Source of the DNA: a virus
Length of the DNA stretch: 64,000 nucleotides
IMG/VR virus record: IMGVR_UViG_3300042295_000443
Location: 25,162 to 89,161 of that record
Direction: 5' to 3' (one strand)
The notes beneath the pieces were generated by a model that saw only the letters and a list, made by a program, of their open reading frames with translations, did no database searches and was not told the DNA's origin. Numbering within the stretch: the stretch's first letter is position 1; every line of letters starts with the position of its first letter. Positions 1 through 64,000 of the stretch are shown here, piece after piece. A program made the translations under genes and the position numbers.

Positions 1-907
1 TACCTTGTGTTTTTTTATCAAGTTTAATTCCTCCTAAGTCACCTACTGAAAGTGTATTATATACATTATCAGTATATTTTTTTGCAGCATTCTGTTGCTT
101 TTCTTTTTTTGTTTCTTGTTCAGCTAGTTGTCTTGCAACAATTTCTTCTTGCATTCTATCTAACTTAGGTTTAAACTGATTAGCTTTTTGCTCCAGTCTT
201 CCCATATCTCCCCATTCTTCTATTTCTGTTTCAATCTCTTCAGCTGTTCCAAAATTAGTAGCCCAAAGATATTGTCTTGCAATTTCTGCTTGATCATGTT
301 CATCAGCTGGATCCAGTTGAATCATTTCTTCTACTTGAGCCAGTGTTCTGAAAAGACCTTTTAAATCTTGTCCTCCATCTGCAACATACTTTGCTGCAAT
401 TTGAAGTTCTTCTGGTAAAGCATTAAAAAATTCTTTTGGAGTATTCTCTCTAATTTTATTTTCTCTTTCTTGAAAATTTGCTTCAAATAATTCTCTAAAG
501 TCTTTAGTAGTATATTCTTCTAATGGTTTATCATCATCAAATCCAACTAAAGAACCTTCTTCAATCATTTTTTGTGCTAGGTCAGCAAGACCTGATTTAT
601 CTACTTTAGGTCTTCCTTTACCTCCAGCATCTTCAGCTTGACTGATTAATCCATCAAGTTCAGCTATTGCTTCTTTTACTTCTGCATCTTCTTCTTTCTT
701 TTCAGAAAAGGAAGATTTGTCAAGGAACGTAGTGTCTACACTCTCCTTAGAGAACATAGTCTTTGGTTTTTCTTCTTCTTTACCATCTGATGGAAGCATT
801 ACACTTTCAGCACCTGGTATTCCAAATAATTCATCAATGTTTACATCTGCTTGTCCTACCGTTGTAGAATCCTGTATTTGAGTTTCCTCAATTTTGTCTT
901 TTTCCAT
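1..907 (-). CDS. Probable head scaffold protein (5' part; cut by window edge)
   Basis: About 302 codons are visible from an ATG at 907 and the frame is still open at base 1. The product is acidic and rich in Glu, Asp, Lys and Gln, with long predicted helices and no Cys, which fits a scaffold-like virion assembly protein. It is the next gene after terminase and portal in transcription order, the place where crAss-like phages carry a head scaffold gene before the major capsid gene. A promoter-like motif lies 28 bp upstream of the start. The role is inferred from position and composition; no catalytic motif is visible. Confidence 0.6.
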   Translation of the reverse strand, partial: MEKDKIEETQIQDSTTVGQADVNIDELFGIPGAESVMLPSDGKEEEKPKTMFSKESVDTTFLDKSSFSEKKEEDAEVKEAIAELDGLISQAEDAGGKGRPKVDKSGLADLAQKMIEEGSLVGFDDDKPLEEYTTKDFRELFEANFQERENKIRENTPKEFFNALPEELQIAAKYVADGGQDLKGLFRTLAQVEEMIQLDPADEHDQAEIARQYLWATNFGTAEEIETEIEEWGDMGRLEQKANQFKPKLDRMQEEIVARQLAEQETKKEKQQNAAKKYTDNVYNTLSVGDLGGIKLDKKTQG

Positions 908-934
908 TACTTTGGTTTTTGTTGGTTGTTAATG

Positions 935-945
935 TAATATACTAA
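935..945 (-). promoter_or_regulatory. Candidate late promoter (TTAGTATATTA)
   Basis: On the coding (minus) strand this reads TTAGTATATTA and ends 28 bp upstream of the scaffold start codon. Identical or near-identical motifs lie 25-29 bp upstream of the genes starting at 8598, 12868 and 17221. The regular spacing suggests a -10-like promoter box. Confidence 0.5.
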
Positions 946-970
946 TTAAATTTTAAAAATTTAAAATAAA

Positions 971-1000
971 AAAACTTTTTTTAGCAGTATATGGCTAAAG
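971..1000 (-). terminator. Weak intrinsic terminator after the portal gene
   Basis: On the minus strand a 6-bp hairpin (994-999 with 980-985) directly follows the portal stop codon and is followed by A and U runs (981-971). The stem is short and A/U-rich, so termination may be partial. Confidence 0.35.
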
Positions 1001-1002
1001 GT

Positions 1003-3747
1003 CTATTTCTTTTTCTTAGAATCTTTAGAATCAAATTTATTTTTGTTTTCTCTAGCAATTTCTAACTGAGTTTGAGCAATATCTCTTTGAACACCTAGCT
1101 TCTCTCTTTCAATATCTATTTTCTGATTACTTCTTACATTTTCATTAGATTGTTTTTCTCTTGCTAAAGACATTTGTTCTTGATATTGTTCACTTTGTCT
1201 TATCTCTTTCATAGATTCTGAAAAGTCTGATTCTTCATTTTTATTAATATCAGCCATAGCTCCATAACCTGCTGCTTTAATTTCAGCAATAAGAACTTGA
1301 TTTTGTCTATCTTTTTCAGAATTTGATTCTTCATACTCTCTTCTCAATCTTTCTTCTTCTGCTTTTGCTTGAATCTGTTGTTCTTGCATTTGCTGTGCAG
1401 ACTGTTGTTCTTGTTGTTTCTGTTCACTTTGTTTAGCTTCAGAAGCTTTAAGAACAGTATTAAGTTGAGCAATAGAATCTGCTTGTACTATTTGTCCTAA
1501 ATCAAATATTGAAGCTCCTGTAGTGTTGTTATTCATAGCCATTCCTTTTAGTTGATCTAGGATAGCTCTATGATTAGCAGTAGTTGTACAAAATATATTA
1601 AGATCTCTCATTAATAAATCAGTTCCTTTTATTTCAAAATTTACTTTTTCATCTGCTCCTGTAATATAAGTTAATCTTGCAGATGGCTTAGTAGAGTTAT
1701 AAAATTGTGCAACATCAGTTCTCATCTGGTGTACTCTTGGCATTAAGTAATCACAATGCTGTATAAAGAATATTTCTGTTTGTGCATAAGATGCTGAAGC
1801 AGCTTGTTCAACTCCAGTAGCAGTTATCTGAGATAGTTGTTGTCCCATTCTTTGTGGATTAAGACCTATTACTTCAAAGGCTTGTTGCTTAAAGTGATTA
1901 GCTAAACTTATTCTAGACATTAATCTTTCTGTCTGAGATAGATCTAGTTTCTGGAAATGTTGGAAGTTAAGTGCATTCTCTGTATTAGTAATACTAGTAT
2001 CAAGAGGAAGCATCTGAAAATTCTTCATTGCCATGTATGCTTTAGCATAATTACCTTTACCCCAATCTTCTCCTAAAGAGTGCTTAGGAAGAGTGTTCTG
2101 ATCTAACATGATAATAGTACCTAACTCATCTACTAATATGTCAGCAATCTGGTTGTTTACTATGTTGTACCCAATCTGGTATGGCTTCATTAAATCAAGT
2201 AAAGCTGTAGACTTAGTATTTCTATCTGAGAATACTGCACCTTCTACAGGAAGTTTACATCCATAAAGAGTATTATCACCTTTAAATTGAAACTTAAGAG
2301 GACCCATTACATTTTTATCAATACCTATATACATAGGAGCAAATCCTCCAGGATTACTTGTTCCCCAATAAGATGGCATATTAGGTCCTATCTTTATACC
2401 ACCCCATACTTCATTAATCCATATCCAATCAATATGATCTCCAAAGATTACATTATCTTTAGTTTTATTTTTAAATAATCTAGTATCATAAATAGGTTTG
2501 TCAATTACTACATAATCTTCAGTTATTATTTCATTTATTACTTCACCATTATCTGCAACTTTAGTAAGATGACCTACTTTTCTTTGAGACTTCCAATACA
2601 TTGTAGAACATCTTAATAAATTAAGAAAACCTTCTCTAGTAAAATCTTCACCTTCAGAAAGAATTTGTTGTACTATATCTCCTTGTGTACCATTCATTAC
2701 AGCAGAAGTATACTGCCTCATTCCAAGAGAAGGCATATTTGTATTCCATTCATGTGATTTAGTTGCATCATAAAATGAACCATCATTTTGCATACCACCA
2801 ATATTGTAACCAGCTGATCTAATTGGAAAAATAGCTTCTAATGATAGTAACTGTTCTTCTGTCATTAAGTATCCATACTTATCTATAACATCTGAAGGAG
2901 TTAATAAATCTGTTTTACCAACCCAATTAGCTTGAGAAATATACCTTGCATCTGGAGATTTATGATAAAAACAAACTACAGGATTCCAAAGTTCTACTTC
3001 ATAATCATCCTCCATCATTCTCATATGCCAAAATTCTCTATCTGTAATTAAGGAATCTCTAAAAGCTCTCTCTTCTAATTCATCCATAGAAAATCTTTCT
3101 ACATCTACCTTATGTTGGTGAGTTGCCCACTCTTCTATCATAGATCTATAATCTTTTTTAAAGAATTGTTCTATTTCAGGAAGTGTTCTTAATTTTTCTG
3201 GATTTAATTCTTCTTGAGCTTCAGGTGATTCTGGATCTAAACCTTGTTCTAATAAAGCAGCAGAAATTTTTACTTGTGCATTAGACATTAAAACTTCTTC
3301 AACTGCAGCTCTTTTTTCCTCCATCATTTCATTATAAGAGTATTCATCTACTGCACGGTATGTAAGTTTAGTAGATCTCTTAGCAAATTCAGCTACTAGA
3401 ACATTAATAACATTTGGAATAATTGGATAAAACTTTAATTCTAAAGCAGCAGAATCATCATTTCTTGTAAGATAATCTACAATGTCACTGTTTTCATTAT
3501 TTTCTTCAACAATATAATCAGATCTATCTATAATACCTTTTGCAAGTTTATAGTTCTTCATTAACCTTCTAGCATTTCTACGGATCTGTCTTATACCTTG
3601 CCATTCTATCCAGTCAAGATTCCAAGCAGACCATTCTTCATTTTTATCTTTTTTAGAAATAAATTGTAATGGTTGAGTTAAACTCCCCATTCTATTTGTT
3701 TCTGATTTAGCTCCAGCTTTAAGCTGCATTGCATTATATACTTGCAT
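1003..3747 (-). CDS. Portal protein
   Basis: This 914-residue protein would form the dodecameric portal ring through which DNA enters and leaves the capsid. It lies six bases after the terminase gene, the canonical order in crAss-like and other tailed phages. The N-terminal 700 residues are a mixed alpha/beta body rich in aromatic residues. The last 150 residues are a charged, Gln/Glu/Lys-rich region predicted to form long helices or coiled coil, as in the extended C termini of crAss-like portals. There is no signal peptide or membrane segment. Identification rests on position, size and remembered similarity to crAss-like portals rather than on a catalytic motif. Confidence 0.8.
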   Translation of the reverse strand: MQVYNAMQLKAGAKSETNRMGSLTQPLQFISKKDKNEEWSAWNLDWIEWQGIRQIRRNARRLMKNYKLAKGIIDRSDYIVEENNENSDIVDYLTRNDDSAALELKFYPIIPNVINVLVAEFAKRSTKLTYRAVDEYSYNEMMEEKRAAVEEVLMSNAQVKISAALLEQGLDPESPEAQEELNPEKLRTLPEIEQFFKKDYRSMIEEWATHQHKVDVERFSMDELEERAFRDSLITDREFWHMRMMEDDYEVELWNPVVCFYHKSPDARYISQANWVGKTDLLTPSDVIDKYGYLMTEEQLLSLEAIFPIRSAGYNIGGMQNDGSFYDATKSHEWNTNMPSLGMRQYTSAVMNGTQGDIVQQILSEGEDFTREGFLNLLRCSTMYWKSQRKVGHLTKVADNGEVINEIITEDYVVIDKPIYDTRLFKNKTKDNVIFGDHIDWIWINEVWGGIKIGPNMPSYWGTSNPGGFAPMYIGIDKNVMGPLKFQFKGDNTLYGCKLPVEGAVFSDRNTKSTALLDLMKPYQIGYNIVNNQIADILVDELGTIIMLDQNTLPKHSLGEDWGKGNYAKAYMAMKNFQMLPLDTSITNTENALNFQHFQKLDLSQTERLMSRISLANHFKQQAFEVIGLNPQRMGQQLSQITATGVEQAASASYAQTEIFFIQHCDYLMPRVHQMRTDVAQFYNSTKPSARLTYITGADEKVNFEIKGTDLLMRDLNIFCTTTANHRAILDQLKGMAMNNNTTGASIFDLGQIVQADSIAQLNTVLKASEAKQSEQKQQEQQSAQQMQEQQIQAKAEEERLRREYEESNSEKDRQNQVLIAEIKAAGYGAMADINKNEESDFSESMKEIRQSEQYQEQMSLAREKQSNENVRSNQKIDIEREKLGVQRDIAQTQLEIARENKNKFDSKDSKKKK

Positions 3748-3752
3748 ATCTA

Positions 3753-5960
3753 TTATTTAAAGTTCTTAAAAGCTGATCTTTTAATATATTGTCCATTAAC
3801 TTTAGCTCTGTTTCCTCCCATATGACGGAAAGGACTGCTATTTAATTTAAACAAATTTTCTGACTTTTGCAAGTTTTTACTTGCATCATCCATAATAACT
3901 CTTTTAGTATAACCTATATTTGCTTGTTGTATTCTCATAAATGCAACCATTGCAGAAAATGCAACTAGTCTATCCACGTTTAAACCATCTGTATAGGCAT
4001 GCATTTCTTTAAGCAACATTATATCTGGGATCCTTTCTATACCATAAGTTGTTCTTACTATAGTTCCATCAGGTTTAGTTACAGTATCTAGTTCTTCTTT
4101 ACAGTATTCTATGACATAACTTAATAAGTGATGTTTAAATAGTACTCCTGTATTTCTCCAACCATACTCCTGGAAGACGTTAGCATTTGCACCTAAGTCT
4201 TTTAAGAACATTATTTGGTTTTTAGGAACTAAATATCTTTGTCTTTTTCTAGATATCATGTATAAGATAAATAAAGAAATATTATTCTCAATTACAGTTT
4301 GAGCATTATACCACTCTATGATCATTTCTAATCTTTCATGTGTTTGCTTGATATCATCAAATCTTCCACACCATGCTGCTACTATTTTATCTTGTTCTAT
4401 ATATGTTTCTGTTTCATCTACTGTAACTTTAGTTACTTCTACAGGAGCTTTCATTACATAGATAGAACATAATGAGTCTGAAGTAGTTGTCTTTCCTTCT
4501 GCTACAGGGTCAATAGATGCATAGTACTGGCCATAAACGGGATCTTTAACTGGTCTTTCCCATACTACTAAACATCCAGTTTTATCTTCTGTCTTTTTAG
4601 ATAGTGGAAATTCAGATATTGGTAACTTATTACTATCTTTTACTTTAATCTTTCCTGTATCATCTCTAGATATATCTAGATATTCATAAGCATATTCTTT
4701 ATCTTCTATTCTTCTTATTTGAGCAGTAACAAGATGTGATGGAAACTTAGATACTTTTCTATGTTTAAATGCTTCTGCTATATTTCTAGGGTGCTGAGAT
4801 ATTTCTAACTGGTAATCTTCAGGGTCCATAGATTTTTTTATCTTCTCAAAATAATCATCTAATGCTTGTAATGCTTCTTCTACAAGTGAATTACCATAAT
4901 CATCTATGTAAGGAGGCATTGACCATTGTTCAGGAATAAATAAACCTGACTTACCTAAAGTACCTTGCTCATCTAACAAATCTGTCTCTACAGAATAGAT
5001 ATCATTAGCTTCTGGATCTAGAATCATTTTCTTTAATGGCTCACATTGATCTAAATCACCTACTGATCCTGCTGCTATAAATAATCCTGTAGTAATCATA
5101 CCTGATTTAAGAGCTGGTTTAATGTATCCAAATGTTGTATTCATTTTAGGAGCAATACCTGCCTCTTCATGAAAGAAATATTTAACTGGTCCACCTACTC
5201 CATTTGTTGGATCTTTATCAAAAGACATTCCTTGTAAAGTTCCTTTTAATCCTACCTCAGCTTTTCTATCTCCTTTTCTTACTTCAATCTTTTGTTGCCA
5301 CATCATTACTTTATCTGGAGACATTGGTCTATACCAAGCAGTGTGTTCATTTAAGAATGCAGCATATTCATTTAGAAATTTCCATGTTCCTTTCTCATTA
5401 ATGTAATCTTTAAGACTAGCTCCCATCTTAAGTGTAACTCCAGCCTCAAACCATAACTGATTAATTAGTTTACCTGCATGAAAATAACTAGATGCAATCT
5501 GTCTTTTCTTTAATATAGCAGCATGTAAATAGAATAGTTCTGCAAGTACCTCATATAATGCCATATGATATTGTGCATCCCTTATTTGAGCAAAGTCAAA
5601 CTTCTGTTGTTCCTTATCAAATATAGGTAAGAAGTTTAACCACATATAATAATCTCTGGTAAGATACCATGTTTTATTATCTGATTTAACTAATACTCCT
5701 AGTCTACATTTATTTTTCTGATCATCCCAGTAATTAACAAAGTCTCTAGATTTAAATGGTGCAGTACAGTATACTTTAGTTTCTCTAAACTTTCTAGACT
5801 CAGCAATAAATATTTCATTTGTTGCTTCATTAAACTCATATTTTCCAGGTTCTCTAAATATAGAAAATAAAAAGTCTCTCCATTCATCTCTTGATTCAAA
5901 AGATGTTGTTGTCCATGTACCATTATCCCATGTAGGAATATCTTTATATATGTCATCCAT
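3753..5960 (-). CDS. terL: Terminase large subunit
   Basis: This 735-residue protein is the packaging motor ATPase and headful nuclease. The N-terminal half holds a degenerate Walker A-like segment (KKRQIASS, about residue 151) and a Walker B-like segment ending FFHEEAG (about residues 262-268). The C-terminal RNase H-like nuclease begins with SIDPVAEG (about residue 484) and contains further acidic residues in VIENN and the RIPDIMLLKEM stretch. Length fits crAss-like TerL proteins, which are longer than most. It is packed tightly between a 171-residue conserved gene and the portal gene. Confidence 0.88.
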   Translation of the reverse strand: MDDIYKDIPTWDNGTWTTTSFESRDEWRDFLFSIFREPGKYEFNEATNEIFIAESRKFRETKVYCTAPFKSRDFVNYWDDQKNKCRLGVLVKSDNKTWYLTRDYYMWLNFLPIFDKEQQKFDFAQIRDAQYHMALYEVLAELFYLHAAILKKRQIASSYFHAGKLINQLWFEAGVTLKMGASLKDYINEKGTWKFLNEYAAFLNEHTAWYRPMSPDKVMMWQQKIEVRKGDRKAEVGLKGTLQGMSFDKDPTNGVGGPVKYFFHEEAGIAPKMNTTFGYIKPALKSGMITTGLFIAAGSVGDLDQCEPLKKMILDPEANDIYSVETDLLDEQGTLGKSGLFIPEQWSMPPYIDDYGNSLVEEALQALDDYFEKIKKSMDPEDYQLEISQHPRNIAEAFKHRKVSKFPSHLVTAQIRRIEDKEYAYEYLDISRDDTGKIKVKDSNKLPISEFPLSKKTEDKTGCLVVWERPVKDPVYGQYYASIDPVAEGKTTTSDSLCSIYVMKAPVEVTKVTVDETETYIEQDKIVAAWCGRFDDIKQTHERLEMIIEWYNAQTVIENNISLFILYMISRKRQRYLVPKNQIMFLKDLGANANVFQEYGWRNTGVLFKHHLLSYVIEYCKEELDTVTKPDGTIVRTTYGIERIPDIMLLKEMHAYTDGLNVDRLVAFSAMVAFMRIQQANIGYTKRVIMDDASKNLQKSENLFKLNSSPFRHMGGNRAKVNGQYIKRSAFKNFK

Positions 5961-5962
5961 AA

Positions 5963-6478
5963 TTAACTGTCATAGGCAAGACCTTGACCTCCTCTAACTT
6001 TACTAGATTGTTCTTCTTGTAAATCTTTATATACTCCTTTAAATGAAGCTCTAATCTGATCAAAGTTTTTTGCTGCAGCAACTATAGAATTTATATTACC
6101 ATCTCTTCCATCTGTAATAGGTGTATTCTCCATATATCTACCTAATCTATCTAACATAGATGCAATACCTTTGTATGCTCTAGATGTTGGTGTTTCATAC
6201 ATTCTCTGGCAAAACTGTAAAGCAGTATGGATATCATCATCCTCTAATGAAAAATCTCCATTTATTTCTTTCATAATTAAATACTCTTTGTCTATATCAG
6301 GTGCATAGAAAAAAGGATTCATATCTGGATTAGGACATGTCATGTAAAACAAATACAAGTAAATCTTAAGATGTTCTTCTGGATAGTTATCCATTATATC
6401 TTTTAAAGCTTTTAGTGTATAGCAATGTTCTGTTGGTACAACAATACCATTTTGTACATCAAATAGTCTTACTAACAT
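5963..6478 (-). CDS. Conserved protein upstream of terminase
   Basis: This 171-residue protein is predicted to be mostly helical, with several aromatic residues in the first half and a basic, Gly-containing tail (KVRGGQG). Its stop is two bases before the terL start, so the two are co-transcribed and probably co-translated. The position suggests a packaging role, possibly as small terminase subunit, but no DNA-binding helix-turn-helix is evident. The function is unproven. Confidence 0.6.
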   Translation of the reverse strand: MLVRLFDVQNGIVVPTEHCYTLKALKDIMDNYPEEHLKIYLYLFYMTCPNPDMNPFFYAPDIDKEYLIMKEINGDFSLEDDDIHTALQFCQRMYETPTSRAYKGIASMLDRLGRYMENTPITDGRDGNINSIVAAAKNFDQIRASFKGVYKDLQEEQSSKVRGGQGLAYDS

Positions 6479-6479
6479 A

Positions 6480-7310
6480 TTATTTCTTTTTAATTGGGTT
6501 ATCTTTTATATAATTTATAATAGCAAGAACTTCATCATAAAGATAAGGTACTGCCATTAATGTAATATCATTTACTATAGGATCTCCATTATCTAAATAT
6601 TTAGTTATTGGATATCCAAACTCATCTTTACCTTCTTCTTCAAATGATATATGTTGTATAAACATTTTACCTGGAATAAGTTTAGGATTATGCTTTAATA
6701 TAATGTACATATAAATACTTAATTGTAGAGCATAATGATTAAAATTACAGTCATCTAATGAAGATATAGGAAAACTCATTTTATCTGATATACCTTCCCA
6801 ATTTTTAAATGATTCTTTTTTAATTTCTTTATTAGTTTTATAGTCTATAATGTTTACTTTATTATTTACTACTTCTACAAAATCTGATTGTCCACATATA
6901 CCTGCAGACTTGAGAAATACCATATGTTCAGGATATATACCTGAATCTAATTTTTGTGAAGGTGCTAATCTAATACCATTACTTTCTCCAGATGGAGGAA
7001 ATATAGGAACTACTATTCCTTCTCTTTCCATAGATGCTAATCCACATATGTCAGATTCTCTTTGATTATGATAAAAGGTACCTAATGTCATAGCTCTATC
7101 TGATTCAGCATTCCATATAGCTTCAATAGCAATAGGTTCAATTCCAAACCATTTAGATCTTTTACTTTTAGATACTTTAGCAGCTACTGCTTTAGAATCA
7201 AAAGGTTTTTTAAAATGAGATACTAGTGTAGTTACACTTATCCAATTAATTTTATCAGAATTATCTATACTTTTATAAGTATGATCTGATGCTTGAAATA
7301 CTATACTCAT
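6480..7310 (-). CDS. PD-(D/E)XK nuclease (Cas4/RecB-like)
   Basis: This 276-residue protein carries the core signature of the PD-(D/E)XK fold: GQSDFVEV around residue 157 supplies the first acid, followed by a beta hairpin and IDYKTNKEI around residue 172, which gives the D-x-K catalytic pair. A downstream Gln-containing helix (YALQLSIYMYI) matches the QxxxY motif of RecB/Cas4-type exonucleases. It lies in the packaging and head operon, so a role in DNA end processing or resolution of replicated DNA before packaging is likely. A second member of this superfamily lies at 45943. Confidence 0.72.
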   Translation of the reverse strand: MSIVFQASDHTYKSIDNSDKINWISVTTLVSHFKKPFDSKAVAAKVSKSKRSKWFGIEPIAIEAIWNAESDRAMTLGTFYHNQRESDICGLASMEREGIVVPIFPPSGESNGIRLAPSQKLDSGIYPEHMVFLKSAGICGQSDFVEVVNNKVNIIDYKTNKEIKKESFKNWEGISDKMSFPISSLDDCNFNHYALQLSIYMYIILKHNPKLIPGKMFIQHISFEEEGKDEFGYPITKYLDNGDPIVNDITLMAVPYLYDEVLAIINYIKDNPIKKK

Positions 7311-7609
7311 AATTCATCTAGTTTATCTTCTTCTTCTTCTGTAAGAATAGCTTTCCATTTGGGACCATTAGGATGAGGACATTCTGATGATAAAGCTCTA
7401 GTCTTAAATGCTAATGAACAACCACATTCATTACAACAAGGAGCAGTACCTCTTACTGCACATTTTTTTCCTTTTAATTCACAACTGTCACATACTTCAT
7501 GTCTAAGTTTTGCTACATCTTCTACAAATTCATCTCTAAGTACTGCATTCTTAATACCTTCCATGATTTGAGATTTATTCTTCCAGATTGTCTTTAGTAT
7601 ATTTGTCAT
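7307..7609 (-). CDS. Small zinc-ribbon-like cysteine-rich protein
   Basis: This 100-residue protein has a central cluster of eight cysteines in CxxC-type spacing (CDSC, KKC, CCNEC-GC, then SEC), likely binding one or two Zn ions. The C terminus is acidic (EEEEDKLDEL). The visible start at 7609 overlaps the IHF-like gene by 35 bp; an internal ATG at 7564 would avoid the overlap. Similar proteins with the SSECPxxxWKAI pattern are common in large phages, with unknown function. Confidence 0.6.
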   Translation of the reverse strand: MTNILKTIWKNKSQIMEGIKNAVLRDEFVEDVAKLRHEVCDSCELKGKKCAVRGTAPCCNECGCSLAFKTRALSSECPHPNGPKWKAILTEEEEDKLDEL

Positions 7610-7964
7610 ATTTAGTTTGTTTAAATATTTCTTTTTTGTGTTCTATTTCAGTAAGTTTAATTTCTAAATTTATTAATGCATTTAATTTTGTTTCTGTATT
7701 CTTTTTATTAAAGTATTCAGCAAAAGTTTCAGTACTTTGTACTTCTAAAAATTTTTGATATTTAGGAATAGCTTTTCTAATTATAAAAGTTTTTGCTACA
7801 AAATGTCCTAAACCATCTACATTAATTCTAGGATGTAAAAGATCAGTTAGATTTTTTCTTATTTCTTTATAATAAAACTCAATAAAATCTTGAACTAAAT
7901 CTTCTGTTAAATTTAATTCTTCTGAAACTTCTTTATATAACTTGTTTGATTTTTTGGGATTCAT
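7575..7964 (-). CDS. IHF/HU-like DNA-binding protein
   Basis: This 129-residue protein has the layout of a divergent HU/IHF subunit. Two helices (about residues 8-40, LTEDLVQDFIEFYYKEIRKNL) are followed by a beta segment INVDGLGHFVAKTF (about 46-60), which matches the conserved I-x-GLGTF strand of HU. The C-terminal 45 residues form a charged helical extension that replaces or follows the DNA-binding arms. crAss-like phages often encode IHF-like proteins in the head gene cluster. It may help in DNA bending or packaging. Confidence 0.6.
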   Translation of the reverse strand: MNPKKSNKLYKEVSEELNLTEDLVQDFIEFYYKEIRKNLTDLLHPRINVDGLGHFVAKTFIIRKAIPKYQKFLEVQSTETFAEYFNKKNTETKLNALINLEIKLTEIEHKKEIFKQTKYDKYTKDNLEE

Positions 7965-8320
7965 TTTCCTAAAAATTTATAGTCAAGTAATATATCTCCT
8001 TTTGTTTGTATTTTCATATCAGGATTAATTAATATGAGTTTTTTATTATTAGAATCTTTTATAATTAAGTTATGTTTCTCACATTTATTTATAGAATTTC
8101 TTACAGTCTGAGAAGACTTAAATATATTATGTTCTTCTGAAGCATCATAACAAAAGTGTGTTAATTCTATTGGTTCTATTAAACTTAATAAAGTCAAACA
8201 CTCTATGTCAGAATTACTCACTGTTATTCTATTAAGATAACAGTGAGTTAGTATCTGAAATTTAATAATATCTTGAATAGACATTACAACACGTTTTTGT
8301 ACTTGGTTTACTAAAGCCAT
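7961..8320 (-). CDS. Conserved hypothetical protein (possible winged helix)
   Basis: This 119-residue protein overlaps the IHF-like gene by 4 bp (ATGA). A helical first half is followed by SSQTVRNSINKCEKHNLI, which resembles the recognition helix of a winged-helix domain, and then two beta strands (KKLILINPDMKI). That supports DNA binding only weakly. Confidence 0.5.
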   Translation of the reverse strand: MALVNQVQKRVVMSIQDIIKFQILTHCYLNRITVSNSDIECLTLLSLIEPIELTHFCYDASEEHNIFKSSQTVRNSINKCEKHNLIIKDSNNKKLILINPDMKIQTKGDILLDYKFLGK

Positions 8321-8322
8321 TA

Positions 8323-8598
8323 TTACTCATTTTTAGATTTATCTTGATCAGACTTAGTTTCCTTGTCTATATCAAAATCAGCACCTGCGGGTTGTTCTTT
8401 CTGAGATTGTAACATCATAGCATACTGCATTTGAATACTACTTCTTTTAAATCTAGCTTCATCTATTTGTAGTAACAAAGTTTCATATTTAACTTGTGCC
8501 TCTAAATAAGGTAATGATTCTACATAAAAAGAAAGCATTTGTTCTTTTCTTTCAGCTAATTCTTCTTGAGTCAGCTCTTGTTCTTGTTGGTTTTCCAT
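8323..8598 (-). CDS. Small helical hypothetical protein
   Basis: This 91-residue, Gln/Glu-rich protein is predicted to be one or two long helices in the middle (about residues 20-65), with a charged disordered tail. It is the first gene after the 8.6-kb promoter and terminator pair and is co-directional with the packaging genes. A small virion or assembly protein is possible. Confidence 0.5.
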   Translation of the reverse strand: MENQQEQELTQEELAERKEQMLSFYVESLPYLEAQVKYETLLLQIDEARFKRSSIQMQYAMMLQSQKEQPAGADFDIDKETKSDQDKSKNE

Positions 8599-8620
8599 GA
8601 TTATATATTTAAAGTTTAAA

Positions 8621-8632
8621 CAAATATACTAA
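8621..8632 (-). promoter_or_regulatory. Candidate promoter, host-type -7 box combined with the late motif
   Basis: The minus strand reads TTTAGTATATTTG: it contains TATATTTG, a perfect Bacteroidota -7 box (TAnnTTTG), preceded by TTAG as in the phage late motif. It ends 23 bp before the ATG at 8598 and follows the terminator at 8656-8693. Confidence 0.5.
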
Positions 8633-8655
8633 ATATGTTTAAATAAAAAATATTT

Positions 8656-8693
8656 AAATAAAAAAATCCAGATAATTTAAGTTACCTGGATTT
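8656..8693 (-). terminator. Intrinsic terminator
   Basis: On the minus strand an 8-bp stem (8693-8686 with 8671-8664) is followed by a run of seven U. It closes the transcript of the gene ending at 8721 and separates the lysis cassette from the packaging genes. Confidence 0.7.
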
Positions 8694-8720
8694 CTATGCT
8701 TAGAGAGATATAATTAAAAA

Positions 8721-9137
8721 TTATCCTTTAGTTCTTGGCTTTACCATTTTTTTTACATTTCTTATTACTGTTTTTGCATTAGCAATCTTAGCTGCAATCT
8801 TAGGATTATTTTTTAAAAATTTACCATTTCCTATTGGTCCACCCATTTGTTTTTTAACTGAACCTCCAGTTTGTTCTTTTTTTAACATTTTTTTAAGACC
8901 AAGTCCTGCACCAATAGCAGCACCAGCACCTAAAATAGCACCTAATGCACGGCCACCACCACCACCTCCTCCAGAAGATGTTCTATATCTAGTTACTTTT
9001 CCACATCCACTTTTCTTTCTTCTCCTTCTTTTTTTACCAGAAGCATCCATATATTCTTCCATACAAGAATCATCCGTTGATCCTCCTACTTCATAACTTC
9101 TCATAGATCTAATGATCTGATTTTTGTCATCTATCAT
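8721..9137 (-). CDS. Basic glycine-rich hypothetical protein
   Basis: This 138-residue protein has three zones: an acidic, Cys-containing N terminus, a basic RRRRKK patch followed by a Gly-rich hydrophobic stretch (about residues 55-85, GGGGGGG then GAGAAIGAGLGLKKML), and a very basic C terminus. The Gly/Ala segment could insert in a membrane or pack in a capsid. The composition suits a minor virion protein. No family is recognised. Confidence 0.5.
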   Translation of the reverse strand: MIDDKNQIIRSMRSYEVGGSTDDSCMEEYMDASGKKRRRRKKSGCGKVTRYRTSSGGGGGGGRALGAILGAGAAIGAGLGLKKMLKKEQTGGSVKKQMGGPIGNGKFLKNNPKIAAKIANAKTVIRNVKKMVKPRTKG

Positions 9138-9139
9138 GA

Positions 9140-9298
9140 TTACCTGTTTTTAATTGTTAAATTTAATATTGTTAGCATATAAAAGTCTCTAGAGATATCT
9201 ACTTCTAATGTAAAGAAGTCTATAATACCTACTCTAAGTCTTATAGCAAATTTATCCCATTGTTTTCTTGATGTGTTCCAGTTGTTTCTAAATTTCAT
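9140..9298 (-). CDS. Small conserved hypothetical protein
   Basis: This 52-residue protein starts from the ATG at 9298. A longer reading from 9337 would overlap the amidase gene and is less likely. It begins MKFRNNW and contains an amphipathic beta-rich segment. It is contained in the lysis-cassette operon. Confidence 0.5.
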   Translation of the reverse strand: MKFRNNWNTSRKQWDKFAIRLRVGIIDFFTLEVDISRDFYMLTILNLTIKNR

Positions 9299-9300
9299 AA

Positions 9301-9948
9301 TTATAAGTTTTTTAACATTTGTATTACTCTTGGACAAGGATACATATCTGACTTGTCTTTTCTTACAGAGTTGTGTGTAAAGATACCTTTATTTCCTTTT
9401 AGTGCATCTATATCTATATCCCATATAGATTCATTATAGTTTTTAGGTATATCATAAGTTTCACAAAGATATTCTACTAGTTGTCTTAATGATTCTATCT
9501 GAGCATCTGTATAGGTAAACCAATGCTTATGTCCTTTATAAGGCTTTTCTAAGGTTGTCACATTAGAAGCATTAACTTCTCCTCCTACATAATTGTAGTA
9601 CTTTCCATTTTTAAAAGACAGTGGTCCCCAGTTACATACTTCAATACCTATACTTATAGGATCTAAAGATATATATGGAACCTTACTAGCTTTAAAAATA
9701 CTTTCTTTTAATCCTAAATGATATGCCCAGTCTTTAGAACTAAAACATTGTACTATTGTACCATTTGCTCCTATAATAAAAGCTGTAGCAACTCTCTCAG
9801 GTTTAGTATCAAAATATTTAGCTACAGATACTGCATCAGGTCCACCCGCTGTGTGATGTAAGTATATCTGCTTCTTTTCATGTTTAACTTCCATGAACTG
9901 ACTAGGCTTTAACCTGTGTTGAACTATTTTAGTTATGTCCAATTTCAT
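9301..9948 (-). CDS. N-acetylmuramoyl-L-alanine amidase (endolysin)
   Basis: This 215-residue Amidase_2/PGRP-type enzyme cleaves the amide bond between N-acetylmuramic acid and the peptide stem. The Zn ligands are visible: His in LHHTAGG (about residues 31-32), a second His in the C-terminal part (FTHNSVRKDKSDMYPCP), and the typical Tyr/Lys region. The domain takes up nearly the whole protein; no separate binding domain or signal peptide is present. The gene overlaps the holin start and belongs to a holin, amidase and spanin-like cassette, so host lysis is the likely role. Confidence 0.88.
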   Translation of the reverse strand: MKLDITKIVQHRLKPSQFMEVKHEKKQIYLHHTAGGPDAVSVAKYFDTKPERVATAFIIGANGTIVQCFSSKDWAYHLGLKESIFKASKVPYISLDPISIGIEVCNWGPLSFKNGKYYNYVGGEVNASNVTTLEKPYKGHKHWFTYTDAQIESLRQLVEYLCETYDIPKNYNESIWDIDIDALKGNKGIFTHNSVRKDKSDMYPCPRVIQMLKNL

Positions 9949-10451
9949 AATACATCATCTTTGGTTTCTTTGTATGCACTTGTAACGGTTTTAACAGTCT
10001 TTCTTATTTTATTAAAACTATTTGAAACACTTGTAAGTATGTTATTTTTTGATATATCAAACCAATTTTCATTTATTGAAGATACTTCCATAAGACAAAG
10101 TATTGCTAATAAAACATTAGTACATATTGCAGGTGTTATAACTAAAGCCTGTAAATTAAAAACCTTTAACATTGCTGATATAAATGGTGTTAATGCATAA
10201 TAATCAATTGGAAATATAACAAGTACCATTATAAAATAACCAGCAGTTTTATATAAATAACCAAGTCTTAATATTTTAGATTTAAAAACATCTTTATATT
10301 TTCTTTTTGTTTCCTCAGCTATCTTTTTAAGTGATATTAATTTAACAATAGTATCTATTAAAATTACAAACATTAAAATTAATACAAGCATTTGTATAGG
10401 AGCAAAGAAAGAAATCATAGCACTAAAAAAGAAAATTATATTTGTTTTCAT
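9945..10451 (-). CDS. Holin-like membrane protein
   Basis: This 168-residue protein has three hydrophobic segments: about residues 5-35, 72-90 and 98-125. A basic cytoplasmic-type loop (KKIAEETKRKYKDVFK) lies between the first and second. This layout matches phage holins of the toxin-secretion/lysis holin family. It overlaps both the upstream spanin-like gene and the downstream amidase by 4 bp, so translation is coupled. Confidence 0.7.
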   Translation of the reverse strand: MKTNIIFFFSAMISFFAPIQMLVLILMFVILIDTIVKLISLKKIAEETKRKYKDVFKSKILRLGYLYKTAGYFIMVLVIFPIDYYALTPFISAMLKVFNLQALVITPAICTNVLLAILCLMEVSSINENWFDISKNNILTSVSNSFNKIRKTVKTVTSAYKETKDDVL

Positions 10452-10945
10452 AACACTGGAATTTGTGCTTTTATTATTCTATACACTATATATAGGATTA
10501 TTAATATTAACCATATACCACCTAACCAAGCTAAAAAATTTATCCATCCAGGGATATATTTAATCTTTTGTGGTTTAAGTGTTTTGGTTACTACTTTGGT
10601 ATGATATATATCATTACCCTTGATTGTTTTATAGATTGTTTCAACTTTGGCTTTTGTGTAGTACACATTGTTTTGAAGTTTGGTTTGCAAACTTATTAAC
10701 TTACCATCCTTGTCTCTAAGGTCACCATTTAGTTTAGATATAACATTACCAAGAGAGTCACAATAAAGTGTGTCTAATAGCGTTATTGTTTCTCCAGGGA
10801 TAGTTATAGTTGTGTCCTTAACTTGTATTACTGTTATAGTACTATCTTTCTGAACACATAAAGGGCAGTACTTAGCAAGTCTCTTTTCAAGAGAACAAGA
10901 TGTAATAAATACTAAAAGTAAAGAAATTAAAAATAAGTTTTTCAT
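10448..10945 (-). CDS. Lipoprotein with C-terminal membrane anchor (candidate u-spanin)
   Basis: This 165-residue protein starts with a type II signal peptide ending in a lipobox (VFITSCS, acylated Cys at about residue 17). The central 100 residues are beta-rich and Thr/Lys-rich. A strong hydrophobic helix follows near the C terminus (about 137-158). An outer-membrane lipid anchor plus an inner-membrane anchor in one chain is the hallmark of unimolecular spanins, which fuse the two membranes after holin and endolysin act. The position next to holin and amidase supports this. Confidence 0.62.
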   Translation of the reverse strand: MKNLFLISLLLVFITSCSLEKRLAKYCPLCVQKDSTITVIQVKDTTITIPGETITLLDTLYCDSLGNVISKLNGDLRDKDGKLISLQTKLQNNVYYTKAKVETIYKTIKGNDIYHTKVVTKTLKPQKIKYIPGWINFLAWLGGIWLILIILYIVYRIIKAQIPVL

Positions 10946-11442
10946 TATCTAAATATTTTTGCTATACATTTAGCCCAAGTACAAACATCTACTGGACTTC
11001 CATTTTCAATACTAAATATAAAATATAAATCATTGCTCATATCTATAAATGAATTTACTGCCTCTACGGCCGCAAGATCATCTTCATTTCCTACAGGTAA
11101 TGGATTCATATAAAATAAACTAGTTCCCTTTATTATTAATTCTCTATAAAATGATTCTAAATTATTTATACTATTTAAGTCAGAGGCTGTTGCAATTAAT
11201 GTAGCACCTATTAAAGTTGGAGCATTATTGTGATACATTCTTAATAAAGAACTAGATGCAGGAATACCAACAGACTTATGAATTTTAGCTCTGATAGATA
11301 TCATATCATCAGACAATAATGTATTTGCTGGTATTTGTATAATAGCACTTTCAGTTTCTGTAATAGTGCCAGTTACAGGTATTCCCGTTGTAACAAAAAC
11401 TTGTTGATTATTAATTCCACTTAATGTAATTAGTGTTCCCAT
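10945..11442 (-). CDS. Beta-sandwich virion appendage protein
   Basis: This 165-residue protein is beta-rich, with an IPANTLLSDD segment (about residues 36-45) that is also found, in variant form, in the products of 11458-12021 and 13124-14110. It is part of a run of five beta-rich genes around a tail fibre and may be a receptor-binding or decoration module. A TAATATACTAA motif lies three bases upstream of the start, which leaves little room for a leader. Confidence 0.5.
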   Translation of the reverse strand: MGTLITLSGINNQQVFVTTGIPVTGTITETESAIIQIPANTLLSDDMISIRAKIHKSVGIPASSSLLRMYHNNAPTLIGATLIATASDLNSINNLESFYRELIIKGTSLFYMNPLPVGNEDDLAAVEAVNSFIDMSNDLYFIFSIENGSPVDVCTWAKCIAKIFR

Positions 11443-11457
11443 CTTAATATACTAATT

Positions 11458-12021
11458 TTAATACGTTTTGAATAATGTAAATAATTCAGAATAAATAGAA
11501 TTTCCTGCATTATTAGTATTCCATTGAGCAGTAATTACAAGTGTATTAACTAATGTGGTATCAAAAGTTGTATTATTTATTATGCTAAAATTTACACCTT
11601 CAAAGTTAAGTCCTGAATTTTTAGTATATGAAAATAATCCTCCTGATGCTATAGAAGCTACTGTTGCTGCTCCTAATTGCCTTATAGTAAAATTAACATC
11701 TAATTTCCAATGTTTATTAGTAGCAGCACTCATTGCCATTGCTCCTGTATCTGCTAGTAATATACCTGATGCAGTTTTAATTCTAACTTGTAAAGTAGCT
11801 GTACCTACACAAGATAAGTGACCTATTATTGACCCACTAAAACTATCTCCTACTTGAAATCCATTTGCAGGAATTGTAAGAGTTCCTAATCCTCCATCTA
11901 ATAAACTACCCTCAACTGCAGTAGCTGTTACAGGAGTACTAGAATTAGTCTGAGTATATAGTCTATTTATAAACCCTGAAGGATTTAAAGAGTACTTATC
12001 TATATTTATCTCAGTACTCAT
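11458..12021 (-). CDS. Beta-sandwich virion appendage protein
   Basis: This 187-residue protein is Thr-, Ser- and Gly-rich and predicted to be all beta. The segment LTIPANGFQVGDSFSG (about residues 48-63) parallels IPANTLLSDD of the neighbour at 10945 and IPGSTLIPTK in the fibre at 13124. This suggests a shared jelly-roll head domain that has diverged by duplication. A tail-fibre or head-fibre tip is the likely role. Confidence 0.5.
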   Translation of the reverse strand: MSTEINIDKYSLNPSGFINRLYTQTNSSTPVTATAVEGSLLDGGLGTLTIPANGFQVGDSFSGSIIGHLSCVGTATLQVRIKTASGILLADTGAMAMSAATNKHWKLDVNFTIRQLGAATVASIASGGLFSYTKNSGLNFEGVNFSIINNTTFDTTLVNTLVITAQWNTNNAGNSIYSELFTLFKTY

Positions 12022-12024
12022 TAC

Positions 12025-12372
12025 TTAAAGTATATAAGTAATTAAGAATGTAGTTCCTGTTGCATCATAAGATATACCTACTATAGTATTATTTACTCCT
12101 GGATCAAAATTAATTGTTACTCCTGCTGGTAATGGAAGTCCATTTACAGTTCCTGCTGCAGCTCCTACATTTGCTATAGAAAATCCATATGTATCATCAG
12201 GTATTGAATTTGGAGTAGTTTCATATCCAACTACAGGTATTCTTTGTTTTGGTGGACAACAAACTCCATGATTTAAAACATCAATAATACCTTGTAATCC
12301 TTGCAACATTTTTAATTGCCACGGGAAATTATTTCCTTTTTGACCGTCTGTTTTTAAATTTCCTACTGACAT
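12025..12372 (-). CDS. Small virion appendage protein
   Basis: This 115-residue protein has a helical N terminus with GLQGIIDVLN followed by a CC pair and a beta-rich C-terminal half with NVGAAAGTVNG. Only three bases separate it from the upstream start of the next gene. It is probably a fibre-associated protein. No family is recognised. Confidence 0.45.
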   Translation of the reverse strand: MSVGNLKTDGQKGNNFPWQLKMLQGLQGIIDVLNHGVCCPPKQRIPVVGYETTPNSIPDDTYGFSIANVGAAAGTVNGLPLPAGVTINFDPGVNNTIVGISYDATGTTFLITYIL

Positions 12373-12385
12373 AGTTTCTTATTTA

Positions 12386-12868
12386 TTATTGCGGATTAAC
12401 AATTAAAAAATTAATGTTTAATGGTTGATCTAATGCTCCACTTGCATCTGGGTTGCTAATAGTAATTCTAACTGATCCACCTAATGGATTTAGTTCTGAA
12501 AAAACAACTGGTGTACCAGCACCAAATGAAGGATAACCAACACTTAAAAATAATATTGAATTAGCTTTTAAATTTGTATTATTAAGTGTAAATGTATCTG
12601 GTGTACCAGGTATAGTAGTTGCACCTACTGTAACAATAGTTCCTACATGTGTATTTAATGTTACAGCAGTATTAATAGAAGTCAATTGAGTTACAGTACC
12701 TGTATCATACAAAGATTGTAAAGGTGCTGCATTTACTGCAAGTGCTAACCAACCATCATCTCTACTTGGATCTTTAGCTCCAATTGCTAATAGATTTTGT
12801 GTATCAGTTGGTAAAGTTGTTCTGTAGTTTCCGGCTTTAATCCAAGAAATAAAATTTAAAATATCCAT
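12386..12868 (-). CDS. Small virion appendage protein
   Basis: This 160-residue protein has a short helical N terminus (DILNFISWIKAGNYRTT), similar to phage structural proteins that cap fibres, followed by repeated beta strands rich in Thr, Asn and Val. A strong late-promoter motif lies 29 bp upstream of its start, so it opens a transcription unit. Confidence 0.45.
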   Translation of the reverse strand: MDILNFISWIKAGNYRTTLPTDTQNLLAIGAKDPSRDDGWLALAVNAAPLQSLYDTGTVTQLTSINTAVTLNTHVGTIVTVGATTIPGTPDTFTLNNTNLKANSILFLSVGYPSFGAGTPVVFSELNPLGGSVRITISNPDASGALDQPLNINFLIVNPQ

Positions 12869-12896
12869 GATTGTTTTTTTTATAAGTTTATATGTA

Positions 12897-12907
12897 TAAT
12901 ATACTAA
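12897..12907 (-). promoter_or_regulatory. Candidate late promoter (TTAGTATATTA)
   Basis: This is an exact copy of the motif seen at 935-945, ending 29 bp before the ATG at 12868 in an otherwise A/T-rich gap. Confidence 0.5.
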
Positions 12908-12910
12908 AAA

Positions 12911-13114
12911 TTATTTAGATAACAAAACTATTATTAATTCATTTATAGTTTTATAACTAATATTGTTTACAGTAACAGTAATGTCTATAAAAATAGTTCC
13001 ATTATTAGTTGATATGTGGGCTTGTGTTTCATGAAGTATTTCAAATATACCATCTGTAATATATTCTAAATCACGCATTATAAACCCTCCCGGTATAGTT
13101 GTTAAATTAAGCAT
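12911..13114 (-). CDS. Small hypothetical protein in the fibre cluster
   Basis: This 67-residue protein is beta-rich with a hydrophobic C-terminal helix (NELIIVLLSK). It lies between the fibre gene and the next promoter. The function is not recognisable. Confidence 0.4.
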   Translation of the reverse strand: MLNLTTIPGGFIMRDLEYITDGIFEILHETQAHISTNNGTIFIDITVTVNNISYKTINELIIVLLSK

Positions 13115-13123
13115 ATCTTCCCA

Positions 13124-14110
13124 TTAGTAAATCATTAAGTTAAGCCTTGTTATTGTACCATCATCTAATAAAGTTGAGCATTGTATAGCTGCTATAAGGT
13201 AGTATGCATTAGCCATTGTATAAGTTATGTTAGTCATAGGTGCTGAGGATAGATCTGTAGAAATACCATTAGTAGGTACGTAGCATTGAATGCTGTTATT
13301 AGTGATATAGATATCTCTAGCCACTCTTTGCATAAGACCCGAGCCTGTCATATTTGCACCTTGAGCTATTTGAGTAGCACCCACTAAACTATTGGTAGTG
13401 TTAATATAAAAACGTACATTGACTGTACCTGAGCCTCCTATCTTTCTTACCTGTGCTCTTAGCTGTAGTACTTTAGTAGGTATTAGTGTACTACCAGGGA
13501 TAAGGATAGATGCACTGATAGTGTTAACTGTTAAGTTATTTACTAATATTCCTGTAGCATTGCCTACTGTAGTGTAAGGGCTTGAACCTGCAATAACAAT
13601 GTCACCACTTCCTAGCAATGATGTAGAGTTAATAGTCTTTATGTTAGTGCCTGATACTAGTATTGGTTGATAAGTTAAAGCTGCTGTAGATGCAGTAAGA
13701 TAAGGACCTAATGCAGAAGAAGTAATAAATCCAGAAGGATTAGCCGCGTCATATGGAGTAAATCCAAGAGCACTAGTAACCATTGGTCCTGTTATACCTG
13801 AGATAAATGCATTAGGATTTGTAAGAGGATAATAAGTTAATGCTGCAGTTGCTGCTGTTAAATAACCTGACAAAGCTGCATTTGTAATATATCCTGCTGG
13901 ATTTAAGCTTAACGGATAATAATTTAGATCATAAGTAGGTAAACCATTGTTCCATAATACAGAAGGATTAGGATAAGTACCAGATAAGTCTCCACCCGCA
14001 GGTCCTGTAGGAGATCCTCCTCCACCTCCTGAAGTTTTAGGTTTTCCATCAGGTCCATATACTTCTATACGGGAACCATATACAGTACCATCTTTTTCAG
14101 TTACTTGCAT
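13124..14110 (-). CDS. Tail fibre protein
   Basis: This 328-residue protein starts with a short beta segment and a GGGGGSPTGPAGGDLSGTYP linker. Two or three degenerate tail-fibre repeats follow (ALSGYLTAATAALTYYPL, then LGFTPYDAANPSGFIT and a repeat of YLTASTAALTYQP), roughly residues 60-160. The pattern GFTPYDAANPSGFIT is typical of phage long-fibre shafts. The C-terminal 150 residues are a beta-sandwich-like tip related to the neighbours at 10945 and 11458. It is likely the host-recognition protein. Confidence 0.68.
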   Translation of the reverse strand: MQVTEKDGTVYGSRIEVYGPDGKPKTSGGGGGSPTGPAGGDLSGTYPNPSVLWNNGLPTYDLNYYPLSLNPAGYITNAALSGYLTAATAALTYYPLTNPNAFISGITGPMVTSALGFTPYDAANPSGFITSSALGPYLTASTAALTYQPILVSGTNIKTINSTSLLGSGDIVIAGSSPYTTVGNATGILVNNLTVNTISASILIPGSTLIPTKVLQLRAQVRKIGGSGTVNVRFYINTTNSLVGATQIAQGANMTGSGLMQRVARDIYITNNSIQCYVPTNGISTDLSSAPMTNITYTMANAYYLIAAIQCSTLLDDGTITRLNLMIY

Positions 14111-14408
14111 AATCTATACCGTATATATAATAAGTTGTACCTAAAATATTAGAGTAGGCAGTTAATGTATCTCCTGCATTTAAAACATAAACTAATGTAT
14201 CATTAATTGTATCACCTGCTGCTAAAGTTACTTCATATAAAACTATTGTAGAAGTAGTTAATGCATCATATTTTTCTAAAGTTAATATATAGGCTAAAGG
14301 ATTATTAAAACTTAAAGTAATAACTTTTGTTAAAGGCAAAGCAGATGAACCTGTAGCTAATACAGTACCTGCTATACTTAAATCCCCTTGTAATGAAAAT
14401 TCTGTCAT
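14097..14408 (-). CDS. Small beta-rich structural protein
   Basis: This 103-residue, all-beta, Thr- and Leu-rich protein overlaps the fibre gene start by 14 bp, which suggests coupled translation and a role as fibre base or adaptor. No family is recognised. Confidence 0.45.
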   Translation of the reverse strand: MTEFSLQGDLSIAGTVLATGSSALPLTKVITLSFNNPLAYILTLEKYDALTTSTIVLYEVTLAAGDTINDTLVYVLNAGDTLTAYSNILGTTYYIYGIDYASN

Positions 14409-14433
14409 ACTATAATATACAAAAAATTTATCA

Positions 14434-14464
14434 TAAAAAAAAGCCCTGCTGTTACCTAGGGCTT
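14434..14464 (-). terminator. Intrinsic terminator
   Basis: On the minus strand a 7-bp GC-rich stem (14464-14458 with 14447-14441) is followed by a run of eight U. It ends the transcript of the gene that stops at 14507. Confidence 0.8.
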
Positions 14465-14506
14465 CTCATTAACTTAAAAGTATAACTAACCAAAGTGACT
14501 TCTAAG

Positions 14507-14698
14507 TCAAATCCATAATCCTATAAGAAAGGATAATATTATTATTATAAACATACAATAGTTTGCAATTATATTCCCTGTACTATCATATTCAAAGTTT
14601 TTACTCATCTTATTAAAGATTGGTTTTGACATAGCATGTGCTATTAACCATAGCAATAATATAATTGCACAAAAAATTATAATAACAATTGTTTTCAT
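14507..14698 (-). CDS. Small membrane protein
   Basis: This 63-residue protein has two hydrophobic helices (about residues 3-22 and 45-62) joined by a short polar loop. It overlaps the DUF3310 gene by 4 bp. The role is unknown. Confidence 0.5.
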   Translation of the reverse strand: MKTIVIIIFCAIILLLWLIAHAMSKPIFNKMSKNFEYDSTGNIIANYCMFIIIILSFLIGLWI

Positions 14699-15072
14699 AA
14701 TGTATCTATTCTTCTCTGTAAATATACTAAAGCTTTTTCTAAATCTTCTTTTTTGTTAAAACTTTTTTTACCAGCTCTTGCTAAATACTTTAGAACATTA
14801 CCTAAATAAAAATCTTTATCTAGTTTCCATGCTTCTAATACACTAAATACTTCATAGGTTGAATCTTTTCCACCATAGTATTCCGGACGGGAATTAAAAG
14901 GAGGTATATTTTTTCTAAAGTCATGTACATCTTCTGCAAGAGTATTATACTTTAGATCCTTTACATTATAAGGAGTATAAGTTTTTATTCTCTCTTCAAT
15001 GTCTTTTGGAGACAGTTCTTTACCTTTCATAGTATTAGATGAGAAGTAATCATCATGTGAGATATTTACCAT
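14695..15072 (-). CDS. DUF3310 family protein
   Basis: This 125-residue protein has a C-terminal half with the family pattern: YYGGKDSTYEVFSVLEAW, then FYLGNVLKYLARAGKK and a Lys-rich helix ending LQRRIDTL. DUF3310 proteins are small phage proteins of uncertain function, sometimes annotated as nucleotide kinase-like without biochemical support. The first 60 residues are less conserved. It overlaps the genes on both sides. Confidence 0.7.
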   Translation of the reverse strand: MVNISHDDYFSSNTMKGKELSPKDIEERIKTYTPYNVKDLKYNTLAEDVHDFRKNIPPFNSRPEYYGGKDSTYEVFSVLEAWKLDKDFYLGNVLKYLARAGKKSFNKKEDLEKALVYLQRRIDTL

Positions 15073-15353
15073 ATGATTGCTATATCCATTTCATTCAACA
15101 TTAACTTGACACTCCCGTCAATGTCAACTTTTTCTGCATGTTCTAATTGACTAACTGCAATATATACTACATCTCCTACTACAACATCTTCTACTTTATC
15201 TCCTACAGCATAAATAGTAAGTCTATTCCATTGCTTCATTGCTTCATACATCAGTGCATCATCATCTTTAGTAGATAACTTAATTACTGATTCTTTCTTT
15301 ACAGGTACTTCTATTAAGATTCTTCTTCCTCTTAATGTTTTAAATTGGCTCAT
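15066..15353 (-). CDS. GroES/gp31-like co-chaperonin (tentative)
   Basis: This 95-residue protein has the order of elements of a 10-kDa chaperonin: RGRRILIEVPV (first barrel strands), a mobile-loop-sized charged stretch (about residues 22-42), LTIYAVGDKVEDVVVGDVVYIA (matching the VxxVGxG...VKxGDxVxF pattern), and a final LMLNEMDIAIIW (matching LILREDDILAII). Phage co-chaperonins such as T4 gp31 help GroEL fold capsid proteins, which would fit its place in the late operon. Sequence identity is low, so this is a fold-level guess. Confidence 0.5.
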   Translation of the reverse strand: MSQFKTLRGRRILIEVPVKKESVIKLSTKDDDALMYEAMKQWNRLTIYAVGDKVEDVVVGDVVYIAVSQLEHAEKVDIDGSVKLMLNEMDIAIIW

Positions 15354-15357
15354 ACTT

Positions 15358-15612
15358 TTATTTTAGGGTTATTACTTTGTTTATAGACATTTGAGCATTA
15401 ACTATTTGTCCTATTGCATGCTCAAATAAAATACTTCTAACTGGATTTCCTCCAGCTAATATGTATTCTTCTCTTAATAAATTAGTTACTTCTGCCATAA
15501 GCTTCTTAACTTTATAATCTGATGTATCTTCTGATAAATCAAAATCTATTTCCATTAAGGTTTCTCCAAAAGATACTATTTTAGTTTCTTTAAATGCTAG
15601 TTGTTCTTCCAT
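15358..15612 (-). CDS. Small hypothetical protein
   Basis: This 84-residue protein has a beta-rich first third (KIVSFGETLMEIDFDL) followed by two helices. A host-type -7 box lies 21 bp upstream. The function is unknown. Confidence 0.5.
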   Translation of the reverse strand: MEEQLAFKETKIVSFGETLMEIDFDLSEDTSDYKVKKLMAEVTNLLREEYILAGGNPVRSILFEHAIGQIVNAQMSINKVITLK

Positions 15613-15632
15613 GATTATACATTTGGTTTATG

Positions 15633-15640
15633 CAAATATA
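15633..15640 (-). promoter_or_regulatory. Candidate host-type -7 box (TATATTTG)
   Basis: The minus strand carries TATATTTG, a perfect match to the Bacteroidota -7 box TAnnTTTG, ending 21 bp before the ATG at 15612. No clear -33 TTTG is visible. Confidence 0.45.
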
Positions 15641-15643
15641 TAA

Positions 15644-15784
15644 TTATTTTCCTTGACCTCTATATAATTTTTTATATTTTTTTGAAGACTTTAATTGAGA
15701 GCTTCCAGACTTAGCATGTATCCCTGGTCTAGAGATATTCTTTTTTACTTTTGTGGTCATACCACTATCTTTAATTTTTGCCAT
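15644..15784 (-). CDS. Small basic protein (46 residues)
   Basis: This ORF of 46 codons starts at the ATG at 15784 and ends in TAA at 15644. The product is very basic (about one third Lys or Arg) with the pattern GIHAKSGSSQLKSSKKYKK and a final YRGQGK. Such small GIHAK-containing proteins recur in large Bacteroidota phages next to the DUF6321- and DUF5872-like genes found here. It is likely a DNA- or RNA-binding virion component. Confidence 0.65.
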   Translation of the reverse strand: MAKIKDSGMTTKVKKNISRPGIHAKSGSSQLKSSKKYKKLYRGQGK

Positions 15785-15796
15785 GATTATTATTTA

Positions 15797-16069
15797 TTAA
15801 CAGTTCCATTTTCTTAATGCAAGAGTCTTCCTTGTAGGTTCTCCATTTGGTTTTTTAGCAGGACCTGGCATACCAGACATTCTAGCGCAAAAACTCTTTC
15901 TTCTTTTAGCATCTTTACTTCCTGCTTTTAACTTAGATGGTTTAGTAGTAACAGCTGTCTGAAGTTTACTACCAGGATTAGCTGCTCTATAAGATGCTAC
16001 TCCTTTTGCATTCAATCCTCCTGCAGGATTCTTACCTTCTTTTCTAGTCCAAGCTGCTGTCTTTGCCAT
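15797..16069 (-). CDS. DUF6321-like basic protein
   Basis: This 90-residue basic protein opens AWTRKEGKNPAGGLNAKG, followed by YRAANPGSKLQ and a C-terminal CARMSGMPGPAKKPNG, a pattern I recall from DUF6321 proteins of phages. The high Lys/Arg content suggests nucleic-acid binding, perhaps packaged with the DNA. It lies in a run of four basic small genes. Confidence 0.6.
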   Translation of the reverse strand: MAKTAAWTRKEGKNPAGGLNAKGVASYRAANPGSKLQTAVTTKPSKLKAGSKDAKRRKSFCARMSGMPGPAKKPNGEPTRKTLALRKWNC

Positions 16070-16071
16070 GA

Positions 16072-16410
16072 TTATATTTTTTTAACTTTTCTACCCATAC
16101 CTACTCTAGACTTTTCTGCTTTCTTAGCAGTTAGTTTAGAAGGTGTTATTTCACTTTTTGTTTTAGGTGTTGCTTTAGATATTCTTTTGGTAGGTCTACA
16201 GTATTCATTCTTTCCTCCTGCACCACAAGCTTTTCCTGATTTAGTATCTTGCCATTTTTCTGCTTGCCATCTTTTAAGATCTGATCCTGCTTTAGTTTTT
16301 CTAACAGCACCAGAACCTTTTCTACATTTTGCAATAGCTTGAGAAGCCCTTGCCGAAGGGAACACAGCGTACTGTGCTTTTACTTTAGAATAACATGCAT
16401 CTTTTGGCAT
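16072..16410 (-). CDS. DUF5872-like basic protein
   Basis: This 112-residue protein has the N-terminal pattern DACYSKVKAQYAVFPSARASQAIAKCRK split over residues 4-31 and a second Cys pair (ACGAGGKNEYC). This resembles DUF5872 of phages and giant viruses. The C-terminal 40 residues are Lys/Thr-rich and probably disordered. Nucleic-acid condensation is a possible role. Confidence 0.55.
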   Translation of the reverse strand: MPKDACYSKVKAQYAVFPSARASQAIAKCRKGSGAVRKTKAGSDLKRWQAEKWQDTKSGKACGAGGKNEYCRPTKRISKATPKTKSEITPSKLTAKKAEKSRVGMGRKVKKI

Positions 16411-16416
16411 TGCTTT

Positions 16417-16863
16417 TTATTTTCTAGAGAAGAACCCTTTCTTAGGTGCTTCTATTTTAGTATTCTTTAGTTTTTCAATAATCTTGTTTGCTTCATATTC
16501 AGCATAAGTTATTACCTCTTCTTCTTTATCTTTTATATTCCAGTTGTTTAGTAAGATACTCATGTGCATAGTTTCATGCATAACAGCTGTGGCTTTTTCT
16601 GTAACATTATACTTTTTAAAAGTACCTAAGTTTAAAAATAAAAATGGTTTGTATGGATCTTTAGCAGTTAACTTTTTATCTGCCGGATCATAATTAGTTA
16701 ATCCATATATGTAAACTCCATTACCAACAGTCTTATCTACTTCTTCAGCCTGGGCATCTGCTCTATTTAACCCGTGCATCTCATCTACTTTATAGTAGTC
16801 AAAGATTTCAGTAGCATCATTACCTATAAGTAAGATATACTTACCCATATCAACTTTTTTCAC
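16417..16863 (-). CDS. Zincin-like predicted metallopeptidase
   Basis: This 148-residue protein has an HETMH motif (HExxH, about residues 91-95) in a predicted helix, followed about 20 residues later by Glu-rich EEEVITYAEYEANKI, which could supply the third Zn ligand as in gluzincins. It lacks a signal peptide. A maturation protease for head or tail proteins is possible. The GDDMG-type flanks of characterised prohead proteases are not visible. Confidence 0.6.
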   Translation of the reverse strand: MKKVDMGKYILLIGNDATEIFDYYKVDEMHGLNRADAQAEEVDKTVGNGVYIYGLTNYDPADKKLTAKDPYKPFLFLNLGTFKKYNVTEKATAVMHETMHMSILLNNWNIKDKEEEVITYAEYEANKIIEKLKNTKIEAPKKGFFSRK

Positions 16864-16864
16864 A

Positions 16865-17221
16865 TTACTTCTTTTTAGATTTTACTATACCACCTACTTT
16901 TGATTTCTTAATAGGAAATCCATCTTTATCATAACCTGGTCTACCTTTATCAAGTTGTCTTAAAGCATCTTTTTGAGCTTTAAGACCTTTATCTAAATAA
17001 CTATTAAATTGTTTTCTTAGGTGAGGATAAGTACTTCTATCAGAAGCTTTTTGAAAATTAACTTTGGCTTTATAATTATAATAATCTGTACTATCTGCTG
17101 TAGGTTTTACAACTTTTGAGTTATAGTTAGTATAATCTGTACTATCTATTTTAGCTTTTGCTTTTTTAACTGCTGCAGTTGCAACTTTTTTAAGTGATCC
17201 TTTCTTTGGAGTTGGTGGCAT
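16865..17221 (-). CDS. Basic protein with internal repeat
   Basis: This 118-residue, Lys-rich protein contains a tandem near-repeat (DSTDYTNYNSKVVKPT, then DSTDYYNYKAKVNFQ; about residues 26-58) and a C-terminal basic tail KSKVGGIVKSKKK. No family is recognised. A promoter motif lies 27 bp upstream. Confidence 0.5.
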   Translation of the reverse strand: MPPTPKKGSLKKVATAAVKKAKAKIDSTDYTNYNSKVVKPTADSTDYYNYKAKVNFQKASDRSTYPHLRKQFNSYLDKGLKAQKDALRQLDKGRPGYDKDGFPIKKSKVGGIVKSKKK

Positions 17222-17247
17222 ACTTTCTTAGTTTTAGGTTTATATTA

Positions 17248-17258
17248 TAATATACTAA
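17248..17258 (-). promoter_or_regulatory. Candidate late promoter (TTAGTATATTA)
   Basis: This is an exact copy of the motif on the minus strand, 27 bp upstream of the ATG at 17221. It directly follows the terminator at 17270-17297. Confidence 0.5.
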
Positions 17259-17269
17259 ATATTATTTAC

Positions 17270-17297
17270 TTATACAAATATCAGGATATAACCTGAT
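17270..17297 (-). terminator. Terminator-like hairpin
   Basis: On the minus strand a 6-bp stem (17297-17292 with 17285-17280) is followed by a short U-rich stretch. It would end the transcript of the gene finishing at 17332. A second small hairpin lies between it and the stop codon. Confidence 0.5.
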
Positions 17298-17331
17298 GAT
17301 GGGGGCCCTTGAGTAAGGCTATAACCTTAAG

Positions 17332-17964
17332 TTATTCGTTATCATAAAACATTCTTTCTGAATCTTCTGTTTGCCACTTTTCAAATCCTTCGCAGTTATA
17401 CCATTCATTACATACTAAGTAATCTGGTTTCTCTGGGAAAGCTTTAGTTACAAATGAAGGTTCAGACCATTTAATTCTGTTGTTAGGTTGTAAAGCTATC
17501 TGACCATTCTCAAGTAAAATGATATGATGACTTTTATGTTCTTTAGGATCTTCAGCTAATGTAAGATCTGTGTTAAGATCATTTGATCCCCAGTTAATAG
17601 TTCCATGGTAATTACCTTTGTAAAATTTATGGTCTTTCATATATACTTCTACAGGAGTATCATAGAGGTAAGACAAACTCATAACAGTAAAGTTATAAGA
17701 GAAGCAATTCCATAACTGTAAAAAATGAAATGGTAGATCTGGATCTGGTGTCTCTGGTTCAGTCAATAAAGCATGACTTGGTAACTTATCTCTAAGAGCT
17801 CCATTCTCTAAAAGTACCTGGAATAATGCTGCTTGCCCCGGCATACATCTTACTGATACTATTATCCCTGGAGTAAACTCTCCTTGACCTTTAGTGTGTT
17901 GGTACATGTATTCATTTCTTACAAATACTTTAAGAGGAAAGAAGTTATGTTCTATGTGTGCCAT
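17332..17964 (-). CDS. Conserved hypothetical protein, first gene of the late block
   Basis: This 210-residue protein starts from the ATG at 17964 (MAHIEHNFFPLKV). An upstream in-frame ATG at 18015 is less likely because a -7 box lies between them. It is mixed alpha/beta, with many aromatic and His residues, no signal peptide and an acidic C terminus. I recall similar proteins in crAss-like phages, but no function is known. It stands nearest the divergent control region and has its own promoter and terminator, so it may be expressed differently from the rest of the block. Confidence 0.6.
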   Translation of the reverse strand: MAHIEHNFFPLKVFVRNEYMYQHTKGQGEFTPGIIVSVRCMPGQAALFQVLLENGALRDKLPSHALLTEPETPDPDLPFHFLQLWNCFSYNFTVMSLSYLYDTPVEVYMKDHKFYKGNYHGTINWGSNDLNTDLTLAEDPKEHKSHHIILLENGQIALQPNNRIKWSEPSFVTKAFPEKPDYLVCNEWYNCEGFEKWQTEDSERMFYDNE

Positions 17965-17981
17965 AATAAATAAGTTTGTCA

Positions 17982-17989
17982 CAAATGTA
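17982..17989 (-). promoter_or_regulatory. Candidate host-type -7 box (TACATTTG)
   Basis: The minus strand shows TACATTTG, matching TAnnTTTG, ending 18 bp before the ATG at 17964. It supports the shorter start of that gene. Confidence 0.45.
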
Positions 17990-18011
17990 TAAATATTTAT
18001 AATACTATAAA

Positions 18012-18066
18012 GCATAATATAGTTTACAAAACTATACTATTTTGTAACTTATATGTTACATTATGC
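18012..18066. promoter_or_regulatory. Nested inverted repeats in the divergent control region
   Basis: Outer arms GCATAAT (18012-18018) and ATTATGC (18060-18066) enclose two perfect inverted repeats: TATAGTTT/AAACTATA around ACA (18018-18036), and TGTAAC/GTTACA around six bases (about 18043-18060). The arrangement could form a cruciform or serve as a multi-site operator. It lies between the late minus-strand block and the early plus-strand block. Confidence 0.6.
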
Positions 18067-18075
18067 ATGCATATT

Positions 18076-18160
18076 CTGGAAAAATTCATGCAGGTTATAT
18101 ACTTATAGTGGAAAATTCCCATCACTAAAACGGTTATAATCCTGTTATGGTGGAAAATTC
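18076..18160 (+). repeat. Three direct repeats with core GTGGAAAATTC
   Basis: Copies lie at 18076-18087 (CTGGAAAAATTC), 18108-18118 and 18150-18160. The last two share a longer upstream part with the pattern GGTTATA, spacer, TTATRG. Spacings of about 32 and 42 bp equal about three and four helical turns, so proteins bound at each copy would face the same side. They may be iterons of an origin or activator sites. Confidence 0.6.
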
Positions 18161-18464
18161 TTACACAAAGTTATATGGTTTTTTAGTATGTGAGATGTAG
18201 AGGTTGGGTGCTATGATACAACCCCCCGCCAAATCCTGTGGAGGTGGTACCCCCCACCAACTTGAGGAGTGTGTCATAAATTCTAGGAAATATTTTAGAA
18301 AAAAATCCTGCTGGGAAAGAAACCTAGCTGCTACAACAGGAGAGGAGAGACAAGAGGTGACATGCTATGTCTACTACATGTACTATGCTAGTGATGTGCT
18401 AGCAAGAGGAGGGAGGCAGGGTGCTATATAATAGGGGTGTGTACTATATGTATAATATAGTATA
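18161..18464. other. Intergenic region without a convincing gene
   Basis: This stretch of about 300 bases is richer in G and C than its surroundings, with C6 runs near 18220 and 18251, a small hairpin (GGTGG/CCACC near 18243-18259) and purine-rich blocks. A 75-codon frame at 18204-18431 has unphage-like codon use and no start context, and I reject it. The end carries a perfect 7-bp inverted repeat, ACTATAT/ATATAGT around GTATA (18443-18461), four bases before leader copy 1, probably promoter or operator sequence. Confidence 0.5.
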
Positions 18465-18503
18465 GCCTTCGGCAGATTATATAACAGCTTATAACTACTA
18501 TGG
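18465..18503 (+). ncRNA. Leader element copy 1
   Basis: It starts GCC-TTC-GGCAG (3-bp stem, 3-nt loop), then nine spacer bases, then ACAGCTT (18484-18490) and an ACTACT stretch. The start codon of the 30-codon gene lies at its 3' end. First of seven copies between 18.4 and 20.4 kb. Confidence 0.65.
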
Positions 18504-18592
18504 AACCAACTAAACTTTGTATCATGATTGTATATGCTGTAATAAACGGAGTAGTTACTGTTAAGGAATGGGTGTTAAATCCTAATGCTTAA
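18500..18592 (+). CDS. Leader-linked 30-residue peptide
   Basis: This 30-codon ORF (ATG 18500, TAA 18590-18592) begins inside the 3' end of leader copy 1 and ends just before a hairpin. The product is hydrophobic in the middle (IMIVYAVINGVV), consistent with a small membrane peptide. Its position between leader and terminator, like the larger genes downstream, supports it being translated. Too short for a firm call. Confidence 0.45.
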   Translation: MEPTKLCIMIVYAVINGVVTVKEWVLNPNA

Positions 18593-18598
18593 TGTTTG

Positions 18599-18620
18599 AG
18601 GGAGCTGTAATAGCTCTCTT
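18599..18620 (+). terminator. Terminator-like hairpin
   Basis: An 8-bp stem (18599-18606 with 18612-18619, one G-U pair) with loop GUAAU. The following U tract is poor, so it may pause or process rather than terminate. Leader copy 2 begins 12 bases later. Confidence 0.45.
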
Positions 18621-18632
18621 AACTATGCTTAA

Positions 18633-18671
18633 GCCTTCGGCAGATGGTACTACAGCTTATAACTGCTAAGG
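18633..18671 (+). ncRNA. Leader element copy 2
   Basis: GCC-TTC-GGCAG at 18633-18643, ACAGCTT at 18652-18658, then AACTGCTAAGG. It lies 38 bases upstream of the ATG at 18709. Confidence 0.68.
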
Positions 18672-18708
18672 ATATATTATATTTATTAACCATCTAAAAC
18701 TTAAAAAG

Positions 18709-18975
18709 ATGAGCAATGTTAAAGGATTCTTAATCAGTGTAAGTGACACTGTAAAAACAAACACTAATGGAACTGAATTCAGATCTTGCATAGTAGCCAT
18801 TGAGGGTGAAAACTATTTTGCAAAAATCTGGGAGAAATCTGTTTCCAAAGCTGTTGTTGGCAATGAGTACACTGTTGAAATGATTGTTGATGGTGAAAAC
18901 TTATGGTTAACATTGTTAACTGGTGTTACTGCAACTATTGCAACACCTAATATGCTTGCACACCTACTTAAATAA
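18709..18975 (+). CDS. Small OB-fold-like protein, paralogue of the 19806 gene
   Basis: This 88-residue protein is about 60% identical by eye to the product of 19806-20081, including RSCIV, GENYFAK, EKS, LWLT and the ATIATP motif. The alternation of beta strands (KGFLISVSD, EFRSCIVAI, NYFAKIWEK, EYTVEMIVD, ENLWLTLLTGV) suggests a five-stranded OB-like barrel, the fold of small single-stranded nucleic-acid-binding proteins. Both genes stand behind a leader element and before a hairpin, so the whole unit was duplicated. Binding to RNA or DNA is a guess. Confidence 0.65.
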   Translation: MSNVKGFLISVSDTVKTNTNGTEFRSCIVAIEGENYFAKIWEKSVSKAVVGNEYTVEMIVDGENLWLTLLTGVTATIATPNMLAHLLK

Positions 18976-18984
18976 TAGGTAGAA

Positions 18985-19015
18985 GATGACACCCTTAATT
19001 GGGTGTTATCTTTAT
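18985..19015 (+). terminator. Intrinsic terminator
   Basis: A 10-bp stem (18985-18994 with 19001-19010, one G-U pair), loop of six bases, then UUUAU. The next leader begins at 19022, only six bases further. Confidence 0.7.
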
Positions 19016-19021
19016 AGTTAA

Positions 19022-19060
19022 GCCTTCGGCAGGAAATGCTACAACTTAAAACTACTCATA
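19022..19060 (+). ncRNA. Leader element copy 3
   Basis: GCC-TTC-GGCAG at 19022-19032, then ACAACTT (19041-19047, one change from ACAGCTT) and ACTACT. The ATG at 19036 lies within this element and is not used as the start of the following gene. Confidence 0.65.
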
Positions 19061-19089
19061 GTATTAATGTTAAATTTAAACTATATATC

Positions 19090-19293
19090 ATGGACACAAC
19101 AACTGTATTACAAATTATTGCTATGCTTGAAGGTGATGCAAAATCATACATTAAACACCTTGATAATACTAATGACCCTTTTGAAACAGGGTACATTAAA
19201 GGTTATCATGATGCTTTAACAAAGCATGCCCACATGCTGCAAGAGTATATTGAACTGCAAGTAAATTATGCAGAGAATGCATTAGGGGAGTAA
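19090..19293 (+). CDS. Small helical hypothetical protein
   Basis: This 67-residue protein starts from the ATG at 19090 (MDTTTVLQII). The upstream ATG at 19036 is rejected because it lies inside leader copy 3. It is almost entirely helical (residues 5-62), with His and Glu on one face, and has the pattern GYIKGYHDALTKHAHM seen in small phage proteins of unknown role. Its TAA stop lies in the apical loop of the terminator at 19284-19304. Confidence 0.6.
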   Translation: MDTTTVLQIIAMLEGDAKSYIKHLDNTNDPFETGYIKGYHDALTKHAHMLQEYIELQVNYAENALGE

Positions 19294-19304
19294 TCCCCTT
19301 TTTT
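19284..19304 (+). terminator. Intrinsic terminator with GUAA tetraloop; stop codon in the loop
   Basis: Stem AGGGGA/TCCCCT (19284-19289 with 19294-19299) is capped by GUAA and followed by U6. The TAA stop codon at 19291-19293 lies within the GNRA tetraloop. The same hairpin occurs at 20968. Confidence 0.8.
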
Positions 19305-19330
19305 AAACTGTAATCCCTAAATTAAAATAT

Positions 19331-19435
19331 ATGTTAATAGTTATTGGAAATGTAATGTTTGTTGCTATAATAGTGTTTATTGCCCGTTGTGGCTACAAGC
19401 TAGAAAAGGCTGATGAAGAAAAGGAAAGGGCTTAG
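19331..19435 (+). CDS. Small membrane peptide (34 residues)
   Basis: This 34-codon ORF (ATG 19331, TAG 19433-19435) encodes a hydrophobic helix (VIGNVMFVAIIVFIA, about residues 4-18) followed by a charged tail (KLEKADEEKERA), a typical single-span peptide. The stop codon is the last three bases of a UUAG loop of a terminator, as in neighbouring units. No leader element precedes it; an A-rich start context does. Confidence 0.6.
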   Translation: MLIVIGNVMFVAIIVFIARCGYKLEKADEEKERA

Positions 19436-19450
19436 GCTCTTTCTTTTTTT
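19424..19450 (+). terminator. Intrinsic terminator; stop codon in the loop
   Basis: Stem GAAAGGGC/GCTCTTTC (19424-19431 with 19436-19443, one G-U), loop TTAG containing the TAG stop of the 34-residue gene, then U7. Confidence 0.78.
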
Positions 19451-19473
19451 GCTCAATCATTCATTCTTATGGA

Positions 19474-19494
19474 GTGGCTTGCGCCACACCTTTT
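19474..19494 (+). terminator. Second terminator-like hairpin
   Basis: A 5-bp GC-rich stem (GTGGC/GCCAC, 19474-19478 with 19483-19487) with loop UUGC, followed by ACC and UUUU. It lies 18 bases before leader copy 4. Confidence 0.5.
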
Positions 19495-19511
19495 ATGTCT
19501 TTCTTTCAATG

Positions 19512-19650
19512 GCCTTCGGCAGGAGTCTCTACAGCTTAGGACTTCTGTGGAGTGTGCCTTTGCCTATGAGGATAAGATGTTACACACTTATAAAGTTCTC
19601 TCTGAAAAAGAACTTGGACAACTACATAGTAATATGTGGTTGTTTTTTTT
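19512..19650 (+). ncRNA. Candidate small RNA: leader copy 4 to terminator
   Basis: Leader copy 4 (19512-19550: GCC-TTC-GGCAG, ACAGCTT at 19531-19537, ACTTCT) is followed by 67 bases and then a strong terminator (19618-19650). No convincing gene lies between; frames of 29 and 33 codons exist but run through the terminator stem, where the duplicated copy at 20150 keeps the helix, not the peptide. It is therefore probably a 139-nt RNA. Alternatively it encodes a membrane peptide of 33 residues from the ATG at 19577. Confidence 0.55.
19618..19650 (+). terminator. Intrinsic terminator with GUAA tetraloop
   Basis: An 11-bp stem (19618-19628 with 19633-19643, one U-G pair) is capped by GUAA and followed by U8. 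It is homologous to the hairpin at 20150-20186, with different end pairs and a GAAA cap there. Confidence 0.85.
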
Positions 19651-19660
19651 GGTAGTTCAA

Positions 19661-19696
19661 TGCTTGGCAGCTGCATAGTAAGTACTGTGTAGCAAA
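19661..19696 (+). repeat. Stem-loop repeat, copy A
   Basis: It contains CTTGGCAG, a 6-bp hairpin CATAGT/ACTGTG around AAGT, and the block TACTGTGTAGCAAA (19683-19696). The same block and the TTGGCA part recur at 20228-20267. Each copy lies between a terminator and a leader element. Confidence 0.55.
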
Positions 19697-19716
19697 ACTA
19701 ATTTATTCTAGATTGG

Positions 19717-19755
19717 GCCTCCGGCAGGTGCCTTTACAGCTTTCTACTGCTGTGG
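19717..19755 (+). ncRNA. Leader element copy 5
   Basis: GCC-TCC-GGCAG at 19717-19727, ACAGCTT at 19736-19742, then ACTGCTGTGG. Here ACAGC can pair with GCTGT to form a second hairpin. A further 7-bp hairpin (19764-19770 with 19776-19782) separates it from the ATG at 19806. Confidence 0.68.
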
Positions 19756-19805
19756 ATATAAGATTGTGAGAAAGCCTCACAACAAAACCAACCCCTATTT
19801 GCAAA

Positions 19806-20081
19806 ATGGAGAAAATGTTAAGAGGTACTCTTATCAGTTTTTCTAATGAGGCAAAAGCCAATGTGAATGGTACTCAGTACCGTTCTTGCATTGTCAATAT
19901 TGGAGGTGAAAATTACTTTGCAAAGCTTTGGGAGAAATCCTTGGCTAAGGCAGTAATTGGAACTGAGTACAATATTGAGGCTGTAGTAGATGGTGATAAC
20001 TTGTGGTTAACGTGCCTTACGGGCGTTAGTGCAACTATTGCTACTCCTGCTACATTCGCTGCTTTGTTAGCAGAATTGTAG
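19806..20081 (+). CDS. Small OB-fold-like protein, paralogue of the 18709 gene
   Basis: This 91-residue protein aligns along its whole length with the 88-residue product of 18709-18975, with shared LISFS, RSCIVNI, GENYFAK, LWEKS, EYNIE, DNLWLT and ATIATP. The predicted five-stranded barrel is kept, and differences fall mostly in loops and the C terminus. Retention of two diverged copies in a phage suggests different binding targets or timing. It is followed by a GAAA-capped terminator related to the one at 19618. Confidence 0.65.
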   Translation: MEKMLRGTLISFSNEAKANVNGTQYRSCIVNIGGENYFAKLWEKSLAKAVIGTEYNIEAVVDGDNLWLTCLTGVSATIATPATFAALLAEL

Positions 20082-20149
20082 GAAGTATCCTAGACTGAGT
20101 AAGACTCGGAGTGTACCACTACTTGGCAACAGAAGTGGAAAATATTAAT

Positions 20150-20186
20150 GAACTACATAGAAATATGTGGTTCATTACTTTTTTTA
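20150..20186 (+). terminator. Intrinsic terminator with GAAA tetraloop
   Basis: A perfect 10-bp stem (20150-20159 with 20164-20173, one U-G) is capped by GAAA, then ATTAC and U7. The core ten bases are identical in position to the stem at 19618, but the loop differs (GAAA against GUAA). Confidence 0.85.
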
Positions 20187-20190
20187 AACA

Positions 20191-20202
20191 GCCTTTGGCA
20201 GA
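20191..20202 (+). ncRNA. Leader element copy 6 (degenerate)
   Basis: GCC-TTT-GGCAG is present, but the downstream ACAGCTT is lost (TATACAAAAT instead). It lies directly after the terminator U run. No gene follows before the next repeat, so it may be decayed. Confidence 0.45.
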
Positions 20203-20227
20203 AAGAGTATACAAAATAAAAGATAAT

Positions 20228-20267
20228 ATTTGCCTTGGCAAGTACTAATAGGTACTGTGTAGCAAAT
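20228..20267 (+). repeat. Stem-loop repeat, copy B
   Basis: Arms ATTTGC (20228-20233) and GCAAAT (20262-20267) enclose AGTAC/GTACT and the block TACTGTGTAGCAAA shared with copy A at 19683. The outer stem is longer than in copy A, which keeps only TGC/GCA. Confidence 0.55.
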
Positions 20268-20289
20268 AGTCTATATATATACTTAACCG

Positions 20290-20330
20290 GCCTCCGGCAG
20301 GTGGGGCGTACAGCTTTCAACTTCTTTGAG
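20290..20330 (+). ncRNA. Leader element copy 7
   Basis: GCC-TCC-GGCAG at 20290-20300, ACAGCTT at 20310-20316, then AACTTCTTTGAG. It opens a structured region without a gene rather than an ORF. Confidence 0.65.
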
Positions 20331-20331
20331 T

Positions 20332-20680
20332 GTGGTTAGGCCACGGTCATCTAGACCTACTAACCACCTATGTAACTATTAAAACTAGATTATTATAACA
20401 AAGTCTCCAGCCTGTGCAACAATGTGACTTTGGTACTGATAATCAGGTAGTTATAAAATGAGATATGTGAGAAAAAGAGGAAGAATGAGATTAACTATTA
20501 ACCTATCCAAGAATTTATAGGCAGAAATAGTCAGCAGAAATGGTCTTAAAGCCTAATATTATATAGTATATAGCTAAAACAGACTTAGTATATACATTAA
20601 GAATAGTATTATCTCTTTCTATAGTTAGAGTAACATAATAACTTATTCCGGAATTAAATAAATTTAAAACTATATATACT
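20332..20680 (+). ncRNA. Gene-free stretch with structured RNA
   Basis: These 350 bases hold no convincing gene. The first third is structured: an 8-bp helix (20332-20339 with 20360-20367) encloses GGTC/GACC (20345-20348 with 20354-20357); a 7-bp helix follows (20399-20405 with 20426-20432); then CTGA/TCAG around TAA (20436-20446). The rest (20460-20680) is A-rich with only weak hairpins and probably carries the leader of the next gene. With leader copy 7 at its head this could be one small RNA of about 160-200 nt. No U-rich terminator is evident. Confidence 0.5.
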
Positions 20681-20977
20681 ATGAAAGATTTCATTCACAC
20701 AGGTTGGTGGGGACCTACATTAACTACCACTGAAGATCCTGAATTAAAAGTTATTGAAAGAGATAATGGTCATTCTTGGACTATGAACTTTTATGTTGGT
20801 CATCATTTAATTGATTGCATAAATATGGAATGGTGCCGTGGTACTAAACTAGACAAAGATGTTCTTAGACTTCCTGTGTATAGTGATGAAGGTATCTACT
20901 TAGGTAGTCTTGCTAAAAGATTAGAAGATGCAATTAATGTTATGCATCCAGAACCTATGTTTCATACAGGGGAGTAA
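20681..20977 (+). CDS. Hypothetical protein, 98 residues
   Basis: The product has several Trp and His residues in the first half (TGWWGPTLTTTED, NGHSWTMNFYVGHHLID) and a helical C-terminal half (LAKRLEDAINVMHPE). The compact mixed composition suggests a stable fold. Its stop TAA lies in the GUAA loop of the terminator at 20968-20986. No family is recognised. Confidence 0.55.
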   Translation: MKDFIHTGWWGPTLTTTEDPELKVIERDNGHSWTMNFYVGHHLIDCINMEWCRGTKLDKDVLRLPVYSDEGIYLGSLAKRLEDAINVMHPEPMFHTGE

Positions 20978-20986
20978 TCCCCTTTT
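20968..20986 (+). terminator. Intrinsic terminator with GUAA tetraloop; stop codon in the loop
   Basis: Stem AGGGGA/TCCCCT (20968-20973 with 20978-20983) and loop GUAA hold the TAA stop of the 98-residue gene, followed by UUUUA. It is the same hairpin as at 19284. The large structured RNA starts about ten bases later. Confidence 0.78.
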
Positions 20987-20995
20987 ATTTAGTAT

Positions 20996-22074
20996 TGTTG
21001 CCTTTTCTTTAACCAGGCAAGTATCCAGTAAGTTGCTGGCGTGGGACTGTCCAGTATAGTTACAAGACAGTAGGGTTTGGTCTATTTCCCTTAAAGACCA
21101 TTAAGTACACAATGTTGTTACCCTCAGAGTTTAGATACTCATGGTGTGTGCGTTAAACCTATTATAACGGTTACTAAAACAACAGGTCAGCTCTCGTGAC
21201 CAAAGGATAAACCAGTAATGGTATAAAGTGATATGTTGGTAACATATTGCGCAGGAGTAATCCTGTCTACAGAAGAGTATTGTAACTACCTACATTTTGG
21301 TGTGCTTGTGGCCTAACGGTTGATGCATAGAGATGTAGACTTTCTAACAGGTAGGAAGTTGAGACAGAAATGTCAATAGAAAGTGCAATAGGTAACAATA
21401 GTACATCTCGCCAAGATGGAAGTTGTTATTAGTGAGATGTTCTTTATGCTACTAGAAATAGTGTGTATTTACATCAAACAGTGAGTAAGCTTGGCCGCTT
21501 AAAGCAATGTGAAGTTATAACTAAGGTACTCAAAAGGTATTATGTTATATAAAGTTGGAACTACTTCACATTATTTCCTGAACCGCATTTAAACTAAAAA
21601 CTTAAAAGCAAAGAATGTTCTAGCACTTATTAGTGAAAATGCTCTTATCCTACTGCAATATGTAGGTACAGAAGACCCGCAAGGTTTATGTAAAGGGACT
21701 GATTAATATCTTAACTAGCAGTAGACATACTGTGTATCCCGTAAGGAAGTTGGTATGAAAGGAAACTTATTGCACTAATATGTAAAAGTATGATGATACT
21801 ATAAATCATTGAGCATGTTGTTTACTTATAGAAATATAAGTGTGTATGAGGAGAAGAAATTTTCCAAAAATAGCAACATGAAAGGTCAATACTCATCCTT
21901 TCAATAGTAATGCACCATTTCTACTTCACAAGGGTAGACAGTTGTAATGTATGAACGCAACACTACTAGATTTTATCACTAGAAAGATGTTACATAGGGT
22001 TTTAATTAAAGAAGACTGATAATCTTTTTTATAACCTGCCGGAAACTTACATTATAACTGAGTGCAGAGTGATA
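20996..22074 (+). ncRNA. Large structured non-coding RNA (about 1.1 kb)
   Basis: No frame of 60 codons exists on either strand, yet the sequence is dense in helices. Clear pairs: 20998-21003/21015-21020, 21046-21051/21066-21071, 21078-21083/21095-21100, 21105-21111/21145-21151, 21185-21189/21197-21201, 21231-21237/21241-21247, 21506-21515/21563-21572 (10 bp perfect), and a three-way junction closed by 21814-21820/21874-21880 with two GAAA-capped arms (21824-21841, 21850-21865). GNRA loops on the plus strand: 21215, 21257, 21367, 21455, 21831, 21856. On the minus strand these would be UUAC or UUUC, so the RNA is read from the plus strand. It resembles in scale the GOLLD and ROOL classes of phage RNAs, but I cannot assign it to a class. 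Confidence 0.72.
21905..22074 (+). repeat. 3' domain of the large RNA, repeat copy 1
   Basis: It starts TAGTAATGCACCA, then a hairpin TCTAC/GTAGA (21920-21924 with 21934-21938) with loop TTCACAAGG, then a 13-bp helix (21939-21951 with 22048-22060), and ends GAGTGCAGAG with GATA. The same order and loop recur at 22291-22414 with compensatory changes in both helices. Confidence 0.72.
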
Positions 22075-22103
22075 TTAAATAGTAACCAACTAAACTATAA
22101 TAT

Positions 22104-22256
22104 ATGATTTTTCAATTGATTGCTCAAATTATTAAAGATGCTGATAAAGTATCAAACAAGAAATTAGATAAAGCTGCTTATGCAGATTATCTCAATACTC
22201 TTTCTCTAGATGATCTACTATTCCTTAAGGATAGTTATAGTTCAGAGTTAGTATAG
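22104..22256 (+). CDS. Small helical protein (50 residues)
   Basis: This 50-codon ORF (ATG 22104, TAG 22254-22256) has normal phage codon use and A-rich start context. The product is two helices, hydrophobic at the start (IFQLIAQIIKDADKV) and acidic later (LSLDDLLFLKDSYSSELV). It lies between the two copies of the repeated RNA domain, an unusual place for a gene. A 9-bp hairpin follows. Confidence 0.6.
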   Translation: MIFQLIAQIIKDADKVSNKKLDKAAYADYLNTLSLDDLLFLKDSYSSELV

Positions 22257-22264
22257 TACTTATT

Positions 22265-22288
22265 CCTGCAAGATTAATTTCTTGTGGG
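22265..22288 (+). terminator. Hairpin after the 50-residue gene
   Basis: A 9-bp stem (22265-22273 with 22280-22288, with two wobble pairs) has a six-base A/U loop. No U run follows, so it may be a processing or stabilising hairpin rather than a terminator. Confidence 0.5.
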
Positions 22289-22290
22289 AT

Positions 22291-22525
22291 TAGTAATACA
22301 CCACTTCTCATTCCCAAGGTGAGACAGTTGTAATAGTAAGAGAGCAGGTTGCTTAGTCACACCTGCGGTAAATAATACTAAATCTTACACATTACAACTG
22401 AGTACAGAGGGATAACAAGGGTCATAACCTTGGGGCATAACTAAGAGCTAGTAAGAAGACATAGAGTTCATTTTATTATGAAAGATACAACTCTTATTAG
22501 AACAACTCTTAGTTAATGCTTTATA
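22291..22525 (+). ncRNA. Second structured RNA: repeat copy 2 plus a long hairpin
   Basis: It repeats the 3' domain of the large RNA: TAGTAATACACCA, hairpin TCTCA/TGAGA (22306-22310 with 22320-22324) with loop TTCCCAAGG, helix CAGTTGTAAT/ATTACAACTG (22325-22334 with 22391-22400) extended by GTAAGA/TCTTAC (22336-22341 with 22383-22388), and an inner 6-bp hairpin (22344-22349 with 22361-22366). Then comes CAAGG/CCTTG and a 13-bp helix (22435-22447 with 22506-22519, one bulge). The last helix ends 14 bases before the ATG of the S10-like gene, so this may double as its leader. Confidence 0.68.
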
Positions 22526-22532
22526 AATATGT

Positions 22533-22772
22533 ATGAAATATATACAATTTATAATTGAAAGTAATTCTAATAAGAAATTAGATGCTTTCACTAAAGAATG
22601 TATTAATGCCATCAGAAGATCTGGTGCTGTTAAAGCTGGTCCAATACCTTTTAAAGGTAAAAGATTATTTTATTGTTACAGTCCTAATGGAAAGACTATT
22701 GATAGACTTATGTCATTAAAATGTCCTAAAGGTGTGTTAGTAACAATAAATTCTTTGGAAAATCCTCAATAA
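22533..22772 (+). CDS. S10/NusE-like protein lacking the ribosome-binding loop
   Basis: This 79-residue protein lines up with ribosomal protein uS10. KKLDAFTKECINAIRRSGA (residues 14-32) matches the first helix, GPIP (36-39) is the invariant S10 turn, and KTIDRLMSLKCPKGVLVTI (54-72) matches KTVDALMRL...GVDVQI. The 20-odd residues that form the long ribosome-anchoring loop of S10 are replaced by a short GKRLFYCYSPNG turn. In E. coli, S10 is also NusE, a partner of NusB and RNA polymerase in antitermination, and the loop is dispensable for that role. A transcription role rather than a ribosomal one is therefore inferred. No stop hairpin follows. Confidence 0.65.
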   Translation: MKYIQFIIESNSNKKLDAFTKECINAIRRSGAVKAGPIPFKGKRLFYCYSPNGKTIDRLMSLKCPKGVLVTINSLENPQ

Positions 22773-22844
22773 AAGGGGTTAGTTAAAGCTGAAATAACTA
22801 CAAAGCTTTGTTTTTAACTTAAAATTAAACTTAAAAATATACTT

Positions 22845-23102
22845 ATGGATACTGTTTACTGGACTATGAAAAATGGTCAAAAGATAGATGTTGATACAAT
22901 GGATATTCAACATCTAAGAAATACTCTTAAAATGCTTATTAGAGCTAAGAGAGCACAATCTGTACCTAAATTTCAGGTACATGGAGAAATTGCTAGTGAA
23001 TTTGCTGATATGGCTATGCTATATAGTATTTCACCTGAATTAACTTGTCAATGTGATGAGGTACATGAATGTCAACAGTGTTATGAAGAATCTAAAAACT
23101 AA
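22845..23102 (+). CDS. Small protein with C-terminal Cys cluster
   Basis: This 85-residue protein is helical in the middle (HLRNTLKMLIRAKRAQ) with a C-terminal CQCDEVHECQQC cluster that could bind one Zn ion. The 72 bases upstream hold a 10-base palindrome (CAAAGCTTTG) and an A-rich start context. The function is unknown. Confidence 0.55.
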   Translation: MDTVYWTMKNGQKIDVDTMDIQHLRNTLKMLIRAKRAQSVPKFQVHGEIASEFADMAMLYSISPELTCQCDEVHECQQCYEESKN

Positions 23103-23106
23103 AATT

Positions 23107-23217
23107 ATGGAAAAGATTGAAGTAACAATGCAAGAGATTTGGAAGGCTACTAAGCCTATTATCTATAAGAATAAGAAGAAATATTCTAGAAAAGATAAGC
23201 ACAAAACTAGCAGGTGA
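23107..23217 (+). CDS. Small basic protein (36 residues)
   Basis: This 36-codon ORF (ATG 23107, TGA 23215-23217) begins four bases after the previous stop. The C-terminal half is very basic (KNKKKYSRKDKHKTSR), suggesting nucleic-acid binding. Its TGA lies in the loop of the terminator at 23209-23230, the same arrangement as in the 19-21 kb units. Confidence 0.6.
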   Translation: MEKIEVTMQEIWKATKPIIYKNKKKYSRKDKHKTSR

Positions 23218-23230
23218 AAGTCCTGCTTTT
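23209..23230 (+). terminator. Intrinsic terminator; stop codon in the loop
   Basis: Stem AGCAGG/CCTGCT (23209-23214 with 23222-23227) and loop TGAAAGT carry the TGA stop, followed by UUU. The U run is short. Confidence 0.6.
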
Positions 23231-23257
23231 ATGATTACTAACTTAAAAATTAAACTT

Positions 23258-23572
23258 ATGAATAGAAATTATCCCTTTGGTTATGGTGTGTTAGCCGGTC
23301 TACACACTGTTAAAATAAATGTTAACTTATTAGTTGCTGATGCAAGTAAATTAGTAGACAAAAATGAACACTTAGCAATTTACTCTACAGGTAGAGGTGA
23401 CAGAATAAGAGTAGAAGGTTTTATAACAGGAGCAAATTTTTCAAATTTTATTAAAGATTTGGAAATATATAAACTTGATTATAAAATAAATAAACTAATA
23501 GAAAGAAAAGTTCTTATATTAGATACTTCTATATCTACTGCAATAGCAGATCTTAATGATTTACCTTTTTAA
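23258..23572 (+). CDS. Hypothetical protein, 104 residues
   Basis: The start at 23258 is chosen because it follows the A-rich ACTTAAAAATTAAACTT leader type used by neighbours; the ATG at 23231 is in the terminator tail. The product is mixed alpha/beta with GYGVLAGLHTVKINV, a TGRGDRIR turn and a charged helix. No family is recognised. Confidence 0.55.
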   Translation: MNRNYPFGYGVLAGLHTVKINVNLLVADASKLVDKNEHLAIYSTGRGDRIRVEGFITGANFSNFIKDLEIYKLDYKINKLIERKVLILDTSISTAIADLNDLPF

Positions 23573-23599
23573 TTTAAACTTAAACTAAAACTTAAAATT

Positions 23600-23812
23600 A
23601 TGCAAAACTCAAATGAACTAAAAGTATTAATTTACAACTTAATGTTAAAAGAAGTCTTTAATGTTATCAGTGAAGACTGTAGAAAAGAAATAGAGAGACT
23701 TATTGATGAAAGATTAGAATACTACAAAACTATTGCTATGTCTAATTCTATGGACATAGAAGAAATAAGAGCAAAATATAGTATTTACAATGACTTAAAA
23801 AACTTATTATGA
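23600..23812 (+). CDS. Small helical hypothetical protein
   Basis: This 70-residue, predicted all-helical protein has mixed charge and no Trp. It starts after a typical A-rich leader and overlaps the first of two possible starts of the next gene. The role is unknown. Confidence 0.5.
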   Translation: MQNSNELKVLIYNLMLKEVFNVISEDCRKEIERLIDERLEYYKTIAMSNSMDIEEIRAKYSIYNDLKNLL

Positions 23813-23814
23813 TT

Positions 23815-24006
23815 ATGGAAACTATGATTACAAAAATTAATAAAGTCTCTATGGCTTTATTAGTAGCAATTGGAATGCAATACTTTATGGTAGGAGCACT
23901 TACTATGAGATTTATGGATTTTTCAGGATTTTCAGTAATTAATTGGATATTAGAAATAATTTATCTATCTTTTACTATATCTCTTGCATTAAGAACTGAT
24001 ATATGA
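23815..24006 (+). CDS. Small membrane protein
   Basis: This 63-residue protein starts from the ATG at 23815 (an ATG at 23809 overlaps the previous stop and is also possible). It has two hydrophobic helices (about residues 10-30 and 40-58). It is first of three adjacent small membrane or lipoprotein genes, each overlapping the next by 4 bp, followed by a membrane-anchored glucosaminidase. Confidence 0.55.
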   Translation: METMITKINKVSMALLVAIGMQYFMVGALTMRFMDFSGFSVINWILEIIYLSFTISLALRTDI

Positions 24007-24197
24007 GAAATAAAAATGTTAGCTTAATCATTGCTAGTCTAGGATTAGCAATGATGGTTATCTGTATTTATGGATTATTTACAGCTACAACACAAAATGA
24101 CCTAATGTTAGCACTGATAGGGTTTAATCTATCTGGAGTGCTTGCAGGTATAGCAATATGGGATTATGATTATTTAACTAAAAAAACAAAAATATGA
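24003..24197 (+). CDS. Small membrane protein
   Basis: This 64-residue protein has two membrane helices (about 7-27 and 33-52) and a polar tail. It overlaps its neighbours by 4 bp on both sides. The pair with the preceding gene may form a membrane complex, possibly for superinfection exclusion, but that is a guess. Confidence 0.55.
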   Translation: MRNKNVSLIIASLGLAMMVICIYGLFTATTQNDLMLALIGFNLSGVLAGIAIWDYDYLTKKTKI

Positions 24198-24442
24198 AAA
24201 CAATTAAAATTAATTTAATAGTAATTACATACTTTGTAATTATATCAATTGTAGCTATAATAGCTACATCTTGTGGATCATCACATACAACATGTGATGC
24301 TTATAGCAATGTTAAATGGGAAAACTCAATAAACAATTCTGAAAATGGAGAGTTTGTAACAGAAGTTGCATTTAACCTTGGGATTGAAAACAATCAAGTT
24401 ACTCAAGCTCAGTTTGATGAGCGGTATTCAGCAGGATACTAA
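24194..24442 (+). CDS. Small lipoprotein
   Basis: This 82-residue protein has a hydrophobic signal (about residues 6-24) and lipobox IIATSCGSS, Cys at about 27. The short mature part (SSHTTCDAYSNV and on) is polar. A phage lipoprotein made early could block superinfection at the cell surface. A terminator follows. Confidence 0.6.
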   Translation: MKTIKINLIVITYFVIISIVAIIATSCGSSHTTCDAYSNVKWENSINNSENGEFVTEVAFNLGIENNQVTQAQFDERYSAGY

Positions 24443-24447
24443 TATAT

Positions 24448-24475
24448 GCCAGTGTAACAGCTGGCTTTTTTATTA
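24448..24475 (+). terminator. Intrinsic terminator
   Basis: Stem GCCAG/CTGGC (24448-24452 with 24461-24465) with an eight-base loop, followed by U6. Confidence 0.72.
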
Positions 24476-24490
24476 ATTAAAAACTGTAAT

Positions 24491-25156
24491 ATGATATTTA
24501 GAAAATTAAGTAAATTATATGAACTTAGAACAAGATTATATACACTTCTTGAAAGAGCTAAGAATTCAGGAGCTGATCCTGATGTAATAACAATAAGAGT
24601 TAATGATTTAGAATATGATATTGCTAAAGTAAATAGCAAAATAGAATTTGAAAAAGTATTAAGACCCTTTATTTATATAATATGGATATTCTTAGGTATT
24701 GCTTTATTTATGTTATTTAGTTTTATGTATACTCCTAGAGTAACAAAAATATATTATAAAACAAAAGTTTCATCTACAATAACTAATGATTCATTATTTA
24801 CTAAAGAAAAATTAATACTTTATGTTAACTCTTTAAACTTAAAATTTCCTCACATTATACTAGCACAAGCTCAATTAGAATCAGGTAATTTTACTTCACA
24901 TATATTTAAAAGTAATAATAACTTTTTTGGTATGAAACAAGCTAGAAGTAGACCAACAACTTGTATTAGATTACAACACGGTCATGCTTACTATAATAAT
25001 TGGAAAGATTGTGTAATTGATTATGCACTTTATCAAGCTGCATATTTAAAAAATATAAAAACTGAAGAACAATATTATAACTATATTGGACGTAATTATG
25101 CAGAGAATGCAAATTATGCTAAAATAGTAAAGAAAATTGCACAAAATTATAAATAG
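24491..25156 (+). CDS. Membrane-anchored endo-beta-N-acetylglucosaminidase
   Basis: This 221-residue protein has an N-terminal helical part (1-55), one membrane span (about 58-78), then a glucosaminidase (LYZ2-like) domain. The domain is recognised by ILAQAQLESGNFTS (catalytic Glu in ESG, about residue 132), NNFFGMK and the C-terminal YAENANYAKIVKKI. The domain cuts peptidoglycan glycan strands. Being in the early block and anchored to the membrane, it may remodel the wall during infection rather than act as the main endolysin, which is the amidase at 9301. Confidence 0.75.
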   Translation: MIFRKLSKLYELRTRLYTLLERAKNSGADPDVITIRVNDLEYDIAKVNSKIEFEKVLRPFIYIIWIFLGIALFMLFSFMYTPRVTKIYYKTKVSSTITNDSLFTKEKLILYVNSLNLKFPHIILAQAQLESGNFTSHIFKSNNNFFGMKQARSRPTTCIRLQHGHAYYNNWKDCVIDYALYQAAYLKNIKTEEQYYNYIGRNYAENANYAKIVKKIAQNYK

Positions 25157-25189
25157 TATATTCTGAGAATATGCTTTTCCAAAATAACA

Positions 25190-25215
25190 GGGGAATATAA
25201 TGTTCCCCTTTTATT
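25190..25215 (+). terminator. Intrinsic terminator
   Basis: Stem GGGGAA/TTCCCC (25190-25195 with 25203-25208) with a seven-base loop and then UUUUAUU. A second small hairpin (ATATTC/GAATAT) precedes it near 25158. Confidence 0.75.
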
Positions 25216-25300
25216 GTTTTAGCTATATACTGCAATATTTTATTTTCTACAAGCAATCATACATAAAATTATCACGTATTTTTACTACAGATATAAAAAC

Positions 25301-25567
25301 ATGCAATATCAGTTACCTAATGGAAAAGTAATTTATCTCTCTATAGAGCAATTTCTAGAGATGACTGACCAAGATATACAGTTTTTAATGAGCATAGATC
25401 ATGGAGTACATATTGTTGATCCATTTACAGGATCAGCAGTAGAAAATACTACATACAAAGAATTTGATTTCTCATATTTACCTAATGATGAGAATGAAGA
25501 GAATAATGCATTTGATGATATTTCATTAGATGACATTATTAATTTAGAGGATCCCACAGATATATAG
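25301..25567 (+). CDS. Acidic hypothetical protein
   Basis: This 88-residue protein is very acidic in the second half (NDENEENNAFDDISLDDIINLEDP). Acidic phage proteins of this size can mimic DNA or inhibit host nucleases, but nothing here identifies a target. No family is recognised. Confidence 0.5.
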   Translation: MQYQLPNGKVIYLSIEQFLEMTDQDIQFLMSIDHGVHIVDPFTGSAVENTTYKEFDFSYLPNDENEENNAFDDISLDDIINLEDPTDI

Positions 25568-25672
25568 TATTCTTATTGCAATAGGAATATTTATTACTTA
25601 CTATTAGTTTGAGTAACTATAGTATAGTATTCCACTCACAAATCAATTTATTTATTATTTAACAACCAAGTT

Positions 25673-26149
25673 ATGAACTCAAATGTAACAGTAGTAGCTG
25701 ATGCTACAACAAATTCAGTAATTAATCAATCTACAAATAATCCAGAATATGGTTTTGTAAGATTACAACAAACAAGGACTCAAATTGATGAGAATGGATT
25801 TTTAAGAAGAAGGTCTTTTTCTTCTTTAATACATGGTCCTATAACTTTATTACAAGCTTCAAATTTTTATGCTGGTCAAATTTTACCAGGTAATATAATT
25901 GTTAAAGAAGCAATGACTCCATTTAATAAAAAAACTCCTGAAAGAGATTTGAAAATTGCAGGTGAAACAGGAATTGTTTGCCGTGTAGGTGGAGAACCTA
26001 TTTATAGGAAAACTTATTATTCAGCAAGTGCTAGTTCTGTTGATATTACAATTGAACATGATAATGTTGAGGAGTTAAAAATTGCATATGATTTACAAGC
26101 AAGCAAAGGTTTTGCAGTTAAACCTAATTCAGACTTTGATATTATTTAA
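25673..26149 (+). CDS. Conserved beta-rich hypothetical protein
   Basis: This 158-residue protein contains GQILPGNIIVKEAMTPFN and KTPERDLKIAGETG (about residues 68-103), then GGEPIYRKTYY, a combination I recall from conserved proteins of Bacteroidota phages. It is predicted to be mostly beta, with no Cys cluster or enzyme motif. Flanked by terminators on both sides, so it is a single-gene unit, which suggests strong or special expression. The function is unknown. Confidence 0.6.
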   Translation: MNSNVTVVADATTNSVINQSTNNPEYGFVRLQQTRTQIDENGFLRRRSFSSLIHGPITLLQASNFYAGQILPGNIIVKEAMTPFNKKTPERDLKIAGETGIVCRVGGEPIYRKTYYSASASSVDITIEHDNVEELKIAYDLQASKGFAVKPNSDFDII

Positions 26150-26171
26150 TATTAATTAAAGATTGCACAAA

Positions 26172-26203
26172 AATAAGGGTCAGAAATGGCCCTTATTTAT
26201 TAT
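26172..26203 (+). terminator. Intrinsic terminator with GAAA tetraloop
   Basis: An 11-bp stem (26172-26182 with 26187-26197, one U-G pair) is capped by GAAA, followed by an A/U-rich tract. Confidence 0.8.
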
Positions 26204-26226
26204 TTATTATTTTAAAAATGTATATT

Positions 26227-26706
26227 ATGGAAAAGTTAAAACAAAATATAAAAGAATATCAGCTTAATGCAGATAAAAATCATATAAAATATGAGCAAGA
26301 TGGATATAACCACTATCAAAACTATCTTTATAAAAGAGCTTTGTATGGTCTAAATTCATTAACAGAAGAAGAACTAGCTACTATGTGTGGAAAGAAAAAA
26401 CAAAGAATAATAAATGTATACAAGAGAGCTCAAGTTGTCTTAAATACTTTTAAGCAAACAGCTACTATTAGTTATACTAATTTTCTATTTAAAACTTTGT
26501 TTCCAAATAGTCCAATTACTCAGTTTTTATTATCTGAGACTAAAACTGATGATAAATTTAAAAATATTCTAACTTTTAAAGATTTAAATATCTCTAAAGA
26601 GCAGATTATTAGTATCTTTATGATAGAAGGTATCCTTCCTAAAAACTTTTTAAGTTTAGAGATACCTCAAAACCAATTACCAAGACTAAAGAATGATAAA
26701 GCTTAA
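26227..26706 (+). CDS. Hypothetical protein with possible helix-turn-helix
   Basis: This 159-residue protein starts from the ATG at 26227. It is helical, with TEEELATMCGKKKQRIINVYKRAQ (about residues 47-70, given in two halves TEEELATMCGK and KKQRIINVYKR) resembling a helix-turn-helix. It overlaps the HNH gene start by 14 bp. A DNA-binding role is possible. Confidence 0.5.
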   Translation: MEKLKQNIKEYQLNADKNHIKYEQDGYNHYQNYLYKRALYGLNSLTEEELATMCGKKKQRIINVYKRAQVVLNTFKQTATISYTNFLFKTLFPNSPITQFLLSETKTDDKFKNILTFKDLNISKEQIISIFMIEGILPKNFLSLEIPQNQLPRLKNDKA

Positions 26707-27100
26707 AGAGTGTGATGGTTGTCAGAAGATGACTGTTATATGGAAGAACCATGAGGGAAATAAATATTGTAAATATTGTTGGAGTTGCCAAAATCCCAAG
26801 AATAAAGATAATATACAGAAACCAACTGATTATAAAATCCCTCTGGTTTCTTCTAAAAGAAAAAAGAAAGATGCTGAGTATCTTAAATTAAGAGAAAGAT
26901 TTCTTTCTGATCACTCTATGTGTGAGCTTAATTATCCTTGCTGTAGTAATGGTGCATCAGATGTGCACCACACTTTTGCAGGAGCTAACAGAGATGCATT
27001 CTATTTAGTACAAAGTACATGGAAAGCAGCTTGTAGAGCTTGTCACAAACATTTACATGAACATCCTGCAGAGGCTAGAATACTAGGACACTTAAAATAA
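26693..27100 (+). CDS. HNH-type nuclease with zinc ribbon
   Basis: This 135-residue protein has an N-terminal zinc ribbon (CDGC, then CKYCWSC) followed by a basic linker and a C-terminal HNH/treble-clef motif: NYPCC, DVHHTFAGANRD (about 96-107) and CRACHKHLHEHP. The pattern is that of small phage HNH endonucleases and recombination nucleases such as NinG or Ref. Next to a ParB-like and an SF2 helicase gene, so it likely acts on DNA in recombination or host DNA degradation. Confidence 0.72.
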   Translation: MIKLKECDGCQKMTVIWKNHEGNKYCKYCWSCQNPKNKDNIQKPTDYKIPLVSSKRKKKDAEYLKLRERFLSDHSMCELNYPCCSNGASDVHHTFAGANRDAFYLVQSTWKAACRACHKHLHEHPAEARILGHLK

Positions 27101-27120
27101 TATGATTTAAAAATATGATT

Positions 27121-27876
27121 ATGAAAAATGAATTAAAAGATGCTTTAGCATTACTTAGAAAAATTAAATTTAGTAAAGATTATAGAAAGTTTGCTTTCTT
27201 AGAAATTAATAGAATAACTGATACTGAACACATCCAGAAGATGATTGCAAGTATCAGAAATATGGGTGTAATAAGACCTGTAATTTGTGTTAGAGTAACA
27301 TTTGTTGATGGTAAATCTCAATTATATGTTATTGATGGTCAACATTTATTTAAAAGTCTTATGTCTGAGGCTTTAGAAATACCTTATGTAGTAATTGATG
27401 TAGAAGATAAAATTGATATGGTTCAAAAAATGGCTATGTTAAACAATTCTTCTAAGTCTTGGACATTGCTTAATTATGTTAATGCATTTAAAATGCACCT
27501 TAAAGATTACTATGAATTAGATGATTTAAGAGTTATGTATAATATTGAACCATTAATGTTGGCTACAATATGTACTAATGGTGATCAATCTTCAATTTCA
27601 GGTTCAAGATTGATAAAGTCTGGTGATTTTAAAATTACTAATCCAAATGCTCAAGAAATGGCTAAAGCTTTTAATGATTTCTTTTTAAAGATTGGTAGAG
27701 CTGACAGATGGGTTAAACATCATTTCTTACAAGTATTTTTAAGAGCTTGGGGTACATATGATCATGAACAGTCTTTAGAAAATCTTAATAAACATATCAA
27801 CATTATTAAAGCCATGAGTGATACAGGAGCTGCAGAAGCTTTTATTAGCAAAAATATATTTAATTTAACAAAATGA
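27121..27876 (+). CDS. ParB/Srx-like nuclease-domain protein
   Basis: This 251-residue protein starts from the ATG at 27121. The first 100 residues match the ParB/Sulfiredoxin fold: INRITDTEHIQKMIASIRNMGV, divided as INRITD and IQKMIASI, then PVICV, YVIDGQHLFKSLM (GQHR-like box, Gly-Gln-His), and IPYVVIDV. The remainder is helical. Phage ParB-like proteins can act as DNA-nicking enzymes or as NTP-using DNA-binding proteins. It overlaps the downstream helicase gene by 4 bp, so the two may act together. Confidence 0.7.
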   Translation: MKNELKDALALLRKIKFSKDYRKFAFLEINRITDTEHIQKMIASIRNMGVIRPVICVRVTFVDGKSQLYVIDGQHLFKSLMSEALEIPYVVIDVEDKIDMVQKMAMLNNSSKSWTLLNYVNAFKMHLKDYYELDDLRVMYNIEPLMLATICTNGDQSSISGSRLIKSGDFKITNPNAQEMAKAFNDFFLKIGRADRWVKHHFLQVFLRAWGTYDHEQSLENLNKHINIIKAMSDTGAAEAFISKNIFNLTK

Positions 27877-28964
27877 ACAGAGAAGAAATACAAGCAGAAG
27901 CATTAAAAGCTACTGAAGGTAATCAAAAATGTTCTGTAGTATTAGGCACAGGGGTCGGTAAGACCCTTGTTGGCCTAAAACATATGGAACTTAATACTAC
28001 ACCTCTTATGAGGACATTAGTAGTTGCACCTAAAAAATCTATCTTCCAATCTTGGAAAGATGATGCAGAAACTTTTAACATGCAAGAACAATTAAGCAGG
28101 ATTACATTTACAACTTATTTAAGTTTAAATAAACATAACCCTGCTGACTTTGATGCTGTGTATTTAGATGAAGCTCATAGTTTATTAGATAGTCATAGAG
28201 GATTTTTGCAACTGTACAAAGGAAAGATACTTGGTCTTACTGGTACTCCACCAAAATATAAAGATTCTGAAAAAGGTAAACTAGTACAGGAGTTTTGTCC
28301 TGTAGTATATACTTTTAAAGCAGATGATGCTATAGAGAATGGAATACTTAATGATTACCAGATCATAGTACATGAATTAGAACTTAATACTGCAAAGAAT
28401 TATGCTGTAGATATGAAAACTAAAAGTTTTATTACCTCTGAACAATTAAATTATAATTATTGGAGTAATAGAATTGATATAGGTTCCGGTCCTGCACATA
28501 TTCTTAGAGTAATGAGAATGAAAGCCATGATGGAATATGCTAGCAAAGAAAAATATACTAAAATACTAATGAACAGTATTAATACTAAGTGTATTGTATT
28601 TGCTAATACTCAAGATCAAGCTGATAGATTGTGTACTCACAGTTATCACAGTAATAATCCTAAATCTGAAGAAAATCTGGAAATGTTTAAAGAAGGTACT
28701 ATTGATAAACTTTCTACTGTTATGCAGTTAAATGAAGGTGTTAATATATTTAATCTTAAACAAGGTATTATTATGCATGCATATGGTAATGAAAGAAAAG
28801 CTAGTCAGAGAATTGGAAGATTACTTAGGTTAAATCCAGATGATAAAGCTGTTGTACATATACTATGTTACATGGGGACAGTTGATGAGAAATGGTGTAA
28901 AGAAGCATTGGAAGGGTTTGACCAAAGCAAAATACTTTGGAAAAATTATAATATTAGCTTATAA
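27873..28964 (+). CDS. SF2 DNA helicase
   Basis: This 363-residue protein has all core motifs of a DEAD/H-box-type superfamily 2 helicase: Walker A GTGVGKT (about residues 26-32), LVVAPKKS (motif Ia), DEAH (about 97-100), TGTPP (motif III), and QRIGRLLRLNP (motif VI, arginine fingers) near residue 310. It is compact, without accessory domains. Coupled to the ParB-like gene; a role in replication, recombination or replication restart is likely, as for phage UvsW- or SSL2-like helicases. Confidence 0.85.
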   Translation: MNREEIQAEALKATEGNQKCSVVLGTGVGKTLVGLKHMELNTTPLMRTLVVAPKKSIFQSWKDDAETFNMQEQLSRITFTTYLSLNKHNPADFDAVYLDEAHSLLDSHRGFLQLYKGKILGLTGTPPKYKDSEKGKLVQEFCPVVYTFKADDAIENGILNDYQIIVHELELNTAKNYAVDMKTKSFITSEQLNYNYWSNRIDIGSGPAHILRVMRMKAMMEYASKEKYTKILMNSINTKCIVFANTQDQADRLCTHSYHSNNPKSEENLEMFKEGTIDKLSTVMQLNEGVNIFNLKQGIIMHAYGNERKASQRIGRLLRLNPDDKAVVHILCYMGTVDEKWCKEALEGFDQSKILWKNYNISL

Positions 28965-28980
28965 TTGATTATATTATATT

Positions 28981-29235
28981 ATGGAAATACCAGGACAATA
29001 TAAAGTAACTATGTATAATGATGATGTGCATGATTTCCCGTACATCATGGCTTGCTTAATGAGGTTTTGTACTTATGAACCTATACAAGCAGAACAATGT
29101 GCATTAATTGCACATACCACTGGTCAATGCAATATTAAAAGTGGAAATTGGGATGATATGTTTGAATTAACACAAACTTTAATATCTTTGGACATTAAAG
29201 CAATGATAGAATCTTATGAAGGCAGTGTGCATTGA
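28981..29235 (+). CDS. ClpS-like adaptor protein
   Basis: This 84-residue protein aligns with ClpS, the N-degron adaptor of ClpA. YKVTMYNDDVHD carries the Asn-Asp-Asp motif (N13, D14, D15) that in E. coli (N34, D35) binds the amino group of N-end-rule substrates. His45 in ALIAHTTGQC matches H66, with the same spacing of 32 residues. The helical C-terminal part follows. The protein lacks the long N-terminal extension used by E. coli ClpS to inhibit ClpA. It could redirect host proteolysis during infection. Confidence 0.68.
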   Translation: MEIPGQYKVTMYNDDVHDFPYIMACLMRFCTYEPIQAEQCALIAHTTGQCNIKSGNWDDMFELTQTLISLDIKAMIESYEGSVH

Positions 29236-29491
29236 TAGTTCAGATAAACCTTCTAAAATCCCTCAAAATGAGTGGATTACAGAAGGAGAAACATATACCA
29301 TTACTAGAATAGTTAGAATGGGTCTTGAAAAAAATAAATATGGAGTTCTTCTTAAAGAAGTACAACTCTCATCCCAATCCTTTCCTTATGAATTATATGA
29401 TGCTGCAAGATTTTTACCTTTAGATCTTTTAGCTAATATGAAAGAAGAAGAAGAAGTCACAGTTAGAGAAGCTGACTTAGAATTAATTTAA
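29216..29491 (+). CDS. Conserved small beta-rich protein
   Basis: This 91-residue protein starts MKAVCIDSSDKPSKIP and contains EWITEGETYTITRIVR, a pattern seen in many small conserved proteins of Bacteroidota and their phages. The C terminus is acidic. It overlaps the ClpS-like gene by 20 bp, so their translation is linked. The function is unknown. Confidence 0.6.
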   Translation: MKAVCIDSSDKPSKIPQNEWITEGETYTITRIVRMGLEKNKYGVLLKEVQLSSQSFPYELYDAARFLPLDLLANMKEEEEVTVREADLELI

Positions 29492-29528
29492 AAATTACTT
29501 CTTTTTATCATTTATTTAAAAATATACA

Positions 29529-29966
29529 ATGTATACATCAAAAGATATTGAGGATGAATTAGTAAGTATATTACAACCTCACAGAAAAAGAAATTATTTA
29601 GATAAAAGAAATTATCTAATTGGTATATTATCACATAAGTATAACATGACCGAAGACCATATTGCATCTATTACTAATATAGATAGATGTACAGTACATG
29701 CTGCTAAAGATCAAGCATTACATTTAATTAAAATAAATAATGAAGGCTTTATAAGTGCAGCAGCAGATTATATAGAAAAGTTTCCATATACATTTACTGA
29801 GAAAACTAAAAGTGATAGACACAAAAGACTACATACAGTTGTAGTAACTTTAAGTGATCAGACATATAAAAAGCTCAGAAAATATACAACTGTAAAAGAA
29901 ATAGGTACTATTAATGTAGCTGGGAGAAATGTAATTGAAAAATATTTAAAGTTATGGGAAGAATGA
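29529..29966 (+). CDS. DnaA-domain-IV-like helix-turn-helix protein
   Basis: This 145-residue protein has a middle part (about residues 25-62: YLIGILSHKYNMTEDHIASI and CTVHAAKDQA) resembling the C-terminal helix-turn-helix of DnaA, in which the RDHSTVIHA-type signature reads here as DRCTVHAAK. The last 60 residues form a separate part (VVVTLSDQTYKKLRKY). It may bind phage DNA as regulator or origin protein. Confidence 0.55.
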   Translation: MYTSKDIEDELVSILQPHRKRNYLDKRNYLIGILSHKYNMTEDHIASITNIDRCTVHAAKDQALHLIKINNEGFISAAADYIEKFPYTFTEKTKSDRHKRLHTVVVTLSDQTYKKLRKYTTVKEIGTINVAGRNVIEKYLKLWEE

Positions 29967-30109
29967 AAGAGTTATATATAGAAATGTTGGAAAAAGATTT
30001 AGAAAATTTAAACCTTTCCCAATATATACAACTTAAAGAGTTAGAAAAACAATATGCAGAAGAACAGTTCTTAAAAGAACTAAAAGAAAAAGGTGATTCA
30101 GAAGAATAG
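29963..30109 (+). CDS. Small helical protein (48 residues)
   Basis: This 48-codon ORF (ATG 29963, TAG 30107-30109) overlaps the previous stop by 4 bp (ATGA). The product is a single charged helix or coiled coil rich in Glu, Lys and Leu. Likely a partner of the upstream DNA-binding protein, given the coupling. The function is unknown. Confidence 0.55.
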   Translation: MKELYIEMLEKDLENLNLSQYIQLKELEKQYAEEQFLKELKEKGDSEE

Positions 30110-30142
30110 GCCTAAGTATAAACCAAATAAAAATTAAAAATT

Positions 30143-30595
30143 ATGAAAACTTTATTAATGACAATAGGATTAGCACTAAGCTATACAGCAAGTGCACAAT
30201 GGGTAAGCAAAACAATTAATAATGGCTTTGATGCTCCATATAAGATTGCATATACTGATGTTGCTAAAAATCAATGGTTAAAGCTTGAGAATTATAATAA
30301 TGAAATATCTTTCTATATTGGTGGTGTGTATATATGTGATGATAATGTTAGTGTAGATATGTCTTTTTTAATTAACGGGACTTATGAAAAATACAATCTA
30401 TTAGATTGCTATACTTCTGAAGATAATACAACAGTATTTTTTATAGATAACTTAGCAGCACATGAAATACTAACTAGCTTTAAAAGTGCTTCATCAATAA
30501 AAATAAGAATCAATGATACTACATGTGATTCAGAAATATATGAATTTAAAATGTCTGGAAGTACAGCTGCATATAATTATGTAGTTGCTCCTTGA
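30143..30595 (+). CDS. Secreted beta-rich protein
   Basis: This 150-residue protein has a clear signal peptide (MKTLLMTIGLALSYTASAQ, cleavage after about residue 18, AxA type). The mature part is beta-rich with two Cys pairs that could form disulfides. It would act in the periplasm, perhaps in superinfection exclusion or cell-envelope change. It overlaps the next membrane-protein gene by 4 bp. Confidence 0.6.
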   Translation: MKTLLMTIGLALSYTASAQWVSKTINNGFDAPYKIAYTDVAKNQWLKLENYNNEISFYIGGVYICDDNVSVDMSFLINGTYEKYNLLDCYTSEDNTTVFFIDNLAAHEILTSFKSASSIKIRINDTTCDSEIYEFKMSGSTAAYNYVVAP

Positions 30596-30789
30596 AACAC
30601 TTTGTAAAATATCTATTGGTATGGGTAAGCCAAAACTTATCCATACCTTTTTGGATGGTTGGTCATATACATTTATCAATGAATGTATATGCTGATATCC
30701 ATGAGATATTAATGTCCTTTGGTATGAACATCATTGTAGCAATAGGATTTATTATAGATTATAAAGAACAAAGAAAAAATAAAATGTGA
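30592..30789 (+). CDS. Small membrane protein
   Basis: This 65-residue protein has two hydrophobic helices (about 5-25 and 33-55) and a basic C terminus (KEQRKNKM), so both ends are probably cytoplasmic. Coupled to the secreted protein upstream. The stop lies inside the large inverted repeat at 30781-30849. Confidence 0.55.
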   Translation: MKHFVKYLLVWVSQNLSIPFWMVGHIHLSMNVYADIHEILMSFGMNIIVAIGFIIDYKEQRKNKM

Positions 30790-30849
30790 CTAATATATTA
30801 GCTATTTATACCTTTTTGTCACAATTCTAGCTAATATATGTGACATTTT
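30781..30849. repeat. Large interrupted inverted repeat
   Basis: Arms AAAATGT...ATATATTAGCTA (30781-30804) and TAGCTAATATAT...ACATTTT (30828-30849) pair. Between them GTGAC (30786-30790) also matches GTCAC (30818-30822), so alternative hairpins are possible. It lacks a U run, so an operator, origin or bidirectional transcription block is more likely than a simple terminator. Confidence 0.55.
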
Positions 30850-30898
30850 GATAAAGGATAAGTGGTAAAAGTTACCACATTAATTAAATAGAAATGAT

Positions 30899-31102
30899 AT
30901 GAAAATAATAACTAAATCAGTAATTAAACTGTCTGATATTCCAGAGCATTTACAACAAAATGAAGTTCTACAAGGACACAAGGAGCATACATATGCAGAA
31001 TTTCATATTGATGGCTCAGAACAAGATGATTTAACCTTATGGCTATTGAGTAAGTACCCTACTTTAAAAAGGAAGATAAGTTTTTTAATTCATATTACTT
31101 AA
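30899..31102 (+). CDS. Small hypothetical protein
   Basis: This 67-residue protein has a mixed composition with a His/Gln-rich centre and a basic C terminus (KRKISFLIHIT). No family is recognised. Confidence 0.45.
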   Translation: MKIITKSVIKLSDIPEHLQQNEVLQGHKEHTYAEFHIDGSEQDDLTLWLLSKYPTLKRKISFLIHIT

Positions 31103-31192
31103 ATAAAAATGATAAAATTGAGTGCAAATTAAGTAAAATGAGCGCAAAGTATGGAAATTAAGTATTAATCACCACAATTAACTAAAAATAAC

Positions 31193-31408
31193 ATGAGTAT
31201 AATAGGAAGTAGTTGGAAAGAAGAATATCCATCAGATGATGAGATAATAAAATACAATGAAATTACAGGAGAAAATTTTTATGGCTCTAAAGATGAACTA
31301 CAAAAAAGAATAGAAAAAATAAGTGATTCTAATTTTACTTCACAAAAAGAGCGTAAAGACTTATTTAAGTTAAGTGAAGACTTAAATCAAAACAAAAATG
31401 AAAAATAA
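31193..31408 (+). CDS. Small hypothetical protein
   Basis: This 71-residue, hydrophilic, Lys/Glu/Ser-rich protein is probably helical or disordered. The 90 bases upstream hold only a degenerate direct repeat (GAGTGCAAA, GAGCGCAAA). The function is unknown. Confidence 0.45.
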   Translation: MSIIGSSWKEEYPSDDEIIKYNEITGENFYGSKDELQKRIEKISDSNFTSQKERKDLFKLSEDLNQNKNEK

Positions 31409-31423
31409 TTAAATCAGAATAAC

Positions 31424-31648
31424 ATGAAAGAAACAGCAGTAGAATGGCTTGAAAAAATACGTCAAGGTCAGAAAGGACAACCATTTGATGATTATGAGTG
31501 GGAAATAGCATTTAATCATGCCAAAGAAATGGAGAAAGAGCAAATGGAAGAAATTAGAGAAATGCTTGTACAAGGTGCGTTAACTAATATGAGTTGTGCT
31601 TCTGCTGTTGTGGAATTTGATAGATTAACTAAACAACAAGAACAATGA
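31424..31648 (+). CDS. Small helical hypothetical protein
   Basis: This 74-residue protein is all helical, with AVEWLEKIRQGQ and an EMEKEQMEEIREM helix, a pattern of small phage proteins. It overlaps the next gene by 4 bp. The function is unknown. Confidence 0.5.
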   Translation: MKETAVEWLEKIRQGQKGQPFDDYEWEIAFNHAKEMEKEQMEEIREMLVQGALTNMSCASAVVEFDRLTKQQEQ

Positions 31649-32037
31649 GACAGATAGTATACAACTCAGTAAAATGCCTTGAGTGTAATAAGGTATTAGT
31701 AAGTAGACATAGGCATGACTATGTAACATGTGGTTGCCCAAATAATGCTATGGCAGATGGTGGTAATGAGTATGAAAGGTATGGTGCAGTAGATATGGAT
31801 AAGATTGAAACTTACTATGTATATGCAGATGATGACTATGAGTTAGTCCGGAAATATGCAGTAAGAGGAGGTAGAGGTAAAGGTGGAAGAGATCCATTAA
31901 CATGGATACCTATAGCTGATATGGATGATGACTACCTACTAGCAGTACTTGACTATGGTGGTGCAGATTGGCACCTTGACATTATTAGAAAAGAAATTAA
32001 ATATAGACAAGATGGGAAAAATAATACTGGAGTTTAA
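31645..32037 (+). CDS. Conserved protein with zinc-knuckle N terminus (DUF7695-like)
   Basis: This 130-residue protein has an N-terminal half of pattern VKCLECNKVLVSRHRHDY, VTCGC and AMADGGNEYERY, common in a family of small phage proteins (DUF7695 as I recall it): two CxxC-type pairs for Zn and a DGGxxY turn. The C-terminal half (PLTWIPIADMDDDYLLAVLDY) is a separate small domain also found alone. A fusion of two phage modules. The function is unknown. Confidence 0.62.
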   Translation: MRQIVYNSVKCLECNKVLVSRHRHDYVTCGCPNNAMADGGNEYERYGAVDMDKIETYYVYADDDYELVRKYAVRGGRGKGGRDPLTWIPIADMDDDYLLAVLDYGGADWHLDIIRKEIKYRQDGKNNTGV

Positions 32038-32251
32038 CTCTGAAGAAGAAGGTAATGATGCTAGAATAGCATTAGATGGATACAAATGGAAACTAGCTAT
32101 GTGGGATCTTGACCAAAAGTTAAGGAGTGTTGCAAAGTATGGTGTTATTGATAATAAAGAAGCTACACCTGAAGAAAGTGAAATGGCTGATAAGGTTCGG
32201 GAATTTATTAGAGAAATTCTAAATGAATACAACTTAAACTTAGAAGAATGA
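32012..32251 (+). CDS. Conserved small phage protein
   Basis: This 79-residue protein starts at the ATG at 32012 (MGKIILEFNSEEEGNDAR); the longer frame from 31949 overlaps the upstream gene more and lacks conservation. The pattern LEF...EEE...ALDGYKWKLAMWDLDQKLR is widespread in phages of Gram-negative hosts, with unknown function. It overlaps genes on both sides. Confidence 0.65.
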   Translation: MGKIILEFNSEEEGNDARIALDGYKWKLAMWDLDQKLRSVAKYGVIDNKEATPEESEMADKVREFIREILNEYNLNLEE

Positions 32252-32649
32252 CAAAAGAAATGAAAGTTCTTGTAAAAGAAATTGTAGAAGAGCATTATAA
32301 TATTACTGAAGGAGCAGATGGTAACTTAAACTATCTCTGGTATATGTATCATAAAGGTACAAAAGAAGGAGACTGGAAACCATTTATATATATGGCTGAG
32401 CTACAGTTAGTTAAAAGATTTGATTATATTAATGATTCTGAAATTCAAAATTTAGTTAGTATGATGGAATCTGAAGATGAAGACAACATGAATATAGTAA
32501 CTCTAGCTATCACAAGTCTTAGAAATTTAAGAGTAAAAGAACATGGTATATATAATAAAGCTAAAAAAGAATATTCAAAACTAGCTGAAATATATCCTAC
32601 TGAAATATTAAATCATGATGTATTTACACAAACTATGAAAGCTAGATGA
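32248..32649 (+). CDS. Hypothetical helical protein
   Basis: This 133-residue protein overlaps the previous gene by 4 bp. It is predicted to be all helical with mixed charge. No motif or family is recognised. Confidence 0.5.
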   Translation: MTKEMKVLVKEIVEEHYNITEGADGNLNYLWYMYHKGTKEGDWKPFIYMAELQLVKRFDYINDSEIQNLVSMMESEDEDNMNIVTLAITSLRNLRVKEHGIYNKAKKEYSKLAEIYPTEILNHDVFTQTMKAR

Positions 32650-32650
32650 T

Positions 32651-32842
32651 ATGAGTAAAATTCAAAAAACTTTTATTACTAGTGTAATGGAACTTGAAAT
32701 GGAAAAATATATTAAACTATTTCCAGAAAGTGACTTTCCTAGATTACTAGCTCAGTATATTCAAAAAAGATTTAAATGTACAAAGCATATTGCAAAAGAA
32801 ACAACCAAAACTTTAATTAATGACAGAACAAGACTTAATTGA
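32651..32842 (+). CDS. Small helical protein
   Basis: This 63-residue, helical, basic protein has LLAQYIQKRFKCTKHIAKE resembling a short DNA-binding helix pair. It overlaps the next gene by 23 bp. The function is unknown. Confidence 0.45.
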   Translation: MSKIQKTFITSVMELEMEKYIKLFPESDFPRLLAQYIQKRFKCTKHIAKETTKTLINDRTRLN

Positions 32843-33080
32843 CCTTGGTTTTAATAAAATCACAGTCACAGATGAAGAAAGCAACAATGGATATGATTAT
32901 TATTATTATTCTTTAGATTTAATGAAGGGATTAGCATTAGACTCTAATGACAGTGATCATACCACTACTCATGGTTGGGAAGTTCGTAATTATGAATGGC
33001 CAACAGTAAAAAGTATAAATAAAGAAAGTATTATTCTGTTGAAGCAGATGGCTCAAGATCTTCAGGATCAAAATCCTTAA
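32820..33080 (+). CDS. Hypothetical protein ending in an antisense overlap
   Basis: This 86-residue protein starts MTEQDLIDLGFNK, a common phage N-terminal pattern, followed by a Tyr-rich beta segment (GYDYYYYSLDLMKG) and a final helix. Its last 50 bp overlap the minus-strand gene 33031-33336 tail to tail, so the two transcripts are complementary at their ends. Confidence 0.55.
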   Translation: MTEQDLIDLGFNKITVTDEESNNGYDYYYYSLDLMKGLALDSNDSDHTTTHGWEVRNYEWPTVKSINKESIILLKQMAQDLQDQNP

Positions 33081-33336
33081 CAGATAAGATTTTAGCTTTT
33101 TCTGCTAAAATAGTAAACATAATCATTGATGCAGCTGATTTCCAGCATTCATCAATAGCTGTAGATAATATATCATATGGAACAGATGTGGTTAATACCT
33201 CACCTGTTCTCATATGAATTTTAGATCCTGCATCAGGATTCATTCTATTTATAAATGATGTTCTAGTAATGTGAGTAACATTAAGTTGCTCATAATATGA
33301 ACCATCTTTATCTTTAAATTCTACTGGTAGAAACAT
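33031..33336 (-). CDS. Hypothetical protein, minus strand in the early block
   Basis: This 101-residue protein begins MFLPVEFKDKDGSYYEQLNV with a beta-rich first half and a helical second half (SAASMIMFTILAEKAK). Its ATG overlaps the stop of the upstream metallophosphoesterase gene. It is one of three minus-strand genes inserted among plus-strand genes. The function is unknown. Confidence 0.55.
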   Translation of the reverse strand: MFLPVEFKDKDGSYYEQLNVTHITRTSFINRMNPDAGSKIHMRTGEVLTTSVPYDILSTAIDECWKSAASMIMFTILAEKAKILSVKDFDPEDLEPSASTE

Positions 33337-34382
33337 TATAGTATGGTATTACCTTCTATTTTGTAATTATGTACTGAAACTTTATCTTTAATTCTTTTCA
33401 TTATAGCAAATCCATGGTTCCATTCATTGATTTCCATGTATTCAGGAGCAAGGTCACACATACATCCTAAACTATATGCTTTGATTGTAGTTGGTTCACC
33501 TACTCCATAAACTCTCTGTGAGCTTTCACTAGACTTATGGAAGTGATTTACTATAGAATTGGACTTAAGTCTCATTAGAAGTGTTCTAGCAGGTACTACA
33601 CCACCAGCACCAGGTATTTTATCTCCGTGCTCTATAGTGTAGTCACCAAATACTACTTTACTTCTAAAAGGAATGAACTCTATTTTGTATGCAGCTACTT
33701 GAAGAATAACATCTAGTCTGAACTCATCCATGTCTAATAGCTCTGATGCCTTAATTCTAAGGTATCTTTCAAATCTATTCTCATGGTTTCCTGTAATGTA
33801 ATAGATGGGAATATCAGGGAACCTATCTCTAATGTAAGCCAGGAATTCTTTTCCTGCCTCTATCTCATCTTTAAAATGTATTACTCTTGGATCTTTCTCA
33901 TGGAATGATAGCTGATAGAAGTCTAATAAGTCTCCATTAATAAATATAGAGTCTACATTTTCTTCTTCAAACTTAGTAAACATAGTTTCTAAGGCTGTAT
34001 TATCATGAAATGGTATATGGACATCTCCAAACACACCTAATCTCATACATCCTGAAGGAAAAGTAAACTGATTACGTGTTTTTGTATGTGATTCTGGTAA
34101 AGTAAGCGTAACATGCATAACTTTGGTTTTTAGTTCTTTTATGAATTTATTATTTACACCAATCTTTAATTTGTCTCTTAATTTTTTACCTAATTGTCCT
34201 CTGTAATATCTTACTCTAGAATATGCCCCATCATAAGAATCAAAGAATGCAGTATTTTCTGCATAAATCTTTCTAGCTAAGGTTTTAGATGGAGCATTTG
34301 GGAACTTTTCTAAGTACTCAAACACAATTTCTGTGTTCTTTTTGGGAATACTTCTTTTATTTATGGCTTTTGTCATATACAT
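33336..34382 (-). CDS. Calcineurin-like metallophosphoesterase
   Basis: This 348-residue protein has an N-terminal part (about 1-80) that is basic and may hold a winged helix (APSKTLARKIYAE). The catalytic domain shows the di-metal motifs GDVHIP (about 119-124), NGDLLDF (about 149-155), TGNHENRFE (about 198-206) and the later EHGDKIPG. Such enzymes hydrolyse phosphodiester or phosphomonoester bonds, and in phages are often DNA or RNA phosphatases or nucleases. It is transcribed divergently from the gene at 34404; only 21 bp separate the starts. Confidence 0.82.
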   Translation of the reverse strand: MYMTKAINKRSIPKKNTEIVFEYLEKFPNAPSKTLARKIYAENTAFFDSYDGAYSRVRYYRGQLGKKLRDKLKIGVNNKFIKELKTKVMHVTLTLPESHTKTRNQFTFPSGCMRLGVFGDVHIPFHDNTALETMFTKFEEENVDSIFINGDLLDFYQLSFHEKDPRVIHFKDEIEAGKEFLAYIRDRFPDIPIYYITGNHENRFERYLRIKASELLDMDEFRLDVILQVAAYKIEFIPFRSKVVFGDYTIEHGDKIPGAGGVVPARTLLMRLKSNSIVNHFHKSSESSQRVYGVGEPTTIKAYSLGCMCDLAPEYMEINEWNHGFAIMKRIKDKVSVHNYKIEGNTIL

Positions 34383-34403
34383 TAATATACAAAAATAATC
34401 AAT

Positions 34404-34778
34404 ATGTTTACAGTAAAATTAGTTAAACAGGGTGGAAAGTTAGTTTATCCTAATGATAAATCAAAATTAAATTATAAATTGTTTCTAGATAAACTTCCAG
34501 AAGGTCAGGAAGTAGAGATGTTTATAGGGCTTACTTCTAGTGATAAAAGTGTAGCACAACTAGCAAAAATACATGCCTGTATTAGAGAATTGGCTCTTGA
34601 ATCAGGATATACTTTTGATGAAATGAAAGTATTAGTTAAACAAAAATCTGGTTTAGCTTATGATGGTGGTGGAGCAATATTTTTTAAATCTTTTGCAGAT
34701 TGTAGTAAAGATGAACTATTACTAGCTATTCAAGCTTGTATAGCAATAGGAGAATTATATAATATTAATCTTGGGTAG
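34404..34778 (+). CDS. Hypothetical protein (possible NinB-like recombination factor)
   Basis: This 124-residue protein has the sequence order of NinB-like proteins: AKIHACIRELALESGYTFDE (about 55-74, divided as AKIHACIREL and SGYTFDEMK) and a final SKDELLLAIQACIAIGE helix, a pattern I recall from phage recombination factors. Identity is low, so this is tentative. Its stop overlaps the minus-strand gene 34765-35076 by 14 bp. Confidence 0.5.
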   Translation: MFTVKLVKQGGKLVYPNDKSKLNYKLFLDKLPEGQEVEMFIGLTSSDKSVAQLAKIHACIRELALESGYTFDEMKVLVKQKSGLAYDGGGAIFFKSFADCSKDELLLAIQACIAIGELYNINLG

Positions 34779-35076
34779 AAGGTGTATAACCTTCATCTCC
34801 TTCTTGTAATATTACTTTATCAGTATAAGAATTAGTTTCTTTTGCTTGTTTTTCAATTTCTGCAAGCAATAATGTTAAAGTATAAAAAGATCTTTGCCAT
34901 TCATTAAGATCTTCATATTTTTTTTCAGTAACTTCTTTTAATAAAAGTTCTTTATCACCTTCTGGAATATGATTAAATAAATAAAAAGCAGTTGCTTTAA
35001 CCATAAAATAGTATGATTTATTTACTTTTATTTCTAAAAGTGCATCATCCTTCATTTCTGTAACTGTAAGAGCCAT
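34765..35076 (-). CDS. Hypothetical protein, minus strand in the early block
   Basis: This 103-residue, all-helical, acidic protein contains KATAFYLFNHIPEGDKELLL. A perfect TATATTTG -7 box lies 17 bp upstream on the minus strand (35093-35100), right at the start codon of the oppositely oriented UDG gene. The function is unknown. Confidence 0.55.
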   Translation of the reverse strand: MALTVTEMKDDALLEIKVNKSYYFMVKATAFYLFNHIPEGDKELLLKEVTEKKYEDLNEWQRSFYTLTLLLAEIEKQAKETNSYTDKVILQEGDEGYTPSTQD

Positions 35077-35092
35077 AACATTTAAATTTTAA

Positions 35093-35100
35093 CAAATATA
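35093..35100 (-). promoter_or_regulatory. Candidate host-type -7 box (TATATTTG)
   Basis: TATATTTG on the minus strand ends 17 bp before the ATG at 35076. It touches the ATG of the plus-strand UDG gene at 35100, so the two promoters would interfere. Confidence 0.4.
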
Positions 35101-35813
35101 TGAAAGAAAAATTAAACATAGAAGAAATTAAACAAAAAATGTTTGATAAACTTGAACCATCAGGTTGGGGACAAAAACTTAAACCATTTATATTTAGTGG
35201 AGACTTTGATAAAGTACTTAATCAATTGTATGAATTATCTAGTCAAGATAAAAATTTTACTCCACCTTTAAAACAGGTATTTAGAGCATTTGAAGAATGC
35301 CCCTTAGATAAATTAAACATAGTAATAATAGGACAAGATCCTTATCCTCAATTAGGAGTAGCTGATGGAATATCATTTAGCTGTAGTAATACTAATGCTT
35401 TACAACCTAGTTTAAGATATGTTTTAGGAGAAGTAAATAGAACTGTTTATGGAGATAATCTTGTTTCCACTGATGTAGATCTAAAAAGATGGTCAAACCA
35501 AGGTATTTTAATGCTTAATACATCTCTAACAGTTGAAGTAGGTAAAATTGGTAGTCATTATGATATTTGGAAAGATTTTACAGCATATTTACTTGATTAT
35601 TTAACACATAATAAAGAAAATATTGTGTATATTTACATGGGTAAAAAAGCTCAGGAATGGGCAGATCTTACCGGAGATAATAATCACAAACTTTTTGTAA
35701 GTCATCCTGCTAGTGCAGCTTATACAAAACAAAAACATTGGGACTCTAATAATGTATTTTTAAAAACACAATTATTAGTAAAGCAATATCACAATATTGA
35801 TATAATTTGGTAA
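35100..35813 (+). CDS. ung: Uracil-DNA glycosylase
   Basis: This 237-residue family 1 UDG removes uracil from DNA. Motifs: GQDPYP (residues 78-83; catalytic Asp80; the last residue of the usual GQDPYH is Pro), ISFSCSN (Phe stacks on uracil), LMLNTSLTV (Asn of the uracil pocket), and HPASA (His202; the usual form is HPSPL). Length is normal for the family. UDG is a common gene of crAss-like phages, next to the replication genes as here. Confidence 0.92.
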   Translation: MKEKLNIEEIKQKMFDKLEPSGWGQKLKPFIFSGDFDKVLNQLYELSSQDKNFTPPLKQVFRAFEECPLDKLNIVIIGQDPYPQLGVADGISFSCSNTNALQPSLRYVLGEVNRTVYGDNLVSTDVDLKRWSNQGILMLNTSLTVEVGKIGSHYDIWKDFTAYLLDYLTHNKENIVYIYMGKKAQEWADLTGDNNHKLFVSHPASAAYTKQKHWDSNNVFLKTQLLVKQYHNIDIIW

Positions 35814-35815
35814 AC

Positions 35816-36403
35816 ATGGAAGAAATATTTAATAAACTTATAGAAAAAGAATTAACACCTAATAGTTTCTATGTTTTATATTCTATATATAATAATGTAA
35901 AACCAAATAAATATGTTAATAGTAGTTTAGAAGTAACAAAATTAAAACAAGAAGGTTGGTTGGAAGAAAATTTGCAATTAACAAGTAAAAGTATTATATT
36001 TACAGTTGAAATAGATGGTTATTTTAAAAAAGCCAAAAAGAAAACAACTAAAGATTTACTGGGTGACAACTTTACTAACAACATAAAAACTTATGTTGAG
36101 ATATTTCCTAATAGAAAATTATCTAGTGGAAAATATGCAAGAGTAAATCCTAAAAACCTAGAAAATTCTTTTAGATGGTTCTTTGAAAACTATGAATATG
36201 ATTGGGATATGATTTTTAAAGCAACAAAAAAATATATATATGATTACAGCTTAAAGAACTATGAATACATGAGAACTTCTCAGTATTTCATAAGGAAACA
36301 AAATATTGATAAAACATGTGATTCTGAGCTAGCTGATTACTGTAATATGATTGATAATGTATTAGATGATGAAGTAGTATTTATTAAAGAGAGAAGGTTA
36401 TGA
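35816..36403 (+). CDS. Hypothetical protein next to the replicative helicase
   Basis: This 195-residue protein starts from the ATG at 35816 (a TTG at 35807 is less likely). It is helical with TPNSFYVLYSIYNNV near the N terminus, reminiscent of a winged-helix primosome protein, and a C-terminal aromatic-rich part with RTSQYFIRKQN. Its position just upstream of a DnaB-like gene makes a helicase-loader role possible; this is not visible in sequence. Confidence 0.5.
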   Translation: MEEIFNKLIEKELTPNSFYVLYSIYNNVKPNKYVNSSLEVTKLKQEGWLEENLQLTSKSIIFTVEIDGYFKKAKKKTTKDLLGDNFTNNIKTYVEIFPNRKLSSGKYARVNPKNLENSFRWFFENYEYDWDMIFKATKKYIYDYSLKNYEYMRTSQYFIRKQNIDKTCDSELADYCNMIDNVLDDEVVFIKERRL

Positions 36404-36588
36404 ATTGGAAGTCAAGGGGGGTTTTACTACTCATTGCAGTTTTTAGTAGTTTGTTTGCATATGTGGTTATCCACAAATTTATATTCCCAATATCAGTTTG
36501 GGAATACTTAGTAATTGAAGGTATGATCACCATACTTCATTTCCTATATAATATTTCAAAAGAAAAAACAATAGACATTTTTAATTAA
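36400..36588 (+). CDS. Small membrane protein
   Basis: This 62-residue protein has two membrane helices (about 6-26 and 31-50). It overlaps the upstream gene by 4 bp. It seems out of place inside the replication cluster, so a membrane anchor for replication proteins is conceivable. The function is unknown. Confidence 0.5.
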   Translation: MNWKSRGVLLLIAVFSSLFAYVVIHKFIFPISVWEYLVIEGMITILHFLYNISKEKTIDIFN

Positions 36589-36593
36589 TTGTT

Positions 36594-37610
36594 ATGGAAA
36601 ATCTGTATAATGGAGCTAGGGCATATAAGCCTGTTAGTGAAAGAGACTCTTTAAGAAAAGCTATTCTAAAAATCAAAGCTAGAAGACAAGGAGATTTAAA
36701 ATCCTTAAAAACTTCTTGGACTAGATTTAATGATGCTTTTTGTGATGGTCTTGAATGGAAAACTATTACTGTAGTTGGAGCTAGACCAGGAGTTGGTAAA
36801 ACTTTATTTATGGAGCAATTGGTTAATGATGTTATAACAGAAAACACAGACCAAACCTTCAGAGTATTAAAGTTTCAATTTGAAATGGTTGATGAAACCA
36901 ATGGTATTAGAAAACTATCTATGAATACAGGATCTGATTACAATACTTTAATGAGTAAAGGAAAATTAGTTGACAAAACTATTTTTCAAAAATGTGTAGA
37001 AGTATATGAAAAAACAGAACATACAGATGTGATTGATGTAATATATGATCCTTGTACTGTAGATGAAATGTGTGCAACTATACATGCTTATATGGAACAA
37101 CATAAAGTTCAAAAAGGTATTGACCAAAATGATAATCCAACATATGATTACCTAAATACTTTAATTACTATAGATCACTCATCTTTATTTAGAGTTGCAA
37201 AACAAGAAAAAGATAAGTTTGAAATGCTTTATGCATTAGGAGAAGCTCTTACAAAGATGAAAAAGAAATATCCTATAGCTTTTATAGTTCTTAGTCAGCT
37301 CAATAGAAATATTGATCATCCTGACAGAGCTAAAGATGGCCAGTATGGTAATTATGTTTTAGATTCTGATTTATTTGGTGCTGATGCTTTACTTCAACAT
37401 GCAGATGTTGTAATAGGTATTAACAAACCATTTTCAAGAAAAATAAGATTTTATGGTCCTGAAAGATATATAGTAAATGATGAAGAGCTTTTAGCTTTTC
37501 ACTTTCTTAAATCTAGAAATGGCTTAACAGGTTTATTCTTTTGTAAGCTTGATAGATCTACCATAAGAATAGTGGAGATAGATTTTCCACCACAAAGCAT
37601 AAACAATTAA
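36594..37610 (+). CDS. DnaB-like replicative helicase
   Basis: This 338-residue SF4 helicase consists mainly of the RecA-like core, without the usual N-terminal primase-binding domain. Walker A GARPGVGKT (about 62-70), FQFEMVDE (H1a), ITIDHSSLF (Walker B-like), FIVLSQLNRN (H3, with Gln/Asn sensor), and a C-terminal FHFLKSRNGLTGLFF (arginine-finger region). Shorter than typical DnaB (about 470), suggesting helper proteins provide loading and primase contacts. Confidence 0.85.
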   Translation: MENLYNGARAYKPVSERDSLRKAILKIKARRQGDLKSLKTSWTRFNDAFCDGLEWKTITVVGARPGVGKTLFMEQLVNDVITENTDQTFRVLKFQFEMVDETNGIRKLSMNTGSDYNTLMSKGKLVDKTIFQKCVEVYEKTEHTDVIDVIYDPCTVDEMCATIHAYMEQHKVQKGIDQNDNPTYDYLNTLITIDHSSLFRVAKQEKDKFEMLYALGEALTKMKKKYPIAFIVLSQLNRNIDHPDRAKDGQYGNYVLDSDLFGADALLQHADVVIGINKPFSRKIRFYGPERYIVNDEELLAFHFLKSRNGLTGLFFCKLDRSTIRIVEIDFPPQSINN

Positions 37611-37619
37611 TATAAATAT

Positions 37620-38213
37620 ATGAACAGAAAAGAAAAAGAAAATGAATTTTATGCTTTCCATATGGAAAGGTTTAAACAACTAAAACTAGCAGATCCAGCA
37701 TTTGTTATTAAAACAGCTTTCTTTCAAAAAGGAAAATTTGGTAAACAAGTACAACTTTTTGAAGGAGAATTAAATAAAGGTGTAGACATCTTTATTGAAA
37801 TGATTGATATTGTAAGAGATAATGATAATAAGGAAATAGATATGGTTCCTGCTAATGCAGATAGACAATTATTTAAATATACTTATAATCCTTATTTTGC
37901 AGAAGAATATGAAACTAAAGAAGGATTAGGTAAATCAGGAACAGGTTATGTTGCTTATATTATTCCAGCATCAGAATTAGTTGCAATTTTAAAAGATGGT
38001 TCTCAAATTACTTATAATTTATGGGAAAAGAGAAAACTTGATGCAGAAATTACTGCAGAATTAGCACCTAAAGAACAAAATACCTTATCTATATTTCCTG
38101 ATTTTGAAGATGTATTCTTAAAGAAAGAAACTGAATTAACTTCAGAAACAGCTTCAGACATTCTTTTAAGAATAGCTGCAGATTTTCAAAAACTAGCACA
38201 AATACTTAAATAA
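37620..38213 (+). CDS. Hypothetical protein in the replication cluster
   Basis: This 197-residue protein is mixed alpha/beta, with FAEEYETKEGLGKSGTGYVAYI (divided: FAEEYETKEGLGK, SGTGYVAYI) in the middle, a beta-rich core and an acidic helical tail. It lies nine bases after the helicase and one base before the Sak4-like ATPase, so it is probably part of the recombination or replication machinery. No family is recognised. Confidence 0.55.
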   Translation: MNRKEKENEFYAFHMERFKQLKLADPAFVIKTAFFQKGKFGKQVQLFEGELNKGVDIFIEMIDIVRDNDNKEIDMVPANADRQLFKYTYNPYFAEEYETKEGLGKSGTGYVAYIIPASELVAILKDGSQITYNLWEKRKLDAEITAELAPKEQNTLSIFPDFEDVFLKKETELTSETASDILLRIAADFQKLAQILK

Positions 38214-38214
38214 G

Positions 38215-38937
38215 ATGGCTATAGTACTTCCAACAAAAAAGATCAAGGCTGATAGAGTTAATCCTAAAAGATTAATTATTTATTCAAAACCTAAAACTGG
38301 TAAAACTTCAGCATTTGCAGGACTAGAAAATAATCTTATTTTAGATTTAGAAAATGGTGCTGATTATGTAGATGCTTTAAAAGTAAAAATTAGTTCTTTA
38401 CAAGAATTATTAGATGCAGGTAAAGCTATCAAAGAAGCAGGTAAACCTTATACTTATGTTACTATAGATACAGTAACTGCATTAGAAGATATGGTTATGC
38501 CTTTGGCTATTAAGCTATACAAACAAACATCTATGGGTAAAAACTATGATGGAGATAATGTATTGTCTTTACCAAATGGTGCTGGATATTTATATTTAAG
38601 GCAAGCTTTCTTTCAAGTTTTAGATTTTATTGATACTTTAGCACCCCATATTATTTTATCAGGTCATATTAAGGACAAACAGGTAGATGATAAGGGTGAA
38701 ATGGTAATGGCTGCTAATATAGATTTAACAGGCAAAATAAAGTCTTTGATTTGTGCAAATGCTGATGCAATAGGTTATATGTTTAGAAAAGGTAATCAAA
38801 CTATTCTAAGTTTTAAGACTATTGGAGAAGTGACTTGTGGAGCAAGACCTGAACACTTAAGAAATGAAGAGATAGTAATTTCTGAAATGAATGATAAAGG
38901 TGAATTAATAATTCATTGGGATAAAGTATATAAATAA
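38215..38937 (+). CDS. Sak4-type RecA-like recombination ATPase
   Basis: This 240-residue protein has a Walker A variant KPKTGKTS (about 24-31), an acidic NLILDLENGADYV stretch, and a Walker B YVTIDTVTALED (about 83-94), which places it with the AAA_24/Sak4 group of phage single-strand annealing ATPases. Such proteins work with an SSB; the next gene is SSB-like. Function: homologous recombination during replication. Confidence 0.78.
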   Translation: MAIVLPTKKIKADRVNPKRLIIYSKPKTGKTSAFAGLENNLILDLENGADYVDALKVKISSLQELLDAGKAIKEAGKPYTYVTIDTVTALEDMVMPLAIKLYKQTSMGKNYDGDNVLSLPNGAGYLYLRQAFFQVLDFIDTLAPHIILSGHIKDKQVDDKGEMVMAANIDLTGKIKSLICANADAIGYMFRKGNQTILSFKTIGEVTCGARPEHLRNEEIVISEMNDKGELIIHWDKVYK

Positions 38938-38960
38938 TAATAATTAAAAACAAAAACAAA

Positions 38961-39635
38961 ATGGGATTAAGTACAACAGATTTAGGAACTGGAACAGGTT
39001 CAGGGATGCCAAAAACAATTGGCCCAGGAAATCACACATTAACTATTAACAGTATGCATTTGGAAGACTTTCAATTTATTGATGGTGCAAAGCATTTAAT
39101 ACTAAATGTAGAAACAGAACCTATTGAAGGTTTTGAAGGATTTATGATTGATAAAGATGATGAAAGTAAAGGTCATCACAAAGGTCAAATTGGTAGGGTT
39201 AAGGCTAGCCAATATGCTTTTGCAGATGGAGAAACTAAATCAGGTATTAAAATTCAAAGAGACAGATCTATTATGATCTTCTTAAGCAACATGTCTAAAA
39301 ATTTAGAATTTTATGAATGGTTTGTAGAACAAGATAATAAGTTCAATACTATTGAAGATTTTGTAAAAAACTTTAATGATAATGCTCCTTACAAAGGTAT
39401 ACCAATAGAATTTTGTATTGCAGGTAAAGAGTATATGAATAAGTCTGGTTATATAAATTATGATATGTGGTTACCAAAAGCAGAAAATAAAACATATGCT
39501 TATGGAGAAAATGTTATGGTTTATAATGAAGCAAAACATCTTAAAAAGATGGAAGTTAAGGAAGTAAAAGGATTTGGTGATGATGATGACTTCACAGCTC
39601 CAACTAAAGGTTCTTCTGACTTTAGCTTAGATTAA
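38961..39635 (+). CDS. Probable single-stranded DNA-binding protein
   Basis: This 224-residue protein has a Gly/Thr-rich N terminus followed by a beta-barrel-like core (GNHTLTINSMHLEDFQ to LILNVETEP), a long insertion, and an acidic disordered tail ending GDDDDFTAPTKGSSDFSLD, typical for SSB C termini. Its place after the Sak4-like gene and before primase fits. The pattern resembles DUF669-type SSBs of phages. Confidence 0.7.
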   Translation: MGLSTTDLGTGTGSGMPKTIGPGNHTLTINSMHLEDFQFIDGAKHLILNVETEPIEGFEGFMIDKDDESKGHHKGQIGRVKASQYAFADGETKSGIKIQRDRSIMIFLSNMSKNLEFYEWFVEQDNKFNTIEDFVKNFNDNAPYKGIPIEFCIAGKEYMNKSGYINYDMWLPKAENKTYAYGENVMVYNEAKHLKKMEVKEVKGFGDDDDFTAPTKGSSDFSLD

Positions 39636-39645
39636 CATCCCTTGT

Positions 39646-39678
39646 ATAAGGGAGTTATTCTGACTCCCTTATATTTTT
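39646..39678 (+). terminator. Terminator with competing upstream hairpin
   Basis: A 10-bp stem (39646-39655 with 39663-39672) with a seven-base loop is followed by AUUUUU. The upstream CCCTT (about 39639-39643) can pair with AAGGG (39648-39652), the 5' arm of the terminator, so the two hairpins exclude each other. It separates the SSB and primase genes and may act as an attenuator. Confidence 0.68.
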
Positions 39679-39691
39679 AAATTAAATGATT

Positions 39692-40675
39692 ATGATTTCA
39701 ACAAAGAATTTAATTTATGATTTGGCAGATGTGCCAAGAGAGTGGATATTTGAACACTATCTTAATTTAACAGAAAAACTTACAGGTCAAGACCTTAAGA
39801 TAAAATCTGTGTTTAATTTACGTGAGAAAACTCCTTCTATGTGTATCTACATGGATAAAAATAATATCTATAAGTTTAAAGACTTTTCTTCCGGTAATGG
39901 AGGTGATACTTTAAGTCTTGTACAAAATCTTTTTAATCTATCTACTAGAGGACATGCATCTTTTAAGATAATAGAAGATTATAACCAATATGTTTTAAAT
40001 AATGGTTTTAATCCTATAAAATCTTATAAACAACAAAGCAGATATAAAGTTACTGACTTTGAAATTAGGCACTGGAATACTCTTGATCAAACCTATTGGA
40101 TGGGATATAAGATTGGTTCTAAGTTATTAGAGAAATATAATGTTAGTCCATTAGAATATTATATTATGCAAAAGACAGATGATAATGAAGTTTTGTCTAG
40201 TATAACTATCAAAGGTAATTATATCTATGGTTACTTTAAAGAAGATGGTTCTCTTTATAAAATATACCAACCTAAAGTAAAAGACAGTAAATTTATTAAA
40301 GTAAGAGATTACATTCAAGGTTCTGAACAGCTTACATATGATAAACCATATCTTGTTATTACTTCATCTCTTAAAGATTTAATGGCATATAATAAGTTAA
40401 AGTTTATTAATTCTGAAGCTATTGCACCAGACAGTGAGAACACTATGATTCCAGAAAATATTATGAGTTCTATAAGTTCTAAATATAAACAGATTTGTTT
40501 ACTTTTTGACAATGATGAGCCTGGAATTAAAGCTGCTGAAAGATATAAATCTAAATATGGTTTTAATTATGTAGTTTTAAACATGGAAAAGGATTTATCT
40601 GATGCTGTTAAAGTTTATGGAATTGAAACTGTAAAAAAAGAATTACTACCTTTATTAAGAAATGTACTACAATGA
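39692..40675 (+). CDS. DnaG-like DNA primase
   Basis: This 327-residue protein starts from the ATG at 39692 (39686 is also possible). The N-terminal part has KTPSMCIYMDKN and KDFSSGNGGDTLSLVQ (about residues 43-75), matching primase N-terminal domains, but the four Zn-binding Cys/His of CHC2 are not present. The Toprim domain shows LVITSSLKDLMA, where Ser replaces the usual Glu of the EG motif, and LLFDNDEPG (DxD, about 270-278). It makes RNA primers for replication with the DnaB-like helicase. Confidence 0.8.
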   Translation: MISTKNLIYDLADVPREWIFEHYLNLTEKLTGQDLKIKSVFNLREKTPSMCIYMDKNNIYKFKDFSSGNGGDTLSLVQNLFNLSTRGHASFKIIEDYNQYVLNNGFNPIKSYKQQSRYKVTDFEIRHWNTLDQTYWMGYKIGSKLLEKYNVSPLEYYIMQKTDDNEVLSSITIKGNYIYGYFKEDGSLYKIYQPKVKDSKFIKVRDYIQGSEQLTYDKPYLVITSSLKDLMAYNKLKFINSEAIAPDSENTMIPENIMSSISSKYKQICLLFDNDEPGIKAAERYKSKYGFNYVVLNMEKDLSDAVKVYGIETVKKELLPLLRNVLQ

Positions 40676-41106
40676 GTTGGTTATATCAAGGAGAAAAGTT
40701 TAATAATTCAATGATACCTGAAAATGCAGAAGGGTTTGTATATGAGATGCAAGCTACTATTGATGGTAAACTTGTTAAGTATATTGGAAAGAAAAACTTT
40801 TATTCTACTGTAAAGAAGAGATTTGGTAAAAGAGCTTTGGCTCAAGTAACTGATAAAAGAACCAAAAAATATACTGTTGTTAAAAAAGAAAGCTATGAGA
40901 ACTACTATAGCAGTAATAAAACTTTACAAGAAGCTCACAAAGCTGGAATTGAAATAAGAAGATATATGGTCCGTATATGTTTCTCTAAAACAGAACTTAC
41001 TTATTTTGAAGTTAAGTTTCAGTTTACCAGAGAAGTATTAGAAAGGGATGATTTCTTAAATGGTAATATCTTGGGCCGTTTCTATGGTCCATTTAAAAAA
41101 CAATAA
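40672..41106 (+). CDS. GIY-YIG-like nuclease
   Basis: This 144-residue protein: GFVYEMQATIDG followed by KYIGKKNF (about residues 20-41) corresponds to the two strands of the GIY-YIG motif. YENYYSSNKTLQEA and the later SKTELTYFEVKFQF, with a Glu in a helix, and the final NILGRFYGPF fit a group of small phage nucleases of this fold. It overlaps the primase gene by 4 bp. A resolvase or repair role in replication is more likely than homing, given the tight operon. Confidence 0.65.
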   Translation: MSWLYQGEKFNNSMIPENAEGFVYEMQATIDGKLVKYIGKKNFYSTVKKRFGKRALAQVTDKRTKKYTVVKKESYENYYSSNKTLQEAHKAGIEIRRYMVRICFSKTELTYFEVKFQFTREVLERDDFLNGNILGRFYGPFKKQ

Positions 41107-41108
41107 TT

Positions 41109-41513
41109 ATGACAGAAAATGATATGACAGGCCTTCTATTACAGTTGGCTGACCTTGGTGTGACAGGAATTAAAGTAATCTACTCAGGTGGAGGAGATTC
41201 AGGTGCAGTTGATGAAATTATATATACAACAGAAAAAGTAACAAGTCTTGAAGATTTAGAGAACTTAGATCAGTATAGTGAAAATGTTCTTAATTTAAGA
41301 GATCTTAGCACATCTTTCTATTCAGATATAGAAGACTTTGCTACTTCACAACTCTTAGATAATATAGAAGATTGGTGGAATAATGAAGGTGGTTATGGAA
41401 CAGTACTTATTAGTATTCCTTCTGGTAACTATACAATTAATAATAATATTTATTTTACTGAAACTGAAACATATAATCATAATGGTAATTTAATTAATAA
41501 AAGCTTAAACTAA
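41109..41513 (+). CDS. DUF6878-like protein
   Basis: This 134-residue protein has an N-terminal part GVTGIKVIYSGGGDSGAVDEI (GVTGIKVIYSG, GGDSGAVDEI) and a C-terminal WWNNEGGYGTVLISIPSG with Thr-rich beta hairpin, matching the DUF6878 pattern I recall: a small alpha/beta protein of unknown function found in bacteria and phages. It overlaps the next gene by one base. Confidence 0.65.
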   Translation: MTENDMTGLLLQLADLGVTGIKVIYSGGGDSGAVDEIIYTTEKVTSLEDLENLDQYSENVLNLRDLSTSFYSDIEDFATSQLLDNIEDWWNNEGGYGTVLISIPSGNYTINNNIYFTETETYNHNGNLINKSLN

Positions 41514-41854
41514 TGGCACATCCAATGCAACATTGCAAATCATCAGTTAAAAAATGGGGTGGTCAGTTATCTGATTACCAACCTATTCATGATTGGTTTG
41601 ATGAAACCAAAGCTTGGATAGGACACAGTAAGCATAGAATGTTTAGACACCATAGTGAAGGTATATTTGAATGTGAAAAAGTATTTGGTAACTCATTTAT
41701 AAATTCAGATGGTAAAACAGTATATACAAGATATGTTGGTGAACAACATGTAAAAGAAGACTGCAATGGATATATTCCAAGTGCAAAAGAATGGGTGGAC
41801 AATATAAACAAGCCCACAGAATGGATGTTAAAAACACTAAAAATTGAAGACTAA
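41513..41854 (+). CDS. DUF6915-like protein
   Basis: This 113-residue protein is dense in conserved positions of the DUF6915 pattern: MAHPMQHCKSSVKKWGG, IHDWFDETKAW, HRMFRHHSEGIFECEKVFG, RYVGEQHVKED and IPSAKEWV. Several His and Cys residues could bind metal. It forms a pair with the DUF6878-like gene, and both are widely shared with bacterial accessory islands. The function is unknown. Confidence 0.75.
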   Translation: MAHPMQHCKSSVKKWGGQLSDYQPIHDWFDETKAWIGHSKHRMFRHHSEGIFECEKVFGNSFINSDGKTVYTRYVGEQHVKEDCNGYIPSAKEWVDNINKPTEWMLKTLKIED

Positions 41855-42252
41855 TGAATTTTAACAAAGAAGAAACAAGGAATATATTAAACATGTTACT
41901 CTCTAAAGATAAAGAAAATTCTATAATAGCTTTTTCATGTCTTAATAACTTTAGTAAGAAAGAACATTTAGGTGAGCTATTGGTATTATATCAATTTGGT
42001 AGAACACCAGCACAAGTATGGAAAGAAAATTGTAAAAAAGGTTTTAAATATATAAAAAATGTTTTACCTTTTAAAAGTTCAGACTATAGACTACCTTCCT
42101 CTAAAGTATTTAATGAGTTAGTAAACAATAAATGTAGTAAAGAATCAGTAGAACTATATCTAGAGTTATTTACTAATGATTTTTCTAATCATTTGTATGG
42201 AATGGGGTATCCAACAGATAAACTTGATATACAAATTAAAATAAAAGAATAA
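41854..42252 (+). CDS. Hypothetical helical protein
   Basis: This 132-residue protein is all helical, with no signal or Cys cluster. It overlaps both neighbours by one base, in a stretch of five end-to-end genes up to the VWA protein. No family is recognised. Confidence 0.5.
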   Translation: MNFNKEETRNILNMLLSKDKENSIIAFSCLNNFSKKEHLGELLVLYQFGRTPAQVWKENCKKGFKYIKNVLPFKSSDYRLPSSKVFNELVNNKCSKESVELYLELFTNDFSNHLYGMGYPTDKLDIQIKIKE

Positions 42253-43430
42253 TGGATAAAGTACAAAGTCTTAGCAAAATAGCAAAAGAATTGATGTTAA
42301 TAGAGCCCTATTATGGGTTCTTTCTAATTATGTTGAACAAAACATGGAGACAAGATTTACCCACAGCAGGTGTAAGTAAGAATGGTATTAATTATCAGTT
42401 AGCAATAAATGAAGAGTTTTGGACAAGTCTAAGTGAAGAACATCAACTTGGATTGTTAAAACATGAGCTCTTACATATAGCTTTTGGTCACCTAACAAGT
42501 TTTGGTTCATTTAGTGATAAAAAACTAGCTAATGTGGCTATGGATATGGAAATCAATCAATATATTGATACTGATTGGTTACCTAAAGGTGGTATCATGA
42601 TAGAAGATTATGAAGATCTTGATCTTGATGAAAAAGCAGGTTGTAGATACTATTATAAGAAACTACAAGAGCTTAAACAAGAAAAGGATAAGAATGGTAC
42701 TTGTGGTAATGAACCTATGGATAAGTTACTAGATGATATAGAAAATGGGAATGTCCCTGATCATGGTACCTGGGAAGAGTTTGATGATCTTAGTGAAGCT
42801 GAGAAAAAGCTAATTGATAAACAAATACAAAAAGTTTTATCAGATGCTAAAGAACAAACAGTAAAGAAGAGAGGAAGAATACCAGGAGAAATAGAAGGAG
42901 TTATTACTATTGAAGAAATAGTTGCACCTAAGTTTGATTGGAGAGGTTATATGAGAAGGTTTACTGGAATTAGTACAAAGGTATTTACTAAGAAAATAAG
43001 AAGAAAGGAGAATAGAAAGTTTCCTGAAAGTCCTGGTCTTAAACTTAAGATGAAACAACATATGTTGTTAGGTGTAGATACTTCAGGTTCTGTAAGTGAT
43101 TCTGAACTACAAGAGTTTATGAGTGAAATAAATCATATTTATAAAGCAGGAGTAGATGTTACTATAATTCAATGTGATACTTCTATTAGATCTATTGAAT
43201 CTTACAATGGTAAATTTGAATTAAATGTATTAGGAAGAGGAGGAACAGAATTTGATCCTGTCTTAGAATATTATAATGAAAACCAAAAGAAATATACTAG
43301 TCTAGTATATTTTACTGATGGAGAGTGCTATACACGTGTAAAACCAAAAGGACATGTTCTTTGGGTTTTGTCAGAAAGATCAGAAATGAATGATGAGTTA
43401 CCAGGAAAGGTAATTAAGTTAGAACTATAA
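42252..43430 (+). CDS. Predicted metallopeptidase with VWA-like domain
   Basis: This 392-residue protein belongs to the DUF2201 type (putative metallopeptidase plus VWA-like). KHELLHIAFGH (H71, E72, H75, H80) is a zincin-like HExxHxxxxH motif in the N-terminal domain. The C-terminal domain starts GVDTSGSVSDSE (about 272-283), a MIDAS-type D-x-S-G-S metal site, and contains YFTDGECY. It stands 11 bases before a MoxR-like AAA+ ATPase gene. MoxR and VWA pairs act as protein-remodelling chaperones. Confidence 0.82.
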   Translation: MDKVQSLSKIAKELMLIEPYYGFFLIMLNKTWRQDLPTAGVSKNGINYQLAINEEFWTSLSEEHQLGLLKHELLHIAFGHLTSFGSFSDKKLANVAMDMEINQYIDTDWLPKGGIMIEDYEDLDLDEKAGCRYYYKKLQELKQEKDKNGTCGNEPMDKLLDDIENGNVPDHGTWEEFDDLSEAEKKLIDKQIQKVLSDAKEQTVKKRGRIPGEIEGVITIEEIVAPKFDWRGYMRRFTGISTKVFTKKIRRKENRKFPESPGLKLKMKQHMLLGVDTSGSVSDSELQEFMSEINHIYKAGVDVTIIQCDTSIRSIESYNGKFELNVLGRGGTEFDPVLEYYNENQKKYTSLVYFTDGECYTRVKPKGHVLWVLSERSEMNDELPGKVIKLEL

Positions 43431-43441
43431 AAATAAAAAGT

Positions 43442-44611
43442 ATGAATCAAGTACAATTAAATGTAGAAGAATTAAAAAGTTTTATAAAGCATATGGTTGG
43501 TAATAACCAACATATTCAAGCTGAAGGTAAAGTTCCTGTAGCAATTAATATTGAGGGTGATGCTGGTCTTGGTAAAACTTCTGCTATTATGCAGTTAGGA
43601 AAAGAAATGCATATGCAAGTTGTAAAGCTTAATTTATCTCAGTTAGAAGAATTAGGTGATCTAGTAGGTTTTCCTGTAAAAGAATTTGAAATAACTAATG
43701 CTGAAGGTAATTCTACATGGATTAATGAATTTCAGATAGATGCAGCTATGAAGAAAGGATACAAAGTTGGAGCTAAGAGAATGTCTCATGCTGCACCTGA
43801 ATGGATTCAAGGTAAAGGTGAGGGTGGATTCTTAGTATTAGATGACTACACTAGAGCTGATCACAGATTTATGCAAGCAACTATGGAGATCTTAGATAGA
43901 CAAGAATATGTTTCTTGGAAATTACCTAAGAACTGGCATGTTATTCTAACTACTAATCCAGATAATGGAGACTATAATGTAACTTCTTTGGATATTGCTC
44001 AGAAGACTAGATTTATCTCTGTTGAGTTGAAGTATGATGTTAATGTATGGTCTAAGTGGGCTGAGACTGCAAGGATAGATGGTAGATGTATTAACTTTAT
44101 GTTGATGAATCCTGAACTTGTGACTCAAAAGGTTAATCCAAGAGCTATTACTACTTTCTTCAATGCTATTAGTTCCATAGAAAAGTTTGAGGCTGACCTG
44201 CCTCTAATTCAAATGATTGGTGAAGGTTCTGTAGGAGCAGATTTTAGTTCTATGTTTACTATGTTTATTAATAATAAACTAGACAGAATAATTTCTCCGC
44301 AAGACATCTTAACTAAAGATGAAGTATATGTAATGGGAGCTTTGACAAGTGCAGTTGGTAAAGATGATGACTTTAGAGCAGATATATCTAGCGTAATTGC
44401 AACAAGATTAATAAACTATTCATTGCTTATTTCTGAAAAAGGACCAGTTCCAGCAGATATTACTGATAGATTAGCCAAACTTACTACTGAATGTGATGCA
44501 TTTACTAATGATCTTAGATATTACATGATTAAAGAAATAGTAAATGGAAACAAAGTTAAATTTGCTAAACTAATGCAGAATACCAAGGTGGTGAAGATGG
44601 CTATCAGCTAA
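43442..44611 (+). CDS. MoxR-like AAA+ ATPase
   Basis: This 389-residue protein is the partner of the VWA protein. Walker A GDAGLGKTS (about residues 40-48), Walker B FLVLDDYTRA (about 130-139), and sensor 1 VILTTNPDN (about 161-169) are clear. The lid domain follows, with NPRAITTFFNAIS (sensor 2 region). In MoxR/VWA systems such as RavA-ViaA or GvpN, the pair remodels or loads metals into protein complexes. A terminator follows, so the pair ends an operon. Confidence 0.82.
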   Translation: MNQVQLNVEELKSFIKHMVGNNQHIQAEGKVPVAINIEGDAGLGKTSAIMQLGKEMHMQVVKLNLSQLEELGDLVGFPVKEFEITNAEGNSTWINEFQIDAAMKKGYKVGAKRMSHAAPEWIQGKGEGGFLVLDDYTRADHRFMQATMEILDRQEYVSWKLPKNWHVILTTNPDNGDYNVTSLDIAQKTRFISVELKYDVNVWSKWAETARIDGRCINFMLMNPELVTQKVNPRAITTFFNAISSIEKFEADLPLIQMIGEGSVGADFSSMFTMFINNKLDRIISPQDILTKDEVYVMGALTSAVGKDDDFRADISSVIATRLINYSLLISEKGPVPADITDRLAKLTTECDAFTNDLRYYMIKEIVNGNKVKFAKLMQNTKVVKMAIS

Positions 44612-44662
44612 AACAAGCATAAAACAGTTACCCCTTTAAAAAACACTAAACTAATTAAAACT

Positions 44663-44700
44663 AAGGTAGGAGGACGTAATACTCCTTCTACCTTTATATT
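44663..44700 (+). terminator. Intrinsic terminator
   Basis: A 12-bp stem (44663-44674 with 44683-44694, one G-U pair), loop of eight bases, then UAUAUU. The strongest hairpin in the replication block. Confidence 0.78.
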
Positions 44701-44708
44701 TGAACATT

Positions 44709-45968
44709 ATGAAACAATTTATAAATATAAAACTTGACAACTCTGCAGATGATACATCAATTAGTTCTTTTGAACTAGAACTTCTAGAAGGTGCAGATGA
44801 TCTTAATACAATTGTAAATTCACAAGGATATGTTCCTGTAAAAGGAGACATGATATACTTATTACCTGGAGTTAATATTCCTAGAGTTAAGTTAAAAGAT
44901 TTAGCATTAAGTTTAGGAATTAGAGTAGTAAGAGATCCTGCTAAAGCAAATATAATTTTTGCAGGTAGAAACTCTATTGCAAAAATTACTAGTTCTAGAT
45001 GGACATATAAAGTTAATTCTACTTATGCATTAGAAAGAATTAAAGAATTATGTAATGATGACTTTTATATACAGAATTTAGAAACTGCTATTGCTAGCAC
45101 GGGAGAAACTGATATTTTTGGTGATTATAATGACATATATAATATATTAGCTAAGGGTTCTAGAAATGATTATACTAGTTCTTATATCTATACTATAGAC
45201 CCTGATTATAGTGAAATGTACAATACAGTTAAGGATAAAATTATTTACAGTGAAGCAGAATTATTAAATAACATTAATGGTGATGATTCTACAACAATAG
45301 ATGAAGAAGTTTTCCAGCAACTTAAAAGTATGTTTGACAGTTCAGATACTGATAATCATGTACTTGCTATGGAAATAATGGCAAACTCTAAGTATGAAGA
45401 TAGTGTATTATATTTGTTGATGTTAATATCTGAAAATGCATATAAGATAAACAATAGCAATACAAGGAATCATGTGAATTTTAAGTCTATGCTCAGTTAT
45501 TTTAATTGGCAACCAAGAGATGTCAATCATATAAATACTGATGATATTGTTCAAATAATAGACAAGAAGAAAGGTTTATTAACTGTAGATATGATTAAGA
45601 GATTATATCAGGAATATAGTGATGATATTATTAGAAATATACATTATGATGAAGTATTTGAAGTTAAAGAAGTAACTATTAAGCAAGAGTATCTTGACAA
45701 ATTAAACATAACATCTATTAATTTAATAAATCCTGCTGAAGTTAGTGTTGTTGCACGACCGGATCCTATAGAAATTGAAGAGGAAGTTTTAGAAGATGAA
45801 CTCATAGAAGCTGCATTTACTAATATTGAGAGAAAAGAACTCAAGTCAGAGTTAATAGCTCTTGAAGAAGAAGAAGAATTAGCTGAAAAAGATTTGGCCA
45901 CTTATAAACAAGAAGAATCAAATAACCATCAAACAACCACAAATGATACAGACATTGATTGGTTCTGA
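44709..45968 (+). CDS. Acidic protein with possible BRCT-like N terminus
   Basis: This 419-residue protein starts from the ATG at 44709. The N-terminal part has MIYLLPGVNIPRVKLK and SLGIRVVRDPAKANIIFAG (about residues 45-85), which is reminiscent of a BRCT-like fold. The central part is helical, and the C-terminal 90 residues are strongly acidic (EIEEEVLEDELIEAA, LEEEEELAEKDL). It overlaps the downstream nuclease by 26 bp. The function is unknown; a replication scaffold is possible. Confidence 0.5.
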   Translation: MKQFINIKLDNSADDTSISSFELELLEGADDLNTIVNSQGYVPVKGDMIYLLPGVNIPRVKLKDLALSLGIRVVRDPAKANIIFAGRNSIAKITSSRWTYKVNSTYALERIKELCNDDFYIQNLETAIASTGETDIFGDYNDIYNILAKGSRNDYTSSYIYTIDPDYSEMYNTVKDKIIYSEAELLNNINGDDSTTIDEEVFQQLKSMFDSSDTDNHVLAMEIMANSKYEDSVLYLLMLISENAYKINNSNTRNHVNFKSMLSYFNWQPRDVNHINTDDIVQIIDKKKGLLTVDMIKRLYQEYSDDIIRNIHYDEVFEVKEVTIKQEYLDKLNITSINLINPAEVSVVARPDPIEIEEEVLEDELIEAAFTNIERKELKSELIALEEEEELAEKDLATYKQEESNNHQTTTNDTDIDWF

Positions 45969-46959
45969 AGAACTAAACCAATTTTACAAGAATAAATTTT
46001 ACTTCAGCTATAGTAGCATTAATAAGCTACTATTTTCACCTAGAAGTTTTTATTCACACTATGTTTTAAATCAGAGAGAAGACAGTATAGACCCTCACCT
46101 TGTAGGAGGTAGGGTCTTACACTGTTTACTTTTAGAGCCTGAGAACTTTGAAAAGGAATTTATATTAATGCCTGATAAGTTTCCTACAGATAGTAATAGA
46201 ATATTAATTGATAATATTTTTAAAAATTACTTGTTAATTGAAAATAATACACTACTTTTGGAGGAATTCCAAAAGGAAATACTCACAGATCTCTTAAACA
46301 GCAACTTATACCAAACCTTAAAGACTGATCAACAAAGACTTGATAAAATTCTTACTGATCAAAACAAAAATTATTTTGAGTTTCTCAAAACTAAACAGAA
46401 TAAAGCCTTAGTTGATCCTATAATTTATGCTAACTGTATAGAAACAGTAGCAATGCTTAAGAGCAATCCGGATGTAAGAGCTTTACTATATTTAGATAAA
46501 GAAATTTTAGATGACCACATTACATTGTTTAATGAGTTGCCACTTAAACATAATATAAATAACTTACCATTTGGATATAAAGGAATCTTAGACAATGTAG
46601 TTATAGATACAGACTCAAAAACCATATTTATTAATGACTTAAAAACAACAGGAAAAGGTTTATTAGACTTTCCAGAAACAGTTAAGTATTACAAGTATTG
46701 GATTCAAGCTTCCATGTATTACCACTTAGTCTATGAAGAGTATATTAAACCAATGAAAGATGCTAAAGATTGGAATATAGTGATAACATTTATTGTGGTT
46801 GATAAGTATAATCAGATTTACCCTTTCCAAGTGTCACAAGAAAGTCTAGAAGTATGGCTTAAAGACTTTGATAAAATAATAGATATTGTTAAATATCATT
46901 ATGAGAACAAAGACTTTACTCTACCATATGAACTAGCAATTGGTAATGTAAAATTGTAG
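45943..46959 (+). CDS. PD-(D/E)XK exonuclease (DUF3799/RecB-like)
   Basis: This 338-residue protein has the order of features of phage exonucleases of the PD-(D/E)XK group: YSSINKLLFSPRSFYSHYV near residue 20, GGRVLHCLLLEPENFE (about 56-71, with the Gly and His of this family), FGYKGILDNVVID (first acid, about 207-219) and INDLKTTGK (D-x-K, about 226-234), followed by QASMYYHLVYEE (QxxxY). It likely produces single-stranded ends for annealing by the Sak4 and SSB pair. Confidence 0.82.
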   Translation: MIQTLIGSEELNQFYKNKFYFSYSSINKLLFSPRSFYSHYVLNQREDSIDPHLVGGRVLHCLLLEPENFEKEFILMPDKFPTDSNRILIDNIFKNYLLIENNTLLLEEFQKEILTDLLNSNLYQTLKTDQQRLDKILTDQNKNYFEFLKTKQNKALVDPIIYANCIETVAMLKSNPDVRALLYLDKEILDDHITLFNELPLKHNINNLPFGYKGILDNVVIDTDSKTIFINDLKTTGKGLLDFPETVKYYKYWIQASMYYHLVYEEYIKPMKDAKDWNIVITFIVVDKYNQIYPFQVSQESLEVWLKDFDKIIDIVKYHYENKDFTLPYELAIGNVKL

Positions 46960-46963
46960 AATT

Positions 46964-47530
46964 ATGGCAATAGTTAGCATTTATAGGAAATATTTCCAAA
47001 AGTCTAAGATATTCTTATACCCGCTCTTAGATATTAAAAGAGGTACTGTTATTATTCCTACTGACACTTATGTTAGTTGGAATACTGGTTATAGTCCCGA
47101 GGATATGAAATTAATTTGCATTTATCATAAAACAAATGATAATGAGTATTTAATTTTTGAAAAAAACATATTATTAAAGCATACAAGATTACATGATTAT
47201 ATTAAAGTAGATAATACAACTAGTGTTTATACTTTTGATTTTTCTGATTTAAAAAATGATTGGGAATATTTTATTAATGGACAATATAGTAAGATGAGTA
47301 GTGCAACTAAAAATAAAATTTTAAATTATTTTGATAGAGTTAGTGCAAATTATGTCTATGTAGAAAGTTATTTATTTCCAAAACCTCACTTTAAAACTTA
47401 TGCTAATTTATTAGATGTTTCTATTGAATTAATAGAAAAGGTAGGTGAATTATGCAGTAAACCTGATTTAGAAAAAGAAAAATTAAGAATTACAGTGGAA
47501 AATTTAGAAAATATATCAGTTCTAGATTAA
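46964..47530 (+). CDS. Hypothetical protein
   Basis: This 188-residue protein has a beta-rich N-terminal half with GTVIIPTDTYVSW and a helical C-terminal half. Rich in Tyr, Lys and Asn. Located between the exonuclease and the polymerase cluster. No family is recognised. Confidence 0.5.
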   Translation: MAIVSIYRKYFQKSKIFLYPLLDIKRGTVIIPTDTYVSWNTGYSPEDMKLICIYHKTNDNEYLIFEKNILLKHTRLHDYIKVDNTTSVYTFDFSDLKNDWEYFINGQYSKMSSATKNKILNYFDRVSANYVYVESYLFPKPHFKTYANLLDVSIELIEKVGELCSKPDLEKEKLRITVENLENISVLD

Positions 47531-47562
47531 TTTTATTAACTTTATAAAAAAACCAATATAAT

Positions 47563-47958
47563 ATGAGCCAAAATTCAATGATTATTGTCCAGTCAACCTG
47601 GCAAGACAGCCAAACATTTAGACTAATTCCAGTTACTCTTGAATGTCCTTATGTAGAATGTATTTTAGATCCTGCTACAAAAGTATTTGTAGTTATTTCT
47701 AAAATTAATAAAACATCTTTACATATGATTCCAAGATTAGATGATAATGGAGATCCTCTTCTTGTAAAAGGTGCAAGACCTAATGGTAGAACTGTTAGAG
47801 AAGAAAGAAAAACAATAGATACTTTTCAAGAGTTTTATATTGAAGATAAAAAAGCTATGGAAGATATAATTAATCTTATGGCTATCAATGCAAAAACTTT
47901 TAAGTATAAAAAATTCTTAGAAGAAACTCCAACAGAGGTCACTGTAACAGGTATTTAA
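47563..47958 (+). CDS. Conserved protein upstream of the polymerase
   Basis: This 131-residue protein is beta-rich with MIIVQSTWQDSQTFRLIPVT, VECILDPATKVFVVIS and a basic RPNGRTVREERK loop. It ends just before a strong terminator. A polymerase or DNA accessory protein is possible on position alone. Confidence 0.55.
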   Translation: MSQNSMIIVQSTWQDSQTFRLIPVTLECPYVECILDPATKVFVVISKINKTSLHMIPRLDDNGDPLLVKGARPNGRTVREERKTIDTFQEFYIEDKKAMEDIINLMAINAKTFKYKKFLEETPTEVTVTGI

Positions 47959-47963
47959 ATTAT

Positions 47964-47990
47964 AAGGGCCTTTAGGGGCCCTTTTTTATT
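47964..47990 (+). terminator. Intrinsic terminator
   Basis: A 7-bp GC-rich stem (47964-47970 with 47977-47983) with a six-base loop, then U4 AUU after the paired U residues. Confidence 0.82.
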
Positions 47991-48025
47991 AACTAATTGG
48001 GGGAACAGCTTAACTGAACTAATCT

Positions 48026-49924
48026 ATGAAGACAAACTATGTCATGGATTATGAAACTCTTGCTAATTGTTTCATAGCCTGTTTTGAAGATACAAAATCT
48101 GAAGACCAAGAAGTATTTGTTGTACATGAAAGTAAAAATGATATTCTAGAACTGGTAACTTTTCTAGAAAAGAATATTGCTTATGGTGAATGGCATGTAA
48201 GTTTCAATGGTTTAAGCTTTGATAGCCAAATTACTGAACACATACTAAGAAATAAGGAACAACTTTTAGAACAAGATGGTGATACTATTGCCAAGTTCCT
48301 GTATAATAAATCACAAGATATTATTAATAGACAAAACCAAGGTGAATTCTCTGAGTTTTCTCCACGGGATTTACATATTAGACAACTAGATGTATTTAAA
48401 TTAAACCATTGGGATAATCCAGCTAAGAGAAGTTCATTAAAATGGATTCAGTATACTATGGATTGGCATAACATAATGGATATGCCTATTCATCATACTA
48501 CTGAAGTTACTGCAGATCAAATACCAGAAATTATTACATACTGTTGGAATGATGTTAAGTCTACTAAACAGATCATGATGCTTAGTAAAAGCAATATTGA
48601 TTTGAGAAGAACACTTACAGAGGAATATGGTATAGATTTATATTCTGCTTCTGAGCCAAGGATTTCTAAAGAATTGTTTTTACATTTCTTATGTGAAAAA
48701 ACAGGTATAAAGAAATATGATCTCAGACAGATGAGAACTAAGAGAGATAAGATTGTAGTTAAAGATATCATACTACCTTATATAGAATTTAAAACAGCTC
48801 CATTTCAGAATCTTCTAAAGAAGTTTCAAGAAGTAGTAATCTTTACAGGAGAAACTAAAGGAGGTTTTAAGTATTCTGTAAGATATAAGAGTCTTCAAAC
48901 TGATTATGGTCTAGGTGGTATCCATGGAGCACGGGCTAGTAAAGTTTATACAGCTGAAGATGATATGGTTATTATGACCTCAGATGTTACAAGCTTCTAT
49001 CCTAATCTTGCTATTAGAAATAAATGGGCACCTGCTCATCTACCACAGAAAGCATTTTATGATTTGTATGAATGGTTCTTTGAAGAAAGAAAGAAGATTC
49101 CTAAAGCAGATCCTAAGAACTATGTATATAAGATTATACTAAACTCTACTTACGGTCTAAGTAATGATGCTAATAGCTTCCTATATGATCCAGAGTTTAC
49201 TATGAAGATTACCATTAATGGTCAGTTAAGTCTTACTATGTTGTATGAGATGATTTGTGAAGAGATTCCAGGTTCTATTCCTTTAATGCAGAATACTGAT
49301 GGTCTTGAAACTATTATTCCAAGAGAATATGTAGACAAGTACATGGAAATCTGCAAAAGATGGGAAGATATTACAAACTTACAACTTGAACATGACACCT
49401 ATTCTAAGATTATTCTTGGTGATGTAAATAATTACATTGCTATTACTGAGAAAGGTAAAACTAAATGTAAAGGTAGATTTGAGTTTGCTGATTTAGCTCT
49501 TCATAAAAATAAAAGCTTTTCAGTTATTGCTCAAGGAGTTTATAATTACTTTGTAAATGGGATTAAACCTGAAAAGTTTATAAAAGAAAATTTAAACATA
49601 TTTGATTTTTGTGGAGGAGTTAAGATTAAAGGAGATTGGTCTTTTCATAAACATGAAGTTGTAGACCAAGAATATAATACAGAAAAATTACAGCAAACAA
49701 TTAGGTATTTTATATCTAATACAGGAGTTAAGGTAATTAAAAAGAATAATACTGATAATAGAGAGATACAGATAGAAGCAGGAAAGTGGCTTCAGACTCT
49801 GTTAATTAACTATGAGGAAAAACCTTTTAGTGACTATGATATAAACTATGATTACTATTTAGCTAAGATCAATAAGGAAATACTTGATCTTGAGCCTATT
49901 ATTACACAACTAAAATTATTTTAA
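48026..49924 (+). CDS. Family B DNA polymerase
   Basis: This 632-residue protein is compact for family B. Exonuclease motifs: MDYETL (Asp8/Glu10), SFNGLSFDSQI (Exo II, about 58-68), YCWNDVKS (Exo III). Polymerase motifs: A, DVTSFYPNLAIR (catalytic Asp320); B, KIILNSTYGL (about 367-376); C, QNTDGLE (catalytic Asp425; usual form YxDTD). No terminal-protein insertions are obvious, so priming by the DnaG-like primase is likely. Some crAss-like groups have family A polymerase instead; this one has B. Confidence 0.92.
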   Translation: MKTNYVMDYETLANCFIACFEDTKSEDQEVFVVHESKNDILELVTFLEKNIAYGEWHVSFNGLSFDSQITEHILRNKEQLLEQDGDTIAKFLYNKSQDIINRQNQGEFSEFSPRDLHIRQLDVFKLNHWDNPAKRSSLKWIQYTMDWHNIMDMPIHHTTEVTADQIPEIITYCWNDVKSTKQIMMLSKSNIDLRRTLTEEYGIDLYSASEPRISKELFLHFLCEKTGIKKYDLRQMRTKRDKIVVKDIILPYIEFKTAPFQNLLKKFQEVVIFTGETKGGFKYSVRYKSLQTDYGLGGIHGARASKVYTAEDDMVIMTSDVTSFYPNLAIRNKWAPAHLPQKAFYDLYEWFFEERKKIPKADPKNYVYKIILNSTYGLSNDANSFLYDPEFTMKITINGQLSLTMLYEMICEEIPGSIPLMQNTDGLETIIPREYVDKYMEICKRWEDITNLQLEHDTYSKIILGDVNNYIAITEKGKTKCKGRFEFADLALHKNKSFSVIAQGVYNYFVNGIKPEKFIKENLNIFDFCGGVKIKGDWSFHKHEVVDQEYNTEKLQQTIRYFISNTGVKVIKKNNTDNREIQIEAGKWLQTLLINYEEKPFSDYDINYDYYLAKINKEILDLEPIITQLKLF

Positions 49925-49926
49925 TT

Positions 49927-51249
49927 ATGCCAAAGAAAATTGCCGAATGTACCAAAGCCCACTTAGTAAGTGTGGCTTTACCAAATCATGCTGCTACTTA
50001 CACTGTAATTAGCCACCAATCTGTAATAGATTATGTATATGCTGAACTTGCTACGGCAGGTTTCAGTATTGTTGATGAAGAATTTAGATCTACTGCTGAT
50101 GGGCAGATTGCTCAAGGAATTCATAAACTAAGTTTTAATTCTGATCCTGAATTATCTATGATGTTTGTATGGACAAACAGTTATAATAAACAAGTAAGGT
50201 TTAAATGTGGTGTAGGAGCTTATATTAATCTTACAGGAACTACAATGGTTTGTGGAGATATGGGAAACTGGGCCAGAAAACACACGGGAACAGCTGATGA
50301 AGAAACTATTAAAACCATACAAGAGCAAATAGCTAATGCTCATATGTATTATAATCAGTTAGCTGCAGATAAAGAAATAATGAAAGGGATAACTCTTAAT
50401 AAAAGAAGACAAGCTCAAATGTTAGGTATCTTGTTTGCAGAATATCAGATTCTTACTACTGAACAAGCTAGTATGATTAGAAGTCAAATGGATAGACCTA
50501 GTCATGTCTTTGCAGATTCTAATAGTCTATGGGCTTTTTATAATTATGTAACTATTGCTTTACAGCATTCACATCCTAAAACTTGGATGGAAGATCAAAG
50601 AGTTCTACATTATTTTATGTCTAGTATAAATAACTTTCAGCAGTGCAGTGTTCCTGCACAGATAGTTCCAGTAACTCCTGAAGTTATAGAAGCTGAGATA
50701 GAGTTTGTTGATCCTAATCAAACTAATTTACTAGATCAGATTGCTGCAGCTGAAGCGGATCAAGAAGCAGATCTAATGGATGAAGATCTTAGATATAAAC
50801 ATGCTGAAGTAGTTGAAGTTTTAGATTTACTAATTAATGCAGATGAAGCTGAAGAAGTATCAGTTCTTTATACTGATCCTATGGGAAATACATTTGAAAC
50901 TATTGATTTTCATAATTCAGTAACTGCAGATCCAGGAGATGATGATGATGATGATGATATCTGGACAGAAGAACACATTGTTGAAAAAGATAACATACCA
51001 TTTGAAATTGATGACAATCAAGAATGGACAGGTGAGAATGCTAGTACTATGTCATTAGAACCAACACCAGAAGATCATGAATTATTTGAAAAAGAAATGA
51101 TAATTATTAAACAAGAAGAAGAGTTAAATTTAGAAGATGCATTAAGGGCTGAACCAATCCCCCGTGCATTTGATGATTTTACATTAGAAGATACTGATAG
51201 TGATGGTCAGGATACTGAAAAAGAGGACTTAAGTCCAGACTTTTTCTAA
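49927..51249 (+). CDS. DUF932/phage-plasmid-like protein with acidic tail
   Basis: This 440-residue protein has a N-terminal two thirds (about 1-245) that match the DUF932 pattern: SHQSVIDYVYAELATAG, FVWTNSYNKQVRFKCGVGAY and MVCGDMGNWARKHTG, then LLFAEYQILTTEQ-like helices. The last 190 residues are low-complexity and very acidic, including DDDDDDD around residue 340. DUF932 proteins occur with phage and plasmid replication genes; the exact function is unknown. It ends the early operon. Confidence 0.72.
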   Translation: MPKKIAECTKAHLVSVALPNHAATYTVISHQSVIDYVYAELATAGFSIVDEEFRSTADGQIAQGIHKLSFNSDPELSMMFVWTNSYNKQVRFKCGVGAYINLTGTTMVCGDMGNWARKHTGTADEETIKTIQEQIANAHMYYNQLAADKEIMKGITLNKRRQAQMLGILFAEYQILTTEQASMIRSQMDRPSHVFADSNSLWAFYNYVTIALQHSHPKTWMEDQRVLHYFMSSINNFQQCSVPAQIVPVTPEVIEAEIEFVDPNQTNLLDQIAAAEADQEADLMDEDLRYKHAEVVEVLDLLINADEAEEVSVLYTDPMGNTFETIDFHNSVTADPGDDDDDDDIWTEEHIVEKDNIPFEIDDNQEWTGENASTMSLEPTPEDHELFEKEMIIIKQEEELNLEDALRAEPIPRAFDDFTLEDTDSDGQDTEKEDLSPDFF

Positions 51250-51285
51250 AGAAGCTCTAGTTTAGGGTGGTTTAATATATCAATC

Positions 51286-51324
51286 AAGGGAGATTAGCAG
51301 AAATGCTTTTCTCCCTTTTTTTTT
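51286..51324 (+). terminator. Strong intrinsic terminator between converging blocks
   Basis: An 8-bp outer stem (51286-51293 with 51310-51317) encloses GCA-GAAA-TGC, a GNRA-capped inner hairpin, followed by U8. The U run overlaps the stop codon region of the minus-strand giant gene (51323), so the two blocks meet with almost no spacer. Confidence 0.85.
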
Positions 51325-54300
51325 ACATCAACGCCTCAGAAATTTCTTTCTTCTTAATTGCCCAATAAGGTGCAGCATTCTTACCAGATAAACCAATTAA
51401 GGCACCAAGATGATTATATATTTTATAATTACCTTCTTCTTGCCAAGAATATGGACCAACATCTTGTTTATAAAGTGCTTTATCACTTCCTGTTGCCATA
51501 TAACCTAGATCTATTAAAATTTTACCATATACTCCTAATGTTGGACTTACTACAATAGTACTTGTTTCAGAAAACTTTGTCCATTCATTTAATCCTACAA
51601 AAGGTAATGGTATAAAAGTTTGATTTTCTCTTTTAACCATCATTAATTGATACAGTAAATGATTAGCCATCCATCCTGCTCTGCCATATTTTTCTTCCCT
51701 TTCTTTTATTTTTTTAAATCTATCTTCATCACCTACACTATATCCAAAAATATAAGTTATTATTACACCTAATAAGACTAATAACATACCTTCTGTAAAT
51801 ACTTTTTTCATAACAGATTTTTCTTCAGCTGTCATTAAAGGAGCATATGTATTATATTTTGTAATTAATTTCCAAGAAGATTGAAGAAATTGTATATAAC
51901 TACCTCTCTTACTTTCATCTAAATCCCAATCCCATGTATCTCCACCAAAGTTTTCTTTAGATGTATCCATTTGAAATCTTTCTAAAAACATACCTGTAGC
52001 ATATTTTCTAGAAAAACTAAATAAGTTATAAAGTAAATATTTTTCAGCAGCAGGTGAATCAAGATCATTTGTAGTACCATTTAATCTTTTATTAGAGGCT
52101 GCCATTACTCTTTTTATTTTATTTAATTCAGTACTTCTTGCAATTACTAAGCTATCTCCTATTTCAATATTTTCAAGACTAGTTATTTTATTTTTTAACT
52201 TAAGTTCTTCTACAGTTATATTATACTGTTTAGCAATTGAATCTAGGGTATCTCCTTTAACTAAAGTATGATCTACAGGAGCAGTTCCCCATTCAGGATT
52301 TATTCCATCTTTTAATTTTATTGAACCATCTTTAGCAGTTTCAAAAGCATTTGCATATCTTATCTGTAAAACAGAACCATCAGGTTGTATTTGATCAACC
52401 ATTTGTTTTTCAAGAATACTAAAACCTATTTCAAAAGCACCTTGTTTTTCTAATAGTCTTCTATCTGAATACATCCAACTACCTTCTATTAAATCTTTAA
52501 CTCCTGTTCTTGTAGTTGATTTACCAAAGTCTTTTTCTGCTTTACCTGGATCCATACCAAATAATTCAACCATCTGCATATTTAAACTTTTCATTCCTCT
52601 TGCATAAGCTCCTTGACCAGCATATTCAAATATAGCTTTAGTAGCTGTAATTTGACCTCTTGCCATAGATGGAAAATCAATATACTTTCCTCCAGCTGCA
52701 AAGACTAGTTTCTGATAATTCATTCCCCATTTATTCTTAACAGATGATACAGGATTTAAAGCATAAAAAGCTCTACTTGCTTGAGCCATTAAGCCTCTTG
52801 CAACTTTTGTAATCTTAACATTATCAGATTGAAATTCAGCAGTAACTTGACCATAGAAAGTTCTGTCCATAAAATCATTAAATAACTGTAGTCTTTTATT
52901 AGTAGATCTTTTTAAGAACACGGCAGATTTATCATTAATTTTTGATAATGTTTTACTTGCTCTATCTAACTTATCTAATGCGTTATCAGGATCTGCATAA
53001 ACAGATTGTATAGCTTTTGCTATTGATTCATTTTCTATTAATGTATTTTGTTTATCTAAAGAATACATATAGTTCCATTGAGATCTAAGAACATCTGTAG
53101 AAACTGCATTAATATCAAGTTTAAACAAACCTCTTACAGGAACTCTAGTAATTGGATTTCCTTGTAGATCAGTAGGTACAAATAATAGATCATTATCAAA
53201 ATTAAATCTATTTTCTGGATCATCAGAAGCAGCTTTTACTGAATCTTTTATATTTATAGCAATACTACTTGATTTTTCTTTTATGTCCTCTTTTAATTTA
53301 CCTTTTTGAAGATATTCTAAATTATCTTTTATTCTAAATCTTGCAAAATCTAAATACATTTTAGATGGATATTGTTTACCCTCTTGCATCTTTAAATAAT
53401 TTTCTTTTAGTTTTTCTAAAAGTAAAAACTGAGCATTATTTTTTTGTTTAAGTTCATAATACTCTTTATTCATGTACTTATCATTAGCATGACCTATTGC
53501 ATATTCAATAGGCAACATATTATTTCTATTATCTACATGAACTCCAACCTTTAATTCAACTTTTTTAGTTTTAGGATTGTATCCTGTAAAAAATTCATCT
53601 TTAATTTTTGTTACTGAATACTTAGCTATTGGAACTCCTTCAAAAGGTATTTGTTCTTTTGTTATAGGGTCTAATAATATTGTATGCTTATAATAACCTT
53701 CATCTGCAGGCTTACTAATATTCCAAGCTTTTAATCTAAAATATTTTAAAATAGATTCTCCTGTTTCTACATCATATCCTGTTCTTGTATAATGATTTTT
53801 ATCAAACCATTCAGCAAATTCAGGACTAGCTGCTCTTGCAGCTGCAACATCAGCAGATTTAAGCCAATTATCTGCCGTGTCTACAGTAAGTGGGGAAAGA
53901 TCTAAATTACCTAAAGCATTATTAAATGCTGTAACATAGTGATCTGTACATTCTACATTAGTTAACTCAGCTAATTTTTTATATTCTTTTCTTAACTGAG
54001 TTGTTTCTATAGAAGTTAAACCAAATATAGTTTTTTCAGAAGCTAATTTTTTATACTCAGCTTGTTCTTCTGCACTCATTTCAGACATTAAACCAAGACC
54101 AATAAGATCTTCATAATATCTAAACTTAGCAGCATCATCTTTGGATAATCCAGATTTTCTATCAAAGCTTTCTTGTGCTTCAACTATTTCTTCTTCAATA
54201 GCTTTAAGTCTATTAATTTGATCAGGAGCTAATCTTAAACCATTAGGTTCTCCATCCTTATCAGTTACCCTATTTACTAAATTATATCTTTGTTCATATA

Positions 54301-57199
54301 AATTAGCAAGTTGTTTTGATACTGCAGTGTCTTTACTTTTTTCATTAAGTTTTTTAATCCGTTCAAGAGTATTACTTCTTTCTTGATAATATGCATCACT
54401 ATAAGCAACTTTAAAGTTCTTATCTCTAAACTTTATAATTTCTGCTTGATATCTAGCAGGATCTGATTCTTTTGTAACACCAATTGCACCAAGTGTAACA
54501 GTAACAAAGTGATCAAAATCTCTTTGTACTTTATCTAAATTAGGTGTTGTTTCACTAAATTTTCTTGATTGCTCTCTATATGCTCTTCTTATTAAAACTT
54601 TTTCTAGTTCTATACCTTGTTTATATTGACCATTAAGATTAAACATGTTATATAATTCATCATATTTAATCTTAGCAGCTTTAGATGGAGTGAATTCATT
54701 AAGGTCATCTAATTCTGTAAATACAGAATTATTAAATGTACTCATATCTTCAAGAGCAGCTCTTCTTTCCATATAGGCATCTAAAGAAACTTGTGCAGAA
54801 ACAACTATATCTTTTTTTGTTGCTGGATTAAAAACTACATTGTCTTGTCTCCACATTTTCTTTACTGCATATACAGCATCAACATGTTGTTTTTGCATAT
54901 ACTTTTCTTCCCATTCCCATCTAGCATTTAAAGCAGCTTTTATTTCATCTTTGTCACCTTTTTCTTTTGCTTTTATAATATTATCTTCTAGTTTAGCTTT
55001 ATCAAATCTCCAAGTTTTAAACTTATCAAGATATGCATAAATTTCTGTTTCAATAAGATTTCCATCTTTATCTCTATCAGGAACTATATCTTTAAATAAA
55101 ACAATATCTGCTATAGCACTAGTATCATTATGACTAATTCCTGTAGCAGCAAGATAAGGTTGTAATTCTTCTGCCATTTTATATTGAGCCTGAAGACTTT
55201 TCATTTCTTGCTCTGATAATTTGTCTTTCATAAAATTTACAAAAGAACCTAACATGTCATTTACATTTCCCATAGGAGTAAGCATACCCGCCATTCCTAC
55301 ATCTTTTACATGTCCTCTTAAATAATTATCAACACTTTCTTCTGTAATTTTATTAGCATTATAATTAAAAATTTCTTTTAATAATAAAGGTGCACTTTTT
55401 AAAGGTCTTGGTAATAAAAAATCTTTAGTTGCAATTGATCTGATATTTTGTACATCAAGCTTATAAAATAAATCATCTTTAAAAGCTTGTATTTCTTCTT
55501 CTGTAAATTTTTCTACAGATAATGCTTTGTCAATATAGTTTTCAAACTTTTCCTTTACATTTTTTTGCATTGGTAAACTGTTTTCTATAAAGAAACCTTT
55601 AACAAAATCAAATGTCATGTCTTTTGCTTCATCAATATTATCTTGTACTGTAGCTTTAAGTGATAATATTTTTTTTACTATTTGATCTGAAGGATTTAAA
55701 CCTAATGCTTTTCTAACATTTTCTAGAAATTTAAGCTCTCTTTCCATGAATTGCTTAAAGTATTGTATTTTAGCATTACCATCATGAGTCATAAATTTAT
55801 TAGTATCTTTCATTTCTGCCATAATACTTTGAACTCTATTTGCAAAAACTTCTAATTCAGTTAAACTATTAATAAATGATAAAGATCTTTTTCTTAAATC
55901 ATCTTGTTCAATTTCTAAAGTTCTAAATAATTCTTCAAGTTCTTCTTCTGTAATATCTTCTCCTACTGTTTTGTATGCTTTAACATAATCTCTTATGTTT
56001 CTTAAAACATCCATTCCTTCTTTTCCTTTTAGATCTTCTTTAAGTTTCTGTGGAGAATTTCTAAGAACTCCAAGTTGAAAAGCCATTTCAGTATGGAATT
56101 GATTGATTACATCTATAAGTTTTTGAGGAGTAGCTTTTTTTAATTCATTTAAATAATCTTCTGTGTCTTTTTTAAATTCTGCAAATAAAGATAACTGTAG
56201 ATTTAAATCTTCAATAAAGAAATCTTTATTTAACATCATGTCTACTAACTCTTCTCTTGTAGTTGATGTAGATAGATTTTTTAAATTTACTTTTCCAACT
56301 AAAGCTTTTAATACTTGTTTAATAGCAAATAATAAATTTTGTATAAACTTAGCAAAGGCACTATCATTATTAATAATTCCTGCAAGTTCTCTATCAGCAT
56401 CAAACTGCATAGCAGTAACAATAGCTTCTTCTTTAAATCTTGGTGTGTCTTCTTTTAATTCAGGATATTTATTTCTTACATGCTTTATAGCTTCTAATCC
56501 TGTTGCAGATTGAGTTAACTGATTAAATAAATTATTAAATAATTTAGGATTTTGAATAGCAATTCCTTTAACTAAAGGGTGTGCAAACTCATGTATAACA
56601 GAACTTGCACTAAACTTTCCTTTTATAAAATATACTTTATTATTATAATAAAAAGCAGATACATCATTAGTATATGGAGTTGGACTTTCAGAAAGTAAAA
56701 TAGCAGCATCTGCAGGAGTTATTATATCATAACCAATTCCAAAAGCTTTAGCATATTTTTCACCTAATTTTTCAGCAATTTCTAAATCTCTATGTTCTAA
56801 AACTTTATCTGTAAAATAATTTTCTATAGTTCTTTGATTAGATCTTTCATCTGATTCTTTTTTAAAGACTTCATCTTCTAAAACATTATCAATTAGTCCT
56901 GCTCTAATAGAATCTTGGCGTTGAAGTTCTTCTGCTTGTCTTTCTATTTCTTTTAACTCAGCTATTTCTTTTTCAAGTTCACTAGCATAATAAGTATCTA
57001 TTAAAGACTGTGGTATAGTTATATTTCTTTCTAATTCATCTTCTGTATATTTTGTAAAAGAAATAACTTTTGCACCATATATAGCATTTATTTCAGCAGC
57101 TAATTTATTAGCATTAGCCAAATTCATTAAAAGACCTGGTTGGCCTTTATCATAAACTTGTTGAGTTAAATTTGCTTTTATTTGAATTGGACAAGGCAT
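51323..57199 (-). CDS. Giant virion protein with zincin motif, LysM domain and membrane segment
   Basis: This 1958-residue protein has HEFAH at residues 203-207, a zincin-like HExxH motif, following a region with acidic helices. The middle 1300 residues are mainly helical, rich in Lys, Glu and Asn. Near the end, HTLVKGDTLDSIAKQYNI to LVIA (about 1642-1690) is a LysM peptidoglycan-binding domain. A hydrophobic helix (LLVLLGVIITYIFGY, about 1803) follows. crAss-like phages package such giant proteins in the tail or capsid and inject them with the DNA. It likely helps cross the wall or forms part of the injected transcription assembly. Confidence 0.7.
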   Translation of the reverse strand: MPCPIQIKANLTQQVYDKGQPGLLMNLANANKLAAEINAIYGAKVISFTKYTEDELERNITIPQSLIDTYYASELEKEIAELKEIERQAEELQRQDSIRAGLIDNVLEDEVFKKESDERSNQRTIENYFTDKVLEHRDLEIAEKLGEKYAKAFGIGYDIITPADAAILLSESPTPYTNDVSAFYYNNKVYFIKGKFSASSVIHEFAHPLVKGIAIQNPKLFNNLFNQLTQSATGLEAIKHVRNKYPELKEDTPRFKEEAIVTAMQFDADRELAGIINNDSAFAKFIQNLLFAIKQVLKALVGKVNLKNLSTSTTREELVDMMLNKDFFIEDLNLQLSLFAEFKKDTEDYLNELKKATPQKLIDVINQFHTEMAFQLGVLRNSPQKLKEDLKGKEGMDVLRNIRDYVKAYKTVGEDITEEELEELFRTLEIEQDDLRKRSLSFINSLTELEVFANRVQSIMAEMKDTNKFMTHDGNAKIQYFKQFMERELKFLENVRKALGLNPSDQIVKKILSLKATVQDNIDEAKDMTFDFVKGFFIENSLPMQKNVKEKFENYIDKALSVEKFTEEEIQAFKDDLFYKLDVQNIRSIATKDFLLPRPLKSAPLLLKEIFNYNANKITEESVDNYLRGHVKDVGMAGMLTPMGNVNDMLGSFVNFMKDKLSEQEMKSLQAQYKMAEELQPYLAATGISHNDTSAIADIVLFKDIVPDRDKDGNLIETEIYAYLDKFKTWRFDKAKLEDNIIKAKEKGDKDEIKAALNARWEWEEKYMQKQHVDAVYAVKKMWRQDNVVFNPATKKDIVVSAQVSLDAYMERRAALEDMSTFNNSVFTELDDLNEFTPSKAAKIKYDELYNMFNLNGQYKQGIELEKVLIRRAYREQSRKFSETTPNLDKVQRDFDHFVTVTLGAIGVTKESDPARYQAEIIKFRDKNFKVAYSDAYYQERSNTLERIKKLNEKSKDTAVSKQLANLYEQRYNLVNRVTDKDGEPNGLRLAPDQINRLKAIEEEIVEAQESFDRKSGLSKDDAAKFRYYEDLIGLGLMSEMSAEEQAEYKKLASEKTIFGLTSIETTQLRKEYKKLAELTNVECTDHYVTAFNNALGNLDLSPLTVDTADNWLKSADVAAARAASPEFAEWFDKNHYTRTGYDVETGESILKYFRLKAWNISKPADEGYYKHTILLDPITKEQIPFEGVPIAKYSVTKIKDEFFTGYNPKTKKVELKVGVHVDNRNNMLPIEYAIGHANDKYMNKEYYELKQKNNAQFLLLEKLKENYLKMQEGKQYPSKMYLDFARFRIKDNLEYLQKGKLKEDIKEKSSSIAINIKDSVKAASDDPENRFNFDNDLLFVPTDLQGNPITRVPVRGLFKLDINAVSTDVLRSQWNYMYSLDKQNTLIENESIAKAIQSVYADPDNALDKLDRASKTLSKINDKSAVFLKRSTNKRLQLFNDFMDRTFYGQVTAEFQSDNVKITKVARGLMAQASRAFYALNPVSSVKNKWGMNYQKLVFAAGGKYIDFPSMARGQITATKAIFEYAGQGAYARGMKSLNMQMVELFGMDPGKAEKDFGKSTTRTGVKDLIEGSWMYSDRRLLEKQGAFEIGFSILEKQMVDQIQPDGSVLQIRYANAFETAKDGSIKLKDGINPEWGTAPVDHTLVKGDTLDSIAKQYNITVEELKLKNKITSLENIEIGDSLVIARSTELNKIKRVMAASNKRLNGTTNDLDSPAAEKYLLYNLFSFSRKYATGMFLERFQMDTSKENFGGDTWDWDLDESKRGSYIQFLQSSWKLITKYNTYAPLMTAEEKSVMKKVFTEGMLLVLLGVIITYIFGYSVGDEDRFKKIKEREEKYGRAGWMANHLLYQLMMVKRENQTFIPLPFVGLNEWTKFSETSTIVVSPTLGVYGKILIDLGYMATGSDKALYKQDVGPYSWQEEGNYKIYNHLGALIGLSGKNAAPYWAIKKKEISEALM

Positions 57200-57228
57200 A
57201 ATATATTTTTATATAAATTTAATATTTT

Positions 57229-60200
57229 TTACTGACAATCAAGTGATGTTCTTTCTATTCCTGGTAAACCTTCTGGAGAATTAAGATTATTTTCAGCTTC
57301 ATATTGTTCTCTATCACGCATTGCTTCAGATAAATCTTCAAAAGATGCTGACTCATTATAAGCTCTTATACTCTCTTGTTGTTCACTTTCTTCTTGAAGT
57401 ATATTACTTGCTATTGCAAATGCTTGATTATATGCTGAACTACCTTTATTTAAGCCAAGAGCATTTAATATAGCATCTATTATTTCTTCAAATAAGTTCT
57501 TATAATTTTTAACATCAGCAGGTGCTAATTCTTTAAGTTGAGTAATAAATTTAGCATCTGTAAACAAAGCTACAAAAAATTCATCAATTGTATAATTAGC
57601 ATAAGGTCCAGTTAAGTCTTTTGTATTAAATTTTCCTAGCTGATTAATGCTATGATCATATAATTTTTGAAAGTCTTTATTAAATTCATTATTTTTTCTT
57701 AGTGCTTTATAAGATAGAGCATGTAAAATTTCATGAAGTAATAAAGTCTCACTTTGACCATTTCTTACATTTGCAAATTCTGCAATAGAAATATTATTAT
57801 TATAATTATCATAAAACCCTCTACTTAAAAAGTTAGGATTATTATTAAAACCAACTTGTTCTTTTAATAAAACATCTACATCATTTATATTAGCAAATGA
57901 TTTTAAATGTTTAGCTAATGTATTTAGTGGATGATTTGATTCACCTATAGCATTTAATAATACTGATACCTTTACTATCTCTGAATCTTTAAAATACTTT
58001 TCTCTTATGTTTACATCAGGCTTATTACCAGATATAACATTTTCTTGAATACTAGATGGTAATTGAGTAACAACTTTAGCTGGTGTTTTAGGCATTCCAG
58101 GTTCTAAATTTTTAACTCTTCTTAAAGTAATAGATATTCTATAACTTCCTTTTTCATAATTTTTTCCATCTATTTCTGTAGTTATTGCAGGTAAAAATCC
58201 ATCTTGCTTTGATGGAAAAGTTCTATGCATTACTTTTCTATTTTGTCCATTTAAACCAAAAATATATGAATCTCCAGCATTAAGAGGAGTTGGTTCATAT
58301 TTACCAGTTTGTTGAACACTAAAATTACCACTACCACCTATATTAAGAACAAGAACAGGATAACCAATAGCATCAGCAGCTTCATCTACATCATTATGAG
58401 CACTTATAAAAGTTTCATCCTTATAAAGATTTATTATAGCTCCATCATAATCAGTAGCATCTATACCAGTAGCTTTAGACATTAATGTTTTAATTCTAGG
58501 ATTAATAGGACCTAATGGTTGACCATTAATAGATACTTCATAATAACCATACTTAGCACTACTTCCAGGTACAATAATATTTTTTATTTCAATAGCTTTA
58601 TAATTAGGATTATTTGATTTATAATCCCATCTTAAACCTAATCCAATCATTACATTTGCACTAGTAGCTTTATTAGTTGTAGCTCCTTGTTTTTCAATAT
58701 AAGGTTTAAGAATATTAAATAACTCAAGTTGTTCTTCTTTAGTTATAACATTTCTTTTAATTTCAACACCTGGAATTACCACTTCTGTTTCAACACTAGT
58801 AGATGGTTGAGTAATAGATTTACTAATCAATCCTGTTTTATTAGCATTTAGCTCTGTAACTAATCCATATCTACTTAACAATTCATTTTGTAACCATTCT
58901 GCAAATCTTGTTGGTATTTTAGCTAAATCAGAGGCAAATCCTTGAGGAAATATTTTAGTTTCATACTTATCTATTTTAGCAAATTGTTCTAAATTTACTT
59001 TTTTAAATAACTCAAAATCAGCTTCTGTATCTTGAAAATCTTGATTCCACCCCCCAGTTATTTTTGAAGTAGCTCTATCTTCTTCATATACATAATACTT
59101 TTTAGTTACTATACCTATTGCATTTGGATTATTTCTAATAACTGCACTTCCTCCACCAACTCTTGAAGAGCCTATAGAATTTATATTTTCAGTAAATATG
59201 TAAGCAGTGTTAGGATTTTCTTTTGGCGAATCTTTAGTCCAATTGTTTTTAACTATTGAAGATTTACTATTAACACTAGTAGATGGTTGAATAGGTTTAT
59301 TAACTAAATTTTTCTTTAATAAAGCTAACACAGATGAATCAAGATCTTCAACATTAACTACAGGTACTTCTGGTGTTTCAACAACTGGGGCTTTTTTAAA
59401 CTCTGTTGCTTTAGGAGCTACATAATTCTTAATTTTTTTATTAAGAGGATTTGTAAGTAAATTAAAAATTGTATTTAAAGTATTCACATCTAGTACCTTT
59501 TCCTCAAATATTACAGATGCTGTTTGCATAACATTGAGATAATCATCATAAGGTAATGCTTCATTAAATCCTAAAGCACTGTATCCTATACCATGTTGAT
59601 AGATCATCATTAGAGGTAGTTGAGCAAATAACTTACTAATCCTTGCATTATCTTCAGTATTTGAAGATTTCTTAATAGTGCTATCTGCTAGGTCAAGTAA
59701 ATTTTGATAATATATTTCTGCAAGTTGCCCGTCCTTAAGCATTTTAACATCATTTAATGTTAATACAAAATTTTGAACAATTTCAACTTTAGGAGCACCA
59801 AATGCTTCTTCTCCAGTTTTAGCAAAAACTTTTGTTATTGTTAAAGGTTTACTAAATTGAGAAATAATTGGATATTTATTTTTTAGTTGTGGAAACTCTT
59901 GTATGATATTCATAACCATATCTGTATATGAATTATTTTCAATACCACTTATAGCTTGTCCATTATATGCATTAAGAAGAGCTTGCTGATTTGTATATTC
60001 CTCATATGCTAATTTAGATACCTGATTTTCAGGAACTCCTTCATTACTTAAAATACTTTTTATTTTTAAATAATCTTTATTAGTTTTTAAAGAATCAATA
60101 GGGAATGCATTTCTCTGATATTCTCTTTCAAATACATATCTTACATAAGAAGATTCATTAGGGAACATATTGTCCTCAGTATCAAATCCTTTTAAACCTG

Positions 60201-63200
60201 TATTATTATAGGCACTTGTTGTTGTATTAGTATTTAAATAAACTTTATCAGCATAATCTTTTTTTAATTTTGCTTCATCAACAAATATAGTATCACCAAC
60301 TACTTGTGCACCTCTTATAACTTTATCTTTTTGTTTAACTTTTAAATTGTTAAACTCAGATGGCATATTTGTTAACTCACCATTCTCATCTATAAAGTGA
60401 GACATGTAGTTTTGAAATATGTAATTAGGAATTGCATTTTTAAATTGTGTAATAAATTGACTTACACCATCTTGTCCTTTTCCAAATCTATCAGTTATAA
60501 GATTAGGATGTGTTTCTATTTTTTGAAGAATATAATTAGTCACCCTATCATTATTTCTTAATTGAAATAAAGGAATTATTAGATCTTTAATTAATTGGTT
60601 ATCAAAAAAGCTACCTAATATAGAATCTTGCATAGCTTCAACTAAACCATCATCTAATTTTGAAAGTTCTTTAGCATCTTCTAGTGATACATTTCTTCTA
60701 ACTATTTCTTGAATAGTTTTAGAAGTTTTAGTATCTGGATTACTTAATGATTTAAGAGTACTAAATCCTTTAGAAGATTTTTCAAGTTCTAGAACATGTA
60801 AGAAAACTGCAAGAGCTTTAGGAGAAGTTGAATCACCAGTCATGACAATATCTTCTAATTCTTTTAAACTAAATTCTTTTATACCTTTAGTAGCTGCTTT
60901 TGCTGTATAATAAAAATTTGCATTAGATACAGCAAATTCACCAATTTGTATAAAGACTCCAGTAGCTGGTAGTTTTCCTTGTTTAGGATAATTTACAGAA
61001 TAAAGTTGTTTTATATCAATAGTACCTTTAGAAAGATCATTAAGTAGCTTTTGCTTTGTAGTTGGTACTTTTTCTAAATCAAATACTTCTATAGCCTTAC
61101 CATTTCTATCAGTTCCTGGTTTAGTTCCTATAATAATATTTATCTCAATATCTTCTCCATAAGGAGTTTTTTTATTTAAAGCATCTTTAAGTTTTAAAAG
61201 ATTAGCTTCAGGCATAATCTTCTCTAAATTTTGTTTAATACTAGATTGATATAGACTTGATTCAAAAATAGATTTATAATTTAGTACATTATTTGCTGCA
61301 GTATATTTTGCAAATGCAATATTATAATCTTTATCAATTAATCCAGTAACTGGAGCATAAGCACTTTTTATAAATCTTTGTTGTTCAGCATATGCTCTTA
61401 CTAATGGTTGTGATACCATCATTATAGCTTCCATTCTAGGAACACCTGCTTTAAATAAGAAAAGTAACATTGGAACAAGTTCTAAATTTCCTTGTATAAA
61501 AAATATCCAAGCATCTTTTTCAGCATCTAGGGCACCATTTAAACTTTGAGAAAATAATTCTGAAATTTCATCCATTCCATCTGCACTATAAATACTTGAT
61601 AAAGATATTTTACCATCTTTAGTTTTATTGTGTGGAACTAATAGTCTTACATCATAATCAATATCTCCTTCAATTAATTTTCCAGCTTTATTATAACTTG
61701 ATTCTTTATAAGTTAAAGGCATTGTTGCACCAACTGAATTAAATATTGGATTTAATGCATTCTCTAGAGCTATAATACCTAATACTTTTTTAGCAACCAT
61801 GTTTTCATCATGCTTGGCCATATTGTATTCTACTTCTAATGTATTTGTTGGACTAATGCCTTGACTAGTAGCTCCTGTAAATTGTTTCTTTAAATTATCA
61901 GCAATTTCTTTTAATAAATATGTATCATTAGGTCTTATTAGGCTTACAAAATTATCTTCTAGTTCTAGAATACCTCTTATTGTAGTAATTAAATTATTTT
62001 CAGAAGCAGCTTTTTGTGATTTAATTAAATTAAAGACATCTTTTTTTCCATCTTTTGTTTTATTTAATCTAGCTACTTCAGCTTCTAAAGCTTCAGTAGA
62101 TATTCCTCCTTTAACAAAATTGCCATCTTTATCAATATGTGGTAAAAATGTAGTTAATTTATCAATGTCAAAGTCAGCTCCTGATTTAGCAACTATTTCT
62201 GTTGGAAGAATTATAATACCTCCAGCAGAAGGATCTAAAAACTCATATACTTCCATGAATTCCATAGAGTTAACTCCTTGTACTGGTATTCTAACACCAG
62301 TAAGAGTTACTGCTTTTCTGTTATCATCTTTATTTAACCATTCTTCATCTTTAATAAGTTCATTAAGTCTTTGTCTTGTTCCTATAGGTTCTCCATTTGT
62401 ATCTTTTAATTTTAAAAGATTTAAAAAGTCTCCTTGTAAAGAAATAGCAACTTTCATTGCAGATGTATTACTAACTAATTTTACTTTTGGTTTTTTACCA
62501 GCAAGTACAGCTTCTAAATAATCAGTTTCAACTCTTAAGTTGTATCTATTTCTAGCAGTATAGTAGTTTGCTTGATCTACTAGTATACCTTTATTTATTT
62601 TAAGTAATTCAGCAAGTTTTTCTTTAGTGTAGTCTTTATATTTAACATCAAGATCTGTAGACTCTTCACTAAAGAAAGGTAAATTATTTGTACCAATGTA
62701 TTTTTTTTGGTCTGCTAAAGTAGCATTTCTGAATCTTGTTTGTGAATCCCAAATTCCATTAGTCATAGAACTTGCTACTTGAACAAAAGCTTCACCTTTT
62801 ATATTTTGTTTAATTAATCTTTTTTCTACAAGAGAAACAAGAATCTTTTCTATCTCATCTGCTTTTAAGTGTAATGATAAATCAGTCTTAAGTGACTTGT
62901 CTCTATTGAGACCAACCATTTGAATTAGATGTTCTGGTAACTCTCTTTTTTCAAGTTCATCTTGAACAACATTTAAAAACTGATTAATGTTACCTGTATA
63001 CTTTTTAGTTTTAGGATCATATGTATATCCTATTTCATTAAGTAATTCAAGTTTAAGTACAGCACTGTGATGATCTACAGCAAGTTCATATGCTCTAATA
63101 GCTTCTCCATTCTTCTCTTCATTAATTATTTTGCCATTCTCATACATACCGTTAAGAATTAACTTTCTTAACTGAGTAGGAAATATTGTTTTATTTTTAA

Positions 63201-64000
63201 ATTTAGTTGGGACAGCTGTAACATTTTTTAAATACTCTACATAAATAACATTAGGTGTAAATTTAATGTCTGCCTTTAAAGTTTTATTATCAGTATTTTT
63301 TTCATAGATTTCATCTGCTACTGCTTCACCTTTTTCATTTACTTCAGATGTAACACTACCTACTTTAGAACCAGATTGAAAAGTAACATACTGAATATTC
63401 TTATTCATCATTTGCTCATGCAAAGATTGAAGATCAGAATTTTGAATCATACTTGGTATAAGAGGCATAAGTGAAAACTTATGCATTGCATTTACAGGTA
63501 ATCCTGTACCAGATAAGTGACCAAAATTTTGTAATTTATATGCTGGAAAGAACTCTGTTATATCTGCAACAGATACTTCAGTACCATTTATTATTTTTTG
63601 AAATAAAACTTCTTGAGCATTAGACCAATTATTTTCATTTGTTTTTAATAACCTATAGCCATCTAGTGTGATCCATCCTTGACCATCACCTTCTTCCATA
63701 TCTATATACTTGGAAACTTCTTGGTCTACTCTAGTTTTTACAGCAGCAGCAACTTGACCTTTAGGTAAAACTTTATTAAATCTTTTAGTATAATCTTTTG
63801 TTAAAGCATTTTCTATTTCTTCAAGATATAAGGATGTTCTCTTTACTTCTTGTATAATAGCTGTATTAAGTTTTCCATCATAATTAATAGTAGGGAAACC
63901 ATTCTTTGTTGCAGCATAAGATGTATTTGCTAAATATCCATTACTAAAATTTTGAGCAGCAATATCTGTTCTTATTGATCTACCTCCAGATGTTAATCCT
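57229..64000 (-). CDS. Giant virion RNA polymerase-type multidomain protein (5' end cut by window edge)
   Basis: The frame runs unbroken to base 64000, so the ATG at 63699 (numbered residue 1 here) is internal and at least 100 more residues lie upstream. DFDID at 509-513 (bases 62161-62175), within SGADFDIDKL, follows an RIPVQG and ILPTE pattern like the RxP...G...I.LxP...NADFDGDQ order of the RNA polymerase beta' double-psi barrel; Ile replaces the middle Gly. About 1490-1610: a DUF7831-like phage domain (NTAYIFTENINS, GSAVIRNNPNAIG). About 1690-1850: an AlkB-like 2OG-Fe(II) oxygenase (H1768, D1770, H1825, RISITLR). HEILH at 1989-1993: a second zincin motif. Likely injected and used for early transcription. 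Confidence 0.74.
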   Translation of the reverse strand, partial: GLTSGGRSIRTDIAAQNFSNGYLANTSYAATKNGFPTINYDGKLNTAIIQEVKRTSLYLEEIENALTKDYTKRFNKVLPKGQVAAAVKTRVDQEVSKYIDMEEGDGQGWITLDGYRLLKTNENNWSNAQEVLFQKIINGTEVSVADITEFFPAYKLQNFGHLSGTGLPVNAMHKFSLMPLIPSMIQNSDLQSLHEQMMNKNIQYVTFQSGSKVGSVTSEVNEKGEAVADEIYEKNTDNKTLKADIKFTPNVIYVEYLKNVTAVPTKFKNKTIFPTQLRKLILNGMYENGKIINEEKNGEAIRAYELAVDHHSAVLKLELLNEIGYTYDPKTKKYTGNINQFLNVVQDELEKRELPEHLIQMVGLNRDKSLKTDLSLHLKADEIEKILVSLVEKRLIKQNIKGEAFVQVASSMTNGIWDSQTRFRNATLADQKKYIGTNNLPFFSEESTDLDVKYKDYTKEKLAELLKINKGILVDQANYYTARNRYNLRVETDYLEAVLAGKKPKVKLVSNTSAMKVAISLQGDFLNLLKLKDTNGEPIGTRQRLNELIKDEEWLNKDDNRKAVTLTGVRIPVQGVNSMEFMEVYEFLDPSAGGIIILPTEIVAKSGADFDIDKLTTFLPHIDKDGNFVKGGISTEALEAEVARLNKTKDGKKDVFNLIKSQKAASENNLITTIRGILELEDNFVSLIRPNDTYLLKEIADNLKKQFTGATSQGISPTNTLEVEYNMAKHDENMVAKKVLGIIALENALNPIFNSVGATMPLTYKESSYNKAGKLIEGDIDYDVRLLVPHNKTKDGKISLSSIYSADGMDEISELFSQSLNGALDAEKDAWIFFIQGNLELVPMLLFLFKAGVPRMEAIMMVSQPLVRAYAEQQRFIKSAYAPVTGLIDKDYNIAFAKYTAANNVLNYKSIFESSLYQSSIKQNLEKIMPEANLLKLKDALNKKTPYGEDIEINIIIGTKPGTDRNGKAIEVFDLEKVPTTKQKLLNDLSKGTIDIKQLYSVNYPKQGKLPATGVFIQIGEFAVSNANFYYTAKAATKGIKEFSLKELEDIVMTGDSTSPKALAVFLHVLELEKSSKGFSTLKSLSNPDTKTSKTIQEIVRRNVSLEDAKELSKLDDGLVEAMQDSILGSFFDNQLIKDLIIPLFQLRNNDRVTNYILQKIETHPNLITDRFGKGQDGVSQFITQFKNAIPNYIFQNYMSHFIDENGELTNMPSEFNNLKVKQKDKVIRGAQVVGDTIFVDEAKLKKDYADKVYLNTNTTTSAYNNTGLKGFDTEDNMFPNESSYVRYVFEREYQRNAFPIDSLKTNKDYLKIKSILSNEGVPENQVSKLAYEEYTNQQALLNAYNGQAISGIENNSYTDMVMNIIQEFPQLKNKYPIISQFSKPLTITKVFAKTGEEAFGAPKVEIVQNFVLTLNDVKMLKDGQLAEIYYQNLLDLADSTIKKSSNTEDNARISKLFAQLPLMMIYQHGIGYSALGFNEALPYDDYLNVMQTASVIFEEKVLDVNTLNTIFNLLTNPLNKKIKNYVAPKATEFKKAPVVETPEVPVVNVEDLDSSVLALLKKNLVNKPIQPSTSVNSKSSIVKNNWTKDSPKENPNTAYIFTENINSIGSSRVGGGSAVIRNNPNAIGIVTKKYYVYEEDRATSKITGGWNQDFQDTEADFELFKKVNLEQFAKIDKYETKIFPQGFASDLAKIPTRFAEWLQNELLSRYGLVTELNANKTGLISKSITQPSTSVETEVVIPGVEIKRNVITKEEQLELFNILKPYIEKQGATTNKATSANVMIGLGLRWDYKSNNPNYKAIEIKNIIVPGSSAKYGYYEVSINGQPLGPINPRIKTLMSKATGIDATDYDGAIINLYKDETFISAHNDVDEAADAIGYPVLVLNIGGSGNFSVQQTGKYEPTPLNAGDSYIFGLNGQNRKVMHRTFPSKQDGFLPAITTEIDGKNYEKGSYRISITLRRVKNLEPGMPKTPAKVVTQLPSSIQENVISGNKPDVNIREKYFKDSEIVKVSVLLNAIGESNHPLNTLAKHLKSFANINDVDVLLKEQVGFNNNPNFLSRGFYDNYNNNISIAEFANVRNGQSETLLLHEILHALSYKALRKNNEFNKDFQKLYDHSINQLGKFNTKDLTGPYANYTIDEFFVALFTDAKFITQLKELAPADVKNYKNLFEEIIDAILNALGLNKGSSAYNQAFAIASNILQEESEQQESIRAYNESASFEDLSEAMRDREQYEAENNLNSPEGLPGIERTSLDCQ

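What the first reader, a model, noticed from the sequence alone, without database searches (positions are those of the whole stretch)
18465..20330. Seven-copy leader element family, GCC-3 nt-GGCAG ... ACAGCUU
Copies start at 18465, 18633, 19022, 19512, 19717, 20191 (degenerate) and 20290. The 3-bp stem is invariant while the loop varies (UUC, UCC, UUU), and ACAGCUU follows at a fixed distance in six copies. Each precedes a small gene or RNA. Copies 2-6 begin a few to about 25 bases after a terminator-like hairpin or a stem-loop repeat. In copy 5 ACAGC pairs with a downstream GCUGU.
Basis: seen in the sequence. Interest (0 to 1): 0.87.

Follow-up and report, generated by a model that had tools for sequence, protein, structure and literature searches.

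The report
Early promoter array with DNA mini-hairpins
The repeated element most likely marks the switches that turn on the first genes of a crAss-like phage; a short conserved box seems to be the core switch, and some copies carry a tiny hairpin of the kind used by phage N4, which matters because how the RNA polymerase packed in these very common phages finds its genes is an open question.

Summary
The seven GCC-NNN-GGCAG copies are real (0 of 100 shuffles reach seven). The window is part of a crAss-like phage record whose 2156-aa protein carries the DFDID motif of virion RNA polymerases. The core is a box, TACARCTT-N3-ACT, repeated up to about 11 times per phage in the early-gene array, usually just after a terminator-like hairpin and about 39 nt before an ATG. 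Related phages keep the architecture but each uses its own 8-nt block, as expected of promoters that follow a phage polymerase. The GCC hairpin is optional: its stem varies with pairing kept, its loop stays T-N-C (59 of 80 triloop units; shuffle maximum 4), so the template strand reads C-GNA-G, as in phage N4 early promoters. It sits at the promoters of an OB-fold, SSB-like gene (24 of 24 units) and of most units without an ORF (23 of 27). Best explanation: early promoters of the packaged polymerase, some with an N4-like DNA mini-hairpin. No transcript data exist here; start sites and hairpin function are inferred.

The parts
18465..18473 (+). mini-hairpin copy 1, GCC-TTC-GGC (template GCC-GAA-GGC)
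18483..18496 (+). box 1, AACAGCTT-ATA-ACT (putative early promoter core); ORF of 22-30 aa follows
18633..18641 (+). mini-hairpin copy 2, GCC-TTC-GGC
18651..18664 (+). box 2, TACAGCTT-ATA-ACT
18709..18975 (+). 88-aa OB-fold, SSB-like early protein
19022..19030 (+). mini-hairpin copy 3, GCC-TTC-GGC
19040..19053 (+). box 3, TACAACTT-AAA-ACT; 67-aa ORF 19090-19293 follows
19512..19520 (+). mini-hairpin copy 4, GCC-TTC-GGC
19530..19543 (+). box 4, TACAGCTT-AGG-ACT; 29-33 aa ORF or RNA follows
19717..19725 (+). mini-hairpin copy 5, GCC-TCC-GGC
19735..19748 (+). box 5, TACAGCTT-TCT-ACT
19806..20081 (+). 91-aa paralogue of the 88-aa OB-fold protein
   Evidence: (D1)
20191..20199 (+). degenerate copy 6, GCC-TTT-GGC, no box; also present in relative L004
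20290..20298 (+). mini-hairpin copy 7, GCC-TCC-GGC
20309..20322 (+). box 7, TACAGCTT-TCA-ACT, last unit of the array; no ORF of 40 aa or more within 220 nt
57229..63699 (-). 2156-aa putative virion RNA polymerase with DFDID motif (proposed reader of the boxes)

Best explanation
The element is a composite early promoter, not an RNA leader. The box TACARCTT-N3-ACT (with T-rich DNA before it and an A/T-rich stretch after it) is the core promoter of one early transcription unit; each unit runs terminator, box, short gene, terminator. The most likely reader is the phage's own packaged two-barrel RNA polymerase, because the box sits only in the early array, because each related phage has changed the 8-nt block in all its copies at once, and because no other conserved promoter-like sequence lies between terminator and gene. 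At some units, above all the OB-fold (SSB-like) gene and the terminal unit, a small hairpin lies upstream, typically with 9-13 nt between loop and box, whose template strand reads C-GNA-G, the stable DNA mini-hairpin that phage N4 uses in its early promoters. I think it acts in DNA: extruded or exposed on the template strand, it raises or regulates initiation at those units, perhaps under feedback from the ssDNA-binding protein made there. Shown: sequence conservation, position, covariation, gene association, the polymerase gene. Inferred: promoter function, which polymerase, start site, DNA-level action, feedback.
For: Arrays of the box in many contigs: 39 stretches with hairpin plus box, up to about 11 boxes per phage. 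Boxes overlap an ORF of 80 aa or more in 11 of 153 cases, against 1890 of 3060 random 14-mers. Terminator-like hairpin within 60 nt upstream in 111 of 153, against 50.4 in shuffles. Box-to-ATG median 39 nt in units without hairpin, mostly 30-48. Columns upstream of the box carry little information beyond T-richness. The 8-nt block is homogeneous within a phage and different between phages: ACCAT(T/A/C)TT 11 of 11 (G022), TCCAACTC 5 of 5 (G034), TACTTCTT 7 of 7 (G028), TACTGTG(T/C) 10 of 10 (G048). All box-bearing records fall in one 33-row side of the tree of 51 polymerases; G023, sister of G022 there, also has ACCATTTT arrays. Hairpin: 59 of 80 triloop units have loop T-N-C, shuffle mean 0.8, maximum 4; stems GCC, TGC, GAC, TCC, GCT and longer arms keep pairing; 2-bp GC-TTC-GC (3 units) and GC-TTAC-GC (2 units) give GNA and GNNA on the template, loops reported to make very stable DNA mini-hairpins (PMC4686876, passages), while the RNA form of GC-UUC-GC is +0.6 kcal/mol. 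Three hairpins of this type in N4's early region show the same T-N-C signature (PMC4496689 passages). Hairpin at 24 of 24 OB-gene units and 23 of 27 no-ORF units. Later scan: 6 of 6 new units of the hairpin-bearing gene families have it.
Against: No transcript, start site or binding data. Boxes were not found in cultured crAss-like phages phi14:2 and crAss001 or in Flavobacterium phage Fpv20 (0 of 4 records including N4); a variant block was looked for in part of the first two only. Only about 10 of 51 polymerase-bearing records show box arrays; many are fragments or were not searched for a variant. Homogeneity within a phage could partly be copying between neighbouring units. The hairpin-box distance varies, unlike a rigid promoter. 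The label test on the tree was weak (149 of 500 shuffles as low). Folding energies do not favour DNA over RNA for 3-bp stems, and TGC-TNC-GCAGC can also fold as GCT-NNNN-AGC.
Confidence: 0.62

Rival explanations
1. Post-transcriptional element: the box, with or without hairpin, is a 5'-UTR binding site for a phage RNA-binding regulator of early mRNAs; real promoters lie elsewhere.
For: Regulator and sites would also co-evolve, giving the per-phage 8-nt blocks; the box lies about 39 nt before the ATG.
Against: Box and terminator T-run nearly touch and no other conserved upstream sequence is seen; units without an ORF carry the box as well; 2-bp hairpins are unstable as RNA.
Confidence: 0.17
2. 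The box is an early promoter read by host RNA polymerase, alone or with an early phage factor; hairpin as in the main model or irrelevant.
For: Position and arrangement fit any promoter.
Against: Phage-wide changes of the 8-nt block are hard to explain with one host sigma factor; by recall the Bacteroidetes consensus (TTTG, TAnnTTTG) does not resemble the box; a review reports rifampicin-resistant early transcription by virion polymerase in phi14:2 (PMC10136315 passages).
Confidence: 0.13
3. The mini-hairpin plus AGCTTTT is a weak intrinsic terminator or insulator that stops read-through into the next promoter (the box itself may still be a promoter).
For: Hairpin followed by T-rich DNA; lies between units; P23-45 virion polymerase uses an unusual terminator motif (PMC10770324 passages).
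Against: Stems of 2-4 bp are short for a terminator; stronger terminators often stand just upstream as well; it is tied to certain downstream genes, not to every unit.
Confidence: 0.15
4. Recombination boundary or mobile repeat: the boxes are homology tracts that let early gene cassettes shuffle.
For: Gene content of the arrays varies strongly while boxes stay.
Against: Only about 14-22 nt, tightly spaced to the ATG; shuffling would be a by-product. Target duplications were not looked for.
Confidence: 0.06

Closest known systems
Phage N4 virion RNA polymerase early promoters (Schitoviridae)
   Same: Hairpin upstream of early genes with 3-nt loop, C-G closing pair and G-N-A on the template strand; T-rich DNA after the 3' arm; [quoted passage not shown]
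   Different: N4 stems found here are 5-7 bp, these mostly 3; the N4 central loop purine is not kept (31 of 59); here a separate sequence box is the constant part and many units lack the hairpin; no N4-type polymerase was found in the record.
Thermus phage P23-45 pre-early promoters (conserved AT-rich motif ascribed to gp96 virion polymerase)
   Same: Two-barrel virion polymerase proposed to read a conserved motif at many early units, shared by relatives with the same polymerase.
   Different: The word hairpin does not occur in that paper's text (PMC10770324); motif and polymerase family differ; here the block switches between relatives.
T7/T3/SP6-type phage promoters
   Same: Same architecture with a few bases changed together with the polymerase (recalled, no call).
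   Different: Polymerase is of another fold; no evidence of homology.
crAss-like phage early transcription (phi14:2, crAss001)
   Same: Same kind of giant DFDxD polymerase (by the literature) and similar divergent early/late layout.
   Different: The box was not found in either genome; the original phi14:2 paper was not held.

Membership tests
N4 virion RNA polymerase hairpin promoter | Hairpin with 3-nt loop, G-N-A on the template strand | tested here: met
   59 of 80 triloop units have coding loop T-N-C; closing base C in 60 of 80; N4 control. Many units have no such hairpin.
N4 virion RNA polymerase hairpin promoter | Stem of 5-7 bp | tested here: not met
   Mostly 3 bp, range 2-6.
N4 virion RNA polymerase hairpin promoter | Central purine of the loop on the template strand | tested here: not met
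   TTC 29 and TCC 2 give a purine, TGC 19 and TAC 9 do not: 31 of 59.
N4 virion RNA polymerase hairpin promoter | Phage encodes an N4-type (T7-like) giant virion polymerase | tested here: not met
   tblastn of N4 vRNAP against all 89 kb: best E 0.30; self-control E 0.0. The PF00940 search was uninformative.
N4 virion RNA polymerase hairpin promoter | Start site 11 nt from the loop centre; dependence on SSB and supercoiling | not testable with these tools
   Needs 5'-end mapping and in vitro transcription.
Promoters of crAss-type (two-barrel) virion polymerase | Phage encodes the polymerase | tested here: met
   DFDID in the 2156-aa ORF; DFDxD or DYDVD at the matching place in 50 relatives.
Promoters of crAss-type (two-barrel) virion polymerase | Sequence block changes along with the polymerase | tested here: inconclusive
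   Box-bearing rows share one side of the tree and G022/G023 share a block, but the label test was weak (149 of 500).
Promoters of crAss-type (two-barrel) virion polymerase | Initiation by the purified enzyme at the box | not testable with these tools
   Wet-lab assay.
Known RNA families (Rfam 15) | Covariance model match at gathering score | tested here: not met
   0 matches in the window; only hits far below the families' gathering scores.
UNCG RNA tetraloop hairpin | C(UNCG)G with stem continuing outward | tested here: not met
   In the tetraloop register the next pair fails (GCC-UNC-GGC, UGC-UUC-GCA, UGAC-UGC-GUCA); the triloop register pairs in all (by inspection).

The most novel reading that the evidence does not exclude
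A two-barrel (crAss-type) virion polymerase, unrelated in fold to N4's T7-like enzyme, has convergently come to use N4-type template-strand GNA mini-hairpins at selected early promoters, and the phage-encoded OB-fold protein made from those promoters plays the part that SSB plays for N4, in a feedback loop.
Probability: 0.25. Interest if true: 0.92.

Novelty: new variant of a known kind. Interest (0 to 1): 0.8.

Why it matters
crAss-like phages are among the commonest phages, and a giant virion RNA polymerase is one of their hallmarks. I found no paper in the held library naming promoters for it: searches 'Crassvirales + promoters + RNA polymerase' 0 papers, 'crAss-like + hairpin + terminator + early' 0, 'crAss-like + early promoter + RNA polymerase' 1, on another phage; 'crAss-like + virion RNA polymerase + promoter' 7, of which I read passages of two; the review passages I read name none. 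Most subscription papers, including the phi14:2 polymerase paper, are not held. If right, the boxes give a concrete template for assaying such polymerases, six natural block variants to map specificity, and a case of convergent use of a DNA mini-hairpin in transcription.

Tried and rejected
Rejected: Rfam RNA family; tRNA or tmRNA; UNCG tetraloop (register fails); ACAGC/GCUGU pairing as part of the element (copy 5 only); N4-type polymerase in the record; strict N4 promoter membership (stem length, central purine). Led nowhere: megablast against named phages, no match; 41-nt consensus against phages, 58 weak records with no place covering 80% of the query; the Flavobacterium Fpv hit overlaps a coding gene on the other strand; close protein relatives of the 88-aa gene, one contig only; PHROGs and Pfam on the OB genes, no family; solved-structure search by sequence with the OB alignment, only a chance-level hit, E 0.51; 8-mer array search in parts of phi14:2 and crAss001 and inspection of their early upstream regions and Fpv20's, no clear array; consensus fold of the terminal unit, weak, -0.94 kcal/mol, 9 pairs; folding energies as a DNA-versus-RNA test, not decisive; one match in bacterial genome contigs, a Clostridiales MAG contig, not followed. 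The second look at folds gave Z up to 7.3 only, middling; PriB, SSB and many other OB proteins are tied.

Rows dropped and limits of counts. One search found 376 box hits, 157 distinct; its printed output was cut. For one search I dropped four loci (L221, L228, L235, L250) and five single boxes as likely chance, leaving 144, collapsed at 80% identity to 113. The 58 'hairpin' units (loop rule T-N-C or T-N-T) include about four that are not the mini-hairpin type (GGGG-TAC-CCCC, TACCCT-TTT-AGGGTA, CTAG-TAT-CTAG, perhaps AAGGGC-TTT-GCCCTT); its 68 'none' include at least four with GCC-TNC-GGC closer to the box than the position filter allowed (L007, L011 twice, L101). The 153 units are the 113, plus 36 from the variant records, plus 4 window boxes that the collapse had dropped. 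ORFs are the first ATG ORF of 40 aa or more within 220 nt, so a few belong to the next unit, and copy 3 of the window was assigned an ORF in another frame than the 67-aa one. Searches covered 50 of the 79 polymerase loci, itself the best 80 of 136; one search covered 32 handles. In one search most rows are near-copies of G022, G034 or each other; the 6 of 6 counts only L304 (2), L308 (2), L281 (1) and L327 (1).
Full report
WHAT THE WINDOW IS. The window is bases 25162-89161 of an 89,161-bp virus record. A minus-strand block (terminase and portal match phage head-and-packaging families; the terminase matches crAss-like and other Bacteroidetes phages) is followed from about 18.4 kb by a plus-strand block that begins with very small genes; two giant minus-strand ORFs lie at the far end. 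The 2156-aa ORF has the motif ADFDIDK and its matches are crAss-like phages, all partial; 136 IMG/VR stretches encode relatives and the 50 that I took into a tree carry DFDxD or DYDVD at the corresponding place. [quoted passage not shown] 'Early' rests on this layout and on the literature on relatives, not on transcripts of this phage.

THE OBSERVATION. Seven GCC-NNN-GGCAG copies are present at the stated places on the + strand and nowhere else in the record; chance gives 0.19 on average. Six copies are followed by ACARCTT, after 8 nt (copies 1-5) or 9 nt (copy 7); copy 6 lacks it.

THE CORE IS THE BOX. A scan for the long motif returned 13 contigs, one (L008) a chance match in unrelated DNA. 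Searching for the downstream part alone showed relatives where TACARCTT-N3-ACT recurs many times in a few kilobases with no GCC hairpin at most copies, for instance ten boxes (four of them with one mismatch or less) within about 2.3 kb of record G050. A wider scan gave 39 stretches with hairpin plus box. Among 113 boxes left after removing near-copies, TAC-R-CTT and A-CT are close to invariant, partly by the search rule, the middle three bases are free, and upstream only T-richness is seen. With the variants below, 153 units were studied.

PLACE. Boxes avoid coding sequence (11 of 153 overlap an ORF of 80 aa or more, random 1890 of 3060). A terminator-like hairpin with T-run lies within 60 nt upstream in 111 of 153 (letter shuffles 50.4; random 60-mers 456 of 2000); 42 of 153 lack one by this rule, including three in the window. 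In units without mini-hairpin the first ATG ORF starts at a median of 39 nt. The layout is terminator, box, short gene, terminator, over and over.

THE BLOCK SWITCHES BETWEEN PHAGES. In related records the architecture stays but the eight letters change, and change in all copies of that phage: TACTTCTT (7 of 7, G028), TACTGTG-T/C (10 of 10, G048), TCCAACTC (5 of 5, G034), ACCAT-T/A/C-TT (11 of 11, G022), TTCAGCTY (3 of 3, G017). These counts are of copies found by searching for the block, so a copy with a quite different block would have been missed. ACCATTTT arrays recur in further contigs, among them G023, whose polymerase is sister to that of G022. All box-bearing records lie on one side of the polymerase tree, in a group of 33 of 51, but the formal label test was weak (149 of 500 shuffles as low). 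Promoters that follow a phage polymerase would look like this; a host sigma factor gives no reason for it.

THE MINI-HAIRPIN. Of 153 units, 80 have some triloop hairpin with a stem of 3 bp or more upstream (shuffle mean 10.6, maximum 19), and 59 of those 80 have the loop T-N-C (shuffle mean 0.8, maximum 4). Stems vary with pairing kept: GCC-TNC-GGC, TGCT-TTC-AGCA, AGTGC-TTC-GCACT, CTATGC-TTC-GCATAG, CTTGC-TAC-GCAAG, TGAC-TGC-GTCA, TGTCC-TTC-GGACA; others have loop TTT. With a C-G closing pair required and 2-bp stems and 4-nt loops allowed, 59 of 153 units qualify (shuffle mean 0.98, maximum 4), among them GC-TTC-GC and GC-TTAC-GC. Read on the template strand these are C-GNA-G, or C-GNNA-G. A paper on DNA mini-hairpins (PMC4686876, passages) says GNA or GNNA loops with at least two G-C pairs make extraordinarily stable DNA hairpins. 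As RNA, the 2-bp GC-UUC-GC is not stable (+0.6 kcal/mol). Standard folding energies do not separate DNA from RNA for the 3-bp forms, so the case for DNA rests on the loop rule, the 2-bp stems and the parallel with N4.

N4 AS YARDSTICK. In the early region of phage N4 the same kind of script finds, on the + strand, GTTGC-TTC-GCAAC at 90, AAGAAGC-TCC-GCTTCTT at 557 and AAGCTGC-TCC-GCAGCTT at 4546, besides seven other + strand hairpins with other loops. The three fit the hairpin promoters described for N4 (PMC4496689, passages): template-strand hairpin, loop with a sheared G-A pair, single-stranded-DNA-binding protein needed. That these three are the N4 promoters is my inference from position and form. 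The sequence GC-TNC-GCAGC-TTTT is shared by N4 at 4546 and by units of the ACCATTTT and TCCAACTC phages. Differences: stems mostly shorter, no central-purine rule (31 of 59), many units without hairpin, variable distance to the box, and no N4-type polymerase in this record (best E 0.30). It works like, but is not shown to be, an N4 promoter.

WHICH GENES CARRY IT. Grouping the first ORF behind each box shows that the hairpin marks particular units: 24 of 24 units assigned to one family of about 95 aa, and 23 of 27 units without an ORF of 40 aa or more, many of them the last of the array, while most other early genes lack it. The family includes the window's 88- and 91-aa proteins. Its model (pLDDT 87.8) has an OB-fold order of strands; the best Foldseek match is a human SSB (E 7e-4, TM 0.58), and the second look gave only middling Z, up to 7.3, with PriB, SSB and other OB proteins. 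So it is an OB-fold, SSB-like protein of untested function. In contigs fetched later, 6 of 6 new units whose gene is of this family or of a second family of 97-99 aa (with the motif NPKTG) had the hairpin, with stems not used before such as TGGC-TGC-GCCA. In this window, unlike many relatives, all six boxes carry the hairpin.

HOW IT MOST LIKELY WORKS. Step 1, inferred: after injection the virion polymerase recognises the box at each early unit. Step 2, supported by position: it transcribes a short gene and stops at the next terminator. Step 3, inferred: at units with the mini-hairpin the template strand can form the GNA hairpin, which changes initiation; the OB-fold protein made there may stabilise or melt it, a feedback like the SSB role in N4. 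I rate the box as a promoter at about 0.75, as a virion-polymerase promoter at about 0.62, DNA action of the hairpin at about 0.45 and feedback at about 0.2; these are judgements.

NOVELTY. Phage early promoters for virion polymerases are known (N4; P23-45, PMC10770324 passages), so this is a new variant of a known kind. I found nothing in the held library on promoters of crAss-type polymerases, but most subscription papers are not held, including the phi14:2 polymerase paper.

Noticed in passing
window 57229-63699 (-): The putative virion RNA polymerase ORF carries a 2OG-Fe(II) oxygenase domain (Pfam PF13532, E 7e-12, residues 1645-1860) and DUF7831 behind the polymerase part.
   Followed up: no
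window 20309-20680; last unit in L004, L006, L011, L013, L103: The last unit of the array has no clear ORF but a conserved stretch near GACTTTGGTACTGATAATCAAGTAGTTA in relatives, perhaps a non-coding RNA; consensus fold weak.
   Followed up: partly
window 18243-18258; before the first box in L001, L011, L158, G017, G022, G034, L227: GGTGGTACCCCCC or a close variant stands shortly before the first box of the array in many of these phages; in the window no box follows it at that place.
   Followed up: no
window 19676-19696 and 20246-20266: Stem-loop repeat ending GTACTGTGTAGCAAA; similar TGTAGCAAA stretches recur in the last unit of relatives.
   Followed up: no
window 18753-18948 and 19853-20048: The two OB-fold genes are duplicates, 71% identical in DNA over 196 nt, each with its own hairpin and box.
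   Followed up: partly
window 51323-57199 (-): The second giant ORF (1958 aa) has a LysM domain near its C-terminus.
   Followed up: no
L264: One contig labelled as a Clostridiales MAG carries a hairpin-plus-box match; possibly a phage contig.
   Followed up: no

What the first reader, a model, noticed from the sequence alone, without database searches (positions are those of the whole stretch)
20996..22074. About 1.1 kb of densely structured RNA with no gene, possibly a new class of giant phage ncRNA
No frame of 60 codons exists on either strand, but many perfect helices do, including a 10-bp helix (21506-21515 with 21563-21572) and a three-way junction (21814-21880) with two GAAA-capped arms. 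At least six hairpins have GNRA loops on the plus strand, which fixes the orientation. Size, GNRA richness and early-region location resemble GOLLD and ROOL RNAs of phages, but I cannot place it in either class.
Basis: partly seen in the sequence, partly recalled or inferred. Interest (0 to 1): 0.92.

Follow-up and report, generated by a model that had tools for sequence, protein, structure and literature searches.

The report
GOLLD RNA with twister-like tail
The gene-free kilobase in this uncultured virus encodes a divergent member of the known giant phage RNA called GOLLD, and in every relative found it is followed by what looks like a self-cutting RNA (a twister-type ribozyme) placed so that it would trim the giant RNA's 3' end.

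Summary
In detail: 20996-22074 has no open frame of 60 codons and folds better than shuffles on the plus strand only. The interval contains two RNAs.

(1) About 20996-21908 is a GOLLD RNA. Its 3' domain (21507-21899) matches the whole Rfam model RF02032 at E=5.9e-25 (88 bits, below the 150-bit curated cut-off). Nine related virus contigs carry it, and compensatory changes support the fold. It is an accessory cassette: two close relatives lack it.

(2) 21908-22071 is a separate three-way-junction RNA with a pseudoknot, unmatched by Rfam, with 143 copies in the fetched loci. Its anatomy fits the twister self-cleaving ribozyme: U|AA before a 4-bp P2, a P4 loop U-CCC-AA-GG, T1 pseudoknot CCC:GGG covarying to CAC:GUG, and G-A after P2'. 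In all GOLLD copies found it starts 4-7 nt after the GOLLD 3' end, so cleavage at 21908|21909 would release GOLLD with a defined end.

GOLLD identity is near certain. Twister identity is strongly inferred; cleavage is untested. 'New class' is not supported. I found no report of GOLLD paired with a ribozyme in the papers I could search.

The parts
20966..20985 (+). terminator-like hairpin and T run ending the upstream 98-aa gene (20681-20977)
   Evidence: AGGGGAGTAATCCCCTTTT, exact second copy at 19284-19302
20990..21097 (+). variable 5' leader of the GOLLD transcript
   Evidence: shared with some relatives, replaced by an unrelated leader in others
21098..21506 (+). GOLLD 5' domain, the part shared by all full-length relatives
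   Evidence: alignment A1, consensus fold with compensatory changes
21507..21899 (+). GOLLD 3' domain, full RF02032 match
   Evidence: 88 bits, E=1.3e-22, 5.9e-25; pair counts
21573..21617 (+). variable A-rich linker inside the 3' domain
   Evidence: most variable and indel-rich stretch of the 3' domain in A1; matches the disordered linker described for GOLLD env-38
21908..22071 (+). twister-like ribozyme; predicted cut between U21908 and A21909; P2 21911-21914/22063-22066, P4 21920-21924/21934-21938 with loop 21925-21933, P5 21939-21948/22051-22060, T1 21927-21929 with 22069-22071, T2 candidate 21915-21916 with 21932-21933
22104..22256 (+). 50-aa ORF directly behind the ribozyme
   Evidence: kept in L003 and L004, which lack GOLLD
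22294..22409 (+). second twister-like copy, P2 with two mismatches (TACA/TACA)

Best explanation
The interval is a GOLLD RNA gene plus its own 3'-processing element. A transcript starting near 20986-21018 folds into the two-domain GOLLD RNA (5' domain ~21018-21506, 3' domain 21507-21899). Directly behind it the same transcript folds a twister-type self-cleaving ribozyme (21908-22071), which would cut between U21908 and A21909. This frees GOLLD with a defined 3' end and leaves the ribozyme on the 5' end of the message for the next small gene. Freed GOLLD would then presumably assemble into the RNA cage shown for other GOLLD RNAs and act late in infection. Shown here: GOLLD homology, the conserved fold, the ribozyme-like anatomy, the constant 4-7 nt spacing, and presence/absence of the cassette. 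Inferred: catalysis, cage assembly, timing and role.
For: GOLLD: full-length model match E=1.3e-22 and 5.9e-25. Six related records also match at 83-103 bits, E 5.8e-24 to 9.7e-30. The 14 control genomes give no hit. Rfam pairs projected on 9 sequences: 89.2% of cells paired against 36-45% when partners are slid; 32 cells with both-side changes against 13.7 +/- 3.1 shuffled. RNAalifold gives 219 pairs, 20 with compensatory changes. Twister-like element: an anchored search found 143 copies, all with UAA 5' of P2 although that search did not require it (42/42 in loci not fetched with a TAA pattern); P2 TGCA 112 / TGTA 29 with matching partners; T1 CCC:GGG 136 and CAC:GTG 7; a reversed-partner control gave 2. 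In the earlier count P2 position 3 is T-A instead of C-G in 20 of 120 copies, and two P4 positions show all four Watson-Crick types. These match the reviews' twister features: U-A cleavage step, 4-bp P2 flanked by A and G, three-pair T1, two-nucleotide T2, P4 loop. Linkage: 10 of 10 GOLLD copies examined carry an intact core 4-7 nt after the invariant CTCA[GT]CCTTTCA end; five also have one upstream. Records near 100 kb mostly hold one copy, while the window's record and a GOLLD-bearing relative hold two.
Against: GOLLD scores stay below the curated cut-off. Rfam twister models do not match. Outer stem P1 is weak (mean best helix 3.47 against 3.00 permuted), although P1 is dispensable in the test tube (PMC5408937). 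L4 has an extra U, and T2 would be CC:GG instead of the usual GC. P5 is present in every copy, whereas it occurs in ~1% of annotated twisters (PMC6154101). The same element occurs in many phages in which no GOLLD was found, so trimming GOLLD is not its only job. The ten GOLLD copies are not all independent (L051 and L065 identical there, L045 and L059 nearly so). No RNA data.
Confidence: 0.76

Rival explanations
1. GOLLD as above, but the 3' element is a non-catalytic structured RNA: a 5'-UTR regulator or an RNA-stabilising fold that protects message ends. It sits behind GOLLD because it marks the start of the next message.
For: Next gene on the same strand in 95 of 116 copies with a neighbour; 36 of those 95 lie within about 54 nt of the start codon. 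No Rfam twister match. Occurs in many loci without a GOLLD match.
Against: UAA, P2, T1 and the GA after P2' reproduce the twister core piece by piece, which a riboswitch or stabiliser has no reason to do. A ribozyme would also end up in a 5'-UTR, so the position does not decide.
Confidence: 0.17
2. The repeated element is mainly a DNA-level exchange point: cassettes (small genes, GOLLD) are swapped by recombination between near-identical ~44-bp copies, much as genes are swapped at integron attC sites.
For: Presence/absence of GOLLD and neighbours between close relatives. P5 inserts are shared between elements at different positions: the window's second copy and L051's GOLLD-adjacent copy share an insert.
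Against: Compensatory changes in P2, P4 and T1 need RNA pairing. Most records hold only one copy. No recombinase was looked for.
Confidence: 0.1
3. A new class of giant RNA that only resembles GOLLD.
For: Below the gathering score; distinct 5' domain; no blastn match in GenBank phages.
Against: End-to-end model alignment at E<1e-22, six independent record matches, and pairs of the GOLLD model conserved with covariation.
Confidence: 0.03

Closest known systems
GOLLD RNA (Rfam RF02032; cryo-EM 14-mer cage of GOLLD env-38, PMC12286853)
   Same: Full 3'-domain model match, ~900 nt length, divergent 5' domain, variable internal linker, phage location, Arg-tRNA gene within about 1.4-6 kb in five relatives.
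   Different: A divergent AT-rich subgroup below the gathering score (83-103 bits against over 200 bits for typical phage GOLLDs found). It ends at a twister-like element, whereas two typical GOLLDs (L099, L100) are followed by T runs. Cage contacts were not testable.
Twister self-cleaving ribozyme (types P1, P3, P5; Rfam RF03160 and related)
   Same: U|AA, 4-bp P2 flanked by A and G, T1 three-pair pseudoknot between L4 and L1, two-nucleotide T2 candidate, P4 hairpin.
   Different: Weak P1, no P3, P5 always present and hypervariable, extra U in L4, T2 CC:GG; no Rfam match.
ROOL and OLE RNAs
   Same: Large ornate phage or bacterial RNAs.
   Different: No Rfam match for either at gathering or at E<=10 over 18000-22600.

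Membership tests
GOLLD (RF02032) | full-length match to the Rfam covariance model | tested here: met
   model 1-416/416, E=5.9e-25
GOLLD (RF02032) | score at or above the curated gathering score (150 bits) | tested here: not met
   88 bits. This is a database cut-off, not a structural feature; relatives reach 103 bits
GOLLD (RF02032) | conserved 3' domain fold supported by covariation | tested here: met
   89.2% cells paired, 11 pairs and 32 cells with both-side changes. One Rfam helix (columns 758-776) is not kept as drawn; a shifted helix replaces it
GOLLD (RF02032) | length over ~800 nt with a less conserved 5' domain | tested here: met
   ~910 nt to the predicted cut; 5' leaders differ between relatives
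GOLLD (RF02032) | phage or prophage location, often near tRNAs | tested here: inconclusive
   virus record; no tRNA in the window, tRNA-Arg in the fetched loci of five of nine relatives
GOLLD (RF02032) | homo-14-mer RNA cage | not testable with these tools
   needs cryo-EM or mass photometry
twister ribozyme | U-A cleavage step with conserved A 5' of P2 | tested here: met
   UAA in 143/143 copies; 42/42 in loci not selected for it
twister ribozyme | 4-bp P2 flanked by A and G | tested here: met
   P2 TGCA/TGCA, TGTA/TACA and rarer types; G after P2' in 141/143
twister ribozyme | T1 pseudoknot, three pairs between L4 and L1 | tested here: met
   CCC:GGG 136, CAC:GTG 7 (where complementarity was required); one search did not require it for the middle pair and found 120/120 paired
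twister ribozyme | T2 pseudoknot, two nucleotides of L4 with L2 | tested here: inconclusive
   CC:GG 136, TC:GG 7; nearly invariant, no true covariation
twister ribozyme | outer stem P1 | tested here: inconclusive
   slight excess of complementarity, 0 of 300 permutations as high; many copies show none
twister ribozyme | match to a curated Rfam twister model | tested here: not met
   no match at E<=10; RF03160 none in the record
twister ribozyme | self-cleavage | not testable with these tools
   bench assay needed
ROOL / OLE | match to the Rfam model | tested here: not met
   none at gathering or E<=10

The most novel reading that the evidence does not exclude
A lineage of uncultured phages makes its giant GOLLD RNA as a self-released transcript. 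A previously unlisted subgroup of twister ribozymes, with a hypervariable P5 domain that can even hold a tRNA, sits a few nucleotides behind GOLLD and cuts its 3' end; in some phages a second copy sits in front.
Probability: 0.65. Interest if true: 0.75.

Novelty: new variant of a known kind. Interest (0 to 1): 0.62.

Why it matters
GOLLD RNAs build ribosome-sized cages of unknown function, and how their ends are made is not described in the papers I could read. A ribozyme fixed at the 3' end of a whole subgroup gives a direct, cheap test of GOLLD maturation and a handle (a cleavage-dead mutant) to ask whether a free 3' end is needed for cage assembly. The element also adds 143 divergent twister-like sequences with a recurrent P5 domain that current models miss, and the case shows that default Rfam thresholds hide GOLLD in phages of this kind.

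Tried and rejected
Gathering-level Rfam scan found nothing. Blastn against GenBank phages: no GOLLD match, and only short weak matches for the 3' element. A ROOL or new-class reading was rejected. Hidden-gene reading: no ORF of 60 aa and single-base indels in A1, no support. tRNAs in the P5 inserts: ARAGORN found none; Rfam found one in L027. Attempts to fetch a textbook twister for side-by-side alignment failed, so the comparison rests on the reviews. A literature search for GOLLD with crAss listed only unrelated papers; GOLLD with ribozyme gave nothing relevant, and the held main text of PMC12286853 does not mention twister or self-cleavage. The D2 repeats (18464-20330) could not be explained.

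Full report
1. Observation. The window is part of an 89-kb IMG/VR virus record. Between 20978 and 22532 there is no ORF of 60 aa. The plus strand of 21018-21903 folds better than all of 20 dinucleotide shuffles (z=-2.7); the minus strand does not stand out (z=-1.2).

2. GOLLD. The default Rfam scan of the window is empty. With the E-value threshold the GOLLD model RF02032 aligns from first to last position at 21507-21899, 88 bits, E=1.3e-22, and E=5.9e-25 in a search of the whole record with no hit in 14 control genomes. The curated cut-off is 150 bits, so automatic annotation misses it.

3. Relatives. DNA patterns and a neighbouring protein brought in nine virus contigs with the RNA at 88-94% identity over most of 20990-21948; L051 and L065 are the same there, and L045 and L059 nearly so. 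Six of these records match the GOLLD model on their own at 83-103 bits. The other three (L040, L051, L065) were not reported by that filtered search, but they align with the rest. Typical phage GOLLDs found by a motif pattern score above 200 bits, so this is a divergent subgroup.

4. Structure. On the nine-sequence alignment A1 RNAalifold proposes 219 pairs, 20 with compensatory changes. The Rfam structure projected on it (85 pairs) keeps 89.2% of cells paired, against 36-45% when partners are slid by 1-3 columns. It has 32 cells changed on both sides against 13.7 +/- 3.1 in shuffles. One Rfam helix (columns 758-776) is replaced by a shifted helix. The most variable stretch of the 3' domain is the A-rich linker, which fits the disordered linker of GOLLD env-38 (PMC12286853). 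The 5' end is modular: some relatives have an unrelated leader before ~21098. L026 carries the leader and the 3' element without the GOLLD body.

5. Accessory cassette. L003 shares 20183-20665 and 22103-22343 with the window (93.5% and 79% identical) but lacks everything between, that is, the 98-aa gene and GOLLD. L004 has another gene there and no GOLLD. The 98-aa gene occurs in ten loci, of which only the two contigs behind L072 and L073 carry GOLLD behind it.

6. The 3' element. Its core is UAA, a short helix, a hairpin with loop UUC[C/A]CAAGG, a variable stem, A, the helix partner, then GA and G[G/U]G. In 120 copies the helix is T-A instead of C-G at position 3 in 20, the hairpin varies through many Watson-Crick types, and loop and tail change together from CCC/GGG to CAC/GTG. 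The hairpin and variable-stem counts partly select for pairing, so I repeated the search anchored only on the loop and on complementarity. It gave 143 copies, all preceded by UAA, which had not been asked for. A reversed-partner control gave 2. The 42 copies from loci not fetched with a UAA pattern give the same result. 86 of 112 loci with the element also encode a homologue of a window protein. The bacterial genome collection gave five pattern matches, of which only one, in a 4.6-kb contig, looks like the element. The element therefore belongs to this phage lineage.

7. Why twister. PMC5408937 and PMC6154101 describe twister as: a U-A cleavage step; a four-pair P2 capped by a sheared A-G pair; a T1 pseudoknot of three pairs plus an A-A pair between the P4 loop and the strand after P2'; a T2 pseudoknot of two nucleotides; optional P3 and P5; and a P1 that is conserved but dispensable for cleavage. 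The element has each of these except a clear P1 and an independently tested T2. It differs in always having P5, in an extra U in the loop and in CC:GG for T2, and no Rfam twister model matches. I therefore say it works like a twister and do not file it as a curated member. How I place these features on the letters follows the reviews' wording and my own memory of twister sequences; no textbook twister could be aligned here.

8. Linkage. In all ten GOLLD copies (including duplicates) an intact core begins 4-7 nt after the invariant GOLLD end CTCA[GT]CCTTTCA; five also carry a core upstream of GOLLD. Of 17 records searched with the motif pattern, fifteen match. Thirteen of these hold one copy; the window record and the GOLLD-bearing G034 hold two. 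Predicted cleavage at 21908|21909 would end GOLLD 9 nt after the Rfam model end. Two typical GOLLDs (L099, L100) are instead followed by T runs, which suggests an intrinsic terminator there. The window's second copy (22294-22409) has two mismatches in P2 and may be inactive.

9. Limits. There are no transcript or cleavage data. GOLLD relatives are close (88-94%), so covariation, though clear, rests on few independent changes. Phage taxonomy was only probed by a terminase search, which hit Bacteroidota phages at under 60% identity.

Noticed in passing
L027:12540-12678: The variable P5 stem of this twister-like copy holds a tRNA-like gene (Rfam tRNA, 47 bits) whose acceptor stem is part of the P5 helix itself, with extra bases in the anticodon region; ARAGORN does not call it.
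   Followed up: partly
window 18464-20330: Six copies of a ~41-nt repeat GCCTTCGGCAG...TACAGCTTATAACTGCTAAGGATA, several of them shortly before small genes; further copies in L003, L004, L051. Structure and role unclear.
   Followed up: partly
window 22294-22409: Second twister-like copy with P2 reading TACA/TACA (two mismatches); possibly inactive or tolerant of A-C pairs.
   Followed up: partly
L026:2800-3000 (minus strand): The first ~53 nt of the GOLLD transcript region sit next to a twister-like element without the GOLLD body: a deletion remnant or an independent leader element.
   Followed up: no
window 18709-18975 and 19806-20081: Two paralogous small genes (DNA about 71-73% identical over ~190 bp) with no PHROG match, part of the same plastic small-gene region.
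   Followed up: no
L045:4771-5101 and the equivalent in L059: Two twister-like elements in a row behind GOLLD, the first a minimal 66-nt form with a short P5 hairpin.
   Followed up: partly
window 18016-18440: A ~400-bp stretch between the two divergent gene arrays with only a 75-aa TTG-start ORF and a G/C-rich patch (CCCCCCGCC...GGTGGTACCCCCCACC); possibly a divergent promoter or origin region.
   Followed up: no

What the first reader, a model, noticed from the sequence alone, without database searches (positions are those of the whole stretch)
22533..22772. Phage S10/NusE-like protein without the ribosome-binding loop
GPIP at 36-39 and KTIDRLMSLKCPKGVLVTI at 54-72 match S10, while the long loop that anchors S10 in the 30S subunit is replaced by a short turn. 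Work on E. coli NusB-S10 showed that the loop is not required for antitermination. A phage copy keeping just the transcription part would be a dedicated NusE.
Basis: partly seen in the sequence, partly recalled or inferred. Interest (0 to 1): 0.86.

Follow-up and report, generated by a model that had tools for sequence, protein, structure and literature searches.

The report
Phage loop-less S10 with structured leader
A crAss-like phage carries a small version of ribosomal protein S10 that has naturally lost the arm anchoring S10 in the ribosome, always encoded just behind a conserved folded RNA and in two phages just after a relative of the giant GOLLD RNA, so it probably works off the ribosome, in transcription or as an RNA partner.

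Summary
ORF 22533-22772 encodes a true S10 homologue (Pfam Ribosomal_S10 over its cut-off). Its AlphaFold model overlays loop-deleted NusE from the NusB-NusE-boxA crystal (Z 14.6, 0.9 Å, 75 residues). The ribosome-binding loop is a short turn here and in the homologues of six other environmental phages. The owner is a distant crAss-like phage. No loop-less S10 turned up in GTDB species genomes or in cultured phages.

A ~105-nt structured RNA, supported by compensatory changes (21 of 29 pairs; 0/500 shuffles), sits about 10 nt before the start codon. It occurs once per record in 7/7 records. Searching for the RNA alone led to contigs with S10 relatives so diverged that Pfam misses them. Further upstream is a GOLLD-type giant RNA (E 6e-25). 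GOLLD also directly precedes this module in one of the six other phages.

'Dedicated NusE' is plausible but unproven. There is no boxA enrichment, the NusB-contact motif is altered, and no phage NusB or NusG was found. The main rival is an RNA-binding partner or autoregulator of the linked RNAs. I judge it a new variant of a known kind, with an unusually testable RNA-protein module.

The parts
22533..22772 (+). CDS of the loop-less S10/NusE-like protein (79 aa, pI 9.8)
   Evidence: Pfam S10 1.5e-5 over gathering score; PDB S10 3e-12 with family profile; AF2 pLDDT 86.9, VIA Z 14.6 to loop-deleted NusE 3r2c_K; homologues in six other phages
22415..22522 (+). RNA-A: structured leader of the S10-like gene (hairpin CAAGG[RUCRYAA]CCUUG, long stem P2, P3, internal loop, P4)
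   Evidence: Covariation 21/29 pairs, 0/500 shuffles; z -5.6; model R1 finds exactly one per record, always just before the S10-like gene, in 7/7 records
21507..21899 (+). GOLLD-type giant RNA (RF02032, conserved 3' domain); the 5' domain probably extends into 20978-21506
   Evidence: cmscan 88 bits, E 1.5e-22, full model 1-416, below gathering score 150; E 5.9e-25 in the whole-record search; a second copy directly before the module in phage G005
21905..22075 (+). RNA-B, copy 1 (hairpin CUAC..GUAG, stem CAGUUGUAAU/AUUAUAACUG, UGAGUGCAGAG)
   Evidence: Repeat families D6 and D14; motif in at least 120 IMG/VR contigs; hairpin covaries
22291..22414 (+). RNA-B, copy 2, abutting RNA-A
22780..22808 (+). 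Possible H-type pseudoknot just after the S10-like stop codon
   Evidence: Both stems formed in window, L003, L031 and L037, with differing sequences; a related version in L004
20978..22532 (+). 1555-bp stretch without ORFs of 55 aa or more (it contains a 50-aa ORF at 22104-22256); the largest such gap in the window; holds all the RNAs above; terminator-like hairpin at 20968-20984 at its 5' edge

Best explanation
A Bacteroidota-type ribosomal protein S10 was captured by a lineage of environmental crAss-like phages and pared down to its globular, NusE-competent domain (shown). Without the loop it should not be held in the 30S subunit (inferred, from established work on E. coli S10). I think it works as a phage NusE-like factor. 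It would bind the structured leader RNA-A as it emerges from RNA polymerase and, with host NusB and/or the NusG C-terminal domain and RNA polymerase, make the polymerase processive through the structured non-coding RNAs and downstream genes. RNA-A would be a nut-like or autoregulatory site in front of its own gene, an arrangement like lambda nutL-N. Shown: homology, fold, loop loss, obligate linkage to the covarying leader. Inferred: RNA-A as target, host partners, antitermination.
For: S10 homology. Fold matches minimal NusE at Z 14.6, rmsd 0.9 Å over 75 aa; 2kvq (NusE:NusG-CTD) Z 14.5; 3d3b (NusB-S10) Z 13.9. Loop absent in 7/7. The C-terminal T-I-D-R-L-M stretch, in the helix 2/strand 4 region that binds RNAP and NusG-CTD in E. 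coli (PMC4642336), is largely retained. The leader covaries and is present in 7/7 records, once each, at the gene. The proteins are strongly basic, pI 9.5-10.3. No host-type Bacteroidota promoter was seen between GOLLD and the gene, compatible with read-through from upstream. Of cellular S10s the best matches are 9i5v and 7jil; that these are Bacteroidota ribosomes is from my own knowledge.
Against: boxA-like sites are at chance level, and the CUCUU in the leader is not kept in the diverged members. The S10 segment that contacts NusB (peptide YDHRLLDQS, PMC12652419) reads SNSNKxLD in most of the phages, so NusB binding is uncertain. One RNA-A per record fits cis-regulation better than a genome-wide nut system. 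No NusB or NusG was found in the phages, although the host could supply them.
Confidence: 0.4

Rival explanations
1. RNA-partner or autoregulator: the protein binds phage structured RNA (RNA-A, possibly the GOLLD/RNA-B block), either repressing its own translation through the leader or forming part of an RNP with the giant RNA. It uses the S10 fold as an RNA-binding domain, unrelated to antitermination.
For: RNA-A is single-copy, obligate and ends about 10 nt before the start codon. The gene lies directly behind GOLLD in two phages with very different S10-like proteins; GOLLD was found in 0/36 records chosen for RNA-B (Fisher p 0.023). Basic proteins. Precedents: OLE RNA is proposed to sequester bS21, and ribosomes are pulled down with GOLLD (PMC12286853).
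Against: GOLLD is detected in only 2 of 7 records, and below Rfam's gathering score. The loop, a major rRNA contact of S10, is the part that is gone. No binding data.
Confidence: 0.3
2. Decoy: the protein occupies host NusB and/or NusG-CTD in place of host S10, switching off rRNA antitermination or transcription-translation coupling during take-over of the host.
For: It resembles the minimal NusE that binds NusB, NusG-CTD and RNAP in vitro and cannot easily enter ribosomes.
Against: Does not explain the obligate structured leader. The NusB-contact motif is altered.
Confidence: 0.15
3. Specialised ribosome: the protein replaces S10 in the 30S subunit despite the missing loop, like phage bS21 and bL12.
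For: [quoted passage not shown] The globular fold is intact.
Against: The anchoring loop is absent in all seven family members, consistent with selection for life off the ribosome.
Confidence: 0.08
4. Chance resemblance or decaying captured gene without function.
For: Small protein; sequence identity to S10 only about 30%.
Against: Conserved across seven phages down to 33-58% identity with loop loss and leader maintained.
Confidence: 0.02

Closest known systems
Bacterial ribosomal protein uS10 / NusE (PF00338, TIGR01049)
   Same: Sequence profile, fold, order of secondary structure (b-a-b-b-a-b), GPIP motif, C-terminal T-[IV]-D-x-[LI]-M motif
   Different: No ribosome-binding loop; NusB-contacting D-H-R replaced by S-N-[ST]-N-K; phage-encoded, behind its own structured leader rather than in the r-protein operon
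Engineered loop-deleted NusE (PDB 3d3b, 3imq, 2kvq, 3r2c)
   Same: The phage protein is its natural counterpart: nearly identical backbone, 0.9-1.0 Å over 75 residues
   Different: Natural; binding to NusB, boxA or NusG-CTD not tested
Lambda N / nutL arrangement
   Same: A structured RNA site directly precedes the gene of a small basic transcription-type protein (analogy from established knowledge)
   Different: N is unrelated to S10; no conserved boxA found here
GOLLD RNA (RF02032)
   Same: Full-length model match just upstream in two phages
   Different: Below Rfam's gathering score; the published GOLLD paper (PMC12286853) contains no mention of S10
Phage-encoded ribosomal proteins (bS21, bL12 and others; PMC6375957)
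   Same: Ribosomal protein homologue in a phage
   Different: Those tested enter ribosomes; S10 is not mentioned in that paper's main text; here the anchoring loop is gone

Membership tests
Ribosomal protein uS10 (PF00338) | Scores above the curated profile cut-off | tested here: met
   25.6 bits against 21.2; all four members of A2 hit; the two most diverged do not but align to the family at E 2.4e-11
Ribosomal protein uS10 (PF00338) | S10 fold | tested here: met
   Foldseek 2.3e-7 and VIA Z 14.6; the diverged P0008 model also ranks NusE first, E 2.9e-4
Ribosomal protein uS10 as a ribosome component | Long ribosome-binding loop | tested here: not met
   About 26 residues missing; short turn in 7/7
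Ribosomal protein uS10 as a ribosome component | Incorporation into the 30S subunit | not testable with these tools
   Needs expression and ribosome fractionation
NusE (antitermination) | NusB-binding segment D-H-R-x-[LI]-D | tested here: inconclusive
   SNSNKxLD in most members: K, L and mostly D kept, H to N; interface residues known only from papers (PMC12652419)
NusE (antitermination) | boxA RNA targets in the genome | tested here: inconclusive
   23 boxA-like sites against 23 expected with one mismatch; the host's boxA is unknown
NusE (antitermination) | RNAP/NusG-CTD-binding face (helix 2, strand 4) | tested here: inconclusive
   TIDRLM..K motif largely kept; binding not tested
NusE (antitermination) | Antitermination activity | not testable with these tools
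   Needs a reporter or in vitro transcription
Covarying cis leader RNA (RNA-A) | Compensatory base changes and linkage to the gene | tested here: met
   21/29 pairs with double changes, 95.1% of cells paired, slid controls 29-52%; 7/7 records, one each
GOLLD RNA (RF02032) | Match to the covariance model at the gathering score | tested here: inconclusive
   88.0 and 76.7 bits, E 5.9e-25 and 6.6e-22, full-length, but the gathering score is 150

The most novel reading that the evidence does not exclude
The loop-less S10 is the protein partner of a giant phage RNA system: a ribosomal protein stripped of its ribosome anchor that binds its leader RNA-A and the adjoining GOLLD-type RNA as part of a phage ribonucleoprotein. 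It would be the first protein genetically tied to GOLLD.
Probability: 0.2. Interest if true: 0.92.

Novelty: new variant of a known kind. Interest (0 to 1): 0.8.

Why it matters
S10 has two jobs, in the ribosome and as NusE, and they were separated by deleting the loop in the laboratory. Here evolution seems to have made the same cut in a phage, which makes the extra-ribosomal role of S10 directly testable in a minimal natural system. The obligate structured leader gives a ready RNA ligand to test. The position behind GOLLD offers a first concrete protein candidate for a class of giant RNA nanocages whose function is unknown.

Tried and rejected
(1) boxA in the leader: the CUCUU within RNA-A looked boxA-like, but it is base-paired and not kept in L003, L031 and L037; genome-wide boxA-like sites are at chance. 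(2) Alternative genetic code hiding genes in the 20978-22532 gap: no convincing long frames with TAG or TGA read through. (3) Programmed frameshift at the 3' pseudoknot: the stop codon is not placed consistently relative to it. (4) RNA-A as a group I intron core: considered because of AAGAUAUAGU-like letters; no Rfam support. (5) Phage NusB or NusG: none found, but the same tool missed the S10-like gene itself, so this is weak. (6) Database phage hits for the S10-like protein are at most E 4e-4; the best span 95 codons, as in full-length S10, in unannotated records, probably bacterial S10 contamination (not followed up). (7) Loop-less S10 in cellular genomes: only an ordinary 95-codon Tissierellia S10. 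(8) GOLLD linked to RNA-B in general: 0 of 36 RNA-B records have GOLLD, with the caveat that the tool's control rang nowhere in that search.

Full report
OBSERVATION. The ORF at 22533-22772 (+) is a clean 79-codon frame. It matches Pfam Ribosomal_S10 above the gathering score (1.5e-5, 25.6 against 21.2 bits) and PDB S10 chains at 3.8e-8. A profile of four phage relatives reaches 3e-12, and its best two hits are 9i5v and 7jil; that these are Bacteroidota ribosomes is my own knowledge. The match falls in two halves that flank the ribosome-binding loop: phage 43-74 aligns to S10 69-100, so about 26 residues are absent. PHROGs has no family for it.

RELATIVES. Scans of IMG/VR found homologues in L001, L002, L003 and L004. 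The RNA search described below added L031 and L008/L037, which a widened protein profile then also recovered. All seven distinct proteins lack the loop, are basic (pI 9.5-10.3), and share F-x-x-x-S/G-x-x-x-K-x-L plus G-P-[IV]-x-x-K-x-x-R. The two most diverged have no Pfam S10 hit but align to the others at E 2.4e-11. No relative was found in cultured phages beyond weak matches. In GTDB species genomes only a normal-length S10 was found. The host phage is a distant crAss-like phage: PHROGs portal, terminase, family B-type DNA polymerase and helicase-primase matches, and a terminase 24% identical to Flavobacterium phage Fpv20, with other hits among Cellulophaga and Bacteroides phages.

STRUCTURE. 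AlphaFold2 on the seven-sequence alignment gives pLDDT 86.9 and strand-helix-strand-strand-helix-strand. VIA-align ranks NusE of the NusB-NusE-boxA crystal 3r2c first (Z 14.6, 0.9 Å, 75 aa), with 2kvq (NusE:NusG-CTD) tied and ribosomal S10s just behind. A model of the diverged P0008 from two sequences only (pLDDT 69.5) still has NusE 3r2c as its best Foldseek match, E 2.9e-4. The phage protein is thus a natural equivalent of the laboratory NusE with the loop deleted.

LEADER RNA (new). The 110 nt before the start codon are conserved in all relatives and fold far better than shuffles in four of the five first sequences (z -4.3 to -6.8; L002 only -1.4). RNAalifold and then a covariance model (R1) give a hairpin CAAGG[RUCRYAA]CCUUG, a long stem P2 closed by bases that differ in every phage, P3, an internal loop and P4. 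On seven sequences 95.1% of cells pair, 21 of 29 pairs show changes on both sides, and 0 of 500 shuffles reach any measure; sliding the partners drops pairing to 29-52%. The alignment was fitted to this structure, which favours it, but the plain MAFFT alignment of five already showed 15 of 34 pairs with double changes. R1 finds exactly one element in each of seven whole records, always ending about 10 nt before the S10-like start. The link was tested independently: an 18-base pattern from the hairpin alone, scanned over IMG/VR, gave 58 stretches. Those that also fit R1 at 30 bits or more (L041, L023, L055, L051, L008, L037, L031) all carry an S10-like gene right after it, including the ones whose protein Pfam does not recognise.

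GOLLD AND OTHER RNAS. The gene follows the largest gap without ORFs of 55 aa or more in the window (20978-22532). Rfam at E-value threshold places a full-length GOLLD match at 21507-21899 (88 bits, E 1.5e-22; 5.9e-25). It is below the family's gathering score, so I call it GOLLD-type. Phage G005, whose S10-like protein is one of the most diverged, has GOLLD too, and it ends about 90 nt before RNA-A; the two GOLLDs are 56% identical. The other five records have none detectable. Between GOLLD and RNA-A lies a further motif, RNA-B (two copies in the window), present in at least 120 IMG/VR contigs with a covarying hairpin. Most of those contigs lack an S10-like gene, and 0 of 36 tested have GOLLD. 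A possible pseudoknot follows the gene in five of seven phages. A terminator-like hairpin lies upstream at 20968-20984. No Bacteroidota-type promoter was seen in the gap, so GOLLD and the gene may share a transcript (inference).

MECHANISM. Off-ribosome action is the shared conclusion of all the leading readings: the anchoring loop is gone in every member. Published work (PMC4642336) puts the RNAP and NusG-CTD site of NusE on helices 1 and 2 and strands 1 and 4, opposite the NusB and ribosome side; the phage family keeps the T-I-D-R-L-M stretch there. The NusB-contacting helix start (inhibitor peptide YDHRLLDQS, PMC12652419) is replaced by SNSNKxLD, conserved among five phages, so the partner on that side may differ. 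boxA-like sites are not enriched. I therefore put a NusE-like transcription role with RNA-A as a nut-like or feedback site at 0.4, an RNA-partner or autoregulator role at 0.3, a decoy at 0.15, ribosomal use at 0.08.

NOVELTY. Phage ribosomal proteins and NusE are both known. A natural loop-less S10, its covarying leader and its place behind GOLLD were not found in the papers searched; PMC6375957 does not mention S10 in its main text. The library is open-access only, so prior notice elsewhere cannot be excluded.

Noticed in passing
window 21507-21899; G005:C1:9461-9855 (-): GOLLD-type giant RNAs in crAss-like phages, below Rfam's gathering score but E 1e-22 to 1e-25; the surrounding gap suggests a full-length RNA with a divergent 5' domain.
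   Followed up: partly
window 21905-22075 and 22291-22414; L081-L159, L008/L037: RNA-B, a structured motif (hairpin with CCCAAGG loop, stem CAGUUGUAAU/AUUACAACUG, GAGURCAGAGGG) in at least 120 viral contigs, with covarying hairpin; no Rfam family matched it.
   Followed up: partly
window 18464, 18632, 19021, 19511, 19716, 20289: Six copies of a small hairpin-rich repeat (AGCCTTCGGCAG...ACAGCTT..ACT.CT.TGGA) between small early genes; not found in the related loci examined.
   Followed up: partly
L115 8057, L108 6780, L143 11763, L136 13259, L128 444, L107: A hairpin CAAGGGUUGCAACCUUG followed by UGAGAGUAC, like the first hairpin of RNA-A, lies 200-300 nt before RNA-B in phages without an S10-like gene; a shared RNA module.
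   Followed up: partly
L004 9927-10410 (+): tmRNA gene in a phage contig (83.6 bits, gathering 47).
   Followed up: no
L107 46-208 (+); L227 402-467 (+): Hatchet ribozyme (81 bits, gathering 51) and a near-threshold Pistol ribozyme (31.5 bits, gathering 34.5) in phage contigs; the Pistol lies upstream of RNA-A in L001's phage.
   Followed up: no
window 18709-18975 and 19806-20081: Two paralogous small proteins (88 and 91 aa) encoded 1.1 kb apart in the early region, 71% identical at DNA level over 196 nt.
   Followed up: no
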